Of a DNA stretch of 64,000 bases, positions 1 through 64,000 are shown in pieces; within the stretch, counting starts at the first letter, position 1, and every line of letters starts with the position of its first letter. Source of the DNA: Prevotella sp. GTDB lineage: Bacteria; Bacteroidota; Bacteroidia; Bacteroidales; Bacteroidaceae. Location: assembly GCA_017645645.1 (NCBI GenBank), contig JAGCOB010000028.1, positions 1 through 64,000 of the forward strand, written 5' to 3'. Under the pieces are notes generated by a model. That model made no database searches, was not told the origin of the DNA, and saw only the letters and a program-made list of their open reading frames with translations. Position numbers and translations under genes: made by a program.

Positions 1-146
1 TAATTTGTAATTAGTATGATTGCGTCTTCTTGGTTCGAACTATAGCACATCTTGTAACGCGCTGATATTAAACCATATAGAAAATACTCGAATTTAATAG
101 AATTAAATGGATTTTGCGCGAAGTAGGGCAGTAATCCCGACTGAAG

Positions 147-184
147 AAAAGCCTGACTGATGGATTTTCAGTCAGGCTTTTTTC
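147..184. terminator. Bidirectional rho-independent terminator
   Basis: Perfect 10-bp stem GCCTGACTGA / TCAGTCAGGC with a 7-nt loop, preceded by AAAA and followed by six T. It can end transcription of the minus-strand operon that finishes at 239 and of whatever lies to the left. The rest of 1-238 shows no gene that I recognise. Confidence 0.85.
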
Positions 185-238
185 ATGTCAGTGTATTAAT
201 ATCCAGTTTCTTATTAAGGCGGCTCTTGGTGCTGCGGA

Positions 239-811
239 TTAATTATCCGGATCGCCTAAGTAGTGATACTCCGTAACATTGGGGTTCTCACCGACATACT
301 CATCCTGTGGTGCGGGGTCGATGAGGCGTTTCTTGTTATAGTTCTTGAAGGTGCTGACGAACATGATAATGTCACTGTATTTCACGGTAGGGATGACGGT
401 ATTGAAGATGCCGACACCCACCCGGATACCCTCAGCACTTAAATTGTTGCGAAGGCGAGCCGTAGAATAGAAACTGTGATGATAGATCTCCAGTTTGTTG
501 TACTTGTCGAATGCCTCCATCGCATCTTTGTCGTTGATAGTAGTGTCAGCCTCTGTGAAGATGCGGGAGACATTTGCTACAGCATCGTCAATGGCATCAC
601 CCTTGATGCTGTCGTTGTCCTGGATGCACTCACGGATATTGTCCATCATCTCCCGCTCCATCTTCTCATTAGAAGGAACGGTGATAACAGCAATCACGAA
701 GAGAACGGCAAAGAACACAAGGAGAATGATGATCTTTCCCAGGCAACTGTGATAGAACTCCTGGGGGAGTGATTGTTTTGTACGATATGAATTTCTTGAG
801 TCCTGTTCCAT
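239..811 (-). CDS. Small membrane-anchored protein, DUF4359-like
   Basis: A 190-residue protein with one strong membrane segment at about residues 26-46 (a run of I, L, V and F) after a basic, Ser-rich N-terminus. The rest is a soluble, acidic domain that includes a motif FNTVIPTVKYSDIIMFVSTF near residues 136-155. This looks like the DUF4359 type of small Bacteroidales proteins, but the assignment is from memory of the pattern and the function is unknown. It is the last gene of a minus-strand operon, 23 nt behind folE, and ends before the terminator at 147-184. Confidence 0.7.
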   Translation of the reverse strand: MEQDSRNSYRTKQSLPQEFYHSCLGKIIILLVFFAVLFVIAVITVPSNEKMEREMMDNIRECIQDNDSIKGDAIDDAVANVSRIFTEADTTINDKDAMEAFDKYNKLEIYHHSFYSTARLRNNLSAEGIRVGVGIFNTVIPTVKYSDIIMFVSTFKNYNKKRLIDPAPQDEYVGENPNVTEYHYLGDPDN

Positions 812-834
812 AATGATATTGTTTAATAGTTGTA

Positions 835-1419
835 TTATGACTTGTTATGTATCAGATTCATAAATTCCTGTCTGGTCTTGGCTTGGTTGAAGGCACCGCT
901 GAAGTCACTGGTCGTAGTAATGGCATTCTGCTTTTCGACACCACGCATCTGCATACACATATGGCGGGCCTCTACGACAACCATGACACCCAACGGGTGC
1001 AGTGTCTGTTCAATACATTCCTTGATCTGCAGCGTCATGCGCTCCTGTACCTGTAGGCGATGTGAATAGATGTCAACCACACGGGCAATCTTTGACAGAC
1101 CGGTGATATAACCGTTAGGGATATAGGCTACATGCGCCTTCCCGTAGAAAGGTATCATGTGATGTTCACATAGCGAGAAGAAATCAATGTCTTTGACAAT
1201 GACCATCTGACTATAGTCTTCCTTGAAGAGGGCCTCCTTCAGAACCTGGTGCGCATCCATCGCATAGCCACGGGTCAGTACTTGCATGGCCTTGGCGACA
1301 CGCATGGGAGTCTTCAACAGTCCTTCCCTGTCAACATCCTCGCCAAGCAGTTTCAGGATATCCTTATAATGGGCGGCGAGTTCGTCAAGTCCTTCTCTGT
1401 ATTCTGTTTCTGGATTCAT
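835..1419 (-). CDS. folE: GTP cyclohydrolase I
   Basis: Catalyses GTP to 7,8-dihydroneopterin triphosphate, the first step of folate (and pterin/queuosine) synthesis, in the cytoplasm. The 194-residue length is normal. The zinc ligands are visible: Cys84 and His87 in [12 protein letters not shown], and Cys155 in [10 protein letters not shown]. The family signature around [20 protein letters not shown] is intact. Its ATG overlaps the stop of the SPOR gene (TAATG), so translation is probably coupled. FolK, a later step of the same pathway, is encoded at 57.7 kb. Confidence 0.97.
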
Positions 1420-2018
1420 TAATACTGTACGGTTATTTTTCCTTTGACGACAGATGCCTGCTTGTAGCCCATCTTCTGGAGATTCACCATCATCTGGTGG
1501 GCTTCCTCATAGGTGCGGTAGTTACCCACACGACAGATCCATCGCGGTGAGTAGAAATGGACATAGACGGGAACGTTGGCATAGTGTGACTTGATATTAT
1601 TACGGATCTGCTCAGCCATCTGACGGTCTTTGCGGGAGTTACCTCCTGCAAAAGCCTGAACGCGGTACCCCATGACCTTATGCGTGTTGGTTGCCGTAGT
1701 GGTTGTCGTGACGGCATCGTCCTCCGTCCTTGCCTCTCCGGTCTGGGCAGTTTCCTTATTGGTCTGCCCTTTGTCCTTCGAAGGTTCCGTCTGCTTTTTG
1801 TTGTCGTTTGGCTTTTGGGGTTGTTGCACACCAGTTGCCTGAGGGTCGTTCACCAGTTGTTCAATATCATCACTTTGATGAATAGTCACCGTGCCTTTTC
1901 CCTCCACCTTCTTCTGAACGCGTTCAGTAAAAGTCTGTGCATTGGCATGAACCATCATGCCAACACACAGAATGAATGTGACTGTCCAACGGTCACGACG
2001 AAGGGATATATACTTCAT
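1419..2018 (-). CDS. Exported SPOR-domain protein
   Basis: A signal peptide ([11 protein letters not shown] then a hydrophobic stretch ending VHANAQ) leads into a Gln/Lys/Thr-rich linker and a C-terminal SPOR domain of about 80 residues ([12 protein letters not shown] ... [11 protein letters not shown]). SPOR domains bind denuded septal peptidoglycan, so a periplasmic cell-wall or division role is expected. The ATG at 2018 is preferred over one at 2036, which would overlap tpiA and put charged residues in front of the signal peptide. It lies between tpiA and folE in the operon. The order BT_3928-type / tpiA / SPOR / folE is familiar from Bacteroides. Confidence 0.85.
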
Positions 2019-2026
2019 GATGCGGA

Positions 2027-2785
2027 TTATTTCCAAGCGTCGATGATTCCCTTGAAGTCGGCAGCCTTCAGAGAAGCACCACCGATCAGACCACCGTCGA
2101 TGTCAGGTTTGGCGAACAACTCGGGAGCGTTGCTTGCCTTGCAAGAACCGCCATAGAGGATGGTGGTGTCGTCGGCAACAGCCTTGCCATATTTGTCGGC
2201 AATGATGGAACGGATGTAAGCGTGGATCTCCTCAGCCTGCTCGGCAGTAGCGGTCTTGCCGGTACCGATAGCCCAGATAGGCTCGTAGGCAATGATGATC
2301 TTACGGAAGTCCTCCTCAGAGAGGTTGAAGACGCTGCCCTCGAGTTCTGCCTTTACAACTTCGTTCTGCTTGCCAGCCTCACGCTCTTCCAGGCTTTCAC
2401 CAATACAGAAGATCACCTTCAGATCATTCTTCTGGGCGAGCAACACCTTCTCCTTCAGGATCTCAGGAGTCTCCTTGTAATACTCACGACGCTCAGAGTG
2501 ACCGAGAATGACATACTGTGCACCTGTGCTCTTCACCATCTCTGCAGAAACCTCACCCGTGAAGGCACCCTTCTCCTTGTCAGCGCAGTTCTCGGCACCC
2601 AGACCGATGATGTCCTGATCAAGGAACTGTGCGATAGAAGCGAGGTGGATAAACGGAGTGCAGATGACTACACCACAGTTAGGCTTGTCAGCCTTCAAAG
2701 TCTCGTTGAGCTCCTTTGCCAGAGCGATACCATCCTGGAGATTCATGTTCATCTTCCAGTTTCCTGCTACAATTTTCTTTCTCAT
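2027..2785 (-). CDS. tpiA: Triose-phosphate isomerase (own start inside the fused frame)
   Basis: Interconverts glyceraldehyde-3-phosphate and dihydroxyacetone phosphate in glycolysis. From the internal ATG the protein is 252 residues, the normal family length, which argues that this ATG is the true start. The active-site residues are present: Lys11 in NWKMN, His96 in ILGHSERR, Glu168 in [12 protein letters not shown], plus the phosphate-binding loop [10 protein letters not shown] and GGLIGGASL. There is no Shine-Dalgarno site, which is usual in Bacteroidota. It is the downstream half of the continuous frame described in the preceding entry. Confidence 0.95.
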
Positions 2786-3958
2786 GTTTTTACGTTTTAA
2801 AATTTGATATAACTTAATTGATTTTTCATTTTTCTTTATCCAGTTCGACCAAGCCCACAGACGGTCGGCAATGGTCAACAATACCAGCGGCAGCACATAC
2901 CATAGGAGAATCACCAGGATCTTTTTAGGCACGGAGTCCTCAGGTATCTTTCCTGTCTCCGTCTGCTCCAACGGTGTAATCAACTCATCCTCTTCCGGCA
3001 GGTTGTTGTGACTCCACTTGCGGATGACGGTACCGTCTTTGAGCAGCATCAGTCCCGGATTACTCCGTATCATGGTCTTCAGGACGATGTCGTCCGTCTG
3101 ACAGAACGTATACTCTGCTCCTGTACCGTCTCGCCATTTGGTGATGGCTTTCTCTCCGCTGGCTGTCAGACCGTAGAAGGGATAACCTTTCTCTTGGGCG
3201 TATTCAAACACCTGATTGATCTGGTCGAACTGACTCTCGTCAGCCTCTTCCAAATGGGGGGACACCAGCAGGAACACATAGCCTTTCTCGTTCAGCACGG
3301 AGTCAGTGATGTCTTCCCCGTCGTCCGTGCGTTCCAAGAAGAACTCACTGTAGGGCGACTCGTTACCCTCCATCATCTGCTGCCATCCCTTTCGCAGATC
3401 CGTCCCGATATGATAGGGTCGGAAGTCGAAATACGGCAAGTCATAGAGCGACCGTCCTGCTACAATGAGGATAAACAAGGCGGTGAAGTTCATCACGATC
3501 CATTGGTTCGTCCTCGATATGAAGCGCATCATCTCCAGCGGATACCTCACTAGCAGGATGGCACATGCCAGTAGGATGATGTTCTTCCAGAATGTCTGCC
3601 AGTTGGTGAGCACGACAGCATCCCCAAAACAACCACAGTCACTGATGGGATTGGCGAGAGCCAGCCACAGTGTCAGCGGTGTCATGATCATCAGCCATCC
3701 CAAGATGGTACGTGTCACTACACGTCGACGGATGGCAAATAACAGACAGATGCCGAGCCAGAACTCGGCTGCCGACAGGAGAACGGACAGGATGAGTGTC
3801 ACAGCATCGGGGATATAGGCTCCCAGATGCATCGCCTCCAGATAGTCGGTTATCTTATATTGTGTGCCCAGCGGGTCTACTGCCTTGACGAATCCTGACA
3901 GGATAAACGCCAGCGCGACAACCAGTCGGGCTATATTCACCAATATCTTTCTCGTCAT
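2027..3958 (-). CDS. BT_3928-type DoxX membrane protein reading in frame into TpiA
   Basis: One uninterrupted reading frame holds two proteins. Residues 1-390 resemble the BT_3928 family: four N-terminal membrane segments of the DoxX/MauE type with a CGCFGD motif near residue 108, a thioredoxin-like extracytoplasmic stretch (about 180-340), and a last membrane segment (about 350-365). A basic linker ([13 protein letters not shown]) then runs straight into [13 protein letters not shown], the start of triose-phosphate isomerase. In relatives these are separate neighbouring genes. The linker DNA is AT-rich like an intergenic spacer, and a one-base shift would end the first gene at a TTTTAA. The start shares one base with the DUF1599 stop (TGATG). 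A GTG at 3961 is an alternative start. Either a genuine read-through or fusion, or a one-base sequence error. Confidence 0.75.
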
Positions 3959-4506
3959 CACTCACTCAACTTGATCGCTCCGAAGACCGCATAGTTGATG
4001 ATGTCCATATAATTGGCATCAATGCCCTCGCTGACAAGGGTGTCGCCTCCGAGATTCTCAATCTCCTTGATGCGTTCTATCTTGGTGAGGATAAAATCCG
4101 TATAACTACTGACGCGCATACCACGCCATGCCTCGTCATAGTCATGGTTCTTGCGCTTCATCAGTTCCAAAGCTTCCAAGGCATAGCGGTCATAGAGCGC
4201 CATCGCCTCTTTGGGCTGCATGTCAACCGTATCCGAGAAACCATGTGCCAGTTGGATAAGTCCCACGATACCGTAGTTGATCAGGGCGATGAACTCAGGC
4301 CGGATGCCTTCGCCCACTAGCGACTCCTTCTTGATTTCCAGGGAACGGATGCGCTTTGCCTTAATAAATAACTGGTCGGTGAGTGACTGGGGACGCAGAA
4401 TGCGCCATGATGCCCCATAGTCGTGGAGTTTCTTCTCGAACAGGCTGCGGCATTCCTGCATCACCTGCTCAAACTGCGCGTTGGTCTTCTCGTTTTCCTT
4501 TGCCAT
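3958..4506 (-). CDS. DUF1599 (nucleotide modification-associated domain 1) protein
   Basis: A 182-residue cytoplasmic protein made of two similar halves. The first contains [14 protein letters not shown] then [18 protein letters not shown]; the second contains [14 protein letters not shown] then [18 protein letters not shown]. Each ends in an INYG/INYA helix. This is the duplicated DUF1599 architecture. The family has been linked by others to nucleotide or base modification contexts, but here it sits in a housekeeping operon, next to the BT_3928-type gene as in Bacteroides, so the role is unclear. It follows the PAP2 gene by 8 nt. Confidence 0.9.
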
Positions 4507-4514
4507 GGTGTATT

Positions 4515-6164
4515 TTAGAAATTAATGGAGAAGGAGGCACCCAGCACGAAGGAATGCATGGTCTTCTTGATGCTCTTGGTTGCTGTGAAATAATCTTTAT
4601 ACTCTTGTTCGGTCACGTTTTCGAAAGCAGAAGGGAACATGGCGTAAAGATAGCCTCCGTAGTTGTAATTCATCGTGTAGGTCTTACGGGCAACATCGTA
4701 ATCGAGGAACACCTTCCATGAGAAGTTCTTTTTATAGGCATAGGTCAGAGAGAGACCCGTACCGAACTTCCATGTCTTGTTGCCGTCTACGGTAAAGTAG
4801 TCCCATTCTAAATCGTAATCATTACCAGTTGGCTGATCGGGCTTGTCACCTTCTTTATATTCCTTACCAGAAATCTTGGCATTCAAGGAGAGTTCCTGCA
4901 TGATGCTGCGACCGAAGAGCAGTTTACTGCCTAATGCAAAGCGATCAGAGAGGGGGAGATTGAAATAAGCACCCAGATCAACGGCAAATTCCGACAGGTG
5001 GTCGCTCTCGATAACGAAGTCGATATCGTCAATGGTAGCCTCGATGTCAGCCAGGTCTTCTTCGTCTAATTGGCTTATTTCATCATACAATGAATATACA
5101 TCCTCCCATGCGAAATCCGTAATCTTGTTCCATCCCTTGATAGGTGAACTCTTCACACGTAAGCGACCACCCACACCGATGTAGGGATTGAAGAAGTAAG
5201 CACCTTCTGCGCTAACTGCAGTGGAAGCCTGGAATTTCAGGTTCAGGTTATCGGCCCATCCGTATTCTTTCATGTTAAAGTCAAGGTCACGGGTTCCTAG
5301 TCCGATACCCATCGAAATAGAGAAGAACGAAGGGTGGTCGATGACGCTGGGAGCACCGATGATGTCGTTACGCAGCAGTCCCTTACCCTTGAAAAGCAGG
5401 TCGCAGATGGCATAGCCTAACTCACCGGAGAGGATACCGATGCCGGCACCTGAGAGTACGTCGCTAATCCAGTGGCGGTTGTTGAGTACACGCATCACAC
5501 CTGTTGCCGTTGCCACGCCATAGCCTGCAACAGACCACCATGGTGAACGGGTGAGACCATATTCCTTATGCAACAACGTAGCACCTACGAAAGCTGTGGC
5601 AGTATGTCCTGAGGGCCATGAGTTGGCAGAGCTACCGTCAGGGCGCACCTCCTTAGCTGTGTATTTGATGGTATTGACAAGGAGTGCCATGATACCATAG
5701 CCCATACCGGCACTTGCCAACAGACGGGGCCAGTCGCTACGACCCTCGTAACCGCCTAACTTCATACCCACTACGGCAGCAGGACCGAAGAACTGGGTGT
5801 AATCGTCAATGCCAGTCTTAAACTTAGTCAACAAAGAGTGCTTTGTCTGCTGCTTGAAGGCGTTCTTCTCGCTCTTGGCGATGATACCAGCCACAAATAA
5901 AGGTACGCCTACAAAGGTCATATCATCCATGAATTTATAAGGCTTGGTGTCAGGATTCGTCTTTGACTTAAAGAAGCTGAAATCCATCTTGGGAGTCGGT
6001 GCTTCCAAAGCCTTTAAATCGTAGTTCTCGTAAGTGACAGTTCCCAGTTCGGCTTTCATCTCAGGAACAGTCAGTTTCATGGGTTCCATGTTTAAATAGT
6101 CGTCGGTGCCTGCCATGGCATTCATGGCGATTCCAACAAGCAACAGGGTAAGAAATCTCCTCAT
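4515..6164 (-). CDS. PAP2-family phosphatase with C-terminal outer-membrane-type beta domain
   Basis: A signal peptide (MRRFLTLLLVGIAMNAMAG) precedes a PAP2 acid phosphatase core with its three motifs: KEVRPDG, SWPSGHTATAF, and RVLNNRHWISDVLSG. Such enzymes dephosphorylate lipid phosphates such as undecaprenyl pyrophosphate or lipid A. The last 260 or so residues alternate aromatic and polar residues in barrel-like strands and end in FVLGASFSINF, with a terminal Phe as in outer-membrane barrels. The start at 6164 is chosen because the next upstream Met (6215) would lie upstream of the -7 promoter box and prefix the signal peptide. First gene of the minus-strand operon. Confidence 0.88.
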   Translation of the reverse strand: MRRFLTLLLVGIAMNAMAGTDDYLNMEPMKLTVPEMKAELGTVTYENYDLKALEAPTPKMDFSFFKSKTNPDTKPYKFMDDMTFVGVPLFVAGIIAKSEKNAFKQQTKHSLLTKFKTGIDDYTQFFGPAAVVGMKLGGYEGRSDWPRLLASAGMGYGIMALLVNTIKYTAKEVRPDGSSANSWPSGHTATAFVGATLLHKEYGLTRSPWWSVAGYGVATATGVMRVLNNRHWISDVLSGAGIGILSGELGYAICDLLFKGKGLLRNDIIGAPSVIDHPSFFSISMGIGLGTRDLDFNMKEYGWADNLNLKFQASTAVSAEGAYFFNPYIGVGGRLRVKSSPIKGWNKITDFAWEDVYSLYDEISQLDEEDLADIEATIDDIDFVIESDHLSEFAVDLGAYFNLPLSDRFALGSKLLFGRSIMQELSLNAKISGKEYKEGDKPDQPTGNDYDLEWDYFTVDGNKTWKFGTGLSLTYAYKKNFSWKVFLDYDVARKTYTMNYNYGGYLYAMFPSAFENVTEQEYKDYFTATKSIKKTMHSFVLGASFSINF

Positions 6165-6196
6165 AATTATTGGGTTAATTAAATAATTATATATGT

Positions 6197-6235
6197 TTTG
6201 TGTGCAAAGGTACAAATAATTTTGTATTTTTGCAA
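6197..6235. promoter_or_regulatory. Divergent promoters: PAP2 operon (minus) and tRNA nucleotidyltransferase (plus)
   Basis: On the minus strand TTG (6235-6233), a 20-nt spacer and TACCTTTG (6212-6205) match the Bacteroidota -33/-7 consensus exactly. On the plus strand TATTTTTG (6225-6232) fits the -7 box, with a weak upstream element. The two overlap, so the two polymerases would compete for the site. Confidence 0.75.
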
Positions 6236-6256
6236 CCGAAAAGAGAGAAAAAAGAA

Positions 6257-7696
6257 ATGAAACTCTATTCTGATGCCGCTTTGGCGAAGATATTAGATAA
6301 GGAAATCTTCCATCAAATCAGCGATGTAGCAGACCATTTAGGCGTAGAGTGCTATGTGGTGGGAGGCTATGTGCGTGATATCTTCTTGGAGCGTCCTTCC
6401 GACGATATTGATGTCGTCGTGGTAGGTAGTGGTATTGAGGTAGCATCGGAATTGAAAAAGATGTTGGGAAAACGTGCCCATCTAAGTGTCTTCAAGAATT
6501 TCGGGACAGCACAGGTGAAGTTTCATGACATGGAAATAGAGTTTGTGGGAGCCCGTAAGGAGAGTTATAGTCATGATTCTCGCAAGCCGATTGTGGAGAA
6601 TGGTACGTTGGAGGATGACCAGAACCGTCGTGACTTCACCATCAATGCGATGGCTATCTGTTTGAATAAGAGCCGTTTCGGAGAGCTTGTAGACCCTTTT
6701 AACGGTATTGCCGACCTGCAGGATGGTATTATTGCCACACCCCTTGACCCTGAAATCACATTCAGTGACGACCCGCTGCGCATGATGCGCTGTATCCGTT
6801 TTGCCACCCAGTTGAATTTCCAGATAGAAGGAGAGACGTTTAGGGCGTTGGAGAACATGGCTGACCGCATCAAGATTGTCAGTGGGGAGCGTATCGAGGT
6901 AGAGCTCAATAAGATCATGATGTCCTCACATCCCAGCATCGGTTTCGAGTACCTGCAGCGCAGTGGTCTCTTGCAACGTATCCTTCCTGAACTTGCTGCC
7001 CTTGATATCGTGGAGAAGAGAGACAACAGGGCGCATAAGAATAACTTCTATCATACCCTTGAAGTCCTTGAAAACGTAATAGCTAATAGCCAACAGCCAA
7101 CATCCAACGACCTCTGGCTCCGCTGGGCTGCCTTGCTCCATGACATCGGCAAGACAAAGACCAAGCGGTGGGAACCGAAGGCAGGATGGACCTTCCATAA
7201 TCATAATTTTATCGGGGCGAAGATGGTGCCTGAGATCTTCCGTCGACTGAAACTGCCGATGGGTGCAGAGATGCGTTATGTACAGAAACTCGTCGATCTC
7301 CACATGCGTCCCATTGCCATAGCCGACGAGGAAGTGACAGACTCTGCCGTGCGTCGTCTGTTGAATGATGCTGGTGAGGATATCGACGACCTGATGACGC
7401 TTTGTGAGGCAGACATCACGTCGAAGAACGAGGTGCGTAAGAAAATGTTCTTGGAGAATTTCCGCATGGTACGTGAGAAGCTTGCAGACCTGAAGGAGAA
7501 AGACTATGTACGATTACTCCAGCCTGTCATCGATGGTAATGAGATTATGGAACTCTTTCATTTGCAGCCTTCACGGGAAGTGGGTGTCCTGAAACAATAC
7601 CTGAAAGATGCCGTTCTCGACAACAAGGTAGAGAACGAGCGTGAACCCCTCATGCAACTATTGATGGAGAAAGCAAAGTCAATGGGACTTATTTAG
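6257..7696 (+). CDS. CCA tRNA nucleotidyltransferase / poly(A) polymerase-type enzyme with HD domain
   Basis: Adds or repairs the 3' CCA end of tRNA. The N-terminus has the class II nucleotidyltransferase signature VVGGYVRDIFLERPSDDIDV, with the catalytic DxD. The RNA-binding region RRDFTINAMA and PLRMMRCIRFATQL follow, and an HD phosphohydrolase domain (LLHDIGKTKTKRW) lies near residue 295. The start at 6257 follows the -7 box by about 25 nt; the longer frame from 6200 would begin before the promoter. The 479-residue length is normal for the HD-containing form. Its stop overlaps the stop of the convergent sigma-factor gene by 8 nt. Confidence 0.94.
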   Translation: MKLYSDAALAKILDKEIFHQISDVADHLGVECYVVGGYVRDIFLERPSDDIDVVVVGSGIEVASELKKMLGKRAHLSVFKNFGTAQVKFHDMEIEFVGARKESYSHDSRKPIVENGTLEDDQNRRDFTINAMAICLNKSRFGELVDPFNGIADLQDGIIATPLDPEITFSDDPLRMMRCIRFATQLNFQIEGETFRALENMADRIKIVSGERIEVELNKIMMSSHPSIGFEYLQRSGLLQRILPELAALDIVEKRDNRAHKNNFYHTLEVLENVIANSQQPTSNDLWLRWAALLHDIGKTKTKRWEPKAGWTFHNHNFIGAKMVPEIFRRLKLPMGAEMRYVQKLVDLHMRPIAIADEEVTDSAVRRLLNDAGEDIDDLMTLCEADITSKNEVRKKMFLENFRMVREKLADLKEKDYVRLLQPVIDGNEIMELFHLQPSREVGVLKQYLKDAVLDNKVENEREPLMQLLMEKAKSMGLI

Positions 7697-8246
7697 CCAC
7701 TTTGTGGAGTTTGCGTAATGCCTTGTCTCGGATTTGTCGGACGCGCTCGCGTTTGAGTCCAAGACGCTCACCAATCTCTGCCATCGTCTGACGTTCCGTG
7801 TCCACGCCATAGAAAGCCCTGATGACAGCCTGTTCCCGTTCGTTGAGAACAGTGATGGCACGAACTAAATCATCGGAGAGGGCGTTCTGCTCCAGAACCT
7901 GATCGGTCTTGGGCGCATCTTTGTCTTCCAACACGTTAAGCAGCGTGTAGTTATTGTTGGAACCAACAGGCAGACTTTCATCCGTGGAGAGCACGGGCGT
8001 CTCTCCTGTCACACGACGGATGGCATCTTCAATACTCCGACGGATATAAGGAGCAGCAAAGGTGACAAAAGGTTTGCCACGACTGGGGTCGTATTTCTCG
8101 GCAGCCTTGATGATACCAATCGTTCCTTCACTAATCAGGTCGTCAGTACTCAGCAACTCTGACGTATATTGTCGTGCCAGTGTCACCACGTACCCCATAT
8201 TCTTCGTGACCAGTTCGTCACGCTGTTTCTCTTGTTCGTTTGCCAT
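7689..8246 (-). CDS. Short sigma-70 family RNA polymerase sigma factor
   Basis: A 185-residue sigma factor. Region 2 is clear (LISEGTIGIIKAAEKY, then GKPFVTFAAPYIRRSIEDAI) and so is the region 4 helix-turn-helix (MAEIGERLGLKRERVRQIRD). Region 1 and most of region 3 are missing, so it is not the primary RpoD. It probably directs an alternative or stationary-phase programme; no anti-sigma gene is adjacent. The start at MANEQEK follows a perfect promoter with a leader of only a few bases; the upstream Met at 8285 precedes the promoter. Confidence 0.9.
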   Translation of the reverse strand: MANEQEKQRDELVTKNMGYVVTLARQYTSELLSTDDLISEGTIGIIKAAEKYDPSRGKPFVTFAAPYIRRSIEDAIRRVTGETPVLSTDESLPVGSNNNYTLLNVLEDKDAPKTDQVLEQNALSDDLVRAITVLNEREQAVIRAFYGVDTERQTMAEIGERLGLKRERVRQIRDKALRKLHKVAK

Positions 8247-8254
8247 AGTGCCGA

Positions 8255-8286
8255 CAAAGATACGACGAAAAAAAAAGAAATCCAAA
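8255..8286 (-). promoter_or_regulatory. Promoter of the sigma-factor gene
   Basis: Minus strand TTTG (8286-8283), 20-nt spacer, TATCTTTG (8262-8255). The ATG follows only 8 nt after the box, so the transcript has almost no leader. The -33 element lies inside the terminator hairpin of the upstream hsp20 gene. Confidence 0.8.
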
Positions 8287-8304
8287 TTTTTATCTGGATT
8301 TCTT
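8275..8304 (-). terminator. Terminator of the hsp20 gene
   Basis: Stem AAGAAATCCA / TGGATTTCTT with a 10-nt AT-rich loop; read on the minus strand it is followed by a long T run. It sits 22 nt beyond the hsp20 stop. Confidence 0.75.
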
Positions 8305-8326
8305 TTCCTGGGACAGGATGAAATTG

Positions 8327-8749
8327 TTATGAAATTTCAATCATACGCGACACCTTCGTTTCCTCCTTTTTCATCTTCGGCAGTACTACCGTCAGGATGC
8401 CGTTGTCGACCTTTGCAGAGATCTGCTCCTTGTCGACATCCTCCGGCAGTGAGTAGTTCTGCTGATAGTTGGTGTAACTGAACTCACGACGCAGGTAGTG
8501 CTGCTTCTTGTTCTCCTCCTTGTGCTCCATCTTGTTCTCGATGGCAATGCTCAGATTGCCGTCGTCATTGATGTTCACACGGCAGTACTCCTTCTTGATG
8601 CCAGGGGCTGCCACCTCCATGGTATAGGCGTTTTCGTCTTCCTTGACGTTGACTGCTGGTGCGGTAGTGGTGGAACAAGCCATCATATCGTTGTTCATAA
8701 AGTCATCGAACACTGTTGGAAACCAACTGTTTTTGAATACTGGTAACAT
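8327..8749 (-). CDS. Hsp20 / alpha-crystallin small heat-shock protein
   Basis: A 140-residue ATP-independent chaperone that holds unfolding proteins. The alpha-crystallin domain runs from about residue 35: VKEDENAYTMEVAAPGIKKE, NLSIAIENK, REFSYTNYQQNYSLPEDVD, and the conserved GILTVVLPK. An N-terminal MLPVFKNSWFPTVFDDFM is typical of Bacteroidales Hsp20. The start at 8749 is fixed by a full AGGAGG seven bases upstream, which is rare in this window. A TATAAT-like box lies on the same strand at 8840-8835. Both points suggest unusually strong or special expression control. Confidence 0.94.
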   Translation of the reverse strand: MLPVFKNSWFPTVFDDFMNNDMMACSTTTAPAVNVKEDENAYTMEVAAPGIKKEYCRVNINDDGNLSIAIENKMEHKEENKKQHYLRREFSYTNYQQNYSLPEDVDKEQISAKVDNGILTVVLPKMKKEETKVSRMIEIS

Positions 8750-8910
8750 AATCATACCTCCTAATTCTATTTTTAATTGTTTGTAAATGTTTTTTTGTTC
8801 TTGAATACCTCTGCTTGCGCTTCGGCGTTCACCCATTATAGTACAAGTTACGTGCCAGTGCCTATTTTGCTGACAGGTTGACAGAAATAGATGACAATAT
8901 GTCGCATTTC

Positions 8911-8941
8911 TTGGTGTTTTCATCCATTATATTTATCTTTG
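8911..8941 (+). promoter_or_regulatory. Promoter of fhs
   Basis: TTG (8911-8913), 20-nt spacer, TATCTTTG (8934-8941), followed 24 nt later by the ATG of formate-THF ligase. Matches the Bacteroidota consensus exactly. Confidence 0.8.
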
Positions 8942-8965
8942 CAGCCGACTAAAAACGAAAAGAAG

Positions 8966-10645
8966 ATGAAGACAGACATCCAGATTGCCCGTGAGTGCCA
9001 GTTGAAACCGATTGGTGATATCGCCGCTCAGTTAGGGATTACTCCAGAAGAGATAGAACCGTATGGACGCTATATGGCGAAAGTGCCTATCTCGTTAATT
9101 GACGAGAAGCGGGTGAAGCAGAGTCGTCTGATACTGGTGACGGCTATCAGTCCGACAAAAGCAGGTATCGGTAAGACCACCGTCAGTATTGGTCTGACCT
9201 TGGGACTGAACAGAATAGGCAAGAAAGCCGTGGTGGCATTGCGCGAACCCTCGCTGGGACCCTGTTTCGGTATGAAAGGTGGTGCGGCAGGTGGCGGTTA
9301 TGCCCAAGTGTTACCTATGGAGAAGATCAACCTGCACTTTACGGGCGATTTCCATGCTGTGACATCTGCTCATAACACCATCAGTGCTTTGCTCGATAAC
9401 TATCTGTATCAACACCGCAAAGAAGGTTTTTCGTTGCGTGATATCTTCTGGAAGCGAGTACTTGACGTGAACGACCGTGCTTTGCGCAATGTGGTGACCG
9501 GTCTTCGGGGCGATGGTGTAGTCGCAGAGACGGGTTTCGATATTACTCCTGCTTCGGAACTGATGGCTATCCTCTGTCTGGCTACCAGTGAAGAAGACTT
9601 ACAGCGACGTATCGAGAACATCGTGCTGGGTATCACTTCCGATGGCAAGCTCTTCAAAGTGAAAGATCTCGGCGTGGCAGGTGCTATCACCGTGTTGCTG
9701 CGCGATGCCCTCTCACCCAATTTAGTGCAGACGACGGAGAATACGCCTGCCTTCATTCATGGCGGTCCGTTTGCCAATATCGCGCATGGCTGTTCCAGTG
9801 TCTTGGCCACGAAGATGGCGATGACCTATAGCGACTATGTGGTGACGGAGGCTGGTTTCGGTGCTGACTTAGGTGCCGAGAAGTTCTTTGACATCAAGTG
9901 TCGCAAGGCAGGACTGCAGCCCCGTCTGGTAGTGATTGTGGCTACTACACAAGGTCTGAAGATGCATGGTGGTGTCAATCTCGAACATATTAAGGAACCC
10001 AATGCCAAAGGACTGACAGAGGGATTGAAGAACTTGAATCGCCATATCCGTAACATGCAGGGCTTCGGACAGCCTGTCGTCGTGACCTTGAATCGTCATG
10101 ATAGTGATGTAGAAGATGAGATAGATATTGTTCGCAAGAATTGTGAAGACCTTGGGGTAGGGTTCGCTGTCAACGAGGCTTTCCTCAAAGGCGGAGAGGG
10201 TGCAGAAGAACTGGCTCAACTGGTTGTTGACACCATTGAACGCCAACGCCCCCTGCCCATCCGCTTTACCTATAAAGAGGCTGATCAATTAGAAGATAAG
10301 TTGGAAAAGGTATGCAAGGGCATCTATGGGGCTTCGGCAGTGGAATACAGTAAGACTGCCAAGAAGAAGCTGGAGGTTTTGCGTGCTACCTTTACCGACG
10401 AGGACGGTGCCATTGCCCATTATCCTGTCTGCATCGCCAAGACACAGTTCTCCTTTTCAGCAGACTCCACCCGCTATGGCTCGCCCGAAGGCTTTACCAT
10501 CCGTATTCGAGATATCATCCTTAACTGTGGCAGTGAGATGATTGTCGCTATTGCCGGTGATATGCTCCGTATGCCGGGACTGCCTAAGAGTCCGCAGGCA
10601 GAGCGTATCACTATTGAGAATGGTGAAATAGAAGGATTATCGTAA
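8966..10645 (+). CDS. fhs: Formate--tetrahydrofolate ligase
   Basis: Makes 10-formyl-THF from formate, THF and ATP, feeding one-carbon metabolism. The 559-residue length is normal. The ATP-binding loop [16 protein letters not shown] (near residue 65), the [20 protein letters not shown] motif, the TGDFHA.TSAHN motif and the C-terminal [12 protein letters not shown] are present. The start at MKTDIQ follows the promoter; upstream in-frame codons precede the -7 box. Single-gene transcript with folate genes folE and folK elsewhere in the window. Confidence 0.97.
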
Positions 10646-10669
10646 CATATCTGGGAGAAGGAGGTCTAA

Positions 10670-10746
10670 GGTCAAAGGACTAAGGTCAAAGGGGAGACCC
10701 CCTCTGGCTCCCCCTAAGGGGGAGAAGAGACCTTAGTCCTTTGACC
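10670..10746. repeat. Intergenic inverted repeat with an inner CTCCCCC/GGGGGAG hairpin
   Basis: Perfect 18-bp arms (GGTCAAAGGACTAAGGTC and its complement) at 10670-10687 and 10729-10746 enclose a second hairpin CTCCCCC-TAA-GGGGGAG. Very similar modules (GACCCCCTCTG, CTCCCC, GGGGGAG, GGACTAAGGTC) recur at about 21579-21626, so this is a dispersed intergenic repeat. Confidence 0.8.
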
Positions 10747-10772
10747 CTTTTCCTCCCAAAGGAGAGAATCTT

Positions 10773-11345
10773 GTGAAGAGAACTCCTAGTTTACTTATCT
10801 CCTCAAACATGCGAGCATTTACTGCCATACCCCAGATTGTAAACCAGAATGCACAGATGGTTCATCGTATCTTCAATATTGAGCAGCATCAGATTGAGAC
10901 AGACGAAAAGATAGAACTAATACTTGATAAGATTGAAGAAATTGCACCCAAACCACTGCCAGAACAAATCTTCCAAACAGGATGTGTGTGGGATGCATGG
11001 GCGTATGTGTCTGATTTGGTGAGGAGTGCAAAGAAAAGGATAATTTTAATAGATAACTTTGTGGATGATCGCGTATTGTCGTTGTTAGACAAGCGGACAA
11101 AAGAAGTATCTGCAACGATACATAGCCGTTACTACGAGCAGTTCCAGACAGACCTAAAGAAGCATAACGAACAATATCCTGCTATCGATTTTGTGCAGTT
11201 GCCACATAAGAATCATGATCGTTTTCTCATCATCGACGATAAGGTGTATTTCATGGGAGCCAGTCTAAAGGATATGGGTTCTGGTCTTTGTGCTATTACG
11301 AAGATGCAAACGACACCAGATGTTATATTGGAACTATTGAAATAG
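10773..11345 (+). pseudogene. N-terminally truncated ORF6N-type protein with degenerate PLD-like domain
   Basis: A 190-residue product that matches only the C-terminal part of Bacteroidales ORF6N-domain proteins: MRAFTAIPQI, a coiled helix (IEQHQIETDEKIELILDKI), then a phospholipase-D-like fold (SAKKRIILIDNFVDD ... HDRFLIIDDKVYFMGASLKDMG). The N-terminal ORF6N DNA-binding domain that normally precedes it is missing and is replaced by the inverted repeat at 10670-10746. The HKD motif is incomplete (HDRF..IID). The first 12 residues look like read-through of unrelated sequence. Best read as a decaying relic of a mobile-element or defence-type gene; it could still be expressed. Confidence 0.6.
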
Positions 11346-11655
11346 TATGTCAAGGGTCTCTCTCCTGTCTCCTTCTTTAGTTAAATCTTCACCACTTTAA
11401 CACTTTTTAGGGGGGGCTTACATTCGTTAACGTTTTTATTCGTAACTTTGCAGCCATCGGCTGCGAAGACGGGCTGCACCTCAGCAATTCAAGTGAACTT
11501 GATTGCCTTCGGTTTGCACCGTCATTGACGGCGTAACGCCGCGATGCTGCTCACGCTCGGTCATTCAAGCACGCTTGATGCCCCTCGCTTAACCGCAGCA
11601 TTGACGCCAAATAGATGCGAATACTTAATCATTCAAAAATTAAAATACGTATTTT
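11346..11655 (+). promoter_or_regulatory. Long structured leader with promoter of the 1505-residue surface protein
   Basis: A gene-free 310-bp stretch. A -7 box TAACTTTG (11443-11450) is followed at once by the hairpin CAGCC-atc-GGCTG, then by palindromes TCAAGT-GA-ACTTGA, CGTCA-t-TGACG and TCAAGC-AC-GCTTGA. The leader of about 200 nt is GC-richer than its flanks and highly foldable. Part of the same pattern (TCACGCTCGG followed by a hairpin) recurs near 53318-53352. It may be a regulatory leader RNA or a dispersed repeat; I see no coding potential. Confidence 0.55.
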
Positions 11656-14600
11656 ATGAAAAGAACATTTACTAAACATGTATTCATGAGGGCATCAGTG
11701 ATGCTACTCATGACGATGCTCACATCCATTGGGGCGTGGGCAACAGTGCCGCCATTGTCTGGTAGTGGCACAGCAAACGACCCATATGTCATCGATTGTG
11801 ACGAAGATTGGAACACGTTTGCCTACGAGGGCAATGCTGCCATTTATTGGGCAAGCGGTGTCCATGTGAAACTCGGTGCAGACATCGGTACCACGACACC
11901 AGTTACCGCGACGGTGGGTACCAGTACAAACAAGTATCAGGGTATCTTCAACGGTAACGGAAAGGAACTGGACATCGATTTGCATATCGACGAGGATTAT
12001 GCTGCTCCGTTCCGTTATGTGGATGGAGCCACCATTAAGTTACTGCTCGTTTGGGGCAATGTCTACACTAACGGGCAATATGGCGGTGGTCTCATCGGTA
12101 ATGTCTCTGGCAATAATGTTGAGGTCAAATACTGCACGAACTATGTAAACATCAAAAACAGAACAGCAGGTGATCGCTACCACGGCGGTTTTGTCGGTAA
12201 GGTAGAAGACGGCAGCCAAGTTACATTAACAGACTGCAAGTACTCTGGTACTATTATACGTTCCGATGAAGCTGGTTATTTTACTGCGATCCCCAGCAAA
12301 TGCGCTGGTTTTGTAGGCACACGTGGAGATACGGGTGGTGTTACAATCACTAACTGCTTTATGGATGGTACGTTAAATGTGTCTGATGGCGATGTCGCTT
12401 CAGGTAGCCGTATATTCTGTATCTCTGCAAACTCCGCCTATCTAAAAATCACCAACAGTTACTACACAAGGAATTATGGATTAATTGCACAGGGTACTGC
12501 AAAAGGCTCAATGACAAATGCACAACTGACTGCCGCCCTTGGTTCTGCCTGGTATAATGCTGAACCTATCATTACTCCCAAGAACGTTGCCATTGCTACT
12601 GTTACTGGTGTGCAAAGCCTCTATTTTAACAATGGTAGTTTAACGATAGACTTCACCGTTACAGCAGCCGATGGTACTGTACTGAATCATGATACAGATA
12701 TTTACACAACCTATATTGATAATAAGGACGATTCGGAATACTCCTATTGTTCTAGAGCAGGCACACACACTTATACGCTGAAAGTACGTGGTAAAGGTGA
12801 CTATAATGGAACTAACACATCTGTCACTTTCAAAGTCACCGACGGAAAGATGAACAGTAATGTCACCGAATTGTTTGATGGCGTCACCTATGAGGTGGAT
12901 AAGGACGTATCCATCACGGAACGTATCACTGTTAACGGCACCGTTGTTCTGAGTATCCCTGAAGGCAAGACGCTCACCGCCTCCAAGGGTATTGAGCTGT
13001 CGGACGGCAATCAACTCACCATCAACGGACCTGGTACACTCCTCATCAATAATTGCGATGAAAATAAGTCAGGTATTGGTGCTTGGGCTGTCGGTACGCT
13101 TATCATCAATAGCGGAACCATCAATGTAACAGGTGGATCAAATGCCGCAGGTATCGGTGGAGGCAGTAATAGTAGTGCCGACGGTACCATCACCATCAAC
13201 GGTGGTGTTGTCAATGCCACTGGTGGAGACGGTGGAGCAGGCATCGGTGGTGGTCGTCATGGTGATTGTGGAACTATCACCATCAATGGCGGACAGGTAA
13301 CAGCCACTGGTGGAAGTATTGCAGCAGGCATTGGACCACACCGTTCAAATAACAGCGGCACTGTGACACTCGGCTGGACAAACGCTACCGACTTCATCGA
13401 AGTCACTGCTGGTGCCAATTATTCCCATGGAGGTTACTCAACTGGTATTGCAACCCTCGCCTTCGCTACTGGTGACCATGGTAAGTTCATTATCGACGGC
13501 GAAAACATTGCCGCTACCATGACCAACATTCTTGACGGTTGTAAAATAATACCGAAGACCGCTGCGATGGACAACAATATTGCCTATGCTACCATCAGTG
13601 GTGTCAACAGCGACTATCAATATACAGGTACTGCCATTATCGTGAATCCGAGTCTGACCGATGTCAACGGTAACGCTTTGGTGGAAGGAACCCATTACAC
13701 CACCGTGCTGAGGAAAAGCAATAATGACGAGGTCAGCAAGGTAGAAAATGATTACCAAGTGACCGATGCAGACACTTATACCTTCACCTTTACAGGCATG
13801 AGTGACTATGCTGGCACTTCAAAGACGCTCACTTTCAAGATCCTTGCTCTTGCCAAGCCCACCAATCTGAAACAGACAGACTACAGTGAGACCAGTGCTA
13901 CACTCTCTTGGACGAAAAAAGGTTCAGAGACCAAGTGGACGGTGGAATACAGCACCGACAACACCTTCGCTTCTGGCGTGACGAGCGTCAATGTCACTAA
14001 TACGAGCATTGTCCTTGACGGTCTTACCGCCGAGCAGACCTATTACGCTCGTGTAAAGGCTGTTGTCGGCGACGGTGGAAGTGACTGGAGCAATACGGTA
14101 ACATTCTATACTACCGCTAAGTCATGGATTGGATGCGGAGCTCAATATACATTTACAGACCCTTATCTTACTTATACTAATTACAAGTATAGCCTGTCTC
14201 AGCAGATTTATACTGCTGCCGAGATGGGAAGCACGACAAGTCTCGTTGAGAGCCTCGATTTCATGCTGACTGCCTATCCCTGTACACGCACGTTCGATAT
14301 TTATATGGTACATACTGACAAGGCGAGCTTTACAGCCAATAATGACTGGATCTCCTACACGGACGACGACAAGGTGTTCAGTGGCAACGTTACCTTCGGC
14401 GAAAATGTATGGACTACCATTACGTTCGATAAGAAATTCGTCTATAACGGTACGCAGAACGTGGCTCTCATCGTGGTAGATAGGACTGTTTCTGTAAATA
14501 GTGGTAATACAGCCCAATTCCTCAGTTATAAGGAGGATGACGACTATATGTCCATTGTGGCAAAGGACTCTAATCCTATTGATATCACTTCAGCTAACGG

Positions 14601-16173
14601 ATCTCGAGATTCACATAGGAGCCAGATTCGTCTTGTCAAGTCGGATGTCAGCATAGTGTCGCTGGCTGACGATGCCGACAATACGGCGACCCTCAATAAC
14701 AACGACGGAGAGAATAGTATTGTTACACTCAACGGTCGTACTATCTACTGCGACGGTGACTGGAACACGCTGTGTCTGCCGTTCAACATGACGGCTGAGC
14801 AGATTGCTGCCTCGCCGCTGGCAGGCTTGACCATCAAGGAAATGCTCCCGACATCATCCCTTGACAACAATGGTTTGCTGACGCTGAACTTCCAGACTGT
14901 TACGACTATCGAGGCTGGCAAGCCGTATATTGTAAAGTATGCTGGACAAACGGCCGATCTCCTTATCCACGATGCTACTGACTGGAATACCTTTGCCAGC
15001 AATGTAAGCAGTGGCACGACATACGAAGGTCAAATCGTGAAACTTGCTGACGATTTCGACAACAGTACTGCTGTTACGACGATGGTAGGAGATCCCAATA
15101 ACACCAAGTTCAAAGGAACGTTTGACGGCAACGGCAAGACTTTGAATATCGCGTTGACACCTTCAGTAACATATGGTGCCCCCTTCCGCAGCATTGATGG
15201 TGCTACCATCAAGAACCTAAAAGTAGAAGGTACCATCAGTTCATCACAAATTAGGATAGGTGGAATTGTCGCTAATACTCATGGTAACGTCACCATCGAG
15301 AATTGCGAATGCAAAGTTGCCATCTCGACTAGTAGTGATATGTATGGGTCAAGTCAAATTGGTGGCATCGTATATGATGTTGATGATGGTACAGTGACGA
15401 TTAAGAATTGTCTTTTCAGTGGTTCATTGTCTGGAACACCGGGAACATATAATGGAGGTATAGTAAATCATTTTTATAATGATGCTATTGCAAACATCAG
15501 CAATTGCCTGTTTGCTCCGTCAAGCATCGCTACTGCGGATAACAATAGTCAGGTTATCCTAAGGTCCAGTGATGGTTTATTCTCAATCCAGAAGTGTTAC
15601 TATAATAGCGTAGCTGCTGCCGCTAACTATGGAACTTCTAACGGAGGTGAGGCTGCTGCTACGGACAACGACCTACTGCTTGCCGATCTTGGCTCTGGAT
15701 GGGAAATCAGTGGCGGCAATGTCGTGCCGAAGATGAACATGCCTGTTCCTGACATCGTCAATCCTGTATTTACTGGCGTGACCATCAATGCTGCTGCTCC
15801 GACAGAAGTTACCTCTAACGACGGTAATGTAAACTTCTTAGGTCAGTACAACCCGTTCACCATTGACGATAGCAACATCAAGTCTGTCATCCTGCTGGGT
15901 AGCAACAATAAGTTGGGCTATTCTTCAAATCCACGCACGCTGCGTGCCTTCCGTGCCCACTTCTTTATACCCACAACAGCGACGGCTCGTAGTTTCGAAC
16001 TGAACTTCGGCGACGATGATGAAACGACGGGAGTTTTCCAAATTGAAAATGGAGAATTGAAAGTTAAGACTTTGAATAGCGGTTGGTACACTCTGGGTGG
16101 CTTGAAGCTGCAAGGTGAACCGACAGAGAAGGGTGTTTATATCTATAATGGTAAAAAGGTCGTACTGAAGTAA
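11656..16173 (+). CDS. Giant exported surface protein with GLUG-like, Gly-rich beta and fibronectin type III regions
   Basis: 1505 residues with a signal peptide (basic start, hydrophobic core, cleavage after IGAWA). A GLUG-like beta-solenoid region (about 40-220: GTFNGNGK-type and YGGGLIGN-type motifs) is followed by a repetitive segment at about 490-560 with TITING and AGIGGG units. A fibronectin type III domain lies at about 732-820 (KPTNLKQTDYSETSATLSW). A second GLUG-like region lies at about 1105-1290, close to that of the 38.6-kb protein. Both also share a DWNTLCLPF / GWNTFCAPF motif. The C-terminus (TEKGVYIYNGKKVVLK) resembles a surface-sorting tail. Probably an adhesin or glycan-binding protein; the ligand is unknown. 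Confidence 0.8.
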   Translation: MKRTFTKHVFMRASVMLLMTMLTSIGAWATVPPLSGSGTANDPYVIDCDEDWNTFAYEGNAAIYWASGVHVKLGADIGTTTPVTATVGTSTNKYQGIFNGNGKELDIDLHIDEDYAAPFRYVDGATIKLLLVWGNVYTNGQYGGGLIGNVSGNNVEVKYCTNYVNIKNRTAGDRYHGGFVGKVEDGSQVTLTDCKYSGTIIRSDEAGYFTAIPSKCAGFVGTRGDTGGVTITNCFMDGTLNVSDGDVASGSRIFCISANSAYLKITNSYYTRNYGLIAQGTAKGSMTNAQLTAALGSAWYNAEPIITPKNVAIATVTGVQSLYFNNGSLTIDFTVTAADGTVLNHDTDIYTTYIDNKDDSEYSYCSRAGTHTYTLKVRGKGDYNGTNTSVTFKVTDGKMNSNVTELFDGVTYEVDKDVSITERITVNGTVVLSIPEGKTLTASKGIELSDGNQLTINGPGTLLINNCDENKSGIGAWAVGTLIINSGTINVTGGSNAAGIGGGSNSSADGTITINGGVVNATGGDGGAGIGGGRHGDCGTITINGGQVTATGGSIAAGIGPHRSNNSGTVTLGWTNATDFIEVTAGANYSHGGYSTGIATLAFATGDHGKFIIDGENIAATMTNILDGCKIIPKTAAMDNNIAYATISGVNSDYQYTGTAIIVNPSLTDVNGNALVEGTHYTTVLRKSNNDEVSKVENDYQVTDADTYTFTFTGMSDYAGTSKTLTFKILALAKPTNLKQTDYSETSATLSWTKKGSETKWTVEYSTDNTFASGVTSVNVTNTSIVLDGLTAEQTYYARVKAVVGDGGSDWSNTVTFYTTAKSWIGCGAQYTFTDPYLTYTNYKYSLSQQIYTAAEMGSTTSLVESLDFMLTAYPCTRTFDIYMVHTDKASFTANNDWISYTDDDKVFSGNVTFGENVWTTITFDKKFVYNGTQNVALIVVDRTVSVNSGNTAQFLSYKEDDDYMSIVAKDSNPIDITSANGSRDSHRSQIRLVKSDVSIVSLADDADNTATLNNNDGENSIVTLNGRTIYCDGDWNTLCLPFNMTAEQIAASPLAGLTIKEMLPTSSLDNNGLLTLNFQTVTTIEAGKPYIVKYAGQTADLLIHDATDWNTFASNVSSGTTYEGQIVKLADDFDNSTAVTTMVGDPNNTKFKGTFDGNGKTLNIALTPSVTYGAPFRSIDGATIKNLKVEGTISSSQIRIGGIVANTHGNVTIENCECKVAISTSSDMYGSSQIGGIVYDVDDGTVTIKNCLFSGSLSGTPGTYNGGIVNHFYNDAIANISNCLFAPSSIATADNNSQVILRSSDGLFSIQKCYYNSVAAAANYGTSNGGEAAATDNDLLLADLGSGWEISGGNVVPKMNMPVPDIVNPVFTGVTINAAAPTEVTSNDGNVNFLGQYNPFTIDDSNIKSVILLGSNNKLGYSSNPRTLRAFRAHFFIPTTATARSFELNFGDDDETTGVFQIENGELKVKTLNSGWYTLGGLKLQGEPTEKGVYIYNGKKVVLK

Positions 16174-16204
16174 TGTAAAAATTAAAAAATGTAATAATGT
16201 AAAA

Positions 16205-16363
16205 ATGATGAAAAAGAAATCATATATTGAACCTATGACACAGGTGTTTGTGCTGCAACAGCAGCACCACCTGCTGGCAGGTAGTAACCCTGCAGCGTCA
16301 AGTGCCTACAGTTCCGACGGTCTCGAATGGTCAGAAACCGGTATCAGCGGCGGCGACCGTTAA
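16205..16363 (+). CDS. Small leader-like peptide, copy 1
   Basis: A 52-residue frame starting ATG ATG AAA AAG AAA, 31 nt after the surface-protein stop. The N-terminus (KKKSYIEPMTQVFVLQQQ, then HHLLAGS) has the same pattern as short genes at 41188 and 51360: YxxP, a V..LQ helix, a hydrophobic LL and a GS. The remainder is Ser/Gly-rich with acidic residues and differs between copies. This leader-plus-variable-core layout recalls secreted or modified peptide precursors, but no maturation enzyme is adjacent. Function unknown; conserved spacing and pairing support it as a real gene. Confidence 0.65.
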   Translation: MMKKKSYIEPMTQVFVLQQQHHLLAGSNPAASSAYSSDGLEWSETGISGGDR

Positions 16364-16412
16364 CCTGCCTACAGGGACGAGATAATCCAACACAATACAT
16401 CGTGGAACAAGA

Positions 16413-16447
16413 CATCCGCAGGATTCACCTCCTGCGGATGCTTTTTG
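16413..16447. terminator. Terminator after the surface protein and peptide pair
   Basis: Stem CATCCGCAGG / CCTGCGGATG, 8-nt loop, followed by CTTTTTG on the plus strand. It lies between the small peptide gene and the convergent toxin gene. Confidence 0.85.
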
Positions 16448-16470
16448 TGAGAAGTTAAAGGGTTAGGGGG

Positions 16471-16743
16471 TTATTTGTCGCTATAATGACCGTAGGTGGT
16501 AAGCACATCAACGTGAACCTCCTTCTCAAAGATTCGATACACCAAACGATGTTTCTTTGTAATCTGTCGACTCCAACGATTCTCTGGCAGTCCCTTTAGC
16601 GGTTCAGGATGACCTGTTCCTGTTTTTGGATGTTCTGTTATTTCGTTAAGCAATTTGACGGCTTTCTTAAATGCTGCAGGCTCACTACGCTTCAGTTTGG
16701 TAAGCCCTTCTTTTGCTTCAGGAGAATAGGTGATAGTGTACAT
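16471..16743 (-). CDS. YoeB/Txe-family toxin (mRNA interferase)
   Basis: A 90-residue RelE-superfamily toxin of the YoeB type, expected to cleave mRNA on the ribosome. The signature GHPEPLKGLPENRWSRQITK, then HRLVYRI and a C-terminal VLTTYGHYSDK with the terminal His-Tyr pair are all present. It starts 4 nt after the antitoxin stop, so the two are co-translated. The symbol yoeB is withheld because close Txe relatives are equally possible. Confidence 0.93.
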   Translation of the reverse strand: MYTITYSPEAKEGLTKLKRSEPAAFKKAVKLLNEITEHPKTGTGHPEPLKGLPENRWSRQITKKHRLVYRIFEKEVHVDVLTTYGHYSDK

Positions 16744-16747
16744 GTGA

Positions 16748-16996
16748 TTAAAGAGAGTTAAGCCAATCGTTCATATCGTTGCGATTGGTAAAGGTGATAC
16801 CCTTACCATCAGCAATTTGTTTCTCGGCATCGCTTATACGTGTGAAAAACTCTTCCTTTGTCATCGCCGTAGGGTCAGTATCCTTTTCGGCAATAAGTTT
16901 ACGAAGGTACTTGACAGCCCGCTTCAGCAGGTTCTCATCCTCGGCAATGATGCTCATGTTACGTAGCAGTTCTGCATTTAATTGTACGGAAGTCAT
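16748..16996 (-). CDS. Antitoxin partner of the YoeB-type toxin
   Basis: An 82-residue helical, acidic protein (MTSVQLNAELLRNMSIIAED ... NRNDMNDWLNSL). It does not look like classical YefM, but its size, order in front of the toxin, and shared promoter are those of an antitoxin. The C-terminal segment (ITFTNRNDMNDWL) is the likely toxin-binding part. The start at 16996 is chosen because the longer frame extends upstream of the promoter. Confidence 0.85.
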   Translation of the reverse strand: MTSVQLNAELLRNMSIIAEDENLLKRAVKYLRKLIAEKDTDPTAMTKEEFFTRISDAEKQIADGKGITFTNRNDMNDWLNSL

Positions 16997-17022
16997 AATA
17001 CTATCTTTATTGTTTCTGCCTG

Positions 17023-17054
17023 CGAAGGTACGAAGAAACAAGCAAATAACCAAA
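17023..17054 (-). promoter_or_regulatory. Promoter of the toxin-antitoxin operon
   Basis: Minus strand TTTG (17054-17051), 20-nt spacer, TACCTTCG (17030-17023), 26 nt before the antitoxin ATG. One mismatch to the -7 consensus, which may keep expression moderate. Confidence 0.65.
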
Positions 17055-17139
17055 TAAATTCAATCAAAACACATATTTTTTTATTTATATATTAAGAAAC
17101 AATTTATTTATATTTTAGTAATAAGAAAGGATAACAACA

Positions 17140-18345
17140 ATGGAAAATTTAAATTTCAAAGAGACCACATCGTGGTCATTACGGAAAGAGATTATAAACT
17201 TCGACGAGGCATTGACGGCATTCGACCGTATGTCAACGGATGCGGACATCCCACATGTGTATTTCTCCCTGTGTCTTGCCTCATGGGTGTCAGACATCAA
17301 CGGACTTATCAGGGAGTATGTGACGGACTTGGACACGGGTGAGTGTGATGAGGTGCTGGGCATCGACTTTCAGACGATGACTAAGAAGGAGTACTGGCTG
17401 AAAAGCGGTAAGCTGGAGTCCTACCTTACATCCATGAACGGCAAACCCCTGCGCGACTATCTCTCTTCCAGGCTGTTTAAGACAAAAGCGGAAATGACGA
17501 CAGACGACATCTTCCGTTCTATTGACGAGGGTGTCAGTGAGATGGTGGAGCTGTTGAAGGAGGTGAAGAAGAAGACGATGGAGGCTCCCCCTGGGTTTTA
17601 CGAGAACTTCTATCATCGTATGATGGCGAGACAGGACCGGGAGGCGGTAACGGCAGCTTATGAGGATTGGACGATGGGGGTAGGCAGCCTGTCCTTCGAA
17701 CTGTTAAAGGACAAACAGGTGCTGACGGTGGCGGAGTTCCTGAAGAAGCAGGTCTTGCGGTACACACAGATCCCTTCGCAATGGGAGATTGACAATGTCT
17801 GTCTGGAGAAGGTCAGGAGACACCTGCCTTATGACTACGTGCTGCCGGAGGAGTTTAAGAAGTGCTGCGCCCGTTTCCGTCGTTTTATCTCGTGGGATGA
17901 TGACATCCTGGTCATCGACTACGGCAAGTTCGGGCATTACCTCTTCCAGTATTACTATACCTTCTCCGAAGAGGAGCGCCAGTCGTTCTTCCACCTCGAC
18001 ACCATGCTGCAGCTGATACACCGGGACATGGCAGAGATGATGTCGCAAGAGACGACCCTACTGCCCGAAGTCCTCAGGACGGAAGAGGCGATGGTGCTCT
18101 GGCAGAAGGCAATGTCGAAAGGATGGGTAGATAAGCGATATCAACCGAAATTATCCCTTACCAAGTCTGCCGTCTTAGCCTTTGAGATGGCAAACAGGTT
18201 AGGTATCCAGGATAGATGGAAGATTTTCGAACAGTTCTGGAATCGCAAGAATATGCGAAGTAACTATAATAATGCACTCCTACAACGCCAGTCGCTCAGA
18301 TTCCAAGACGAAGTGAAAGCACTATTCTCAGGCACTTTGAGGTAG
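17140..18345 (+). CDS. Unrecognised 401-residue protein at the head of the VapE cluster
   Basis: A soluble, charged, mostly helical protein with no signal peptide or membrane segment. I do not recognise a family. Visible features are Trp/Tyr-rich helices (SLRKEIINFDEALTAFDRM), a paired FRRFISWDDDILVIDYGKFG segment near 250, and a basic C-terminus (FEQFWNRKNMRSNYNNALLQ). It lies 84 nt upstream of the VapE gene and codes in the same direction, so a role in replication or regulation of the same element is a guess from position only. Confidence 0.8.
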   Translation: MENLNFKETTSWSLRKEIINFDEALTAFDRMSTDADIPHVYFSLCLASWVSDINGLIREYVTDLDTGECDEVLGIDFQTMTKKEYWLKSGKLESYLTSMNGKPLRDYLSSRLFKTKAEMTTDDIFRSIDEGVSEMVELLKEVKKKTMEAPPGFYENFYHRMMARQDREAVTAAYEDWTMGVGSLSFELLKDKQVLTVAEFLKKQVLRYTQIPSQWEIDNVCLEKVRRHLPYDYVLPEEFKKCCARFRRFISWDDDILVIDYGKFGHYLFQYYYTFSEEERQSFFHLDTMLQLIHRDMAEMMSQETTLLPEVLRTEEAMVLWQKAMSKGWVDKRYQPKLSLTKSAVLAFEMANRLGIQDRWKIFEQFWNRKNMRSNYNNALLQRQSLRFQDEVKALFSGTLR

Positions 18346-18429
18346 TTGCGTAACTACCACCGTAACTACTGCGTAACTAGTACGACTCATTCCCATTTTG
18401 TATCTTTGCCGCCGTAAACGCTATAAGTT
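18346..18429 (+). promoter_or_regulatory. vapE promoter region with three GTAACTA direct repeats
   Basis: Three copies of GTAACTA (about 18350-18380) spaced 11-12 nt apart, i.e. roughly one helical turn, lie just upstream of a -7 box TATCTTTG at 18401-18408. Repeats on one face of the helix before a promoter suggest a regulator-binding site. Confidence 0.55.
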
Positions 18430-19707
18430 ATGGACAATAAAAAAGTAAAAGTGAAGAAGGAGCGTAAACCGAACTGGAAAGAGGTGTATGCGAAGGTGGA
18501 GGATATCAAGGCGTTCCTCGCCGACAGGCTCTTCCTGCGGCATAATGTCATCACGGGTAGGGTGGAGTACCGGGAGCCTTCCGACCTGCCGACACGGTTA
18601 GGCGGTGTCATCGGAGAGTGGCAACCTGTCAGCGACCGCCTCGTAAACTCGCTGTGGGTGGAGATGTCGAGGGAGCGCCCCGTGCGCATACAGGATATCT
18701 ACCGCGTGATAGAGTCGGACTTCGTGGGCGACTACCACCCGTTCAGGTTCTATCTGAACCGCCTGCCGCCGTGGAACGGTGAGAACCATATCCTCGCCAT
18801 GTCGATGTCGGTACAGGTAAAGGGGGGCGTGGACGAACAGTTGCGCTTCGCGGAATACCTGACGAAATGGCTGGTGGCGATGGTGGCGGGATGGATCGAC
18901 GACAGCGTGGTGAATAACGTCATCCTGGTACTGATAGGCGAACAGGGCTCGTACAAGACGACATGGTTCAACTACCTGCTGCCGCCGGAGCTCTCGAACT
19001 ATTTCTATACGAAGACGAATGCGAACCGCATGGGACGTGACGACCTGCTGACACTCGCCCAATACGGACTGGTATGCTGCGAGGAGCTGGACACGATGCG
19101 ACCGTCGGAGCTGAACCAGCTGAAGGCGGCGGTGACGATGCCGTCAATCGACGAGCGCGCCGCCTACGCCCACTTCCATGAGCACCGCAAGCATATCGCG
19201 TCGTTCTGCGGCACGGGTAATAACGCACAGTTCCTGTCGGACCCTACGGGTAACCGCCGCTGGCTGCCCTTCGAGATCAACAGCATCCTGTCGCCCCGTG
19301 ACCATCCCTTCGACTACGAGGGTATCTACTCACAGGCGTATGCCCTCTACAGACAGGGCTTCCGCTTCTGGTTCTCACAGACGGAGATAGCAGAGCTGTC
19401 GAGCCATAATGCCGCCTTCGAGACACCGCGTCTGGAGAATGAGCTGGTACATCTCTTTTTCCGGAAGCCGGTGGGGGTGGAAAGCGGTGTCTTTATGAGT
19501 GTGGCGCGTGCCATGCAGATAGTAAGTGCCAATATATCCCAGAAGCTCAGTGCGGTGTATCTGGGGCGTGCTTTCATGGAGCAGGGCTTCCGTCGTGTGA
19601 AGTCGTGTGGACAGCGCGGCTACATCGTCGAACAGCGTACTGCCGAAGAGATGGCGCAGCTACAGCGAGAGATGGCAGATGCCAACAACGTGGACAGTGG
19701 ACAGTAG
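18430..19707 (+). CDS. VapE-family (superfamily 3-like) helicase/ATPase with DUF3874-type C-terminus
   Basis: A 425-residue virulence-associated protein E. The Walker A loop is GEQGSYKTTW near residues 174-183. Walker B and sensor regions follow (YGLVCCEELDTM; FCGTGNNAQFLSDPTGNRRW). The C-terminal 100 residues (FFRKPVGVESGVFMSVARAM ... KSCGQRGYIVEQ) look like DUF3874. VapE proteins are replication helicases of phage satellites and integrated elements. The N-terminal primase domain of larger relatives is absent. The last codons lie in an arm of a long inverted repeat (19691-19800). Confidence 0.9.
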   Translation: MDNKKVKVKKERKPNWKEVYAKVEDIKAFLADRLFLRHNVITGRVEYREPSDLPTRLGGVIGEWQPVSDRLVNSLWVEMSRERPVRIQDIYRVIESDFVGDYHPFRFYLNRLPPWNGENHILAMSMSVQVKGGVDEQLRFAEYLTKWLVAMVAGWIDDSVVNNVILVLIGEQGSYKTTWFNYLLPPELSNYFYTKTNANRMGRDDLLTLAQYGLVCCEELDTMRPSELNQLKAAVTMPSIDERAAYAHFHEHRKHIASFCGTGNNAQFLSDPTGNRRWLPFEINSILSPRDHPFDYEGIYSQAYALYRQGFRFWFSQTEIAELSSHNAAFETPRLENELVHLFFRKPVGVESGVFMSVARAMQIVSANISQKLSAVYLGRAFMEQGFRRVKSCGQRGYIVEQRTAEEMAQLQREMADANNVDSGQ

Positions 19708-19800
19708 GACAGTACTTTTTACGAAACTCTATGCGTACGTGCGCATATACGTACGCAATAACTTTTTAATATTTCTACTGTCCTACTGTCCTACTGTCCA
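19691..19800. repeat. Long inverted repeat over the vapE stop with a central palindrome
   Basis: Left arm 19691-19714 and right arm 19776-19800 are complementary over about 24 bp with one gapped base; both are built of 8-9-nt units (GGACAGTA / CTACTGTCC). Between them lies a perfect palindrome TGCGTACGT-8 nt-ACGTACGCA (19732-19757). It could act as terminator, protein-binding site or replication structure. Confidence 0.75.
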
Positions 19801-19805
19801 TTTTA

Positions 19806-20033
19806 ATGTTTAATGATGATTATATGAAGATCAAGAGTTATCCTAAGTCGGAATTAGCGATGCTATACTTCCCTGACAGTCATCCACGGGTGGCTGTCAA
19901 CCACCTTAACGAATGGATCAAGCGCTGCCAGCCCCTGGCGGCAGCACTGGCAGACTGCCATCAGGGGCGCTATGCCAAGTTCTGGTCTGCCCAGGCTGTC
20001 CGCTTGATTGTTGGGTATCTGGGGGAGCCGTGA
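19806..20033 (+). CDS. DUF4248 protein
   Basis: A 75-residue protein with the DUF4248 signature KIKSYPKSELAMLYFPD followed by AVNHLNEWIKRC and a C-terminal helix. The family is of unknown function and recurs in Bacteroidales next to VapE and HU-like genes, as here. An internal Met at 19824, directly before the motif, may be the real start. No signal peptide. Confidence 0.85.
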   Translation: MFNDDYMKIKSYPKSELAMLYFPDSHPRVAVNHLNEWIKRCQPLAAALADCHQGRYAKFWSAQAVRLIVGYLGEP

Positions 20034-20045
20034 GGGGGGCGAGAG

Positions 20046-20183
20046 GGGGTGAATGGGGCTGATGGGCGAGATGGGCGAGATGGGCAGGATGGGCGAGATG
20101 GGCTTGCCCATTCACCCCATTCACCCCATTCACCCCACTAACCCCATTCCGCCCATTCACCCCATCAGCCCCCCATTCACCCC
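20046..20183. repeat. Minisatellite of 9-nt units forming an inverted repeat
   Basis: The left half is made of GATGGGCGA-like units and the right half of CATTCACCC-like units, all in 9-nt steps. The two ends (GGGGTGAATGGGG-CTGATGGG and its complement at 20161-20183) pair with each other. The G-rich strand could also form quadruplexes. The right end includes the stop codon of the four-helix-bundle gene. Confidence 0.85.
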
Positions 20184-20761
20184 TTCCTCCGCTGCCACTC
20201 TTTCCGAGCTCGATACATCTCCTCCCTGATGCCGCCGTTCTCGATGAAGTCTTTCTTCTTCCACTCTATGAGCCCACGCAGTAACACGTCACACTGGTGG
20301 ATCAGGGTGATGGCGATGTTCGCTATCGTCTCGTCGGAACGCTCCTGTATCTTCTCCCGGTAGATGGCAGCATCCAGGTGCTTCTTGCAGAAATTACGGG
20401 TCTTGACACATCGCGGATCATCATACGCCCACTGCTCCAGACCCCGTACACGCAGATAGTCCTCGTAGTCAAGGAGCAACTCATGAAGTGAAGCCCTGTT
20501 GACGTTGATGAGTTTCAGCTCCATCTCTCGGGAGGTGTTACCGTCGATATTCCCTTCTGCGATGTTCTGCTTGCCGGAACGTGCTGCCTGCACCATCTGG
20601 TCGATGGTACGGTCACCGGTCTTCAGGAACTTATGGGCAAAAAAATAAGTGATGTCGAAGATACACTCTGCCTTCCGGAAAGCCTTTAGTGTCCGGTAGT
20701 TGTTGTCTTGTCTTAAGAATTCTTGATGTAGTTCCATAAATTTGTTGTTGCGGTTTGCCAT
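20177..20761 (-). CDS. Four-helix-bundle suffix-domain protein (23S rRNA IVP-like family)
   Basis: A 194-residue helical protein with the family core GDRTIDQMVQAARSGKQNIA, EGN..GNTSREMELKLINV and LLDYEDYLRVRG. Related proteins were first found inside 23S rRNA intervening sequences; the function is unknown. A TACCTTTG box ends 1 nt before the annotated ATG at 20761, so a transcript from it could not contain this codon; Met9 (20737), directly before ELHQEFLRQ, is the better start if that promoter is used. It is the only minus-strand gene inside the VapE cluster. Confidence 0.88.
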   Translation of the reverse strand: MANRNNKFMELHQEFLRQDNNYRTLKAFRKAECIFDITYFFAHKFLKTGDRTIDQMVQAARSGKQNIAEGNIDGNTSREMELKLINVNRASLHELLLDYEDYLRVRGLEQWAYDDPRCVKTRNFCKKHLDAAIYREKIQERSDETIANIAITLIHQCDVLLRGLIEWKKKDFIENGGIREEMYRARKEWQRRKG

Positions 20762-20888
20762 GCAAAGGTATGAAAAAAATGTCGTACTGAAAAAGAAAAA
20801 TCAAGATTATCACACGGGAAAGTGGGGAAACGCATGGAAACGCATGAGTGCCGGTCACTGATTTCGTACCTTCGCAGTGTCAATGAGA

Positions 20889-20976
20889 AAGGCGGCGGCT
20901 ATCGCATAGAAAGGCGGCGGCTAACGGGGGGGACAGGCGGCGGCTATCGACCCGACAGGCGGCACCTAACTCAGCG
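20889..20976 (+). repeat. 22-nt tandem repeat array, four copies (array 1)
   Basis: Four contiguous 22-nt units starting at 20889, 20911, 20933 and 20955. Each begins AGGCGGC and continues GGCTATCG, GGCTAACG, GGCTATCG or ACCTAACT. The array sits 44 nt before the HU-like gene and is followed by an AT-rich stretch (TTATTAACCCTTTAAAATTT). The same unit family recurs inverted at 38181-38268. The regular length and position beside a VapE helicase resemble replication iterons. Confidence 0.85.
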
Positions 20977-21019
20977 ACACATCCCCCACAGTTATTAACC
21001 CTTTAAAATTTTAAACATT

Positions 21020-21538
21020 ATGCCAAAAAACAGAATCGCACTGAAGATCAATTTCCGCAAGAACGTCAATGAGCGTTCCACTTCCTACGGTAAGTTCTAT
21101 CCCGAGGTGGACCGTAACGAGACCCTGTCGCTGCGCGGTCTTGCCCAGCATATCAAGGACCACGGCAGCATCTATACCCGTGATGTCATCGAGGGCGTAC
21201 TCATCAAGATGTCGGAGTGTATCCCCGAACTGGTATCGCAGGGTGTGGGCGTGAAGCTCGACGGACTGGGTAAGTTCTATCCTACGGCGCGCTCGGTGAA
21301 GGGCGGCATCGAAGAGGCGAACCTGAAGGGTGTGAATGCCTCGGAGGTGGTGAAGGGCATCCGCGTCCGCTTCCTGCCCGACCGTGCCAACCTCGACAAT
21401 ATCACCAGCACCGCCTTCAAGGAGAAATGCTCGCTGGAGTCTGCGCATATCGTAGAGACGAAGAAGGTGGACGGTAAGAAGGTGATGACGAAGATACCCA
21501 TTGCAGACTGGTTGCTGCAACAGGGTAGTGGAGAATAA
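21020..21538 (+). CDS. HU-family DNA-binding protein (HU-related type)
   Basis: 172 residues: an HU/IHF-like fold of the Bacteroidales HU-related type. Recognisable parts are the helical start (SLRGLAQHIKDHGSIYTRDV), IEGVLIKMSECIPELVSQG and the strand VKLDGLGKFYPT, and a basic tail replacing the usual arms. Expected to bend or coat DNA, perhaps at the neighbouring repeat array. It is followed by the smalltalk and P5-like genes, a set seen together in many Bacteroidales genomes. Confidence 0.9.
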   Translation: MPKNRIALKINFRKNVNERSTSYGKFYPEVDRNETLSLRGLAQHIKDHGSIYTRDVIEGVLIKMSECIPELVSQGVGVKLDGLGKFYPTARSVKGGIEEANLKGVNASEVVKGIRVRFLPDRANLDNITSTAFKEKCSLESAHIVETKKVDGKKVMTKIPIADWLLQQGSGE

Positions 21539-21578
21539 GGAGGAAGGAGTCGGGAGACAGGAGTCAGAGTCAGTAGAC

Positions 21579-21626
21579 GGGAGACCCCCTCTGACTCCCC
21601 TTAGGGGGAGGTCGAAGGACTAAGGT
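21579..21626. repeat. Second copy of the GACCCCCTCTG / GGGGGAG intergenic repeat
   Basis: GGGAGACCCCCTCTG, CTCCCC-TTA-GGGGGAG and AAGGACTAAGGTC repeat the modules found at 10670-10746. A further degenerate hairpin AGAGGGGG-ATC-CCCCTCT follows near 21762-21780, in the next gap. Confidence 0.75.
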
Positions 21627-21664
21627 CGTTCCTCCCTCCTCGTTTAATAAAATAATATAATACC

Positions 21665-21757
21665 ATGAAAAAAGAAACGATAAAACAGATTATTCAGATT
21701 GTTATCACGATTCTCACTGCCATTAGTTCTGCTATCTTTGTGCAGTCGTGTTGCTAG
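21665..21757 (+). CDS. Smalltalk family micro-protein
   Basis: A 30-residue protein, MKKETIKQIIQIVITILTAI followed by SSAIFVQSCC. It is a single membrane helix with a lysine-rich start and a terminal double cysteine. This is the smalltalk family, which occurs between HU-like and lysis-type genes in Bacteroidales. The role is unknown; size and position would fit a small holin-like or signalling membrane peptide, which is a guess. Confidence 0.85.
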   Translation: MKKETIKQIIQIVITILTAISSAIFVQSCC

Positions 21758-21878
21758 GAGTAGAGGGGGGATCCCCCTCTAACTCCTTCTTTCATTTCTT
21801 TCTCTGGAGAAAGAAACGAAACAAAGAAAGAGGGTGTTTTCTGCCCGGAATCAATTCATTGAATTATAAAATAAGTTT

Positions 21879-22322
21879 ATGACGATGCAAACATCTCGGG
21901 GGTTGCGCAACTGCAACCCCCTGAACATTATCAAGACAAAGAATACCGTATGGTTAGGTCAGATCCATACTGGCGCAGAGAAGACTTTCTGCCAGTTCTC
22001 TGAGATGGTCTATGGCTGCAGGGCAGCCCTGAAACTCTTAAGGACATACTACACGAAATACGACTGTACGACGCTGCGCAGGATCATCTCCCGTTGGGCT
22101 CCTGAAACGGAAAACAACGTGTTAGCTTACGTCCGTAACGTATCGAGGATGACTGGCATCGGAGCCACGACACCGCTGCCCCCGATGAAAGCGGAGACCA
22201 GGGAGCTATGGGTCAAGATTGTCCTTGCGATGGCGACGGTGGAGTGCGGTCTCGACCAGAAAGGTCAAGAAGAACTCCTGCCCATCATCGAAGATGCGTG
22301 GTGGATGTTGTTCAAGAGTTAG
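21879..22322 (+). CDS. Structural protein P5-like (phage-type muralytic) protein
   Basis: 147 residues beginning with RGLRNCNPLNI, a motif found in Bacteroidales proteins named after phage structural protein P5. These are thought to be small cell-wall-degrading enzymes. The segment FCQFSEMVYGCRAALKLLRT and RRIISRWAPETEN.V..YVRNV follow as in that family. It replaces the amidase that often occupies this slot after smalltalk. It ends before a strong terminator, so the cluster is a self-contained unit. Confidence 0.82.
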   Translation: MTMQTSRGLRNCNPLNIIKTKNTVWLGQIHTGAEKTFCQFSEMVYGCRAALKLLRTYYTKYDCTTLRRIISRWAPETENNVLAYVRNVSRMTGIGATTPLPPMKAETRELWVKIVLAMATVECGLDQKGQEELLPIIEDAWWMLFKS

Positions 22323-22344
22323 TATCTAAAGATTGTTAAATATG

Positions 22345-22376
22345 GGCGTACCTATCTCATAGGTATGCCTTTTTTT
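22345..22376 (+). terminator. Terminator at the end of the VapE cluster
   Basis: Stem GGCGTACCTAT / ATAGGTATGCC (one G-U pair), loop CTC, then seven T. It directly precedes the -7 box of the efflux operon. Confidence 0.9.
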
Positions 22377-22378
22377 CG

Positions 22379-22386
22379 TACCTTTG
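22379..22386 (+). promoter_or_regulatory. -7 box of the RND efflux operon
   Basis: TACCTTTG followed by CAGAATTG; the ATG lies about 48 nt downstream. No good TTG is found 20 nt upstream because that position falls inside the terminator stem, so the promoter may need an activator. Confidence 0.6.
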
Positions 22387-22433
22387 CAGAATTGAAAAAA
22401 CTTTATTCGAATAAGTGTAATTAGAAAATAGGT

Positions 22434-23594
22434 ATGAAAATGAAAAAGTTGATGATGTTTGCAGCTGTGGCTGTGACGTTAGTATCATGTGGAGGCGGCG
22501 GTGGTCGCCCTACTTTCGGCGATAACGAGTATCCCGTAACGACGGTAGGTACCTCAAGTGCCGATATGCAGTCCACCTATCCTGCTATGATCAAAGGTGT
22601 GCAGGATGTGGAGATTCGTCCGAAGGTACAAGGTTTCCTGACTCAGATTAACGTAAGAGAAGGTCAGTCAGTGGGTGCAGGACAGATATTGTTTGTATTG
22701 GATAACGAGACTTATCAGGCACAGGTGCGTCAGGCACAGGCTGCGGTGAATACGGCTCAGCAGCAGGTGAACACGGCACAGTTGACCTATGAGAACTCCA
22801 AGATGTTACATGAAAACAAGGTCATCGGTGACTACGAGTTGCAGACTTCACAGAATACTTACGAGAGTGCGAAGGCACAGCTCGCTCAGGCACAGGCAGC
22901 CCTTGCCTCGGCTCGTGAGCAGTTGAGTTTCTGTTATGTGAAGAGTCCGGCATCAGGTGTGGTAGGAACGCTGCCTTTCAAGAAAGGTGCGCTGGTCAGT
23001 GCTTCCAACACCTTGACGACGGTGTCTAATATCTCATCAATGGAGGTGTATTTCTCTGTGACGGAGAAGGATGCGATGGCACTCTCTGCCGCAGGTCTGG
23101 AGTCTCTTCCTCCTGTGAAGCTCCAGCTCGCTGACGGTTCCATCTATGCCCACGAAGGTAAGGTTGTCAAGATGAGCGGTGTGATTGATCAGGCTACAGG
23201 TACGGTACAGTTGATAGCCACCTTCACTAATCCGGAGAAGTTGCTGAAGAGCGGTGGCGCCGGTACGATTATCATTCCCCGTGTCGCCTCTTCTGCCATC
23301 ATCATCCCACAGTCTTGTGTCTCTGAGGTACAGAACAAGAAGTTCGTCTATACCTTAGGTAAGGACAACAAGGTGAAATATACGGAGATTAAGGTGGATC
23401 CGCAGGACGACGGAAATAGTTTCATTGTGACAGACGGTCTGAAGGCTGGTGACAAGTATGTAACGAATGGTATCACCAAGCTGAATGACGGTATGGAGAT
23501 TGTACCCATCACGCCAGAACGCTACCAGCAGAAGATTGATGAACAGGCAAAAGCCATGTCTGCCGGTGATATCGTGGGAGCGATGAAGAAGTAA
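22434..23594 (+). CDS. RND efflux periplasmic adaptor (lipoprotein)
   Basis: A 386-residue membrane-fusion protein linking the inner-membrane pump to the outer-membrane channel. The lipobox LVSC puts the lipidated Cys at residue 19. The biotinyl-lipoyl halves (KGVQDVEIRPKVQGFLTQIN and KSPASGVVGTL) flank a long helical hairpin rich in Gln and Ala (about 90-165). A beta-barrel domain and the C-terminal domain (KAGDKYVTNGITKLNDGM) follow. First gene of the trio with the pump and the TolC-type channel. Confidence 0.95.
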   Translation: MKMKKLMMFAAVAVTLVSCGGGGGRPTFGDNEYPVTTVGTSSADMQSTYPAMIKGVQDVEIRPKVQGFLTQINVREGQSVGAGQILFVLDNETYQAQVRQAQAAVNTAQQQVNTAQLTYENSKMLHENKVIGDYELQTSQNTYESAKAQLAQAQAALASAREQLSFCYVKSPASGVVGTLPFKKGALVSASNTLTTVSNISSMEVYFSVTEKDAMALSAAGLESLPPVKLQLADGSIYAHEGKVVKMSGVIDQATGTVQLIATFTNPEKLLKSGGAGTIIIPRVASSAIIIPQSCVSEVQNKKFVYTLGKDNKVKYTEIKVDPQDDGNSFIVTDGLKAGDKYVTNGITKLNDGMEIVPITPERYQQKIDEQAKAMSAGDIVGAMKK

Positions 23595-23621
23595 GAAGTA
23601 AGATGTAAGAAGTAAGAATAT

Positions 23622-26600
23622 ATGACTTTTACAACATTTATCAAACGCCCGGTATTATCGACGGTGATATCTATTCTCATCGTCTTGCTGGGTATCATAG
23701 GATTAATATCGCTGCCTATTGAGCAGTATCCGAATATTGCACCTCCTACCGTTGCGGTATGGACCAGTTATCCGGGTGCTGATGCCGAGACGGTGAAGAA
23801 CTCTGTCATCACACCGTTGGAAGAGAGTATCAACGGTGTAGAGGGCATGGACTACATATCTTCCTCGGCAGGTACTGGTTCAGCACAGATCAGTGTACTG
23901 TTCCGTCAGGGTATGAATGCCGATATGTGTGCCGTGAACGTGCAGAACCGTGTGCAGCAGGCACAGGCACTGTTACCTGCCGAGGTGACACGTATCGGTG
24001 TGACGGTCACGAAGCGTCAGACCTCCCAGGTGCTGATGTTCACGCTGACCTCTGATGGTCGCTATGACGATGAGTTCCTGACGAACTATAATAATATTAA
24101 CATCATCCCTGCCATCAAGCGTATCCAGGGTGTGGGTGACGTGCAGTCGCCTGGTCTGAAGACGTACTCTATGCGTATCTGGCTGAAACCAGATGTGATG
24201 AAACAGCATAATCTGATGCCGTCAGACATCAGTAATGTTCTTGCCGAACAGAATATCGAGGCTGCCCCTGGTAGCTTCGGCGAGCAGTCGGATGTCGCCT
24301 ATGAGTATGCCATGCGCTATACGGGTCGTCTGAAGACCGCAGAGGAGTTCGGTAATATCATCATCTCCAATGACGGTAACGGACAGACACTGAAGCTGAA
24401 GGATGTGGCGAAGATAGAGCTGGGTGGTCAGCAGTATTCGGTATCGATGAAGAACAACAACCTGCCGTCCGTGCTGGGTATGGTACAGCAGATAGCAGGT
24501 TCTAACGCCAATGAGATTGCCAAGCAGGTGAAGGCAGAGCTGGAGGAACAAGCCAAGCTGTTCCCTCCGGGCATGGTCTATAAGATCAACTACGACGTAA
24601 CGGAGTTCCTGTATGCGTCTATCGAGGAGGTGATCTTCACGCTGGTGTTCACCCTGATCTTGGTGTTCATCGTTATCTACGTGTTCCTACAGGACTGGCG
24701 TTCTACCCTGATTCCGTTGATCGCTGTTCCAGTGTCTTTGATAGGTACGTTCTTCTTCCTGTCGGTCTTCGGATTCTCCATCAACCTGCTGACACTGTCT
24801 GCCCTGTTGCTGGCTATTGCCATTGTGGTCGATGATGCCATTGTGGTGGTGGAGGCTGTCCATGCGAAGCTCGACCAGGGTTATAAGTCACCGCTGACGG
24901 CTTCGATAGATGCCATGAACGAGATCTCGGGAGCTATCATCTCTATTACTTTGGTGATGGCATCGGTGTTTATCCCCGTATCGTTCCTCGGTGGTACCAC
25001 GGGTACGTTCTACCGTGAGTTCGGTGTGACGATGGCGGTGAGTATCTTTATCTCCGCACTGAATGCCTTGACCCTGTCACCGGCTTTGTGTGCCATCTTC
25101 CTGAAACCACATGATGAAGGGCATGAGAAAAAGATGTCGATGATAGACCGCTTCCATGCATCATTCAATACAGCCTATGACAAGGTCCTTGGGAAATACA
25201 AGGGACGTGTGGAGAAACTGGTACATAAGCCCGTGCTGGTCCTTATCACGGTAGTCTTGGGTGTCGTGGTACTGGCTACCACCATGCTCACGACGAAGAC
25301 GGGTCTGATACCCGACGAGGATACGGGAACGCTCTTCTGTACGGTATCCATGCCTCCTGCTACCTCTGTGGCACGTACGGAGCAGATCGTCAGTCAGGTG
25401 GACAGCATCCTTGCTGCCGACCCAGCCATCCAGAGCCGTGAGCAGATTCAGGGATATAACTTCATTGCTGGTTCTGGTAGTGACCAGGCAACGTTTATCA
25501 TCAAGCTGAAACCGTTCTCTGAGCGCCAGAAGGGCTTGTGGTGGAAGATCAGCGGACTCTGGGAAGGTGACGGTATCTACCGTTTCTTCCTGAACCCATA
25601 CGAGTCAACGGGTATCATCGCCCAGATATTCATCAAAACAGCCCATATCAAGGATGCGCAGATCCTTGCCTTCGCACCACCGATGATTCCGGGATTCTCT
25701 GCCAACTCAGGTGTGTCCATCGTCATGCAGGACCGTACGGGTGGTTCACTCGACAGGTTCTTCGGTGTCGTCAAAGACTATCTGGCTGAGTTGAACAAAC
25801 GCCCAGAGTTCCAGACGGCACAGACATCGTACAACCCGAACTACCCACAGTATATGTTGTATGTGGATGTGGCGAAGTGTAAACAGGCTGGTATCTCTCC
25901 GCAGACGGTCCTCACCACGCTGCAAGGTTACTATGGCGGACTCTATGCGTCTAACTTCAATGCCTATGGTAAGCTCTACCGTGTGATGATACAAGGCTCA
26001 CCGGAGACACGTATGACTCCAGAGTCGCTGAACAGTATCTATGTACGTACCCCGGGTGGTATGTCTCCGGTACAGGAGTTCTGCCGCATGGAGCGTGTCT
26101 ATGGTCCGTCGAATATCAACCGCTTTAACCTGTTCACATCTATCAATGTGACGGCGACGGTGGCTGACGGCTACTCGACGGGTGAAGCAATCAAGGCTGC
26201 CCAAGAGGTGGCTGCAGAGATATTACCAGCAGGTTTTACCTATGACTATTCGGGACTGACACGTGAGGAGGCAAAGGCATCGAACTCGACAGCCATCATC
26301 TTCGTGCTGTGTTTCATCTTCATCTATCTGATCCTGTCAGCACAGTATGAGTCGTATATCCTGCCGCTTGCAGTTGTCCTCTCCGTACCTTTCGGATTGG
26401 CAGGATGCTTCCTGTTCACGATGTTGTTCGGACATGCCAACGACATCTATATGCAGATATCACTGATTATGCTGATTGGTCTGCTTGCCAAGAATGCGAT
26501 CTTGATTGTGCAGTTTGCACTGGAGCGTCGTCAGACGGGTATGGGTATCACATGGTCTGCCATCTTGGGTGCCGCAGCTCGTCTGCGACCTATCTTGATG

Positions 26601-26876
26601 ACCTCACTGGCGATGGTTGTCGGTCTGTTGCCGATGATGTTCGCCTCGGGTGTAGGTAAGAATGGTAACCAGACACTGGGTGCTGCCGCTGTAGGTGGTA
26701 TGCTGATAGGTACGTTGTTACAGGTTCTTGTCGTACCAGGACTGTTTGTCATCTTCCAGTCCTTGCAGGAGAAGTTCAAGCCTATGACATTCGAGGGTGA
26801 AGAGGAGAATCCTGATGTGGCTGCTGAGATAGCCCAGTATGCACACCGTCCTATGAATTATGTGCCAGAGAGTTAA
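23622..26876 (+). CDS. RND efflux pump, inner-membrane permease (HAE1/AcrB type)
   Basis: A 1084-residue proton-driven drug-efflux transporter. The first membrane helix follows FIKRPVLSTVISI. The essential Asp-Asp pair in transmembrane helix 4 is seen in AIVVDDAIVVVEAVH near residue 405. The porter-domain motif SYPGADAETVKNSVITPLEE and the C-terminal membrane bundle (LLAKNAILIVQFALERR, LRPILMTSLAMVVGLLPMM) are complete. Probably exports hydrophobic compounds or bile-type stresses; the substrate cannot be read from sequence. Confidence 0.97.
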   Translation: MTFTTFIKRPVLSTVISILIVLLGIIGLISLPIEQYPNIAPPTVAVWTSYPGADAETVKNSVITPLEESINGVEGMDYISSSAGTGSAQISVLFRQGMNADMCAVNVQNRVQQAQALLPAEVTRIGVTVTKRQTSQVLMFTLTSDGRYDDEFLTNYNNINIIPAIKRIQGVGDVQSPGLKTYSMRIWLKPDVMKQHNLMPSDISNVLAEQNIEAAPGSFGEQSDVAYEYAMRYTGRLKTAEEFGNIIISNDGNGQTLKLKDVAKIELGGQQYSVSMKNNNLPSVLGMVQQIAGSNANEIAKQVKAELEEQAKLFPPGMVYKINYDVTEFLYASIEEVIFTLVFTLILVFIVIYVFLQDWRSTLIPLIAVPVSLIGTFFFLSVFGFSINLLTLSALLLAIAIVVDDAIVVVEAVHAKLDQGYKSPLTASIDAMNEISGAIISITLVMASVFIPVSFLGGTTGTFYREFGVTMAVSIFISALNALTLSPALCAIFLKPHDEGHEKKMSMIDRFHASFNTAYDKVLGKYKGRVEKLVHKPVLVLITVVLGVVVLATTMLTTKTGLIPDEDTGTLFCTVSMPPATSVARTEQIVSQVDSILAADPAIQSREQIQGYNFIAGSGSDQATFIIKLKPFSERQKGLWWKISGLWEGDGIYRFFLNPYESTGIIAQIFIKTAHIKDAQILAFAPPMIPGFSANSGVSIVMQDRTGGSLDRFFGVVKDYLAELNKRPEFQTAQTSYNPNYPQYMLYVDVAKCKQAGISPQTVLTTLQGYYGGLYASNFNAYGKLYRVMIQGSPETRMTPESLNSIYVRTPGGMSPVQEFCRMERVYGPSNINRFNLFTSINVTATVADGYSTGEAIKAAQEVAAEILPAGFTYDYSGLTREEAKASNSTAIIFVLCFIFIYLILSAQYESYILPLAVVLSVPFGLAGCFLFTMLFGHANDIYMQISLIMLIGLLAKNAILIVQFALERRQTGMGITWSAILGAAARLRPILMTSLAMVVGLLPMMFASGVGKNGNQTLGAAAVGGMLIGTLLQVLVVPGLFVIFQSLQEKFKPMTFEGEEENPDVAAEIAQYAHRPMNYVPES

Positions 26877-26905
26877 GAATGTAAAAATTAGAAGATATAA
26901 TAATT

Positions 26906-28315
26906 ATGAAACGATATAAGTCTGTTATTTTAAAGTTTTTCGGTTTTTGCATTATAGCGACGTTGCTTGTCAGTTGCGGCGTATATAACAAATATGAGCG
27001 TCCCGACGTAGATACGAAGGGACTGGTACGTGATGTGTTGTCAGATATGGATACACTCGCCATCCAGGATACAGCCTCGTTTGGTAACCTGCCCTGGCGC
27101 AGTGTCTTTACCGATCCGCAACTGCGTCGCCTGATAGAGCAGGGACTGGAGAAGAATGCCAACTTGCAGAATGCCGCACTCACCGTACAGATGTACGAGA
27201 CGATGCTGAAGGCAGCCAAGCTTGCCTTCCTGCCAGCTATCCAGTTTGGACAACAGGCTAATATGGCATCAATATCAACCCTCTATACGGACCCATCCGC
27301 TACAACAAGGGCTTACACGCTTCCTGTGTCAGCCAGTTGGACGTTAGACCTCTTTGGTAATATCCTGTCACAGAAGCGTTCAACGCAGATGAAACTACTG
27401 GGCTATAAAGACTATCAGATGGCTGTCCGTGCCCAGGTTGTCGGTGGTATCGCTAATGCGTATTATACCCTATTGATGCTGGACGAACAACTTCGTATCT
27501 CTACCGAGATGTCTGCAATGGCGAAGGAGACGTGGGAGATGATGAAACTGCAGTATAATCTAGGACGTGTCCGTTCTACCAGTGTGCAGAGTGCCGAGGC
27601 TTCCTATCTGTCGATGCTGACACAGGCTAATGAGTTCAAGCGCCAGATCCGTGCCACAGAGAATGCCCTCTCGTTGCTCATTGGTCAGGCAGGACAGCAG
27701 ATTCCGCGTTCTACACTTGCTGAGCAATTCTTGCCTAGTGAGTTCTCGACAGGTTGTGGTGTCGCTTTGTTGATGAACCGTCCTGATGTGCATAATGCCG
27801 AGATGAACCTGGCTGCCTGCTTCCATGATGTACAGACAGCCCGGGCACAGTTCTATCCGAATATCACCATCGGTGCTTCGGCTGCCTTTACGAATAGTAA
27901 TGGTAACATTAATCCGGGAAAGTGGTTGCTTTCTCTCTTCGGAAGTCTGACACAGCCTATTTTCCAGCGTGGTGCCTTGACTGCCAATCTGAAGGTGAGT
28001 CAGTTTAAATACGAGCAAGCCTTTAATACGTGGCAGAACGCGATCCTCTCAGCGGGTAATGAAGTATCGAATGCCCTTGTTAACTACAACAGTTATGATG
28101 CTAATTCGAAACTGGAGGCTCAGCGTATTGAGATTCTGAAGAAGAATGTGGAGGACACCAAGGCTCTCTATAAGAGTAGCGGTTCCAGTTATCTGGAAGT
28201 GCTTACTGCAGAGACACAACTGCTCAGTGCACAACTGAACAAAGCCAGCGACGACTTTAGTAAGATGCAGGCAGTGGTATCGCTGTATACGGCACTTGGA
28301 GGCGGAGGAAAGTAA
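26906..28315 (+). CDS. TolC-type efflux outer-membrane lipoprotein
   Basis: 469 residues of the NodT/OMF family. The lipobox LLVSCG gives a lipidated Cys24. Two repeats of long helices plus barrel strands are present: YDLF-like WTLDLFG, MLDEQLRISTEM, and the second WQNAILSAGNEVSNALVNY. Forms the outer-membrane exit duct of the pump encoded just upstream. Confidence 0.95.
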   Translation: MKRYKSVILKFFGFCIIATLLVSCGVYNKYERPDVDTKGLVRDVLSDMDTLAIQDTASFGNLPWRSVFTDPQLRRLIEQGLEKNANLQNAALTVQMYETMLKAAKLAFLPAIQFGQQANMASISTLYTDPSATTRAYTLPVSASWTLDLFGNILSQKRSTQMKLLGYKDYQMAVRAQVVGGIANAYYTLLMLDEQLRISTEMSAMAKETWEMMKLQYNLGRVRSTSVQSAEASYLSMLTQANEFKRQIRATENALSLLIGQAGQQIPRSTLAEQFLPSEFSTGCGVALLMNRPDVHNAEMNLAACFHDVQTARAQFYPNITIGASAAFTNSNGNINPGKWLLSLFGSLTQPIFQRGALTANLKVSQFKYEQAFNTWQNAILSAGNEVSNALVNYNSYDANSKLEAQRIEILKKNVEDTKALYKSSGSSYLEVLTAETQLLSAQLNKASDDFSKMQAVVSLYTALGGGGK

Positions 28316-28340
28316 AGTTCATAGTTTATAGTTTATAGTT

Positions 28341-29120
28341 ATGGCAAGTGAAATTAGTCCAAAGGCCGAGATTGACCCCAGAGCGAAGATCGGCGACAAC
28401 TGTAAGATATTCCCCTTTGTCTATATCGAGGGTGATGTGGAAATCGGTGACGGCTGTATCATCTTCCCCTTTGTATCTATCTTAAACGGTACGCGAATGG
28501 GTAAGAGGAACAAGGTTCACCAGGGTGCCGTCATCGGTGCACTGCCACAGGATTTCGAATTTCGTGGCGAGAAGTCGGAATGTATCATCGGGGATAATAA
28601 TATCATCCGTGAGAATGTCGTCATCAACCGTGCCACGCATACGGGGGGACAGACTGTCATCGGTAATGATAATTTCCTGATGGAAGGCGCCCATATCTCA
28701 CACGACACAAAGGTAGGCAACCGTTGCGTGTTCGGTTATGGTACAAAGATAGCCGGTGACTGTGAGATAGAGGATGGTGTCATCTTCTCGTCGAGTGTCA
28801 TCGAGAATGCCAAGACCCGTGTGGGTATCGGCTCTATGATACAGGCAGGAACAACTTTCTCGAAGGATATCCCACCTTATATTATAACCACGAGAAAGGG
28901 AGAGTATGGTGGCGTGAATATGGCAGTCGGTCGTCAGCATGGTGTGGATGAGAAGACGCTCACCCATATCGCTAATGCATACCGTCTGCTGTTCCATGGT
29001 AAGACATCTGTCTTTGATGCTGTGAACCAGATAGAGGAGCAAGTGCCCGACGGTCCCCATATCCGTCATGTCATCGAGTTCATCCGTGCCTCCAAGACAG
29101 GTATCATCACCAAGATATAA
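28341..29120 (+). CDS. lpxA: Acyl-ACP--UDP-N-acetylglucosamine O-acyltransferase
   Basis: First committed acylation of lipid A synthesis. The 259-residue protein is a left-handed beta-helix with many hexapeptide repeats (IGDNCKIF, IGDGCIIF, IGDNNIIRENVVINRATHTG). The catalytic His region HQGAVIGALPQDFEF..E and the C-terminal helical domain ANAYRLLFHGK are present. Bacteroidota often have a second LpxA fused or linked to LpxC/FabZ, so this may be the paralogous copy. It begins 25 nt after the efflux trio, behind a short tandem ATAGTTT repeat. Confidence 0.9.
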   Translation: MASEISPKAEIDPRAKIGDNCKIFPFVYIEGDVEIGDGCIIFPFVSILNGTRMGKRNKVHQGAVIGALPQDFEFRGEKSECIIGDNNIIRENVVINRATHTGGQTVIGNDNFLMEGAHISHDTKVGNRCVFGYGTKIAGDCEIEDGVIFSSSVIENAKTRVGIGSMIQAGTTFSKDIPPYIITTRKGEYGGVNMAVGRQHGVDEKTLTHIANAYRLLFHGKTSVFDAVNQIEEQVPDGPHIRHVIEFIRASKTGIITKI

Positions 29121-29132
29121 ATAATTGATAAG

Positions 29133-30260
29133 ATGAAGAATTGGTTTGATAACATCCGTATCTATCATCTGTTGATTGACAGGTTCAACGGAGGGTGGCA
29201 GGTGCCGCCAAAGAGTGAGAATGTTTTCTGCGGTGGAAACCTGCAGGGAGTTATCGACAAGCTGGACTACATCAAAGGGCTCGGCTTCACGGCAATCATG
29301 CTGTCCCCTATCTTCAAGACGGCGAATTACCATGGGTACCACACTACAGACTTCGATGAGGTCGATCCGCACTTCGGCACATGGGAGGACTATCAGCGCC
29401 TGCTTGACTTGGCTCACGATAAGGGGATGCGGATTATCTGCGACTTCGTGCCCAACCATTGTTGGTATCAGGCTCCGCTCTTTGAGGAGTCGCTGCTCAA
29501 GAATGGTGGCAAGCACCGTGACTGGTTCTTCTTTCCTAAGGAGGGTAGTGACGAGTTTGTATCGTTCTTAGGCTTTGGCGACTTGCCTAAGTTCAATCTG
29601 ACGAATCCTGAGGTGGTCCGTTTCATGATCGACAAGGCAGAGAAACTCGCCCGTATGGGTGTGGATGCTTTCCGCATCGACCATGCTTTGGGACAGCCGC
29701 ATAGTTTTCTGCAGAGTCTGCGGGAAAGTTTGGAAAAGATTAACAAAGACATTGTCGTGTTCGGTGAGGTGTGGGCATTCGGCATTGGTCCGCAGTTGGC
29801 AGGTCAGTTGTATTTTAAGACGGAGGATAGACAGAAAGAGTTTCTGGCGCAAGAAACCAAACCATTCAGTCAGGACGATTTGCAGGCAGACTACGTAGAT
29901 ACGCTGGATGGCGTACTGGATTTTGTCTATCGCGACATCCTCTTGGAAGAAATCCATTCAGGCCGAGGCATCAAGGGCAATGCTTTGCTCAAGAGCAAGA
30001 TAGCCGACCACTTCGCCAAGTATCCTGAAGACTTTAAATTAGTGCTGTTCCTAGATAATCACGACACCGACCGCTTCCTGTTCGATTGTCACGACGATGC
30101 GACCCTCTTACAAGAAGCCATTGATTTCACAAAGGAACTGCCCAGACCATTTTCGTTCCTCTATGGCACAGAGCAGCTGATGACTATCCAGTCGACCATC
30201 TTCAATGCTGAGCCCTACGCCGACCTTCGTGTGCGCAACTGTATGGACTGGCGGAAGTGA
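29133..30260 (+). CDS. Alpha-amylase family glycoside hydrolase (GH13), short form
   Basis: 375 residues with the GH13 barrel: YHGYHTTDFDEVDPHFGTWE, FVPNHCW, the nucleophile Asp in DAFRIDHALGQ, the acid/base Glu in VFGEVWAFG and the third Asp in LFLDNHDTDRF. No signal peptide, so it acts on cytoplasmic alpha-glucans such as glycogen or maltodextrin. It stops soon after the barrel and lacks the usual beta-sheet domain C. It precedes the STAS and debranching genes and is probably co-transcribed. Confidence 0.92.
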   Translation: MKNWFDNIRIYHLLIDRFNGGWQVPPKSENVFCGGNLQGVIDKLDYIKGLGFTAIMLSPIFKTANYHGYHTTDFDEVDPHFGTWEDYQRLLDLAHDKGMRIICDFVPNHCWYQAPLFEESLLKNGGKHRDWFFFPKEGSDEFVSFLGFGDLPKFNLTNPEVVRFMIDKAEKLARMGVDAFRIDHALGQPHSFLQSLRESLEKINKDIVVFGEVWAFGIGPQLAGQLYFKTEDRQKEFLAQETKPFSQDDLQADYVDTLDGVLDFVYRDILLEEIHSGRGIKGNALLKSKIADHFAKYPEDFKLVLFLDNHDTDRFLFDCHDDATLLQEAIDFTKELPRPFSFLYGTEQLMTIQSTIFNAEPYADLRVRNCMDWRK

Positions 30261-30305
30261 TGAACGGTCAGTGCGAGCAATCCAATACAATAAGCAATAA
30301 CGACG

Positions 30306-30581
30306 ATGGATACAGAAACTTACAAATTAGGCAAAGAGTTGGACTCTTTCAACTATCAGGAAGTACAGGATGGCATACTGGCCATTCTGGAGAAAGGCTG
30401 TAATGCGGTACTCGATATGACTGACTGTACATACGTTTCCAGTTCCGGTCTGCGTGTATTACTCTACTCCAAGAAGGTGGCAGCTTCCAAAGGACTGGGC
30501 TTCTGTCTCAAGGGCGTGAGTGCCGAGGTGAAGGACATTATGGACATAACGGGTTTCGATGGTTTCTTCGAATATGCATAG
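30306..30581 (+). CDS. STAS-domain protein (anti-sigma factor antagonist type)
   Basis: A 91-residue single STAS domain of the SpoIIAA/RsbV type. The phosphorylatable serine region is seen in CTYVSSSGLRVLLYSKK after AVLDMTD. Such proteins release an anti-sigma kinase when dephosphorylated by a SpoIIE/RsbU phosphatase. Its reading frame overlaps the start of glgX by 8 nt (ATGCATAG), so synthesis is tied to a glycogen enzyme. The likely kinase partner is the ATPase at 32710. Confidence 0.92.
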   Translation: MDTETYKLGKELDSFNYQEVQDGILAILEKGCNAVLDMTDCTYVSSSGLRVLLYSKKVAASKGLGFCLKGVSAEVKDIMDITGFDGFFEYA

Positions 30582-32679
30582 AGTCGATATATTTCCCACG
30601 CATGAGTACCAAGGGCTGAAGTTGCGTCCGGGTAGACCCTATCCTTTTGGGGCAACGGTCTTTGGCAACGCTGTCAACTTCTCCGTATATTCCCGTTATG
30701 CTATCGACTGCACGTTAGTGCTCTTCCACAACCGTGAAGAGAAGCCCTTTATCGAAATTCCTTTCTTCAAGGAATTCCGATTGGGCAATGTGTTCTCGAT
30801 GATGATCTTTGACTTGGATTACGAGAACATCGAATACGGTTACCGCATGGATGGTCCTTTCTGTCCGGAGGAAGGTCATCGTTTCGATAAGTCGAAAATC
30901 CTGCTGGACCCTTATGCGAAGTTGATTGTGGGTCGTGACGTATGGGGCAAACAACCCAATTGGGACAGCCTTTACCAGTACCGTGCCCGTGTGGTCTTCG
31001 ATGATTTCGACTGGGAGAACGACCTTCCGTTAGAGACACCTGTCAACGACCTCATCGTTTATGAGATGCATGTGCGCAATTTCACATGCGGTTCTGGTGC
31101 CGGTGTGAAGCACAGAGGAACATTTGCCGGCATCGTCGAGAAGATACCCTACCTCCTTGAACTAGGCGTCAACTGTGTGGAGCTGATGCCCATCCATGAG
31201 TTCGACGAGTTCGAAAACTACAGGTCCTCACCTGTAGATGGTCATCCGCTCTATAACCTGTGGGGTTACAGCAACGTGGGATTTTTTGCGCCCAAGGCCG
31301 CCTACGCCTCGTCAGGACGGTTCAGCATGCAGGTAGATGAGTTGAAGAACCTGGTGAAGCGACTGCATGCCAACGGTATCGAGGTGATACTCGACGTGGT
31401 ATTCAACCATACCGCTGAAGGCGACCAGCGTGGTCCGTATATCTCTTATCGCGGCATCGACAACAAGACCTATTATATGCTGACTCCTGACGGCTCATAT
31501 TTCAACTTCAGTGGCTGCGGCAATACACTGAACTGCAACAACCCCAATGTGCGTGATATGATTGTCGAAAGCCTTCGCTATTGGGTCACCGATTACCATA
31601 TAGACGGTTTCCGTTTCGATCTCGCCGCCATTCTCGGCCGTGACCAGAACGGTAATCCTATGTCGAACCCTCCATTGCTCGAATCACTCGCCCACGATCC
31701 GATTCTCGGCAAAACGAAACTGATAGCCGAGGCATGGGATGCGGGCGGACTCTATCAGGTGGGATCGTTCCCATCATGGGGACGTTGGGCAGAGTGGAAC
31801 GGGAAGTTCCGCGACAGCATCCGACGCTTCCTCAAGAGCGACGAGCAGGTACTTGGTGATGTGAAGGAGCGCATGATAGGATCCCCTGACCTTTATGCCT
31901 CACAGGGACGAGGCATCAAGGCGAGTGTCAACTTCGTCACTGCTCATGACGGTTTTACATTGATGGATCTGGTGTCGTATAACGACAAGCACAACGAGGG
32001 CAACGGCGAGGATAACCGTGACGGTGAGAATCACAACAACAGTTGGAACTGCGGTTGGGAAGGTCCCACTGACGATGTTGCCATCAACCGCCTGCGCCAC
32101 CGGCAAGTTAAGAATGCCGTCACGCTGCTGATGGTCAGTCAGGGCATTCCCATGGTGCTGTCGGGTGATGAGATGGGCAACTCCCAGCAAGGCAACAACA
32201 ACGCCTATTGTCAGGATAATGAGATTGCGTGGCTCGACTGGAACAACCTGGAAAAGAATGCCGACATCTTCCGCTATTTCAAACAGATGATTCAGTTCCG
32301 CCTTCATCATAAAGTGTTGCGCTATGAGGATCACCTGAGCCATAGCGATTATCGTAATCTGGGCTACCCTGACTTTTCGTGGCATGGTGTGAAGGCTTGG
32401 CAGCCTGAAAGCGGCTTCAACAACCTCACGGCAGCGTTCATGTTGAACGGACAATATGCCGATGACGATTTCATTTATGTCGCCATGAACATGCACTGGG
32501 AAATGCACGGCTTTGAGTTGCCTCAGTTGCCTGTGGACATGACTTGGCACATCTTTGCTAATACTGGGATGGAATCTCCCGATGACATCTTTGAACCAGG
32601 GAAAGAGCCTGTCATTGAGAATCAGCATGAGGTGTTGGTAGGTCCACGATCCATCATCGTTCTCGTGGGAAGAGGTTAA
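30574..32679 (+). CDS. glgX: Glycogen-debranching protein
   Basis: About 701 residues, GH13 subfamily of isoamylase/GlgX type, hydrolysing alpha-1,6 branches of glycogen. A CBM48-like N-domain (LRPGRPYPFGATVFGNAVNF) leads to the barrel: ILDVVFNHTAEGD, DGFRFDLAAILGRD with the nucleophile, LIAEAWDAGG with the acid/base, and TAHDGFTLMDLVSYNDKHN. The start at MHRVDIF overlaps the STAS stop; an upstream in-frame ATG at 30559 is possible. Confidence 0.94.
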   Translation: MHRVDIFPTHEYQGLKLRPGRPYPFGATVFGNAVNFSVYSRYAIDCTLVLFHNREEKPFIEIPFFKEFRLGNVFSMMIFDLDYENIEYGYRMDGPFCPEEGHRFDKSKILLDPYAKLIVGRDVWGKQPNWDSLYQYRARVVFDDFDWENDLPLETPVNDLIVYEMHVRNFTCGSGAGVKHRGTFAGIVEKIPYLLELGVNCVELMPIHEFDEFENYRSSPVDGHPLYNLWGYSNVGFFAPKAAYASSGRFSMQVDELKNLVKRLHANGIEVILDVVFNHTAEGDQRGPYISYRGIDNKTYYMLTPDGSYFNFSGCGNTLNCNNPNVRDMIVESLRYWVTDYHIDGFRFDLAAILGRDQNGNPMSNPPLLESLAHDPILGKTKLIAEAWDAGGLYQVGSFPSWGRWAEWNGKFRDSIRRFLKSDEQVLGDVKERMIGSPDLYASQGRGIKASVNFVTAHDGFTLMDLVSYNDKHNEGNGEDNRDGENHNNSWNCGWEGPTDDVAINRLRHRQVKNAVTLLMVSQGIPMVLSGDEMGNSQQGNNNAYCQDNEIAWLDWNNLEKNADIFRYFKQMIQFRLHHKVLRYEDHLSHSDYRNLGYPDFSWHGVKAWQPESGFNNLTAAFMLNGQYADDDFIYVAMNMHWEMHGFELPQLPVDMTWHIFANTGMESPDDIFEPGKEPVIENQHEVLVGPRSIIVLVGRG

Positions 32680-32709
32680 GGGTTTAAAAGGTTCAAGAGT
32701 TTAAGGGTT

Positions 32710-33138
32710 ATGAGTGAACTACATTTCCAGCCCATCAAAGAGAAGTCACGTGAAATACTCAATGCCATCCTGCAAACACCCGAGGTGACCTCGTGCAACC
32801 TGAAGGATGCCTTGGTTCTCCGACTGGCCTGCGAGGAAGTGGTCATGAATGTGACATCTTATGCTTATCCCGAAGGTACCGATGGTTTTTTGGATGTGGA
32901 AATTGAGAAAGACGACAACCGCATCGTCATCCGTTTCAAAGATGGTGGTAAGCCTTTTAATCCTCTGGCTCAGGAAAAGCCAGATACAAAGCTCCCGTGG
33001 AAACTACGTCATATCGGCGGACTTGGTATCTTTCTCGTCATCAAAAAAATGGATGACACCCGTTATGCTTATGTGGATAATAAGAATGTTTTGACTATCG
33101 AAAAAGTTATTAAAGTCATTGAGAATAAGGAACGTTAA
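32710..33138 (+). CDS. RsbW/SpoIIAB-like ATP-binding anti-sigma kinase
   Basis: 142 residues with a GHKL ATPase fold: N-box LACEEVVMNVTSYAYP, G1 box RFKDGGKPFNPL and G2 region HIGGLGIFLVIKKMDDTRY. It would phosphorylate the STAS protein encoded 2.1 kb upstream and may hold a sigma factor or another target. The target is not adjacent. A matching SpoIIE-type phosphatase is missing here; only a broken tail of one is found at 53487-53651. Confidence 0.9.
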   Translation: MSELHFQPIKEKSREILNAILQTPEVTSCNLKDALVLRLACEEVVMNVTSYAYPEGTDGFLDVEIEKDDNRIVIRFKDGGKPFNPLAQEKPDTKLPWKLRHIGGLGIFLVIKKMDDTRYAYVDNKNVLTIEKVIKVIENKER

Positions 33139-33151
33139 AAAACAGATAAAG

Positions 33152-35593
33152 ATGAAAAGGATAAGTATTGTTGCCTTGTTGTGGTGCGTGGCCGTCAGTG
33201 TGATGGCACAGAGATTCCCAGTGGGCATTTTCAGCGTACAGGACACGGTGAAGGGTTTCCAGTTGGGTGTCATCTCATCGGTGAATCCCGACGGAGGTAA
33301 AGGACTCCAGTTGTCGGGCTTCACCAACACGTCAGGAGGCACCTTTAACGGTCTGCAGTTAAGTGGTATCAGTAACATTACGGACGGCATGAACCGTGGT
33401 GCACAGTTGTCGGCCATCATGAATGTTTCGTCTTCCATGATGCGTGGTTTGCAGTTGGGAGCCGTCAACTATGCCGACTCACTGAACGGTGCACAGGTCG
33501 GCGTGCTCAACGTTGCCCGTAAGCGCCCGAAGGGGTGGCAGGTAGGACTGATCAACGTGTCGGATGACACCATCGGTCATAAGATCGGTCTGGTGAACAT
33601 CAACCCGATGACTACCATTGACTGGATGCTGTATGGAGGAACTTCTACCAAGATAAATTTCGCTATACGCTATCGAAACAAGAGTACCTATAATGTCTTA
33701 GGTGTCGGTACCCATTTCATGGGACTCGACAGCAAGTTCTCGGGTGCAGTGTTCTATCGGTTGGGACAGTATTTCCAGTTGTCGCCGAAATGGAGTCTGA
33801 GTGGTGATATCGGTTACTACCATGTGGAGACCTTTAAGAAGAACTCGGACGAAGGTCCCGAGCGGCTGTATTCCCTGCAGGCCCGTCTTAATGCCGACTA
33901 CCAGTTCAGCAAGCGCTTCGGTGCCTTTGCCTCTGTGGGATGGGGACTCACCCGCTATTATAACCGTAACGAGACCTACCGCAGTCGTCCGTTGTTCGAA
34001 ATGGGTCTGACCTATCGTCGTTCGAGGAGCAGTCGCGACGACCTCTGGCAGAACACCAGTCTAAGGAAGAAGGTGGCAGAAAACCATCAGGAGACGGGCG
34101 ACAGCACGATGGCTCTTGAACCCAAGAAGAATTTCTGGGCTGCAGCTGCCAAGGTTACCGGTATCAACGTCGGAGTACACCTGTTGGACCGATACATCCT
34201 GAAGGAGCCCTTCGTGAAGACGACGTTGCATAGCATCGGCGACAACTTCAGCAAGGGTATGGTGTGGGATAACGACCTGTTCACGATGAACATGTTCGCC
34301 CACCCCTATCATGGCAACCTGTACTTCAATGCTGCCCGTGCCAGTGGATTGAGCTACTGGGAGTCGGCGCCGTTCGCTCTCCTGGGCTCTGCCGAGTGGG
34401 AGTTCTTTGGCGAGACAGATCCCCCTGCCATCAACGACCTGTTTGCTACGACCTGTGGCGGTATGGCCATCGGTGAAACACTGCACCGTCTGAGTCTTAT
34501 GCCACTTGACGACCGTACGCGTGGCTGGAACCGCTTCTGGCGCGAGGCAGTGGCTACTTTGTTAAACCCCATCCAGGGACTGCATCGTATCATCAGCGGT
34601 GATGCCTGGCGCGTGAAGAGCGACCACTACCATTATCACGACTTCCATACGATACCCATTCAGGCATCCTTCTCGACCGGTCTTCGCTATGTGGCTGACG
34701 ATGGTGCCCTGTTCCGTGGCGACTACTGCCCGTATGTAAACATCGGCATTGTCTATGGTACGGGTGCCGACGGCGAAAAGCACACCAAGCCTTTCGACTT
34801 CTTCGACTTCGATGCTACATTCTCTTTCGGCGGCAGCCAACCTGTCATCAACAACATCAACATCATGGGTCGTCTGTGGAGTACGCCCGTCATCGACCGT
34901 ACGGCAAAGAACGAACACGGTAAGAGTATGTATGGTGAGTTCGGTTTCTATCAGCACTACAACTATTATGACTCTAAACCCATCAAGAACGGCTCAGACC
35001 TGACACCCTACCGCATCAGTGAACCCGCATCGTTCGGTCCTGGTTTTATGTTTGTGATGGAGCATCCCAAGGCAGCACTCACCCGTGCTGAGCAGCGCAT
35101 CTTCCTGAGCGGTATTCTGTTGGGTGGCACCAAGAGCGACTACTTCAACATCATCGAGCGCGACTACAATATGGGCAGCGGTTTCAGCATCAAGACAAAG
35201 ACGGTGCTCGACTTTGGCAGCAAGGCACGCTTCACGCTGAACGCCAAGTATTTCCGCATCTTTACATTCAAGGGATACGAGGATAAGCTGGCACCACTGC
35301 AGGAACGTATTGACAATGGCGAATTCACGGCAGAATATCTGCGCTCCATCGCCGACGACAAAGAAAAGTTCGAGGAAGTGACGGGCTATGACCTGCGCTA
35401 TCTGAATGCTCAGGGTGACAAGGGCAATGCCGGACTGCTGATTATCAATCCCGTGCTGGAGCTCCATCTGACGAAGCAATGGGGCATCATCGTTCAGGGT
35501 TCCTACTTTCATCGTCGCACCTACTACAAGTATCACGACAATGTGCATGCCAACACCTTTGAGACCAAGCTAGGAGTGATCTGCAGACTGTAA
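33152..35593 (+). CDS. Outer-membrane-type protein with surface repeats and DUF3943
   Basis: 813 residues with a signal peptide (MKRISIVALLWCVAVSVMAQ). Residues 25-170 contain repeats of the GLQLSGxxN / GAQVGVLNV / GWQVGLINV kind. The rest has barrel-like strands and a DUF3943-type segment (WDNDLFTMNMFAHPYHGNLY and EFFGETDPPAINDLFATTCG), ending in barrel strands closing with LGVICRL. The start at 33152 is chosen for the signal peptide; it begins 14 nt after the RsbW-like stop. Function unknown, probably outer-membrane. Confidence 0.82.
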   Translation: MKRISIVALLWCVAVSVMAQRFPVGIFSVQDTVKGFQLGVISSVNPDGGKGLQLSGFTNTSGGTFNGLQLSGISNITDGMNRGAQLSAIMNVSSSMMRGLQLGAVNYADSLNGAQVGVLNVARKRPKGWQVGLINVSDDTIGHKIGLVNINPMTTIDWMLYGGTSTKINFAIRYRNKSTYNVLGVGTHFMGLDSKFSGAVFYRLGQYFQLSPKWSLSGDIGYYHVETFKKNSDEGPERLYSLQARLNADYQFSKRFGAFASVGWGLTRYYNRNETYRSRPLFEMGLTYRRSRSSRDDLWQNTSLRKKVAENHQETGDSTMALEPKKNFWAAAAKVTGINVGVHLLDRYILKEPFVKTTLHSIGDNFSKGMVWDNDLFTMNMFAHPYHGNLYFNAARASGLSYWESAPFALLGSAEWEFFGETDPPAINDLFATTCGGMAIGETLHRLSLMPLDDRTRGWNRFWREAVATLLNPIQGLHRIISGDAWRVKSDHYHYHDFHTIPIQASFSTGLRYVADDGALFRGDYCPYVNIGIVYGTGADGEKHTKPFDFFDFDATFSFGGSQPVINNINIMGRLWSTPVIDRTAKNEHGKSMYGEFGFYQHYNYYDSKPIKNGSDLTPYRISEPASFGPGFMFVMEHPKAALTRAEQRIFLSGILLGGTKSDYFNIIERDYNMGSGFSIKTKTVLDFGSKARFTLNAKYFRIFTFKGYEDKLAPLQERIDNGEFTAEYLRSIADDKEKFEEVTGYDLRYLNAQGDKGNAGLLIINPVLELHLTKQWGIIVQGSYFHRRTYYKYHDNVHANTFETKLGVICRL

Positions 35594-35629
35594 GTACCAA
35601 TAAATATTCGTTAGTTGTAATCAAGGAGC

Positions 35630-36394
35630 TTAATAACTCGCCGTACAGGGAATACCGGCGGCAATCACACGGTCGCGAATGGCATCAAGCTGTTCGCGAC
35701 TGGCTTTTTCCAGTCCGTGGGCAGGTGTCTCACGGTCGATGGTATAGACCATCACCTGCTGAGGCTTGATGGTCTTGACAACCTCCAGCCACGGCCCTAC
35801 ATACTCCTCCCCGGTATTGTCGACAGAAGCCCCCCTCATGAACATCGTCTGGATGATGATATGTCCGTTGAATGCCTTCATCCGCTCGATGATGAGGTTG
35901 ACATCATAAGTACCGTTGGGACGGTCAACCTTTTGGATATAGTCAGGGTCAACGGTATCCAGTTTGAGGATGTTGTCGTCCACCTTCATCAGGGCATCGT
36001 GCACCTGTGGTCGGTGAATCATGGTGGAGTTGCTCAGTACGCAGACCTTGGCCTTGGGACAATACTGGTTGCGCAGTTGGATGGTGTCGTCGATGATCTC
36101 TGCGAAGTGGGGATGACAGGTCGGCTCACCATTACCGGCAAAGGTGAGTACGTCAGGCAGTTGTCTTGCTGCAGTCATCTCCTGCAGCTTCTGTTCCAAT
36201 CGTTGAGATACTTCCTCACGGGTAGGCAAGGGCAGGGTAGGGCGGTGGTCTTCGTTGAAGCCGCACTCACAGTAGATACAGTCGAACGAACACACCTTGC
36301 CGTCGCCAGGCAGCAGGTTGATGCCTAAGGAGATGCCCAGTCGGCGACTATGCACTGGACCGAAGATCGGTGATGGATATATAATCGTACTCAT
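35630..36394 (-). CDS. Radical SAM protein
   Basis: A 254-residue radical S-adenosylmethionine enzyme. The iron-sulfur cluster motif CSFDCIYC (CxxxCxxC) is near residue 40, with the SAM-binding region TFAGNGEPTCHP after it. It resembles the HpsN/YfkA-like group of wyosine-type radical SAM proteins; the substrate is not evident. The start MSTIIYPSPIFGPVHSRRLG directly follows a strong promoter. Convergent with the DUF3943 gene. Confidence 0.9.
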   Translation of the reverse strand: MSTIIYPSPIFGPVHSRRLGISLGINLLPGDGKVCSFDCIYCECGFNEDHRPTLPLPTREEVSQRLEQKLQEMTAARQLPDVLTFAGNGEPTCHPHFAEIIDDTIQLRNQYCPKAKVCVLSNSTMIHRPQVHDALMKVDDNILKLDTVDPDYIQKVDRPNGTYDVNLIIERMKAFNGHIIIQTMFMRGASVDNTGEEYVGPWLEVVKTIKPQQVMVYTIDRETPAHGLEKASREQLDAIRDRVIAAGIPCTASY

Positions 36395-36402
36395 AGTGCC
36401 GA

Positions 36403-36434
36403 CAAAATTACGAAATAACGAAATAATAACCAAA
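36403..36434 (-). promoter_or_regulatory. Promoter of the radical SAM gene
   Basis: Minus strand TTTG (36434-36431), 20-nt spacer, TAATTTTG (36410-36403). Only 8 nt separate the box from the ATG, and the junction sequence TTTGTCGGCACTATG is the same as at the sigma-factor gene. Confidence 0.8.
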
Positions 36435-36499
36435 TATAATTGATTTAAGTTTCGCATTCGCTCAACTTTTTGCCTGGCAGCTTGCAGCCGTCGAGGGTG

Positions 36500-36521
36500 T
36501 ACCGGTCACGAAGGACATAGA
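36500..36521 (+). repeat. 22-bp direct repeat, left of hipBA
   Basis: TACCGGTCACGAAGGACATA followed by GA; an identical copy lies at 38146-38167. It sits 4 nt beyond the hipA stop. Together the copies bracket the toxin-antitoxin module. Confidence 0.9.
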
Positions 36522-36525
36522 CGTA

Positions 36526-37776
36526 CTATAGGTTATCCCATCGGTCACAATAGGACTTAAGTATTTTGTGGGAAATCTGAAGTTCTGTGGCCGTCTTGCG
36601 CCAGTCTTTGATGGCAGTACGAACCTTCTCTATGATTTCAGTTGCCTCCTGTTGCTCAAGCATATAGTTGCCCGAGGCTTGGAGCAGGGCTGTGATATCC
36701 GACAGTTCGGTATATTGGTCAATAAGCAGACACTGATGTGTCTTGGTTCCAGGGTTGATGTCGTATGCTGGTGAAAGCGTCCAACCTTTCGGAGTGAGCA
36801 GGAAGCCATGATTGCGGAAGTGGTCGTCGGTATTGCCAAACATTGCGTTGAACGCCACTCTGCGGTAAAGTTCCCTTAAGTTCTGCTGAACATCAACACA
36901 ACCTTGGAGGATGAAATCAACGATGTCTAGATAGCCATTGCCAGTACTGCTGCCGGCACCGTCATCCAACCCAAGCAATGACATGGCAGAAGCAAAATGA
37001 ATGCGACGGCCATCTGCCGTTCTATCAAAACGCTCCGAAAGTAACAGGTCGCGGTCTTTAGAAATCTTGATGGTTCGCGTCTGAGCCACATTGATACCTG
37101 CTGCGGCTGCTAACCGATGCGAGAAATGCTCTATGAGTTCCGTGTTCTCCAAATCTTTTTTTGATGGGAACTTAGCCACATATAGTTTGCCGTCGTTATC
37201 GATGACATTGGCTTTGGGACGGGCACCGCCAAGCGATGTTCCTGGGTCAATCAGTTGGTCGAGCCAACGCTGCTCTGGCAATTCGTTACGTTCTTCAGCC
37301 AACTCAATTTCGTGACAAGCATCACAGAGAGCGCGAAGACTTTCAATAGGAGGTACAAGATATTTTGTACTCGCTTTAATGTAATCTTCGGAGTCCTCAC
37401 TTTTGTAGCGTATGCCACCCATGCGTGTGAAGTCCTCAATGCCGATGAGATAGTCATAGTTGGTAAGCATTCGCATGGGTCTTCCCTCTGTTTGTGCAAT
37501 TAGACGTTCCCTGCGGTCGAGCAACAGCCGGCCCCATCGGTCGGGAAATGAGTCTTTGATGAAACCAAACACACTATCCGTGCCACGAGGATGCTGCAAT
37601 GAAGGGACATTCATCAAGTCGCCACTCAATACGATACCTCCATGCTGTTTCAGCCATTCATGCGAATACTCAAAGACAAAATGATCCTTACCCCGAACGC
37701 GTTCGTAGCCCAAGGTGCCAATCTCCTGCGCTGATGCGAGGAAATCAAAATCTGCATAAACCGTAATTTTTTTCAT
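36526..37776 (-). CDS. HipA-family serine/threonine kinase toxin
   Basis: A 416-residue HipA-like protein. The N-terminal domain (YERVRGKDHFVFEYSHEWL), the activation segment (GARPKANVIDNDGKLYVAKF), the kinase motif FNAMFGNTDDHFRNHGFLL with catalytic Asp, and AYDINPG are all present. HipA toxins phosphorylate glutamyl-tRNA synthetase or related targets and slow growth. It overlaps the antitoxin gene by 4 nt. Confidence 0.94.
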   Translation of the reverse strand: MKKITVYADFDFLASAQEIGTLGYERVRGKDHFVFEYSHEWLKQHGGIVLSGDLMNVPSLQHPRGTDSVFGFIKDSFPDRWGRLLLDRRERLIAQTEGRPMRMLTNYDYLIGIEDFTRMGGIRYKSEDSEDYIKASTKYLVPPIESLRALCDACHEIELAEERNELPEQRWLDQLIDPGTSLGGARPKANVIDNDGKLYVAKFPSKKDLENTELIEHFSHRLAAAAGINVAQTRTIKISKDRDLLLSERFDRTADGRRIHFASAMSLLGLDDGAGSSTGNGYLDIVDFILQGCVDVQQNLRELYRRVAFNAMFGNTDDHFRNHGFLLTPKGWTLSPAYDINPGTKTHQCLLIDQYTELSDITALLQASGNYMLEQQEATEIIEKVRTAIKDWRKTATELQISHKILKSYCDRWDNL

Positions 37777-38072
37777 CTGCGTAATAATTCTGCATCCTGA
37801 AGTTGACGGCCGAGTGCATCGTCGGCAGCAAGCAACGAGAGATCCTTTTCAAGATTCAGCGCAAAGAGCACTCGCGCATAGATACCCATGGAAACCGTAG
37901 GGTCGCCATGTTCCACCTTAGAGACAGTCAAGCGTGTCACCGTTGCCCTGTCTGCTATGTCCTGCATAGAGAGATGCCTGCGTTTGCGTGCCAGCATAAT
38001 CTGTTCGCCCATGAGCTGCAACTGCTGAGTCAAAGCCCTCGGCATCACCTTTCCGAATGTGTTCTTTCCCAT
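37773..38072 (-). CDS. HipB-type XRE-family antitoxin
   Basis: 99 residues with a clear helix-turn-helix: QIMLARKRRHLSMQDIADRA, then TVTRLTVSKVEHGDPTVSM. It binds DNA to repress its own operon and neutralises HipA. The order antitoxin then toxin, with a 4-nt overlap, is standard. Its likely operator overlaps the promoter at 38092-38129. Confidence 0.93.
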   Translation of the reverse strand: MGKNTFGKVMPRALTQQLQLMGEQIMLARKRRHLSMQDIADRATVTRLTVSKVEHGDPTVSMGIYARVLFALNLEKDLSLLAADDALGRQLQDAELLRR

Positions 38073-38091
38073 ATTTGTTACTTATCGGGTG

Positions 38092-38129
38092 CAAAAGTAA
38101 ATAAAAATGTTTAATATAACAAACATTTT
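38092..38129 (-). promoter_or_regulatory. hipBA promoter and operator
   Basis: Minus strand TTTG (38123-38120), 20-nt spacer, TACTTTTG (38099-38092). A palindrome AAAATGTTT-8 nt-AAACATTTT (38104-38112, 38121-38129) lies between and over the -33 element, where a bound HipB dimer would block polymerase. Confidence 0.75.
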
Positions 38130-38145
38130 GCAAGATTTTTTCTGA

Positions 38146-38167
38146 TACCGGTCACGAAGGACATAGA
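38146..38167 (+). repeat. 22-bp direct repeat, right of hipBA
   Basis: Identical to 36500-36521, same orientation. The flanking bases differ, so the match is exactly 22 bp. Confidence 0.9.
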
Positions 38168-38180
38168 TAATGATGGGGAT

Positions 38181-38268
38181 GTCTCCGAGTTAGGTACCTC
38201 CTATCGGGTCGATAGGTGCCGCCTATCGATGCGTTAGGTGCCGGGTATTGATGCGATAGGTGCCGCCT
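38181..38268 (-). repeat. 22-nt tandem repeat array, four copies (array 2, inverted)
   Basis: Read on the minus strand, four contiguous 22-nt units begin AGGCGGCACCTATCG, ACCCGGCACCTAACG, AGGCGGCACCTATCG and AGGAGGTACCTAACT. A fifth, degraded unit may follow at 38269-38290. The unit is the same family as the array at 20889-20976, on the opposite strand, and is the second feature of the 513-bp gap between hipB and the next surface protein. Confidence 0.85.
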
Positions 38269-38310
38269 ATCTCCTTGGTAGGTTCGTTTGGAGGGCATAA
38301 CGGGGTTAAT

Positions 38311-38442
38311 GGGACAGATGGAACAGATGTAACAGATAGTTTATAAAAGTCTATACGCGGGCGGACGGACGGGCGCTGCGCCTGCCCGTCCGCCCACGAG
38401 GAGGTATCAGAAATGTGCCGGTTCATCTGTTCCATCTGTCCC
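38311..38442. repeat. 19-bp inverted repeat around a GC-rich hairpin
   Basis: Perfect arms GGGACAGATGGAACAGATG (38311-38329) and complement (38424-38442) enclose a second, GC-rich hairpin around GGACGGGCGC / GCCTGCCCGTCC (38365-38392). It lies about 140 nt upstream of the 861-residue surface-protein gene. Confidence 0.85.
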
Positions 38443-38527
38443 TGAAGGGGTCTTGATATATGTAAAGGTTTACGGACTTTTTCAAAGAATTTTACCATAA
38501 ACTTCCCAAAAAATCATAAAAAATTTG

Positions 38528-38550
38528 TACCTTTGCAGGCGAAGCCTGCT
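38528..38550 (+). promoter_or_regulatory. Promoter of the 861-residue surface protein with start-site hairpin
   Basis: -7 box TACCTTTG (38528-38535) followed at once by GCAGGC-GAA-GCCTGC. The same layout (box plus tiny hairpin) is seen before the 1505-residue gene at 11443-11463. Confidence 0.65.
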
Positions 38551-38585
38551 AAGCTGATTAAAAATAACAATATAACGACAAATAA

Positions 38586-41171
38586 ATGAAAAGATCATTC
38601 TATCTTCTCGCCCTCCTGTTCACGATGGTGCAGGGAACATGGGCAGACGACCCGAACGTGTACCTCATCGACAATCTTGCTGACTGGGAGGCGTTCTGCG
38701 CTGACGTCAACAGTGGCACTTCCTTCAGCGGCAAGACGGTGAAGCTGACCAACAACATCAGCGGCATAACGACGATGGCGGGCACGGAAGACCATCCCTT
38801 CGTCGGCACGTTCGACGGTGATAACTATGAGCTCGAGGTCAATATCACTTCTTCCTCTGCTTATGCTGCACCCTTCGCCAGAGTAGGTAACGCAACATTC
38901 CTGGACCTGTATGTGAGGGGTTCCGTAAAGTCCACCATGATGGAAGGTGCCGACCATACAGCCGGTCTCATCGGCAAGGCGGCAGGCGTCGTGACTATTA
39001 CTAATGTGCGCGTGGAGGCCACCATTACTGGACATACCTACTACGGCGGATTCATCGGCCATGGCGGCGGTAGCAGCACCTTGTCCACCCGTATCACGAT
39101 GGCGGGCTGCGTGTTTCAAGGTAAACTGAATGAGAATCAGTCCGGTGCCACACAGCACATCGGCGGATTCATTGGCTGGGGCGACTACATGACCATCGAT
39201 ATGAGCGACTGTATGTTCGACGGCGAAGTCACCATCAACAATGAGGGGGGCTCGGGCCATCACAACTTCCACCCCATTGGCTACTATACCGCGACAGCCA
39301 CCACCACTGCTACGTTGGACAACGTTTACTACAAGAAGGGGCCCTCGGCTCAGAATCCAGAAAACAACGGAACTGCCGTCTCCAACGCTGCCAAGATGGC
39401 GCGCCTCGTCAAGGCGGGCACCGACGTTACCACCTTCGACTTGGGTGGCTCACCCTACGAGTATGTCGTGGCTAACATCATCGGCTATGACAAGGGTATG
39501 AAGTACGACTTGGACTTCTATGCGGGTAATGGCGACAAGGTGGGCCTCATATTGGACCACACACCGGCAGCGGCTGGCAAGCACTTCAAGGACTACACTG
39601 TCAGCGGCGGTGGCACCATCACGGAACAGGGCGAAATGTCGGCTACGCTCAGCATGAGCGACAACGATCAAACCATCAGCGCCGAGTATGACGACAACCC
39701 GGCGAACCACGTCTTTCTTGCCGACGACGCGGAAGCTGGCTGGACCCTCCCGACCAGCGGCTCAGTCAGTATGGGCACACCTGTCACCGTCAACTATTCG
39801 GGCGAGCACAAGGTGAAGAGCGTCACGGCGAGGCCGTACAGGATGGCTGCAGAGGCCACTGCCGAAGACAAGGGCAAGCTGATTTGCTGCCACGGCCACA
39901 TCCATGAATATGGTAAAGATACCCAATGCGACGCCGAGCGCCACGCTATGATTGTCTATGTGAGCGGCACGAAGGGCATGGCCCTCGGAACGACCGACGT
40001 CAACAGCTATTCAATGACTTGGCACGGTGGTGGGACGTACAACAACAATTTGTCCCCATGGTGGTGGTGCGATAACTGGAATAAATTCAGAGCAGTCCCA
40101 GGTGCTCGCTGGAGGGAGACTACCAAGGATGACATTGATGCTTTGATTGGCACTGACGGTGCCAACGGTTATGAAAAGCTTCGTGATAGCTTTGAAAAAG
40201 CCGGCGGCACGAATATGCATAAGGCCAAATACTGGACGAATAATTTTTATATGTTAAACTCTGCGTATGCCTACGACTTCTCCAACGGCCAATGGTGTGA
40301 AGAAGCTTTTAATAATTACAACTATTCCCGTGCCGTCCTCGTTTTCTCATTAGCATCAGGCTCGTCGCCGAGCGTCGACGTCACGATGAATGCTACCAAG
40401 GAAGGCGACACCTACAACTATAGCGGCACGTTCAACATGCCCGCCTATGACGTGGAAGTCAGCACCGGACTGTATTACAAGCTGGGCCAGACGGCCACCA
40501 ACAACGCCTCCACCCGCGGCACCAAGAAAGATGTCTACCTGGAGCGCACCCTTCAGACCGGTGGCTGGAACACCTTCTGCGCCCCGTTCGACATCAATTC
40601 CATCCCCACGGGCTGGACAGTGAAGAAGCTCGTAAGCTCAGCATATGACAGCAATACGAAGGTCCTGACACTCAACTTCGCCAACGAGACGACGAAGATA
40701 GCAGCCGGCACACCCTATCTGGTAAAGGTGGCAAGCACCGTCACAGACCCTGAATTCGCGAACATCACTCAGGTTTATACTGGCGAAGCAGGCTCTGAGG
40801 CCTACACAGCCAATCCAACGGTAACCGACTTCGCAACCTTCACGCCGGTGCTCACACCCGAACTCATGACAGGTGGCGACAAGACAACGCTTTTCGTCGT
40901 TGATGGCAACAAACTGACCTATCCTTCTTCAACCGGCTATATCTATGCCTTCAGAGGCTACTTCCGGTTGACTAATGGTGCCACCTTTGACGCCCGTTCC
41001 TTCGTCATGAACTTCGACGATGAAACGACCAGCCTCCCCCAACCCCTCCAATGGGAGGAGAGCCCAGCTGACGCAATCTATGACCTGCAGGGACGCAAAA
41101 TAGCCAATGGCCAAAAGCTAAAAGCTAAAGGCATCTACATCCAGAACGGACGTAAAGTGATTATGAAGTAA
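38586..41171 (+). CDS. Exported surface protein with GLUG-like domain
   Basis: 861 residues with a signal peptide (MKRSFYLLALLFTMVQGTWA). Residues 25-230 form a GLUG-like beta region (FVGTFDGDNYELEV, GGFIGHGGG, IGGFIGWG) closely related to the C-terminal half of the 1505-residue protein. A GWNTFCAPFDIN motif lies near residue 660. The C-terminus (AIYDLQGRKI ... KAKGIYIQNGRKVIMK) resembles a surface-sorting tail. Probably an adhesin or glycan-binding protein. Followed after 16 nt by a small peptide gene. Confidence 0.8.
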   Translation: MKRSFYLLALLFTMVQGTWADDPNVYLIDNLADWEAFCADVNSGTSFSGKTVKLTNNISGITTMAGTEDHPFVGTFDGDNYELEVNITSSSAYAAPFARVGNATFLDLYVRGSVKSTMMEGADHTAGLIGKAAGVVTITNVRVEATITGHTYYGGFIGHGGGSSTLSTRITMAGCVFQGKLNENQSGATQHIGGFIGWGDYMTIDMSDCMFDGEVTINNEGGSGHHNFHPIGYYTATATTTATLDNVYYKKGPSAQNPENNGTAVSNAAKMARLVKAGTDVTTFDLGGSPYEYVVANIIGYDKGMKYDLDFYAGNGDKVGLILDHTPAAAGKHFKDYTVSGGGTITEQGEMSATLSMSDNDQTISAEYDDNPANHVFLADDAEAGWTLPTSGSVSMGTPVTVNYSGEHKVKSVTARPYRMAAEATAEDKGKLICCHGHIHEYGKDTQCDAERHAMIVYVSGTKGMALGTTDVNSYSMTWHGGGTYNNNLSPWWWCDNWNKFRAVPGARWRETTKDDIDALIGTDGANGYEKLRDSFEKAGGTNMHKAKYWTNNFYMLNSAYAYDFSNGQWCEEAFNNYNYSRAVLVFSLASGSSPSVDVTMNATKEGDTYNYSGTFNMPAYDVEVSTGLYYKLGQTATNNASTRGTKKDVYLERTLQTGGWNTFCAPFDINSIPTGWTVKKLVSSAYDSNTKVLTLNFANETTKIAAGTPYLVKVASTVTDPEFANITQVYTGEAGSEAYTANPTVTDFATFTPVLTPELMTGGDKTTLFVVDGNKLTYPSSTGYIYAFRGYFRLTNGATFDARSFVMNFDDETTSLPQPLQWEESPADAIYDLQGRKIANGQKLKAKGIYIQNGRKVIMK

Positions 41172-41187
41172 TTAAAAAACTGATAAA

Positions 41188-41391
41188 ATGATGATAAAGC
41201 AAGTAATCGATCTTAATCGCTTGTCCAAGCAAGAATATCAGAAGCCCGAGATAAAGGTGGTTCTGTTGCAGCAACAATCCCATATTCTGGCTGGTTCTCC
41301 GATAACATTGCCGATAAACACCACCGGCCTCGACGAGGATCCCTTAGTCATCTTCGATGAAACCGGCGGAATCCCGGGGAACGCGTGGTAA
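41188..41391 (+). CDS. Small leader-like peptide, copy 2
   Basis: 67 residues. The N-terminal part (KQEYQKPEIKVVLLQQQ then SHILAGS) has the YxxP, V..LQQQ and LAGS pattern of the copies at 16205 and 51360, but with a 15-residue extension in front. The C-terminal part (about 30 residues after GS) is rich in Pro, Thr, Asp and Gly and unlike the other copies. It follows the 861-residue protein by 16 nt and precedes the 1773-residue gene by 29 nt. Function unknown. Confidence 0.7.
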   Translation: MMIKQVIDLNRLSKQEYQKPEIKVVLLQQQSHILAGSPITLPINTTGLDEDPLVIFDETGGIPGNAW

Positions 41392-41420
41392 AATTTAAAA
41401 AACAATAAAAAATAAATAAT

Positions 41421-44400
41421 ATGGCGAGACGCAGACGTTTTTCATTGATGCTCCTGTTGCTGACGGCTGTGACAGCACAGGCACAGATAGACTTTAAGTT
41501 GTATTTTGCCAATAACGTTGGCGACGTGAGCCGGCTGTCGAGAATCAAGATGACGGACTCAGGGCTGAAGTGGCGTGAAGTCAAGGACGGTGATGCAGAT
41601 GCTAACCTGAAAGACGTGGATGACGTGAAGAAGATGTTCGGCGCCACGCGTCAGAAAACACGCGAAGACCAGAAGCTGTTCTGGAAGATGCGCGACGACA
41701 ACCTGCTGTGCTTCCGCATCAACGACGGCAGTGGCAAGCACGGCGAGTTTGAGGCCCGTGCGACGCTGGGTTCCGGCAAGGGCAGCATCAAGAAAAACGT
41801 GAGCAACTACTTCTTCCTCAACACCGACAACCATTTCGACTCGCTCTTCGTCAGCGTCAACCGCAAAGGCTGCAGCAAGAGTCCCAGCGATACGTTGCAC
41901 TTCAAATACTACATCTATGACTATGGCGATGACGACCTGATGGTGTTCAAGCTCGACTCGCGCCGTCGCAATTCAGGGCTGACCTACAAGCTGGAGATTG
42001 TCACCGAGGACTATGAGCACCGTAACGAGCAGACCACGACACTCGAACTGAGCGGTTCGAGTTTCCAGAGTTTCTACAGACCCGACAAGAGGACGGTGTC
42101 GAAAATCTATCTGGTGAGTAACGGCAACCGCTTGAAACTGGACCAAAAGCGCCTGATGTATGGTGCTAACCTCAGCGACAAGCTGAACAGGTTGTGGATG
42201 AACACCAACTTCACGCTGGACAAACACGAGAACCGCGAGCTGACCATCTTCAACATGCTGGGCTCGGGACTCTTTGAACAATACGATACGCTATATGTGA
42301 AGGTGCTGGGCGACGGTGTGCCTCTGAAGCCAGAGATGGACCCTCAGACCAAGCTGGCAAAGGGCTATACGTTTAATATCGCCGAGGTGGATGCCAACGG
42401 CAACTACGTGAAGCGCGAGACCATGCCCATGAAATATGCGGGCTATAACCCCAAGAACGGTCTTCACAAGATATTGACCTATGGCAATCCGTGCTATATG
42501 GAGGTCTATGCCCCTGGATACTATCCGGCCCTGCTGAAATATGCCGGCGCTGTCAATCCCACCACCAAGGAGCTGGACAGCAAACGCTCCTCCGTCACCC
42601 TGTATATGGTGAAAGGCACTGCCAATGCCATCGACCCAGCCATATCCAAGCAAATGATTTACATCCTGAAGGATGAGAACAAGGAACAGATGATGGATGG
42701 CAAGAAGTATGAAGTCTTCACCCGCGATTCTTGCGACATGAATCAAAGTCCCCCTTCTGGCGCTTACGGCTTTATAGAGGACGGCGGCAGACAGGTGACA
42801 CCCAAGCTGATGGACGGCAAGGCCGTCGACAAATATGCCGAGATATCCATTGAATATTCGGTGCCCAAAAGTAACAACACCGCCGGCAATGTGGCTCAGA
42901 TTCAGTTTGAGGAGGTGGATGCCAGCACTGTCATCAAGGCCACGCCCTCATCGACAACAACGGTTGACGGCAACAACTATCCCACCTTCCAGCGCAGTTG
43001 GTACACCCTGCGTTGGAACATGGTCGGCGTGCTGCCCAAGGCCAACGTCAACTACAAGCCCCGCCTGACCATTGGCACCACGAAGTACGACAAGCTGCCG
43101 TTCATGAAGCGAATGGAATACAACGAGAAGCAGGGTAACGAGCAGGCTCAGAAGATGGTCGATGGCTATTGCTTCAGTAAGCTCTTTGATGTCGAGGCTA
43201 ACCTTAAACCGCTTGGCGGCTGTTTGCAGCTCGTGGGTCAGTTCTGTAAATTAGACTTGCGAAAGGATAACTTTCCGGGATTCAATGCAGCGATTGTTCC
43301 TACTCTTGATCCTATTAGAGGACGCTTTGAGGTGGACATATTTGTCTCCTGGGGTTTTTTTAATAGCAGTACTGGAGACGGCTACCGCGAAAATATGAAG
43401 AAAAGGGCGTGCATTGACCGTAGGAAATTTGGTGAGGGTAATTGGAACGTAGGACAGTCCAAGACATCAGCACAATCTACAGCCCTCAAAGACAAAGACC
43501 ATTGGATAAATTCCGAGCTGGACGACATCTTCAAGGTGGAGCGCAACAAGCTGGGAAAAAGCTTTTTCGTTGATATTTATTTCGGATTTGGCATCAAATG
43601 GAGTTGGTTTGGCAGCAACGCAGAGGATGGCTTCTATGTGAAGGGGGTCACAGGATCAGTCGGTTACGGATACTTCTTCTGTAATTATTTCAAACCGAAG
43701 CGGCTGGGCTGGCCAAAAACAGAATGGATCACGTTCCGATGTTTTATCAATGCCGTAGTCCAGGCTAAGCTCACCCTCGGCCTCAGGTCTTACAACTTCA
43801 AGGAGAATGGTGCCTTTAAAGAGCGGGCCTATGGTCTTTTCATAGATGCGCTCGCACAGGGTAAGATTGGTGGAGGCGCAGCGTTTGCTTCTGATTTCAG
43901 TGACGACGACTACAAAGATGATGACAACAACAATAATAACAACGGTCAAGGTGAAGACAATGGTGAAGGCGAAGGCGAAGGTGAAGGCAATAACCCCGGC
44001 GATGTCGTTGACCCCGGCAACGGTGAAGGCAACGGTGAAGGTGTTGGCGAAGGGGAGGCTAACGCCCCAGCCTTGATGAGTCCTGTCAACCGTAGGGCTT
44101 ATAATGACAGCAAACGCAACCGCTGGATGTCTTTTTCTGTAGGAGCCCGTTTCGGTGGAAAGCTACAGCTCGATTTTGGTTTTGTCTCGATGTTCGATAA
44201 GCCGGGATATAAAAGCGATTGGGGATTCGGCTTTACAGCAGTGGCGGCCGGAGAGATTTATGCTGACATCAAAATAGGTTTCCTGGGTCGCATCAATCCT
44301 CGCTGGTCAATGAAGTTAGGCGGACGCTGGGTTCTACCTGACAACAGTCACAATCCCACCGCACCGCTCTATCCAAACTACGTTCCCGTCAACGGAGCCT

Positions 44401-46742
44401 CCCGGCAGGCGTTATGGCGAGCCCCTGCCGTACCGGAATTCCCTGTCGGCAAGTGTATCATGGACGGGCTGGACAATACGGCAACCCCCAGCTTCATGCA
44501 AGACAACAAATTCCTCATCGTCAACAACGGCGACGGCAGCAGTTTCGACAACTACCGGCTGACGAGCTACAACGTGCCTTCGACCGACCAGAAAATCGAC
44601 AAGGCCGACGGTACGGGCATTTCGCCTGAAGGCCACTATGTGCAGCATCCCAGCTACAGGAAGGAGATTGACTCGGAGCTGATGATTTATGAGGAAATGA
44701 CACAATCTGTCGATGACGCCAGCATGGAGGATGTCGACGATGAACTGGAGCAGGCACGTCATATGCAGATAGCATCTTCCTTTAAGTCTGTTAAGACGGG
44801 CGAATGGAGACACCATGTAGTGGACTATGAAGAGGACCAGCAGGACAGCGATCCTGTTGCAGCCATCAACGTTTGGACGGAAGACGGCCACTCGGCCCTG
44901 CCTGGCGAATATGACGAGGCAGCATGTGTGTGGAAGCGTGGCCAGTTTGTACTGCCACCCTATGAAGACGCTGAGGCCACCCCAGAGGAGAACGAACAAA
45001 ACAAGAAAGATGTGGAGGCCTTGCAGATACGTGCCTTCGAGGGCGACGTCATGCTGTCAGTCTTCGACGGTGAGCAGTGGAAGATACCCGAAAGTATCGT
45101 CACACTGGACAAGGAAGACATCCTGATAGACTATCAGGCAGTGATGCGCAACGACACCGTGCTGGTGGCGCTCAGCGTGGTGCCCAAGGATACTATCGTG
45201 CCCGAGTTGAGATACTACTGCAAACCTGCCTACGAGCCTGTCAGATATGTGGGCACCGACAAGCTTAGTCCTGTGCGCTTCTCACTCGACCTGGTGGGTT
45301 CTATGCCGGTCATCGCCATCCTGAACCAGGTGGACAGTGCCAACAATGACATCTACGTCAAGCACATCGACATGATGGGACGCTATCAGAACTATGGTGC
45401 CGACCTGGGCATTGCACGCTTTAGTCCCAAGAGCGTCAGAATACTCGTCGATAAGGACAACGACTCTCCCGAGGACTTTGCCATTCTCTGGAAGGGTCCT
45501 GACAAGGAAATACGACGTGACGGCGAGGTTATCACCTCGGACAGTACACAGACCATGCTCAACTGCTCGCGCATCTACCTGCGTGAGAATATGACCACCA
45601 TTCCGTTTGTCACGCTGGGTTGTACGGCCGACAGCACCTATATCTCCGGCTTTGATGCCACTATGGACGGTGCTCGGGTGCAGGTGCTCTATGCCCTGAC
45701 TGACGAGCGTGACGGTAATACCTATTTAATGAAAGATGCCGTGGAGTTCTACGACGACTTCAAGTACAGCGTAGGCTACTCGCCGGAGGGGATGATTGAT
45801 GCCGATGTGATGCCTGTCAACCTGACGGTCTATAACACTGGTGCCACACCCATCACGGCTGTAGACGGATTCATCAACGACCAGGAATTCAGCTTTGACG
45901 ACATCTTCATCTGTCCCTACTCCAGCCAGACGTTGGCAGTGGATTATGAACTGCCTGAGAATTTCGACGGTCTGCTGCGAGCCAACAACGTCACGGCTGT
46001 CTTCGAGGACACGTGGGCTATCAATAAAGCCAGTCGCCGTGGTGCTCCCATGCGTCGCACCGTCACGTCTGACGAGAACGTCAGCCAGTATGCCGCTGGC
46101 ACTTCCGACCTGCGCTGCGAACTGCTGAGCCACACCATTGAGGGCACTGTCAACAAGGTCTATCTGGAACTGACCGACTTCGACGGACTCCATGACTACG
46201 AGACGGTCCATGTGGGACTCTATCCCGACCATCTGGCCGATATCCCCATCTGCGACACGGCAGAGGAATTCCTGAAGGCCAGCGACTTCACCGTTATTGG
46301 CAACGACCGCAAGGCATACGTCGAGTTGACAGTAGACGGTCTGGAAGAGGCGCAGGAGGTGGAAATCCGTGCCCGTGTGTATAACGACAAGGTATTGGAC
46401 CGACTGACTGATGAGGACGATATCTCGGAAGCCATCGTCAGCAACATGTCGTGGCAGGACAACCTGCGCAACATCATCCTGCTGCCTGTGGAGCTGGACG
46501 ATGTGACCCTGCTGCCTGTGGTGAAGCGCGACGACCCTCTGCACAAGGTGAAGGTGGAGCAGACGGAGCATGGCGTATGGATCAGCGGTTTGGATGAGAA
46601 CGACCATGTGCGCATCTTCGATACGTTGGGTAAGCCCGTCTATCAGCAGTGCCATCCGCAGAGCCGCCTGTTTGTGCCTATCCAGCAACATGGTGTCTAT
46701 CTGCTCAGCACGGGTCAGGAATTTGTGAAGTTTACGTTCTAA
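41421..46742 (+). CDS. Giant exported protein of 1773 residues, unrecognised
   Basis: Signal peptide ending TAQAQ near residue 21. The N-terminal 820 residues are beta-rich with barrel-like aromatic strands toward the end (FVDIYFGFGIKWSWFG). A low-complexity Asp/Asn stretch and GEGEGEGE repeats lie at about 826-880, then more beta strands (FGGKLQLDFGFVSMF) and a long acidic region. The tail (HVRIFDTLGKPVYQQC ... HGVYLLSTGQEFVKFTF) resembles a type IX-like C-terminal domain, different from the NGRKVxxK tails of its neighbours. I do not recognise a family. Likely on the cell surface, forming a unit with the flanking genes. Confidence 0.75.
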   Translation: MARRRRFSLMLLLLTAVTAQAQIDFKLYFANNVGDVSRLSRIKMTDSGLKWREVKDGDADANLKDVDDVKKMFGATRQKTREDQKLFWKMRDDNLLCFRINDGSGKHGEFEARATLGSGKGSIKKNVSNYFFLNTDNHFDSLFVSVNRKGCSKSPSDTLHFKYYIYDYGDDDLMVFKLDSRRRNSGLTYKLEIVTEDYEHRNEQTTTLELSGSSFQSFYRPDKRTVSKIYLVSNGNRLKLDQKRLMYGANLSDKLNRLWMNTNFTLDKHENRELTIFNMLGSGLFEQYDTLYVKVLGDGVPLKPEMDPQTKLAKGYTFNIAEVDANGNYVKRETMPMKYAGYNPKNGLHKILTYGNPCYMEVYAPGYYPALLKYAGAVNPTTKELDSKRSSVTLYMVKGTANAIDPAISKQMIYILKDENKEQMMDGKKYEVFTRDSCDMNQSPPSGAYGFIEDGGRQVTPKLMDGKAVDKYAEISIEYSVPKSNNTAGNVAQIQFEEVDASTVIKATPSSTTTVDGNNYPTFQRSWYTLRWNMVGVLPKANVNYKPRLTIGTTKYDKLPFMKRMEYNEKQGNEQAQKMVDGYCFSKLFDVEANLKPLGGCLQLVGQFCKLDLRKDNFPGFNAAIVPTLDPIRGRFEVDIFVSWGFFNSSTGDGYRENMKKRACIDRRKFGEGNWNVGQSKTSAQSTALKDKDHWINSELDDIFKVERNKLGKSFFVDIYFGFGIKWSWFGSNAEDGFYVKGVTGSVGYGYFFCNYFKPKRLGWPKTEWITFRCFINAVVQAKLTLGLRSYNFKENGAFKERAYGLFIDALAQGKIGGGAAFASDFSDDDYKDDDNNNNNNGQGEDNGEGEGEGEGNNPGDVVDPGNGEGNGEGVGEGEANAPALMSPVNRRAYNDSKRNRWMSFSVGARFGGKLQLDFGFVSMFDKPGYKSDWGFGFTAVAAGEIYADIKIGFLGRINPRWSMKLGGRWVLPDNSHNPTAPLYPNYVPVNGASRQALWRAPAVPEFPVGKCIMDGLDNTATPSFMQDNKFLIVNNGDGSSFDNYRLTSYNVPSTDQKIDKADGTGISPEGHYVQHPSYRKEIDSELMIYEEMTQSVDDASMEDVDDELEQARHMQIASSFKSVKTGEWRHHVVDYEEDQQDSDPVAAINVWTEDGHSALPGEYDEAACVWKRGQFVLPPYEDAEATPEENEQNKKDVEALQIRAFEGDVMLSVFDGEQWKIPESIVTLDKEDILIDYQAVMRNDTVLVALSVVPKDTIVPELRYYCKPAYEPVRYVGTDKLSPVRFSLDLVGSMPVIAILNQVDSANNDIYVKHIDMMGRYQNYGADLGIARFSPKSVRILVDKDNDSPEDFAILWKGPDKEIRRDGEVITSDSTQTMLNCSRIYLRENMTTIPFVTLGCTADSTYISGFDATMDGARVQVLYALTDERDGNTYLMKDAVEFYDDFKYSVGYSPEGMIDADVMPVNLTVYNTGATPITAVDGFINDQEFSFDDIFICPYSSQTLAVDYELPENFDGLLRANNVTAVFEDTWAINKASRRGAPMRRTVTSDENVSQYAAGTSDLRCELLSHTIEGTVNKVYLELTDFDGLHDYETVHVGLYPDHLADIPICDTAEEFLKASDFTVIGNDRKAYVELTVDGLEEAQEVEIRARVYNDKVLDRLTDEDDISEAIVSNMSWQDNLRNIILLPVELDDVTLLPVVKRDDPLHKVKVEQTEHGVWISGLDENDHVRIFDTLGKPVYQQCHPQSRLFVPIQQHGVYLLSTGQEFVKFTF
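43900..44061 (+). repeat. Low-complexity hexamer repeat inside the 1773-residue gene
   Basis: AAC/GAC-rich codons then GGTGAA/GGCGAA hexamers encode the Asp-Asn run and the Gly-Glu repeat. Such tracts can change length by slippage without breaking the frame. Confidence 0.8.
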
Positions 46743-46805
46743 GAAGGAAGATGTAAGATGGAAGAAGTAAGATGTATGATCTATCATTATAATAAGGTGA
46801 ACAAG

Positions 46806-49800
46806 ATGATGAAGTGGGGGCTGCTGCTGTGCCTGCTGGCACTGCTGCCCCAGTCGGCAATGGCTGATGATGTGGAATACTATGGAATGTATGGCATTGG
46901 TATCAGCTATGACCATTACTCGTGGCATGAAAAATACTATGCCGAGGAGGGTCTCGACCGCACCGTGGCAGGCTTTGAGGGCAGCGGCACGCTGGAGTCG
47001 CCCTATCTCATCAGCAGCGTCTGGGACCTGTGCCGACTGGAAGACCTGGTGAACGCTGGCGACTGCTTTACCAATCAATACTTCCGACTGGAAGAGGACC
47101 TCGACCTGTCCGCTTCCTATTACGCCAAGGATCAGTGTCCGCTGTGGTATCCCATTGGCGTTAATAACGAGTTTAAGGGCAACTTCGACGGCAACGGCCA
47201 TACCATCGATTATATGCGCATCCTTATCGGCGACCGCCAGTCGGATAGTCCCATGTATGCCTACGGACTGTTTGGCTATTCGGGAGGTGTCATCAAGAAC
47301 GTGAAGATGACAAATGCTTCTGTCACTTTTGGACAATCAGGAACCTACAACAAGGCACGATACCTCTTTGCGGGACTGCTCTGCGGTTATCTGTACCACT
47401 ATCCCGACGACCAGTGTTATGGAGCTATCTACGGTTGCAATGTGCAAGGCCGCTTCTACGGTTGGCCTCTAAACGCAGAAGATAGTTATAGCAATACCCA
47501 TCTGGGAGGTGTTGTGGGATTTGCTGCCAATCCGGTGAGCATCTACCAGTGTCACGCCAACCTGACAGCCGACGTCTCATGCATTGGCAGCCTTGGTGGA
47601 ATTGTAGGCGTTCTGAAAGCTGACTATACAACGTTCCCTATTGAAAATGACACCGAGAACTCTTTAGCCAAGCCCAGAGAGTCGTATGTCTTCGACTGCA
47701 CGGCACATTTCGAGCCTAACGACGAGGGCAATAAAGCCAATGGTAACGTCGGTGGTATTTGCGGTCAGAACGAGCGTGGCCATATCGTGGCCTGTGCTGC
47801 GACAGGCGATATCATTTCGTATGGTGGTACGCTGGGAGGTATCGTAGGATTTAACTGTAGAACGGTCATCGACTGCGTCAGCATGATGAGGCTCCAAGGC
47901 GCGCCAACCACCACCATGGGAGGAGTCATAGGCAATAACGATACGGAGATGGCAACCAGTTCCTGCAATGTCTTCAACTGTGTCTATAGCGGTCATCTGG
48001 ACGGCTCGGTGAGTCCTAACGCCTACGGACTGGTGGGAGCAGGCAAGGTTATACCCAATGCGCTGTTCCTGGGCACCAGGGAGATGGATAAGGACTGTCC
48101 TTCCAATCACCCCCTGTGGAACAGTAAAGACAATGCCACCGCATACAGCGACGCCAATCTCTACCATGGCGAAGGCGAATACAGTTGTTATAGGGCATTC
48201 TCAAAGATTACCAGCGGGGAGTCCAACGATACAGAATTCTCCACCATGGGCAAATTCCATCGCTGGTGGACGAACAATCGTAACGGCGACGATATCAATA
48301 TATCCATCATCGATGTGTGGCGATTCCGTGAGGGCTTCTATCCCCGTCTGCAGGTGGGCAGTTCGAACATCGTCAACGGCACCACCGAGGCCTTGCTCAA
48401 GTTGCACGACTACGTCATAGAGCGCGCTGCCACCAAGTTTGGCGACGACAAGACGGCGCTGACCACTCCCAAGTTGTTTCCGCAATACGCTTGGCTGGCC
48501 TCTGTGCCCGCCTTCACCCACGACGGCCAGTGGGCTTCCTTCTTCGATACGGCACTGTCGCTGGCACAGCGTAAGATGACCGACAACCAGAGCAACATCT
48601 TTACGGCCAACTACGAGCTGATAGAAACTGCTCCCAGCGTGATGACGGTCACTGGCACGACAGCCACGCCCAAGGCCAATATGGAGGGAACTGTCACCCT
48701 GCGTATCAGCACCCTTGACGGTGTCAGCAAAGAACTGGCAATCAATGTCAACGGCCATCGTAAGTGGGACGGCGTGTTGGCCCCCAACTTCGACGGAGGC
48801 AACGGCTCTGAAGAGCGTCCTTACCTCATCCACGATGCCCGTCAGCTCCTCCAGGCCTTTCAAAACAACAAGGAAAACGAGTATTATCGGCTGGTCAACG
48901 ACATTTGGGTCAACGAGAACCTGCTGACGACAGATGGCAACGTCAGCGCAAACGCTGCGGCATGGGACCACGAGGCGAACAATAACAAGGGCCACTGGAA
49001 AGGCCACCTCGACGGCAACGGCCACCTCATTCGCGGACTCTACACGACCAATGCCTTCGGATTGCTTGAATCTATGGATCAAGGAGCCTCCATCGAGAAT
49101 ACAGGCTTTGTAGACTGTGCGGTGAATCAATCGCCAAATTATAATAATTTTGATAGAGCTTTCCTTACCCCCGTCATGTGGGCAAAGACAGTGCTTCGCA
49201 ACTGTCTCCTCGACGGGTTGTACCTGTACAACGGTTCAGGAGCCTATTGGGGAGGCATCTGCTCCGAACTTCGTGGGTCTGATAACCCTGACGACTTTGG
49301 TCCCACCATCGAAGACTGCGTGGTTGCTGTCTGTATGAAGGGATATAAATACGGCTCGGCAATCTTTAACCGTTTGGGTGCTCACAAAGTTAGTTTAAGG
49401 CGTATCTTGATTCTCAATAACAGTCATTCTACGTCAATGGAAAACAACAATGTGGCCGATAAGTATGATTGCTTTGCCCCTGTTGGTTATTTGAATAAAT
49501 CTTACGACTACTGGGACGCTCATGCCAAGTCGGTAGACGATATGACCAACGGCACGTTCTTTACGGGCGACGGCTTCGAGAAGTGGACGGTGAAGCAGGG
49601 ACGCTTCCCCATGCTGAAGACCTTTGCCGAGACACCCTATGGCAAGCTCATCTCGCTGCCCATCTATACCGATAAGGACAACCGCTTAGACAAGATGAAC
49701 TACCTGCTCGACTTCACGCCGGCCAACGCCACATGGCAGTCCAGCGACAACACTATCTTGGATGTTGACGCTGACATCCGCGTGATAGAGCCGAAGGTCG

Positions 49801-51350
49801 CCGACAACTCTGCCTGGCTGGTGCGCAGCCTCGACGGTGTCAAGGTGCTGACCCCCATCACCACTGATGAAAGCATCATTGCCGGCATCAAGTTTGAAGA
49901 CCCCGAGGCCAAGGAGTTTTGCGTGGCTCACTATGATGACAATGGCGATGGCGAAGTGTCGCTCGCCGAGCTGAAGAATGTCACGCTGGAGGAGTTAGAG
50001 GCCGACATGAACGAAGCCGACGGCGACGCCAGTGACAACGACGGTGAACTGATAGAGCTGTTCCCCGAGTTCCGCTACTTTGCAGGCATCACCGACCTGG
50101 GAACATCGTTCCAGGAGAAGGACAAGCTGAAGACGCTCGAGTTCTCCGGCAAGATAACAGAGCTGAGCGACGACGATTTCAAGGGTAACACCAGCATGAC
50201 GCAGATGACCATCCCCACCAGCATTACCAGCGTATCGGGCAAGGCCTTCTACAACTCAGGACTGGAGAACTATTCGCTGGAAGCCGACCACACCACGTTC
50301 GCTGTGGCTGACGGCTTGCTCTTCAATAAGGACAAAGATCAGCTGCTGAGCTTCCCCAGCGGGCGCAAGAATACCAGCATCACCATTCCTGACAATGTCA
50401 AGACTATTGCCAGCAATGCCGTCTACAAGATGTCTGCACTGGAGCAGGTCTATATCGATGCTCCAGACTACGACTACGAGACGGTGGTAGCGTTGGACGA
50501 CAACGCCTTTACGCCTGCCGACGGCAAGAATATCACCTACTATATCGAGGATGCCACCCAGGACTATGAAGACACTGACGACGACGAAGGCGATGAGCCC
50601 GCAGACGCCCGCTTGCACAGTGCACGTCGTGCGCAAACTACCGACGGCAATGGCAAGGGTCATCTGGTCAGCAAGTATCAGGAGTCCGAATTCTGGGTGG
50701 ACAAGCCGATAAAGCGCTACTTCACACTCGAGGTCAGCGAGAAGGGTAAAGATGCCAACGGCTACTACTGGGCTACCATGTATATCGGCTTCGACACGCA
50801 GTTGCCCGAAGGACTCACAGCCTATATTGTGGATAAGGAGAAGACCAAGGAGAGTGAGTCAACCCTCGTGCTGCGCGAAATCAGCAACAAGGTACGAATG
50901 ATGACCCCTGTAGTCATCCGAGCCACCAAGGCAGGCCCCTACAAACTCTATGCTTCCGAGGAGAGCAAGAGATACCCCCTGTATCCCATGTCGGAGAACC
51001 TGCTCGAGGGTGTCAACCGCAAGGGACTGCAGGTTTACCAGTCCGATTCCAACGATGGCGGCTGTCTTACCCTGGGCAGGAACGCCTCAGGTCAGGTGGG
51101 CTTCTTCATCTATAAGGGCACTGCCAAGATTCCAGCCTTCCGCGCCTACCTCACGGTCAACAAGGTAGGCAATGCTAATTCATTGCTCTTCAGTTTTGCC
51201 GATGACGAGACAACTGGCGTGAACTCGATGTCTGATGTCAAAAGTCAGAAGTCTGATGTGTGGTACGACGTGCAGGGCCATAAACTTGATAGTAAGCCGA
51301 CCACTAAGGGCATCTATATCAATAACGGTCGTAAATATGTAATCAAGTAG
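46806..51350 (+). CDS. Giant exported protein with GLUG motifs, EF-hand-like loops and BspA-type leucine-rich repeats
   Basis: About 1514 residues. A signal peptide (MMKWGLLLCLLALLPQSAMA) fixes the start; the upstream ATG at 46758 would add an unrelated basic stretch. GLUG-like repeats run through roughly residues 130-420 (LFGYSGGVIKNVKM, HLGGVVGFAAN, NVGGICGQN, TLGGIVGFN). Two calcium-loop-like segments (DDNGDGEVSLAE; DGDASDNDGELIE) lie near 1040-1075. BspA-type LRR_5 repeats follow (MTQMTIPTSITSVSGKAF, SITIPDNVKTIASNAV). The tail VWYDVQGHKL ... TKGIYINNGRKYVIK is of the shared sorting type. Probably an adhesin for host or matrix proteins. Confidence 0.82.
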   Translation: MMKWGLLLCLLALLPQSAMADDVEYYGMYGIGISYDHYSWHEKYYAEEGLDRTVAGFEGSGTLESPYLISSVWDLCRLEDLVNAGDCFTNQYFRLEEDLDLSASYYAKDQCPLWYPIGVNNEFKGNFDGNGHTIDYMRILIGDRQSDSPMYAYGLFGYSGGVIKNVKMTNASVTFGQSGTYNKARYLFAGLLCGYLYHYPDDQCYGAIYGCNVQGRFYGWPLNAEDSYSNTHLGGVVGFAANPVSIYQCHANLTADVSCIGSLGGIVGVLKADYTTFPIENDTENSLAKPRESYVFDCTAHFEPNDEGNKANGNVGGICGQNERGHIVACAATGDIISYGGTLGGIVGFNCRTVIDCVSMMRLQGAPTTTMGGVIGNNDTEMATSSCNVFNCVYSGHLDGSVSPNAYGLVGAGKVIPNALFLGTREMDKDCPSNHPLWNSKDNATAYSDANLYHGEGEYSCYRAFSKITSGESNDTEFSTMGKFHRWWTNNRNGDDINISIIDVWRFREGFYPRLQVGSSNIVNGTTEALLKLHDYVIERAATKFGDDKTALTTPKLFPQYAWLASVPAFTHDGQWASFFDTALSLAQRKMTDNQSNIFTANYELIETAPSVMTVTGTTATPKANMEGTVTLRISTLDGVSKELAINVNGHRKWDGVLAPNFDGGNGSEERPYLIHDARQLLQAFQNNKENEYYRLVNDIWVNENLLTTDGNVSANAAAWDHEANNNKGHWKGHLDGNGHLIRGLYTTNAFGLLESMDQGASIENTGFVDCAVNQSPNYNNFDRAFLTPVMWAKTVLRNCLLDGLYLYNGSGAYWGGICSELRGSDNPDDFGPTIEDCVVAVCMKGYKYGSAIFNRLGAHKVSLRRILILNNSHSTSMENNNVADKYDCFAPVGYLNKSYDYWDAHAKSVDDMTNGTFFTGDGFEKWTVKQGRFPMLKTFAETPYGKLISLPIYTDKDNRLDKMNYLLDFTPANATWQSSDNTILDVDADIRVIEPKVADNSAWLVRSLDGVKVLTPITTDESIIAGIKFEDPEAKEFCVAHYDDNGDGEVSLAELKNVTLEELEADMNEADGDASDNDGELIELFPEFRYFAGITDLGTSFQEKDKLKTLEFSGKITELSDDDFKGNTSMTQMTIPTSITSVSGKAFYNSGLENYSLEADHTTFAVADGLLFNKDKDQLLSFPSGRKNTSITIPDNVKTIASNAVYKMSALEQVYIDAPDYDYETVVALDDNAFTPADGKNITYYIEDATQDYEDTDDDEGDEPADARLHSARRAQTTDGNGKGHLVSKYQESEFWVDKPIKRYFTLEVSEKGKDANGYYWATMYIGFDTQLPEGLTAYIVDKEKTKESESTLVLREISNKVRMMTPVVIRATKAGPYKLYASEESKRYPLYPMSENLLEGVNRKGLQVYQSDSNDGGCLTLGRNASGQVGFFIYKGTAKIPAFRAYLTVNKVGNANSLLFSFADDETTGVNSMSDVKSQKSDVWYDVQGHKLDSKPTTKGIYINNGRKYVIK

Positions 51351-51359
51351 GGTAAGGTT

Positions 51360-51530
51360 ATGATGAAAAAGAAATATTATATAGCACCGACTATCAAAGT
51401 ATTCACTCTTCAGACAGCTCGAATACTGATGGTCTCTGGTGATGGCTTTTCATTGCCGTGGTCAGGTAATCAGCCTGGCACCGCTGGTCCTGGTGAGATA
51501 GATGATTTTTCCACCTTCGATTCGTTATAA
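51360..51530 (+). CDS. Small leader-like peptide, copy 3
   Basis: 56 residues, starting ATG ATG AAA AAG AAA exactly as copy 1. KKKYYIAPTIKVFTLQTA, then RILMVSGD matches the YxxP and V..LQ pattern; the GS is changed to SGD. The rest (Gly, Pro, Ser and a terminal acidic IDDFSTFDSL) is unique. It begins 10 nt after the stop of the 1530-frame protein. Function unknown. Confidence 0.65.
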   Translation: MMKKKYYIAPTIKVFTLQTARILMVSGDGFSLPWSGNQPGTAGPGEIDDFSTFDSL

Positions 51531-51624
51531 AACACGTCAAGGAAATCGGAATTACTTTAGGGAGTGACCTTTAATAACTGGTTTAAACAACTTAATCGAA
51601 TATTTAAATTGCATAAAAAAAACA

Positions 51625-53244
51625 ATGATGAAAGAAATTTTTAAATTAATGTCAATTGCCCTGCTGGTAGCCATGAGCATGGCAATGGTATCATGTAGTG
51701 ACAATGATGACAACGGTACAAATCCTCCTTCCGATGATGAATACAAGATTGAAGTGGGAGAAGGCATGGAGATGCCCGAGAACAAATTCTTAAAGGTACC
51801 TGCCGTCGCTGGTGACCAGAATATCATCAATGCCTTGAAGTCTATCGACAAAGTGACTGACGTGAAGGCCTTTGAAATGTTTGAAAGGTATGACTATTGG
51901 ACTGCGAAGAAAATTACCAAGACAGCTTACTATTTCAACTACAAGCAGGACATAGACCATAACAATCCCTCAAAGGGTTGGTTCAAGCAGCAGTGTGTGC
52001 TCACAGTGGCAGATCAGGGTCGTCCCACGGTGCTGCATACTGAGGGCTATGCCCTGGAGGGGAATTATAACGAGTTGCAAAATATTGGTGAACCGACACT
52101 TGTGTCGGTGCTTGACGCCAACTGTCTTCAGGTGGAATACCGCTATCACGGCTGGTCACTGCCTGAGGGTTACACCAATAAGTGGAACTATCTGACTGCC
52201 AAGCAGCACTCTGACGACTTACATGCTATCGTTACTGCCATCAAGAAAAGTGGCGTTGTAGGCAATGGCAAGTGGCTCTCTACCGGTGTCAGCAAGAATG
52301 GTATGACAACAGCTCACTATGCTTATTATTATCCCAACGAGATGGATGCCTATGTGCCTTTCTGTGCTCCCTTCCTGTTGGAACTGACAGCCCCAGGCCC
52401 CTATTCGCATATCCTTACCAAAGAAGCTTTCGACGATAATCAGGAGAACCTGGAAAAGGTGAAGGCCGCTTTCCGCGCCTATGTCGGCAACAAGAGCCTG
52501 CAGGCTGAATGTGTGAAACTGCATAAGAAAAAGAATCCTGAACTGACATATACGGATGAAAATATACGTTATGACTTGTTGGGCAAATTGTTCGATACAT
52601 ACTACGCTAAAATGGCGTATGTGCCATTCAAGAAATGGGAGGACATGATTCCTAAGGAGGGCGACCCTGCTCAGAAATTCTATGATTTCCTCATGGCCGA
52701 TGACAAGACGAAATATGCCGAGGAGTCAGACGATGAATACGAGCGTCGTCAGGAAACCAGTGCCGACCTGGAACCCGACAGCAGTTACTGGGCTGCGCCA
52801 CGTCTCCTCAGACGTGCCGCATCTGTCAAGCGTAAGGATCCCTATTTTGTCCAGGTATGCATCGAACTGGGCAGTTACAATTATGTCGTGGATTGGGTAA
52901 ACGATCTGTTGACCCCTGCTGAGAAGAAATATCTCACAGATGGTATGGATTCCTCGGACTATGGCGTGATTTACGACAAAGGTCAGTTTGTTAAGTCGTT
53001 CTTGGACGGTATGAAGCAGTCCAACTGCCACATGATGTTCGTCTATGGCATGCAAGATCCATGGACAGGCGGCCAGATTCCTGATGGCAAAATGGGTGCG
53101 AACAGCAAGAAGCTTTTTATACAACATCCTGCTGATAGTCGCGAAGAAGCAGGTCTGCACAATGATTACATTGAACAGTGGAACGCATCTGAGAGGAGTG
53201 AACTCTTTAGGTGGCTCAACCAACTTGGTTTCTTAACAAATTAA
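51625..53244 (+). CDS. S37-family (PS-10) serine peptidase, lipoprotein
   Basis: 539 residues. A signal peptide with lipobox MAMVSC anchors it to a membrane. The core matches the S37 prolyl-peptidase type: YFNYKQDIDHNNPSKGWFKQ, the VEYRYHGWSLPEGY segment, and the nucleophile elbow LSTGVSKNGMTTAHYAYYYP with the catalytic Ser in G-V-S-K-N-G. A YGMQDPWTGGQIPD stretch carries the likely Asp. Probably trims Pro-containing peptides outside the cell. Ends at a terminator. Confidence 0.88.
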   Translation: MMKEIFKLMSIALLVAMSMAMVSCSDNDDNGTNPPSDDEYKIEVGEGMEMPENKFLKVPAVAGDQNIINALKSIDKVTDVKAFEMFERYDYWTAKKITKTAYYFNYKQDIDHNNPSKGWFKQQCVLTVADQGRPTVLHTEGYALEGNYNELQNIGEPTLVSVLDANCLQVEYRYHGWSLPEGYTNKWNYLTAKQHSDDLHAIVTAIKKSGVVGNGKWLSTGVSKNGMTTAHYAYYYPNEMDAYVPFCAPFLLELTAPGPYSHILTKEAFDDNQENLEKVKAAFRAYVGNKSLQAECVKLHKKKNPELTYTDENIRYDLLGKLFDTYYAKMAYVPFKKWEDMIPKEGDPAQKFYDFLMADDKTKYAEESDDEYERRQETSADLEPDSSYWAAPRLLRRAASVKRKDPYFVQVCIELGSYNYVVDWVNDLLTPAEKKYLTDGMDSSDYGVIYDKGQFVKSFLDGMKQSNCHMMFVYGMQDPWTGGQIPDGKMGANSKKLFIQHPADSREEAGLHNDYIEQWNASERSELFRWLNQLGFLTN

Positions 53245-53365
53245 GTGAGAGAAATATTAGTGTGTGCCAAAGGCACACACTTTATTTGTTCTTCATCTTT
53301 GATGTTTCACATCGAGCTCGTTCACGCTCGGAAATGTGAGCAAGCTCTCATTTCTCTCACTTAAT
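53240..53365. repeat. 16-bp inverted repeat over two stop codons
   Basis: Perfect arms ATTAAGTGAGAGAAAT (53240-53255) and complement (53350-53365), 94 nt apart. The left arm holds the stop of the S37 gene; the right arm holds the stop of the surface-protein relic on the other strand. The interior has the terminator and part of the leader-type repeat (TCACGCTCGG then AAATGTGAGC-AA-GCTCTCATTT). Confidence 0.8.
53259..53290 (+). terminator. Terminator of the S37 gene
   Basis: Stem AGTGTGTGCC / GGCACACACT, loop AAA, followed by TTATTTGTT. Confidence 0.85.
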
Positions 53366-53482
53366 CGCGACCTTGCTCCCGTTGTTGATATACACGCCCT
53401 TGCGGATGGGTTTGCCGTTGAGGCGGCAACCCTGCAGGTTGTACCACGTGCTAGCCGAATCCGTTTCATCTGTGTCCTTCGT
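53357..53482 (-). pseudogene. Relic of a surface-protein C-terminal tail
   Basis: On the minus strand the last 41 residues of a frame read STWYNLQGCRL ... RKGVYINNGSKVAIK and stop. This is the same tail as at the ends of the 1505-, 861- and 1530-frame proteins, but nothing upstream continues it: the sequence changes near 53485 into the tail of an unrelated gene on the other strand. Confidence 0.75.
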
Positions 53483-53486
53483 TGTC

Positions 53487-53651
53487 GAAACAGGTGGCGA
53501 GGAACCTATCATCCAGCTGATGACATCGCTTCCCGACAGCAGTAGCCGCGACATCGTAGAGGCTCTGAAGACTGACACTGACCAGTTCCGCGACGGTGCC
53601 GAGCAGAACGACGACCTCACCATACTCGCCTTCCGCTTTACGACCTCTTAG
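53487..53651 (+). pseudogene. Relic of a SpoIIE/RsbU-type phosphatase C-terminus
   Basis: 55 residues (ETGGEEPIIQLMTSLPDSSS, then RDIVEALKTDTDQFRDGAEQ, then NDDLTILAFRF) match the end of PP2C-like SpoIIE phosphatases, including the metal-binding NDD. The rest of the enzyme is missing. Such a phosphatase would be the natural partner of the STAS and RsbW-like proteins at 30-33 kb. Confidence 0.7.
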
Positions 53652-53716
53652 TCATGGGTAGCCAGACACAATTCTATGAGAAGATTCTTGAAAATGAAAA
53701 TATATTAGAATTTGTT

Positions 53717-53746
53717 TTGCATTTAGAGTGATTTGTTGTAATTTTG
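53717..53746 (+). promoter_or_regulatory. Promoter of the ftsX operon
   Basis: TTG (53717-53719), 19-nt spacer, TAATTTTG (53739-53746), 33 nt before the ATG at 53780. Confidence 0.7.
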
Positions 53747-53779
53747 CAGCAAATTAGGTGTATTACGTCTAAAAAAGAA

Positions 53780-54658
53780 ATGGGAAACAAGCGAAAAAGG
53801 ACCCGCAGCCGTCGTGGCATGCAGGTTGTTACACTATGTATCAGTACCACGATGGTGCTGATTTTATTGGGAATGGTCGTGTTCTCAGTCCTGTTGGCCC
53901 GCAACTTGTCGAACCACATGAAGGAGAACCTGACCGTGACGGTAATGTTGAAGGATTATGTGACAGTCAACCAGGCGCATCGTCTGTGCCGTGACTTGTA
54001 TCACCGTCCGTATTCCCGGAATATTGATTATATCAGCAAGGAACAGGCACAGGAAGAACAATCCAAGGAACTGGGCAGCGATCCTTCGGAGTTCCTGGGC
54101 TTTAATCCGTTCTCCGCTACATTGGAAATACAGTTGAAGTCCGACTATGCCAACCGTGACTCCCTGAAATGGATTGTCAAGGAGATACGTAAGGATGCCA
54201 GGGTGAGTGACATCGCCTATCAGGAGGACTTGATAGACCAGGTAAACAACAACCTGAGTCGTATCAGTCTGATACTGTTGGTGTTGGCATTGCTGTTGAC
54301 GTTCGTGTCATTCTCGCTCATCAGCAATACGGTACGACTGAGTGTCTATGCCCGTCGTTTCACCATCCACACCATGAAACTGGTGGGTGCCTCATGGGGC
54401 TTTATCCGTCGCCCGTTCCTGCGTAATGCTGTAATGGTGGGTGTTGTGGCAGCCCTGTTGGCCATTCTTGTCTTGGGAGCCTGTTTCTTCGGACTATACG
54501 TCCAGGAACCACGTATTTTGACGATTGTCGATTGGGAGGAACTGAGTATCACGGCTGGTGCTGTCCTGTTGTTTGGTATTCTGATTACGTCGCTCTGTGC
54601 GTGGCTGGCTGTCAATAAGTTCCTGAAGATGACGGCAGGGGAGTTGTATAAGATTTAA
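53780..54658 (+). CDS. ftsX: Cell-division protein FtsX-like permease
   Basis: 292 residues: a basic cytoplasmic start (MGNKRKRTRSRRG), first membrane helix (CISTTMVLILLGMVVFSVLL), a periplasmic domain of about 120 residues, and three C-terminal helices. With FtsE it controls peptidoglycan hydrolases at the septum; ftsE is not adjacent, as is usual in Bacteroidota. The start is chosen downstream of the promoter. Heads the run DUF3098, uppP, truB, queA, folK. Confidence 0.9.
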   Translation: MGNKRKRTRSRRGMQVVTLCISTTMVLILLGMVVFSVLLARNLSNHMKENLTVTVMLKDYVTVNQAHRLCRDLYHRPYSRNIDYISKEQAQEEQSKELGSDPSEFLGFNPFSATLEIQLKSDYANRDSLKWIVKEIRKDARVSDIAYQEDLIDQVNNNLSRISLILLVLALLLTFVSFSLISNTVRLSVYARRFTIHTMKLVGASWGFIRRPFLRNAVMVGVVAALLAILVLGACFFGLYVQEPRILTIVDWEELSITAGAVLLFGILITSLCAWLAVNKFLKMTAGELYKI

Positions 54659-54674
54659 GGAATTAAGAAGTTAT

Positions 54675-54914
54675 ATGGATAGGAGAAATTTAGCATTTGA
54701 CCGCGTCAACTATATTTTGTTGGTTGTCGGCATGGTTGTTGTAGTCATTGGTTTCATTCTGATGAGTGGAAGCGGTTCTACGGAGAGTGCCTATAACCCG
54801 GATATATTCAGTGCCCGTCGTATCAAGGTGGCCCCAGTAGTTTGCCTGATCGGTTTTGTGTCGATGATCTATGCCGTGATGCGTAAGCCTAAGGATAAGG
54901 AGGTAGAGAGATGA
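54675..54914 (+). CDS. DUF3098 membrane protein
   Basis: 79 residues with two membrane helices (ILLVVGMVVVVIGFILMSGS and VVCLIGFVSMIYAVM) and the family's YNPDIFSARRIKVAP loop. Unknown function; its place between ftsX and uppP is conserved in Bacteroidota and suggests a cell-envelope role. Its stop overlaps the uppP start (ATGA). Confidence 0.92.
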   Translation: MDRRNLAFDRVNYILLVVGMVVVVIGFILMSGSGSTESAYNPDIFSARRIKVAPVVCLIGFVSMIYAVMRKPKDKEVER

Positions 54915-55768
54915 ACTGGCTGGAAACGGTTATTATTGCTATTGTTGAGGGCTTGACGGAATTCTTGCCCGTGTCCTCAACGGGACATATGATTATCACG
55001 CAGAATTTGTTGGGGATTCCTCAGGGCGACCCGTTCGTTCATGCTTTCACATTCATCATCCAGTTTGGAGCCATCCTGTCGGTAGTCTGTCTCTATTGGA
55101 AGCGTTTCTTCCAGTTTGACCATAGTACAGCACCAGCGGGCAGCAGTTTGTTGCAGCGACTCAAGCATAAGTATTATTTTTACTGGTTGCTGATCGTCGG
55201 TGTCATTCCTGCTGTCGTGATAGGACTACTGGCAAAGAAGTCCGGACTGCTGGACTGGTTGCTTGACAGTGTATTGGTGGTTGCCATCATGCTGGTAGTA
55301 GGTGGTATCTTCATGCTGTTCTGTGACAAGTTGTTCAATAAGGGCTCTGACCATAATAAGGTCAACGAGAGACGTGCGTTTAACATTGGTCTTTATCAGT
55401 GTATCTCGGTGATACCTGGTGTGTCACGCTCGATGGCTACCATCGTGGGTGGTATGACACAAGGACTGACCCGTAAGCGTGCGGCGGAGTTCTCCTTCTT
55501 CCTTGCCGTACCGACTATGGCAGGTGCCACGCTACTTGACTTGCTAGACCTGCTGAAAGAGGATGCAGTATGGGCTACCCCACATAACATCACCATGCTG
55601 CTGTTAGGATGTGTTGTCGCCTTTGTGGTTGCCCTGTTTGCCATGAAATGGTTTGTGGCTTTCCTGACAAAATATGGCTTTAAGGCGTTTGGCATTTATC
55701 GTATCATCGTCGGTGGCATCATCATCGTGCTGTTGCTGACGGGTCATTCTCTTGCAATGGTTGACTAA
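54911..55768 (+). CDS. uppP: Undecaprenyl-diphosphatase
   Basis: A 285-residue membrane enzyme that recycles the lipid carrier of cell-wall synthesis. The two signatures are present: EGLTEFLPVSSTGHMII at the N-terminus and PGVSRSMATIVGGM near residue 172, with their Glu, Ser and Arg residues. Eight or so membrane helices. Overlaps truB at TAATG. Confidence 0.97.
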   Translation: MNWLETVIIAIVEGLTEFLPVSSTGHMIITQNLLGIPQGDPFVHAFTFIIQFGAILSVVCLYWKRFFQFDHSTAPAGSSLLQRLKHKYYFYWLLIVGVIPAVVIGLLAKKSGLLDWLLDSVLVVAIMLVVGGIFMLFCDKLFNKGSDHNKVNERRAFNIGLYQCISVIPGVSRSMATIVGGMTQGLTRKRAAEFSFFLAVPTMAGATLLDLLDLLKEDAVWATPHNITMLLLGCVVAFVVALFAMKWFVAFLTKYGFKAFGIYRIIVGGIIIVLLLTGHSLAMVD

Positions 55769-56472
55769 TGAACTTCCTGACAGGCGAATATATCTATATT
55801 AACAAGCCCTACGGCATGACGTCGTTTGGTGCTTTGGCGTATGTCCGGACCCGCATCTCACGGAAAATGGGAGTTAAACGGGTCAAGACGGGACATGCCG
55901 GTACCCTTGACCCTTTGGCAACAGGGGTGCTGATACTCTGTACGGGGAAGAAGACCAAGGAGGTAGAACGCCTGCAGCTTCATGACAAGGAATATACCGC
56001 TACGCTGCAACTGGGTAGTACCACTCCCAGTTATGACCTTGAGCATGAGGTGGATGAGACCTATCCTACGGAACATATCACCCGTGAGCTGATAGAGGAG
56101 GTGCTGACGGGTTTCGTCGGTGACATCCAGCAGGTGCCTCCCCAGTATTCTGCCTGTAAGATAGGGGGTGACCGTGCCTATGAGCTGAAACGCAAGGGCA
56201 AGGAGGTGCAGCTGGCTGCTAAGACGATCCATATCAGTGAACTGGAGCTCACTGACTTCCAGCCAGAGACCATGCAGATGAGTATCCGTGTCTGTTGCGG
56301 CAAAGGTACCTACATCCGCTCCCTGGCACGTGACATCGGCATGGCACTCCATAGCGGTGCCCATCTGACGGCACTCTGCCGCACCCGTCTGGGTAGTGTG
56401 CGCATTGAGGACTGCATCACCATCGAGGACTTCCCCCAGTGGCTGGATAGTCAGGAGATAGAATTGGCGTAA
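55768..56472 (+). CDS. truB: tRNA pseudouridine(55) synthase
   Basis: 234 residues. Forms pseudouridine at position 55 of tRNA. The catalytic Asp is in KTGHAGTLDPLATGVL, and the RNA-binding motifs QVPPQYSACKIGGDRAYELKR and GKGTYIRSLARDIG are intact. Co-translated with uppP. Confidence 0.97.
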   Translation: MNFLTGEYIYINKPYGMTSFGALAYVRTRISRKMGVKRVKTGHAGTLDPLATGVLILCTGKKTKEVERLQLHDKEYTATLQLGSTTPSYDLEHEVDETYPTEHITRELIEEVLTGFVGDIQQVPPQYSACKIGGDRAYELKRKGKEVQLAAKTIHISELELTDFQPETMQMSIRVCCGKGTYIRSLARDIGMALHSGAHLTALCRTRLGSVRIEDCITIEDFPQWLDSQEIELA

Positions 56473-56533
56473 TCCCGGCACCCCGGTATCCCGGCATACT
56501 GAATAATGAATAACGAAATAACGAAATAAAATA

Positions 56534-57676
56534 ATGAAACTATCACAATTCAGATTCAAATTGCCTGAGGCACAGGTGGCATTGGAGCCGCCTCATAAAG
56601 ATTTTGAGAATGAAGACGGAACAGTAGAGAAAGTCTATCGTCGTGACGAGTGTCGCCTGATGGTGGTGCACCGCAAGAGTCAGACGATTGATATGTTCCA
56701 GAAAGATGCTGATGGCAAGGATATAGACCAGCCGTTGTTGTTCCGTGATATCGTGAACTATTTCGGCGAGGGGGATGCTTTTGTCTTCAACGACACGAAA
56801 GTGTTTCCTGCCCGCCTTTATGGTACGAAGGAGAAGACGGATGCCAAGATTGAGGTATTCCTCTTGAGGGAACTCAATGAGGAACTGCGCCTCTGGGATG
56901 TGTTGGTAGAGCCTGCCCGTAAGATTCGTATTGGCAATAAGCTCTTCTTCGACGAGGACGGTCCGATGGTGGCTGAGGTGATAGACAATACCACCAGTCG
57001 TGGCAGGACGCTCCGTTTCCTCTATGACTGTCCTCACGATGAGTTCAAGCGTGAGCTCTTCGCCTTGGGATCGGCTCCGTTGCCCCGTTATATTGTCGAC
57101 AGACGGGAGGCTACTGCTGATGACATGGAGAACTTCCAGACCATCTTCGCTGCCAACGAGGGTGCGGTGACGGCTCCTGCCTCAGGACTGCATTTCAGTC
57201 GTGAACTGATGAAGCGCATGGAGATTCATGGTGTGAACTTCTCGTTTATCACCGTCCACTGCAGCCTGGGCTGTTTTGACACCATTGAGGTGGAAGACTT
57301 GACCAAGCATAAGATGAACTCGGAGCAGATGCTTGTTAAGAGTGAGGCATGTGAGGTGGTAAATAAGGCAAAAGTGGAAGGACATCATATCTGTGCTGTA
57401 GGCATCAGTACGCTGCGTGCCACTGAGACAGCCGTAGGCACCGACGGTATGCTGAAGGAGTTCGACGGATGGACCAACCGGTTTATCTTCCCTCCCTATG
57501 AGTTCGGACTGGCTGATGCCCTCGTGACGAATTTCTATCATCCGGAGTCTACGATGATGATGGCAACAGCCGCCTTCGGTGGTTATGAGCTGGTCTATGA
57601 GGCTTATGAGAAAGCTGTGAAGAACGGCTTTATGTTTGGCTGCTACGGGGATGCGATGCTGATTCTGGATGACTAA
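56534..57676 (+). CDS. queA: S-adenosylmethionine:tRNA ribosyltransferase-isomerase
   Basis: 380 residues. Transfers the ribosyl part of SAM to preQ1 in tRNA (queuosine pathway). Motifs: FVFNDTKVFPARLYG, GAVTAPASGLHFSRELMKRM, HCSLGCFDTI and VTNFYHPESTMMMATAAFGG. Slightly longer than E. coli QueA (about 356) by an insertion near 190. Overlaps folK by 8 nt; FolE product at the other end of the window also feeds queuosine. Confidence 0.95.
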   Translation: MKLSQFRFKLPEAQVALEPPHKDFENEDGTVEKVYRRDECRLMVVHRKSQTIDMFQKDADGKDIDQPLLFRDIVNYFGEGDAFVFNDTKVFPARLYGTKEKTDAKIEVFLLRELNEELRLWDVLVEPARKIRIGNKLFFDEDGPMVAEVIDNTTSRGRTLRFLYDCPHDEFKRELFALGSAPLPRYIVDRREATADDMENFQTIFAANEGAVTAPASGLHFSRELMKRMEIHGVNFSFITVHCSLGCFDTIEVEDLTKHKMNSEQMLVKSEACEVVNKAKVEGHHICAVGISTLRATETAVGTDGMLKEFDGWTNRFIFPPYEFGLADALVTNFYHPESTMMMATAAFGGYELVYEAYEKAVKNGFMFGCYGDAMLILDD

Positions 57677-58100
57677 CCATCAGGTATATCTGGGACTCGG
57701 CTCGAACCTGGGTGACAGGGAAGAGAATATCCGCAAGGCGATATCACTGATAGATGAACGGGTAGGGAAGGTGCTTCGGCAATCTTCGTTGATAGAGACA
57801 GAACCTTGGGGCTTTGAGTCATCAAACCGTTTCCTGAATGCGGTCATCCTCTGCGAGGCTACGCTCACCCCTCGCCAAGTGCTGAAAGCCACGCAGAAGA
57901 TAGAGCGGGAGCTGGGTAGGAAGAAAAAGCTAATAGCCAACGGCCAACAGCCAAGAGCCAATTATAAAGACCGTCCTATAGACATCGACATCCTGCTCTA
58001 TGACGACCTGACAGTTGATGAGCCGGACCTGAAGATTCCCCATCCGCTGATGCATGAGCGTGACTTCGTCATGATTCCTTTGAATGAGATAAAATACTAA
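57669..58100 (+). CDS. folK: 6-hydroxymethyl-dihydropterin pyrophosphokinase
   Basis: 143 residues. Folate pathway, ATP-dependent pyrophosphorylation of the pterin. The start MTNHQVYLGLGSNLGDRE, EPWGFESSNRFLNAV and the signature DRPIDIDILLYDDL with PHPLMHERDFV are present. Last gene of the operon. Confidence 0.95.
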   Translation: MTNHQVYLGLGSNLGDREENIRKAISLIDERVGKVLRQSSLIETEPWGFESSNRFLNAVILCEATLTPRQVLKATQKIERELGRKKKLIANGQQPRANYKDRPIDIDILLYDDLTVDEPDLKIPHPLMHERDFVMIPLNEIKY

Positions 58101-58120
58101 CCTACAAAAACAAAACTATT

Positions 58121-59587
58121 ATGAAGAAACTGTTTCTAATGATGATGGCTCTTGCTGTTGGCATGAGTGTACAGGCAGACAATCCCTACAAGAAATTCAC
58201 GGAGAAGTTGCCGTTTGCAATGCCGGAAGTGAGTGCTCCCGTGATTCCTGATTACGAGGTAAAACTGACTGATTTTGGTGCCGTTGGTGATGGTGTCACC
58301 CTGAATACGGAGGCTTTTGCCAAGGCGATTGATGCATTGAGTAAGAAAGGGGGCGGTAAACTGGTGGTGCCACAGGGTGTCTGGCATACGGGGCCTATTG
58401 TGCTGAAAAGTAATATCGAACTGAACCTCAAGGCTGGTGCTGTGATTCTCTTTGCTGCCGATGAGACCCTCTATCCCATCATCGAGACCTCTTTCGAGGG
58501 GTTGGATACCCGTCGTCTGCAGTCACCCATCTATGCCAAGGGTGCTACCAATATCGCTATCACGGGAAAAGGAGTGATTGACGGCAATGGTCAGTACTGG
58601 CGTCCTGTCAAGAAGGGGAAGGTGACGGAAGCCCATTGGAAGGAACTGCTTGCCATTCCCGGCAGTCAGGAGATGAAACCTGGTTACTGGGTACCCTCCG
58701 CAGGTTATGCCAAGGGTGAGCAGGGTGCCAATATGAATGTGCCCAACGCCCAGACAGAAGAGGAGTGGAATGCCATCAAGCGTTTCCTGCGTCCTGTCAT
58801 GATATCGTTCGTACAATGTAAGAATGTGATGCTGAAAGGTGTCATCTTCCAGAACTCGCCGGCCTGGAACCTCCATCCGCTGATGTGTGAGAATGTCATC
58901 ATCGACCAGGTGTTGGTGCGTAACCCCAGTTATGCCCAGAATGGTGACGCCCTGGACCTGGAGTCCTGCAAGAACACCCTGATTGTCAATTCCCGTTTCG
59001 ATGCCGGCGATGACGGTATTTGTATCAAGAGTGGTAAGGATGCTGACGGTCGCCGTCGTGGTATCCCCTGCGAGAATGTCGTGGTCGACGGCTGTACGGT
59101 ATTTGCTGGACACGGCGGTTTCGTGGTTGGCTCAGAGATGAGTGGCGGTGTCAGGAACATCCTCGTGGAGAATTGTCAGTTCCTCGGTACGGATGTCGGT
59201 TTGCGCTTCAAGTCTACCCGTGGTCGTGGCGGCATCGTGGAGAATATTTATATTAATAAGGTGTCTATGACGGATATCAAGACCGATGCCATCACCTTTA
59301 ATATGTATTATGGTGGAAAGTCGGTGGCAGAGATGCTGGCAGACGGTGACAATCCCGACAATACCACGAAGATGCCTGTGACGGAGGAGACTCCCATTTT
59401 CCGCAATATCGATATCAAGAATATTATCTGTAACGGTGCCGGACGGGCGATGGAGTTCAACGGACTGCCTGAGATGCCTATCGATGGTATCCACCTGGAG
59501 AATATCCAGATCGTTGCCAAGAAGGATGCCGTGTTCACCAACTATAAGAACGTAACGAAAAAGAACGTGAAGATCACGGTTCAATAA
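58121..59587 (+). CDS. Glycoside hydrolase family 28 (polygalacturonase type), exported
   Basis: 488 residues, signal peptide MKKLFLMMMALAVGMSVQA. A right-handed beta-helix with the GH28 catalytic motifs: NGDALDLESC, FDAGDDGICIKSGKD with the Asp pair, GHGGFVVGSEMSGG with the His, and GLRFKSTRGRGG with the substrate-binding Lys/Arg. Probably cleaves pectin or a related galacturonide in the periplasm. It stands alone, with no SusC/SusD pair nearby. Confidence 0.95.
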   Translation: MKKLFLMMMALAVGMSVQADNPYKKFTEKLPFAMPEVSAPVIPDYEVKLTDFGAVGDGVTLNTEAFAKAIDALSKKGGGKLVVPQGVWHTGPIVLKSNIELNLKAGAVILFAADETLYPIIETSFEGLDTRRLQSPIYAKGATNIAITGKGVIDGNGQYWRPVKKGKVTEAHWKELLAIPGSQEMKPGYWVPSAGYAKGEQGANMNVPNAQTEEEWNAIKRFLRPVMISFVQCKNVMLKGVIFQNSPAWNLHPLMCENVIIDQVLVRNPSYAQNGDALDLESCKNTLIVNSRFDAGDDGICIKSGKDADGRRRGIPCENVVVDGCTVFAGHGGFVVGSEMSGGVRNILVENCQFLGTDVGLRFKSTRGRGGIVENIYINKVSMTDIKTDAITFNMYYGGKSVAEMLADGDNPDNTTKMPVTEETPIFRNIDIKNIICNGAGRAMEFNGLPEMPIDGIHLENIQIVAKKDAVFTNYKNVTKKNVKITVQ

Positions 59588-59591
59588 AGAA

Positions 59592-59623
59592 AGCCTCGCA
59601 ATTATTGCGAGGCTTCTTTTTGT
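59592..59623. terminator. Bidirectional terminator between GH28 and rpsO
   Basis: Stem GCCTCGCAAT / ATTGCGAGGC with a one-base loop core, A-rich on the left and TTCTTTTT on the right; it can serve both convergent genes. Confidence 0.85.
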
Positions 59624-59638
59624 CTGTTCATCACTAGA

Positions 59639-59908
59639 TTATTTACGCAGACCGAGTTCCTTGATGATAGCACGGTAGCGGTTGATGTCCTTGTTGTAGA
59701 GATACTTCAGGAGTTTACGGCGCTGACCTACCATCTTAGTCAGTGAACGGGCAGTACCGAAGTCCTTATGGTTCTTCTTCAGGTGCTCTGTCAGGTGACT
59801 GATACGGTAGGAGAACAGGGCAATCTGGCTCTCTGCGGAACCAGTATCGGTAGCGTTCTGACCATACTTCTCAAAGATCTCTTTCTTCTTAGCTGAATCT
59901 AAATACAT
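59639..59908 (-). CDS. rpsO: 30S ribosomal protein S15
   Basis: 89 residues, normal length. The signature TGSAESQIALFSYRISHLTE, then HLKKNHKDFGTARSLTKMVG and QRRKLLKYLYNKD are intact. It binds 16S rRNA early in 30S assembly. Single gene with a leader of about 85 nt (59909-59996) that may carry feedback control, as S15 leaders do elsewhere. Confidence 0.98.
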   Translation of the reverse strand: MYLDSAKKKEIFEKYGQNATDTGSAESQIALFSYRISHLTEHLKKNHKDFGTARSLTKMVGQRRKLLKYLYNKDINRYRAIIKELGLRK

Positions 59909-59996
59909 AATTTTGATGATTTAATTGTTAATATAATACATCTTTCAGATGCCTTCCACAGTCATCATCCGTGGGGTACATCGTCAAATGCGGGTG

Positions 59997-60004
59997 CAAA
60001 GGTA
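59997..60004 (-). promoter_or_regulatory. -7 box of rpsO
   Basis: Minus strand TACCTTTG followed by CACCCG. The opposite strand carries the typA box TAATTTTG (60079-60086), also followed by CACCCG. Confidence 0.65.
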
Positions 60005-60078
60005 CAAAAAAAAGTGAAAAGTGAAAAATGAAAAGTGAAAAATTTGCTGCTGCACCCCCAATTTTCATTAATTATTTG

Positions 60079-60086
60079 TAATTTTG
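60079..60086 (+). promoter_or_regulatory. -7 box of typA
   Basis: TAATTTTG, 23 nt before the ATG at 60110; no good -33 element at the usual distance. The stretch to the left is a GTGAAAAATGAAAA-type direct repeat. Confidence 0.55.
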
Positions 60087-60109
60087 CACCCGAAATACAA
60101 GGAAAAGGT

Positions 60110-61912
60110 ATGCAGGATATTAGGAATATTGCGATTATCGCTCATGTAGACCACGGTAAGACGACGCTCGTGGACAAGATGATGCTGGCAGGCAACCTGT
60201 TCCGGGAGGGACAGAACCTGAGTAGCCAAGTGCTGGACGCTAACGATTTGGAACGCGAACGAGGCATCACGATTCTTTCGAAGAATGTAAGTATCAACTG
60301 GAAAGGAACAAAAATCAATATCATCGATACTCCGGGACACTCTGACTTCGGTGGTGAGGTAGAGCGTGTACTGAACATGGCAGATGGTTGTCTGTTGTTG
60401 GTAGATGCTTTCGAGGGACCGATGCCACAGACACGTTTCGTGTTGCAGAAAGCATTGCAGATCGGTTTGAAACCCATCGTCGTGGTGAATAAGGTCGACA
60501 AGCCGAACTGTCGTCCTGAGGAGGTTTATGAGATGGTCTTCGACCTGATGTTCGCCCTTGATGCGACGGAAGACCAGTTGGACTTCCCCGTCGTCTATGG
60601 CTCTGCGAAGAACGGTTGGATGGGTGAGGACTATAACACACCCACCAACGATATCACCTATCTGTTGGATAAGATCGTGGAGGTCATCCCTGCCCCGAAA
60701 CAGTTGGAGGGTACGCCTCAGATGCTCATCACATCCCTCGATTATTCCAGCTATACAGGTCGTATCGCCGTGGGACGTGTACACCGTGGCTGTCTGAAAG
60801 ACGGTCAGCAGGTCACCATCGCCCATCGTGATGGTTCCATGGAGAAGACGAAGATTAAGGAACTACATACCTTCGACGGTATGGGACATGGTCGTATCGA
60901 CCGTGTGGACTGTGGCGATATCTGTGCTGTCATCGGATTGGAAAAATTTGAGATTGGTGATACCATCTGCGACATCGAGAATCCCGAGCCGCTGCCGCCT
61001 ATCGCTATTGACGAGCCGACGATGTCGATGCTCTTCACCATCAACGACTCCCCGTTCTTCGGTAAGGAAGGTAAGTTCGTGACTAGCCGTCATATTAACG
61101 ATCGTCTGGAGAAGGAGTTGGAGAAGAACCTCGCCCTGCGTGTCGAGCCTTTCGAGGATGCTACCGACAAATGGATTGTCAGTGGTCGTGGTGTATTGCA
61201 CCTCTCCGTCCTCATCGAGACGATGCGTCGCGAGGGCTATGAGTTGCAGGTAGGACAGCCACAGGTCATCTATAAGGAGATGGATGGTAAGAAGTGTGAA
61301 CCTATCGAGGAACTCACCATCAACGTCCCCGAGGAGTTTGCCTCGAAAATGATTGACATGGTGACACGCCGTAAGGGTGAGATGACCTCCATGGAGTCTC
61401 AGGGAGAGCGTACGAATATCGAGTTTGATATTCCTTCCCGTGGTATCATCGGTCTGCGTACCAATGTGCTGACAGCATCACAGGGAGAGGCCATCATGGC
61501 ACACCGCTTCAAGGAGTACCAGCCGTATAAGGGTGATATCGAACGTCGTATCAATGGTTCGATGATTGCCTTGGAGACAGGTACCGCCTTTGCCTATTCC
61601 ATTGATAAGCTGCAAGACCGTGGTAAGTTCTTTATCGACCCGGGCGAAGAGGTTTATATGGGGCAGGTCGTCGGTGAGCATGTCCATGACAACGACCTCG
61701 TGGTGAACGTCGCCAAGGCGAAGCAGTTGACGAACGTCCGTGCCTCTGGTACGGATGACAAGGCGCGTATCATCCCCAAGACTGTCATGTCACTCGAAGA
61801 GTGCCTGGAGTATATCAAGGAAGATGAACTCGTAGAGGTTACTCCCAAGTCGATGCGTATGCGTAAGATCATCCTTGACCACGACCAGCGCAAGAAAGAA
61901 TCAAAAAAATAA
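60110..61912 (+). CDS. typA: Translational GTPase TypA/BipA
   Basis: 600 residues. Ribosome-binding GTPase important in stress and 50S assembly. G1 AHVDHGKTT, switch I region [12 protein letters not shown]3 [11 protein letters not shown] and G4 NKVDKP are present, as are the EF-G-like domains and the BipA C-terminal domain ([20 protein letters not shown]). The start is at MQDIRNIA, downstream of the promoter box. Its stop directly abuts the convergent cysE stop. Confidence 0.97.
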
Positions 61913-62830
61913 TTAAATCCCCAGACCTCCATCAAAATGCCTTTCCACTGCCTTCGACTGCAGGACGTGGGAGTTGGGGGCTACATCGTGCGTCACCCAG
62001 ATATTGCCGCCAATCACGGAGTCGTGGCCGATGGTGATGCGACCTAAGATGCTGGCATTGCTATAGATGGTGACGTTATCCTCGATGATGGGGTGGCGGG
62101 GTATGTTGAGCATATTCCCGTCTGCGTCTTTTTTAAAGCTCTTGGAACCTAGCGTCACACCCTGATAGAGCGTCACGTGACAGCCGATGATACAAGTCTC
62201 GCCAATAACAACGCCTGTGCCATGGTCGATAGCAAAGTATTCGCCAATCTGTGCTCCGGGATGGATGTCGATGCCCGTCTCTGAGTGTGCCAGTTCAGTG
62301 ATGATACGTGGAATGACAGGCACTTGTAGATCGTGTAGTTTGTGGGCGATACGATAGTGGATCATGGCTTTCGTCACAGGATAGCTGAAGATAATCTCGC
62401 CATAATTGATTGCAGCAGGGTCGTTGTCAAACATGGCTTGCACGTCAGTATAGAGCAACCGTTTGATTTCAGGCAACGCATCAATAAGTTGCAATGCCAA
62501 GTCTCTGGCCTTATCCTGTACCTGCTGCCTCGTCGTGATGACCTCGTTTTTCTCACCAAACTGAAGACCATAGGATATCTGTCTTGCCAGTGTCTGAAGA
62601 AGCTCTTCCATGTGGACGCCAATGTTGTAAGAGCGGATGGTCTCATGGCACTGCCGCTTGTTGAAGTAGTCAGGAAAGATGATGCTCTTTACCAGGTTGA
62701 TGATTTTCTTCACCTGTTCCACGGAGGGGAGTGAAGCTTCCGTCTGTGGCATCATACGCGTTTCCTGTTCCGTCTGGCGTGATAGCTGACTTACATTACG
62801 TTCGAGTATCTCTATAGTTTTTGTGTCCAT
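61913..62830 (-). CDS. cysE: Serine O-acetyltransferase (EpsC type)
   Basis: 305 residues. Makes O-acetylserine from serine and acetyl-CoA for cysteine synthesis. An N-terminal helical domain of about 170 residues precedes a left-handed beta-helix: IDIHPGAQIGEYFAIDHGTG, VVIGETCIIGCHVTLYQGVT, IEDNVTIYSNASILGRITIG. The catalytic His and Asp in FAIDHGTG are present. It follows a JAMM peptidase and an E1-like gene, which may belong to the same sulfur pathway. Confidence 0.93.
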   Translation of the reverse strand: MDTKTIEILERNVSQLSRQTEQETRMMPQTEASLPSVEQVKKIINLVKSIIFPDYFNKRQCHETIRSYNIGVHMEELLQTLARQISYGLQFGEKNEVITTRQQVQDKARDLALQLIDALPEIKRLLYTDVQAMFDNDPAAINYGEIIFSYPVTKAMIHYRIAHKLHDLQVPVIPRIITELAHSETGIDIHPGAQIGEYFAIDHGTGVVIGETCIIGCHVTLYQGVTLGSKSFKKDADGNMLNIPRHPIIEDNVTIYSNASILGRITIGHDSVIGGNIWVTHDVAPNSHVLQSKAVERHFDGGLGI

Positions 62831-62842
62831 AACATTTCTTGA

Positions 62843-63241
62843 TTATAGATGAATCTCCTTATCCACCACTTCGCCGTTGAGGATCTTGAAGGAGTTCAGA
62901 TGGATGCCTTCGTGGAGGGAGAGGATGGCATAACGGATGGTCGGGTCATTGGCTAAACGGAGGTCTTCCTGCGAAGGACGCGAGGGCGAGGCAGGATGAC
63001 TGTGCCAGTTGGCGAGAATCTTCAAACCTTTGCTCCGTGCATACTTCAATGCGGCAAACTGATCCTTCGGTGCGAAGGAGAAGTGTTCCGACGAGTGGTC
63101 GATATTCTCCATCCAGTAGTTCTCTGTCACCACGTCACCCTCGTCTGAGGTAATGCCCAGCAGGTAGCCGCACGTCTCATTAGGTGCGTCCTGCTGGGCC
63201 TGGTTGATCAATTCATCTATTACATTCTGTGGTATCTTCAT
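62843..63241 (-). CDS. M67-family JAMM metallopeptidase (Mec+-like)
   Basis: 132 residues. The JAMM zinc motif is NWHSHPASPSRPSQED (HxH, then Ser and Asp), with the catalytic Glu in NETCGYLLG. Prokaryotic relatives cut C-terminal cysteine or amino acids off ubiquitin-like sulfur carriers (Mec+ with CysO). The gene lies 3 nt after the E1-like gene and 12 nt before cysE, which fits such a sulfur-carrier role. Confidence 0.9.
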   Translation of the reverse strand: MKIPQNVIDELINQAQQDAPNETCGYLLGITSDEGDVVTENYWMENIDHSSEHFSFAPKDQFAALKYARSKGLKILANWHSHPASPSRPSQEDLRLANDPTIRYAILSLHEGIHLNSFKILNGEVVDKEIHL

Positions 63242-63244
63242 TGC

Positions 63245-64000
63245 TTAGTGGTTTTTGAGATCACATGCTGCCTGTTCGTAGTCAATCAGGTGGTCGATAG
63301 TGGGATTACTGCCGCAGATAGCGCACGAGTCACGGTGTTTGACAGGGACAGTACGGAACTGCATGGTCTTGGCATCGAAGGTCAGCAGGCGGTTCGTTAG
63401 CAGTTCGCCGATGCCTGTGAAGTACTTCAACGTCTCGGCAGCCTGAATCGTTCCCAGCATACCGGCAATGGCACCTAATACGCCAGCCTGAGAACAGGTA
63501 GGCACGGCTCCTACGGGAGGTGGTTCCTTGAACATACAACGGTAGCATGCCGTACCGGGTAAGTGTGTAAACGTCTGTCCGTTAAAACGCAGAATACCAC
63601 CATGTGAGAAAGGCTTGCCAGCCATCACACAGGCATCGTTGATGAGGAACTTCACAGGGAAGTTGTCCGTGCCGTCAACCACGAAGTCGTATTCTTTGAT
63701 AATGTCGAGGGCATTCGACGAGTCGAGAAACTTGTAATAGGTTTCCACCTTCACGTCAGGATTGATGGCCTTGATTTTCTCTTCGGCACTTTTCACCTTC
63801 GGCACACCTACATCTTTCGTAAAGTGAATGACCTGACGCTGCAGGTTACTCAGATCCACCACATCGGCATCCACGATACCGATGGTACCGATGCCTGCCG
63901 CAGCAAGGTAGAGTGACACAGGAGCACCAAGACCACCAGCTCCAATGACGAGCACACGCGCATTCATGATCTTCTCCTGTCCCTCCACACCGACATCCTG
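63245..64000 (-). CDS. ThiF/MoeB/HesA-family E1-like adenylyltransferase, partial
   Basis: At least 251 residues; the N-terminus lies beyond the window. The Rossmann motif VLVIGAGGLGAPVSLYLAAA, DGTDNFPVKFLINDACV and the zinc cysteines (CYRCMF; CAICGS) are visible. Such enzymes adenylate the C-terminus of a ThiS/MoaD/CysO-like carrier before sulfur transfer. No such carrier is seen in the window; it may be just outside. The frame is open to the last base, reading QDVGVEGQEKI as in MoeB. Confidence 0.9.
   Translation of the reverse strand, partial: QDVGVEGQEKIMNARVLVIGAGGLGAPVSLYLAAAGIGTIGIVDADVVDLSNLQRQVIHFTKDVGVPKVKSAEEKIKAINPDVKVETYYKFLDSSNALDIIKEYDFVVDGTDNFPVKFLINDACVMAGKPFSHGGILRFNGQTFTHLPGTACYRCMFKEPPPVGAVPTCSQAGVLGAIAGMLGTIQAAETLKYFTGIGELLTNRLLTFDAKTMQFRTVPVKHRDSCAICGSNPTIDHLIDYEQAACDLKNH

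Follow-up and report, generated by a model that had tools for sequence, protein, structure and literature searches.

Three short open reading frames (ORFs) of the window, by which we mean the whole 64,000-nucleotide stretch of DNA analysed here, raise the question of what their small products are and which enzymes act on them. From the sequence alone they had been read as carrying a conserved leader and as likely precursors of a modified, exported peptide, a proposal that the sequence supports and in which the processing is deduced. We favour, with a probability of about 0.7, the reading that they are scattered precursors of a Bacteroidota variant of the LPP-type RiPPs. The linear polyphosphorylated peptides (LPP), described in May 2026, were presented as a family of Bacillota without an assigned role, and are stated to be 'restricted to the Bacillota' in excerpts of PMC13381572; the stem 'bacteroid' is absent from the main text of that article. 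Among the papers listed in an open-access literature search, none dealt with LPP-like systems in Bacteroidota.

A common leader in three short genes

The three ORFs lie where they had been placed, all on the plus strand:

16205..16363, plus strand: peptide 1, 52 aa, second ATG at 16208, leader-profile match 39.7 bits
16208-16276, plus strand: predicted leader of peptide 1, Y of YxxP at 16223
From 16277, plus strand: predicted core of peptide 1, A1-G2-S3, Ser codon 16283-16285
41188..41391, plus strand: peptide 2, 67 aa including an N-terminal extension, profile match 40.4 bits
41236, plus strand: Y of YxxP in peptide 2; predicted core from 41290 (A1-G2-S3), Ser codon 41296-41298
51360..51530, plus strand: peptide 3, 56 aa, profile match 22.9 bits
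51378, plus strand: Y of YxxP in peptide 3; inferred site ILMVSGD, Ser codon 51435-51437

The common leader pattern ascribed to them was recovered independently. To avoid circularity, a profile was trained on 68 distinct leaders, all taken from related genomes and none from the window's own; scored against every small ORF of the window (535 of 30-140 aa), it picked exactly these three; the fourth-ranked ORF reached 4.1 bits, and the top score in 40 dinucleotide shuffles of the window was 9.8 bits. Membership of peptide 3, whose leader is one residue shorter, is weaker than that of the other two but clear. The N-terminal extension ahead of the family part of the 41188 ORF has a similar-looking counterpart, compared by eye, in an own-genome copy on contig C11 (L191), which makes its ATG start plausible. 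None of the three peptides had a significant match in Pfam, NCBIfam or PADLOC, and against solved structure chains the leader profile gave nothing beyond a single chance-level match (E=2.2).

The sequence-only reading had counted a family of three. All three are members, but the own genome, which is 64% complete, holds at least 12 matches. Of 40 genomes searched with a leader profile, 19 gave matches, 84 in total, and every match was extracted for analysis; up to 13 leader matches were found in one genome. Within the bacterial family the leader was detected at E<=0.001 in 85 of 151 genomes and in 18 of 30 genera, so that the frames are conserved in relatives at the protein level. Substitution patterns also speak for translation, with dN below dS in 12 of 13 similar pairs, several of which share one sequence; the lone exception is the G022 C21 pair. 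A context-blind scan of genome contigs with the pattern MKKxYI...LLAGS gave 98 matches in 95 stretches. Among the 80 stretches with titles, 77 bear the name of Prevotella, Prevotellaceae, Bacteroidaceae, Bacteroidales or close genera, and the named genomes with the pattern are chiefly those of Prevotella and its kin, with many of rumen origin. Two stretches labelled as Bacillota/Clostridia MAGs (L247, L297) are without the tail neighbour described below, and another (L270) is labelled 'uncultured bacterium'. In genome G018 (C324 and C206; L088, L089) several family peptides lie within a few kb, some without an upstream tail gene.

Over 80 leaders the commonest residues read M-K-K-x-Y-I-x-P-x-[M/I]-x-V-V-x-L-x(5)-L-L-A-G-S. 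YxxP is present in all 84 extracted peptides, which is partly selection, and Y+5 is M, I, L, V, C, F or A in 69 of 83 leaders. An LLxxS-like site ([LIMV][LIMVACFT]xxS) occurs in 76 of the 83 distinct leaders; a Ser is exactly at Y+20 in 56 of the 83 and at Y+19..21 in 79. This fixed Ser is more telling than YxxP, which the search profile favours. Among the 80 leaders, S is conserved at Y+20 in 54, G at Y+19 in 44 and A at Y+18 in 38, and in LLAES, LLANS and LLQAS leaders the Ser is kept with A or G altered. Because the Ser is more conserved than its neighbours, the small residues fit better as the A1-G2-S3 of a core, with Ser as the putative kinase site. The cores have a median net charge of -6; Cys occurs in 2 of 80 and Trp in 54 of 80. 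In excerpts of PMC13381572, LppB binds YxxP, LppS removes the leader before A1-Q2-S3 and the core Ser3 is polyphosphorylated, and it is by analogy with this scheme that the presumed leader/core borders of peptides 1 and 2 were placed. For a lasso system, excerpts of PMC10368454 describe a YxxPxL motif and phosphorylation of Ser3, the penultimate residue of the leader being hydrophobic; by that rule the window family would read ...L(-2)-L(-1) followed by A1-G2-S3.

Pairing with genes for large surface proteins

In terms of context the strongest feature, absent from the sequence-only reading, is that each window peptide starts 9-31 bp after the gene of a large, secreted-looking protein:

11656..16173, plus strand: surface protein 5' of peptide 1, 1505 aa, Fn3 and beta-helix matches, tail 16081-16170
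38586..41171, plus strand: surface protein 5' of peptide 2, 861 aa, GLUG match below cut-off, tail 41073-41168
46758..51350, plus strand: surface protein 5' of peptide 3, 1530 aa, BspA-type leucine-rich repeats, tail 51258-51347
16413..16440, plus strand: terminator-like hairpin and T run behind peptide 1

All three proteins have, by eye, a signal-peptide-like N-terminus, and they share a C-terminal tail like YDLxGRKxxxxxxKGIYIxNGKKVVxK. The tails occupy the same C-terminal position as the T9SS type A sorting domain (TIGR04183 / PF18962), whose profiles match them weakly at E<=1 (TIGR04183 in 2 of 31, best 1.6e-4; PF18962 in 1 of 31, 1.1e-3). SprA, a marker of type IX secretion, is found in 14 of 15 same-genus genomes. 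The terminator scan covered the peptide 1 unit, where an 801-base region contains three terminator-like sites against a shuffle mean of 0.6; the hairpin at 16413..16440 would close a two-gene unit of surface protein and peptide 1. Behind peptide 1, on the opposite strand (16471-17053, minus), lies a toxin-antitoxin-like gene pair that looks YoeB-like by eye. A single 644-aa frame of the window, at 2027-3961 (minus), joins triosephosphate isomerase to a MauE-like membrane domain.

The same arrangement recurs through the family. In the context-blind scan, whose pattern may favour the paired subtype, a tail gene lies 5' of 82 of the 94 assessable peptide genes, compared with 27 of 470 control genes (at least 100 aa, same DNA) that have a tail gene within 250 bp upstream. 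The gap between tail gene and peptide has a median of 20 bp and falls within -10..60 bp in 64 of the 82; at L256 one tail gene is common to two peptides, and L272, from Segatella baroniae B14, is among the loci with a pair. With a loose pattern in the first 40 genomes, a tail-like neighbour was found for 57 of 84 peptides; for 7 the ORF ending nearby on the upstream side was a different one, and for 20 the stretch held none longer than 150 codons that ended there. Pairing with a tail protein is not universal: in genome G003 it is seen for none of five peptides. In the own genome a peptide follows 12 of the 28 tail genes. Each window precursor is probably co-transcribed with a large exported protein bearing the GIYIxNGKKVV tail.

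The cores had been called unrelated, and overall they do diverge widely, but within one surface-protein operon family they may surpass the surface protein itself in conservation. Mean core identity is 0.43 in 57 pairs with related surface proteins versus 0.28 in 2641 unrelated pairs. At L236 and L280 the cores are 94% identical and the surface proteins 41%, and among L250, L253, L293 and L295 the corresponding values are 80-94% and 53-65%. This tracking of surface-protein family, together with the frequency of pairing and the wide presence of SprA, would also suit small partners or chaperones of the upstream protein, acting for example in type IX secretion or folding and never meeting PqqD, HprK or the peptidase. 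We consider this the strongest of the alternatives and nevertheless unlikely, since it leaves the YxxP leader, the fixed Ser, and the enzyme clusters and peptidase co-occurrence described below without explanation.

Candidate enzymes away from the precursors

As the sequence-only reading had noted, no C39 gene adjoins the three ORFs, and the radical SAM gene at 35.6 kb, which we confirm, adjoins none of the peptides; at 35630-37776 (minus) it adjoins a HipA-like kinase gene. The machinery for the window peptides is likely encoded elsewhere in the genome and not adjacent to them. PqqD (PF05402) is present in 14 of 15 same-genus genomes, the own genome included, and in 136 of 151 genomes of the bacterial family, and in most fetched PqqD loci genes for a kinase resembling HprK and for a small peptidase (GxSM, HR and GDG motifs) lie nearby. 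In the own genome, contig C12 carries HprK, peptidase, PqqD and ABC exporter genes contiguously, with no NTP_transf_5 match in the fetched C12 stretch. The window peptides lie on a different contig from either PqqD gene of that genome, and we infer that one cassette acts in trans on a dozen precursors.

Among distinct sequences from the fetched loci, the peptidase Ser, His and Asp are each found in 48 of 48 and the Lys, Ser and Thr of the kinase GKST motif each in 56 of 56. The PqqD Asn and Asp, equated with N33 and D70 of LppB by spacing only, each occur in 49 of 52. The best NCBIfam match of the own-genome peptidase is the archaeal-type TIGR02228 (5.3e-5, below cut-off); that of the L172 peptidase is another protease model, and the L061 peptidase has none. 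Pfam Peptidase_S24 passes for the L056 and L172 peptidases and not for L061; no signal-peptidase model of NCBIfam, and no HprK model, reaches its cut-off. A sigma-70 (RpoD-like) gene adjoins the HprK-like gene in 10 of the 18 loci L056-L073, and this neighbourhood (L061, L063-L070, L073) is a recurrent chromosomal position.

Some relatives have family peptides beside the enzymes. Loci L058 (genome G013) and L172 (G150) run peptide, NTP5, HprK, peptidase, PqqD and ABC on a single strand. Locus L171 (G088) runs tail protein, peptide, NTP5, peptidase and PqqD; no HprK or ABC match was found there, and its peptidase frame contains two stops (that of G228 contains one). At L173 and L174 the peptide stands beside peptidase, HprK, PqqD and ABC genes on the opposite strand, and the two peptides are identical, so they are not independent. 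Loci L171-L174 were picked, among the matches listed, for a peptide near PqqD; of the 15 large PqqD regions not so picked (L176-L190), 12 are without a leader match of at least 10 bits and the remaining three have weak ones (10.3-19.5 bits). At L058, L171 and L173 the cassette-side peptide itself follows a tail protein, which ties the paired precursors to the enzymes. Weak leader matches of a second type (YxxP ... ExGFxxAS-like) were seen at L184, L186 and L187, in regions with NTP_transf_5 and PqqD, the one at L184 near ORFs that look by eye like glycosyltransferases.

A further cluster of the own genome (L057, C7:112000-130000, at 7659-11672) consists of consecutive genes for radical SAM/SPASM, a Cys-containing YxxP peptide, PqqD, an S24-like peptidase and an HprK-like protein. 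Its in-cluster peptide is assigned by the YxxP motif. Phosphoglycerate mutase ORFs flank the series, one of them full-length and the other shorter, and it was perhaps inserted with duplication; it is possibly a radical-SAM variant of the same pathway.

Peptide and peptidase tend to occur together. In tests that ignore relatedness, and in tables that assume that repeated genome draws returned the same genomes, the peptidase was found in 80 of 85 peptide-positive family genomes, the other 5 being without a match, versus 40 of 66 peptide-negative ones (80/5/40/26, n=151, Fisher 3.8e-7). In a draw of 197 genomes from the order, own genome left out, the figures were 2 of 3 with the peptide versus 9 of 194 without (2/1/9/185, p=0.008). 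PqqD presence alone was uninformative as a co-occurrence test (p=0.054), because PqqD is nearly universal in the family.

The enzyme counts also bear on the remaining alternatives. The small residues had been likened to a double-glycine-like site, and the layout of leader, small residues and core does fit double-glycine precursors cut and exported by C39 peptidase transporters, which are reported with GG precursors in other Bacteroidales RiPP clusters in excerpts of PMC10352776. That likeness finds no support: C39 (PF03412) is found in 4 of 15 same-genus genomes and missing from 11, the own genome (64% complete) among them, unlike PqqD in 14 of the same 15; the L056 and L058 exporters have no C39 domain by Pfam; and the conserved feature is Ser, not G-G. 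Such an origin is very improbable. Lasso peptide precursors are a highly improbable reading as well, despite leaders that by eye resemble the lasso leaders in excerpts of PMC7533575, the YxxPxL recognition described in those of PMC10368454, and the matches of the PqqD profile to the lasso recognition proteins TfuB1 (6e-10) and TbiB1 (7.9e-7): the lasso B2 peptidase (PF13471, Transglut_core3) occurs in 1 of 15 same-genus genomes, there below cut-off, and no synthetase-like ORF was noticed in the cassette ORF lists, judged by eye only. Least probable of all are untranslated or regulatory ORFs at the 3' end of a surface-protein operon, which the short length, the terminal position and the terminator-like site behind peptide 1 would suit but against which the protein-level conservation and substitution pattern speak.

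Proposed pathway and comparison with known systems

In the LPP-type reading, motif, Ser, pairing, enzyme set and relatives' clusters come from sequence, and binding, cleavage and phosphorylation are drawn by analogy. For the window peptides, cutting and phosphorylation are probably the work of enzymes whose genes lie elsewhere in the genome. A PqqD-type recognition protein would bind the leader through YxxPx(hydrophobic) and present the peptide to the HprK-like kinase, which would phosphorylate the conserved Ser (core Ser3), and to the SipW-like Ser/His/Asp peptidase, which would cleave in front of A-G-S and so remove the leader. The pathway would be completed by an ABC exporter, joined in some genomes by an NTP_transf_5 enzyme. 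Since each window precursor is probably co-transcribed with an exported tail protein, the mature acidic peptide probably acts together with this partner outside the cell, although what the pairing does is a matter of conjecture. It is a tentative and rather doubtful extension that one cassette serves in trans a dozen two-gene units, the phosphorylated acidic peptide working on or with its partner at the surface. If true, surface proteins would be tagged with peptides by a trans-acting system, and LPP-type peptides would have their first indicated role; the pairing is in any case a concrete hint at function. Because the precursors are scattered, cluster-based RiPP mining would miss most of them.

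Several known systems are similar in part. The models TIGR04249 and TIGR04352 presumably represent the SynChlorMet (Scm) cassette and the HPr-rel-A system, in which, as here, an HprK-like protein adjoins a PqqD-like one; in the C7 cluster of the own genome a radical SAM/SPASM gene comes in addition. Every match is below the curated cut-offs. The phosphorylated lasso peptides (paeninodin, Bsf) share the PqqD-type recognition protein, the NTP transferase and the YxxPxL-type motif, according to excerpts of PMC10368454, PMC13381572 and PMC7533575. In Bsf an HPr kinase phosphorylates Ser3 and the penultimate leader residue is hydrophobic (excerpts of PMC10368454, PMC13381572). The Bacteroidota cassettes have a signal-peptidase-like enzyme instead, and the B2 peptidase is nearly absent.

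Closest are the LPP systems themselves, whose components are named LppA, LppK, LppB, LppS, LppD and LppN in the excerpts of PMC13381572. By comparison with these excerpts, the Bacteroidota family has the same five enzyme types, the YxxP leader with variable C-termini, the Ser at predicted core position 3 and a signal-peptidase-like enzyme with Ser/His/Asp. The HprK-like kinase, NTP transferase and MsbA-like exporter occur all together in L058 and L172, and the PqqD-type protein is discrete and has the Asn and Asp that by spacing would be its contacts. A precursor inside the cluster, as in LPP, is seen in L058, L171 and L172 and not for the three window peptides. The leaders differ: the LPP consensus in the excerpts is YxxPxVLxHQxIxFETxxS, with which Bacteroidota leaders share only YxxP and the Ser, and the LPP junction is FET before xxS, whereas the Bacteroidota leader would end in LL and the core start with AGS. 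LPP clusters have one to three precursors each and often lie by capsule loci in that account, unlike the Bacteroidota precursors, most of which were found apart from the enzymes, often with a surface protein as partner. The LPP enzyme set with YxxP precursors is now seen across a family of Bacteroidota, beyond the Bacillota, and what is new here is the phylum, the scattering of precursors away from their enzymes and the pairing with surface proteins.
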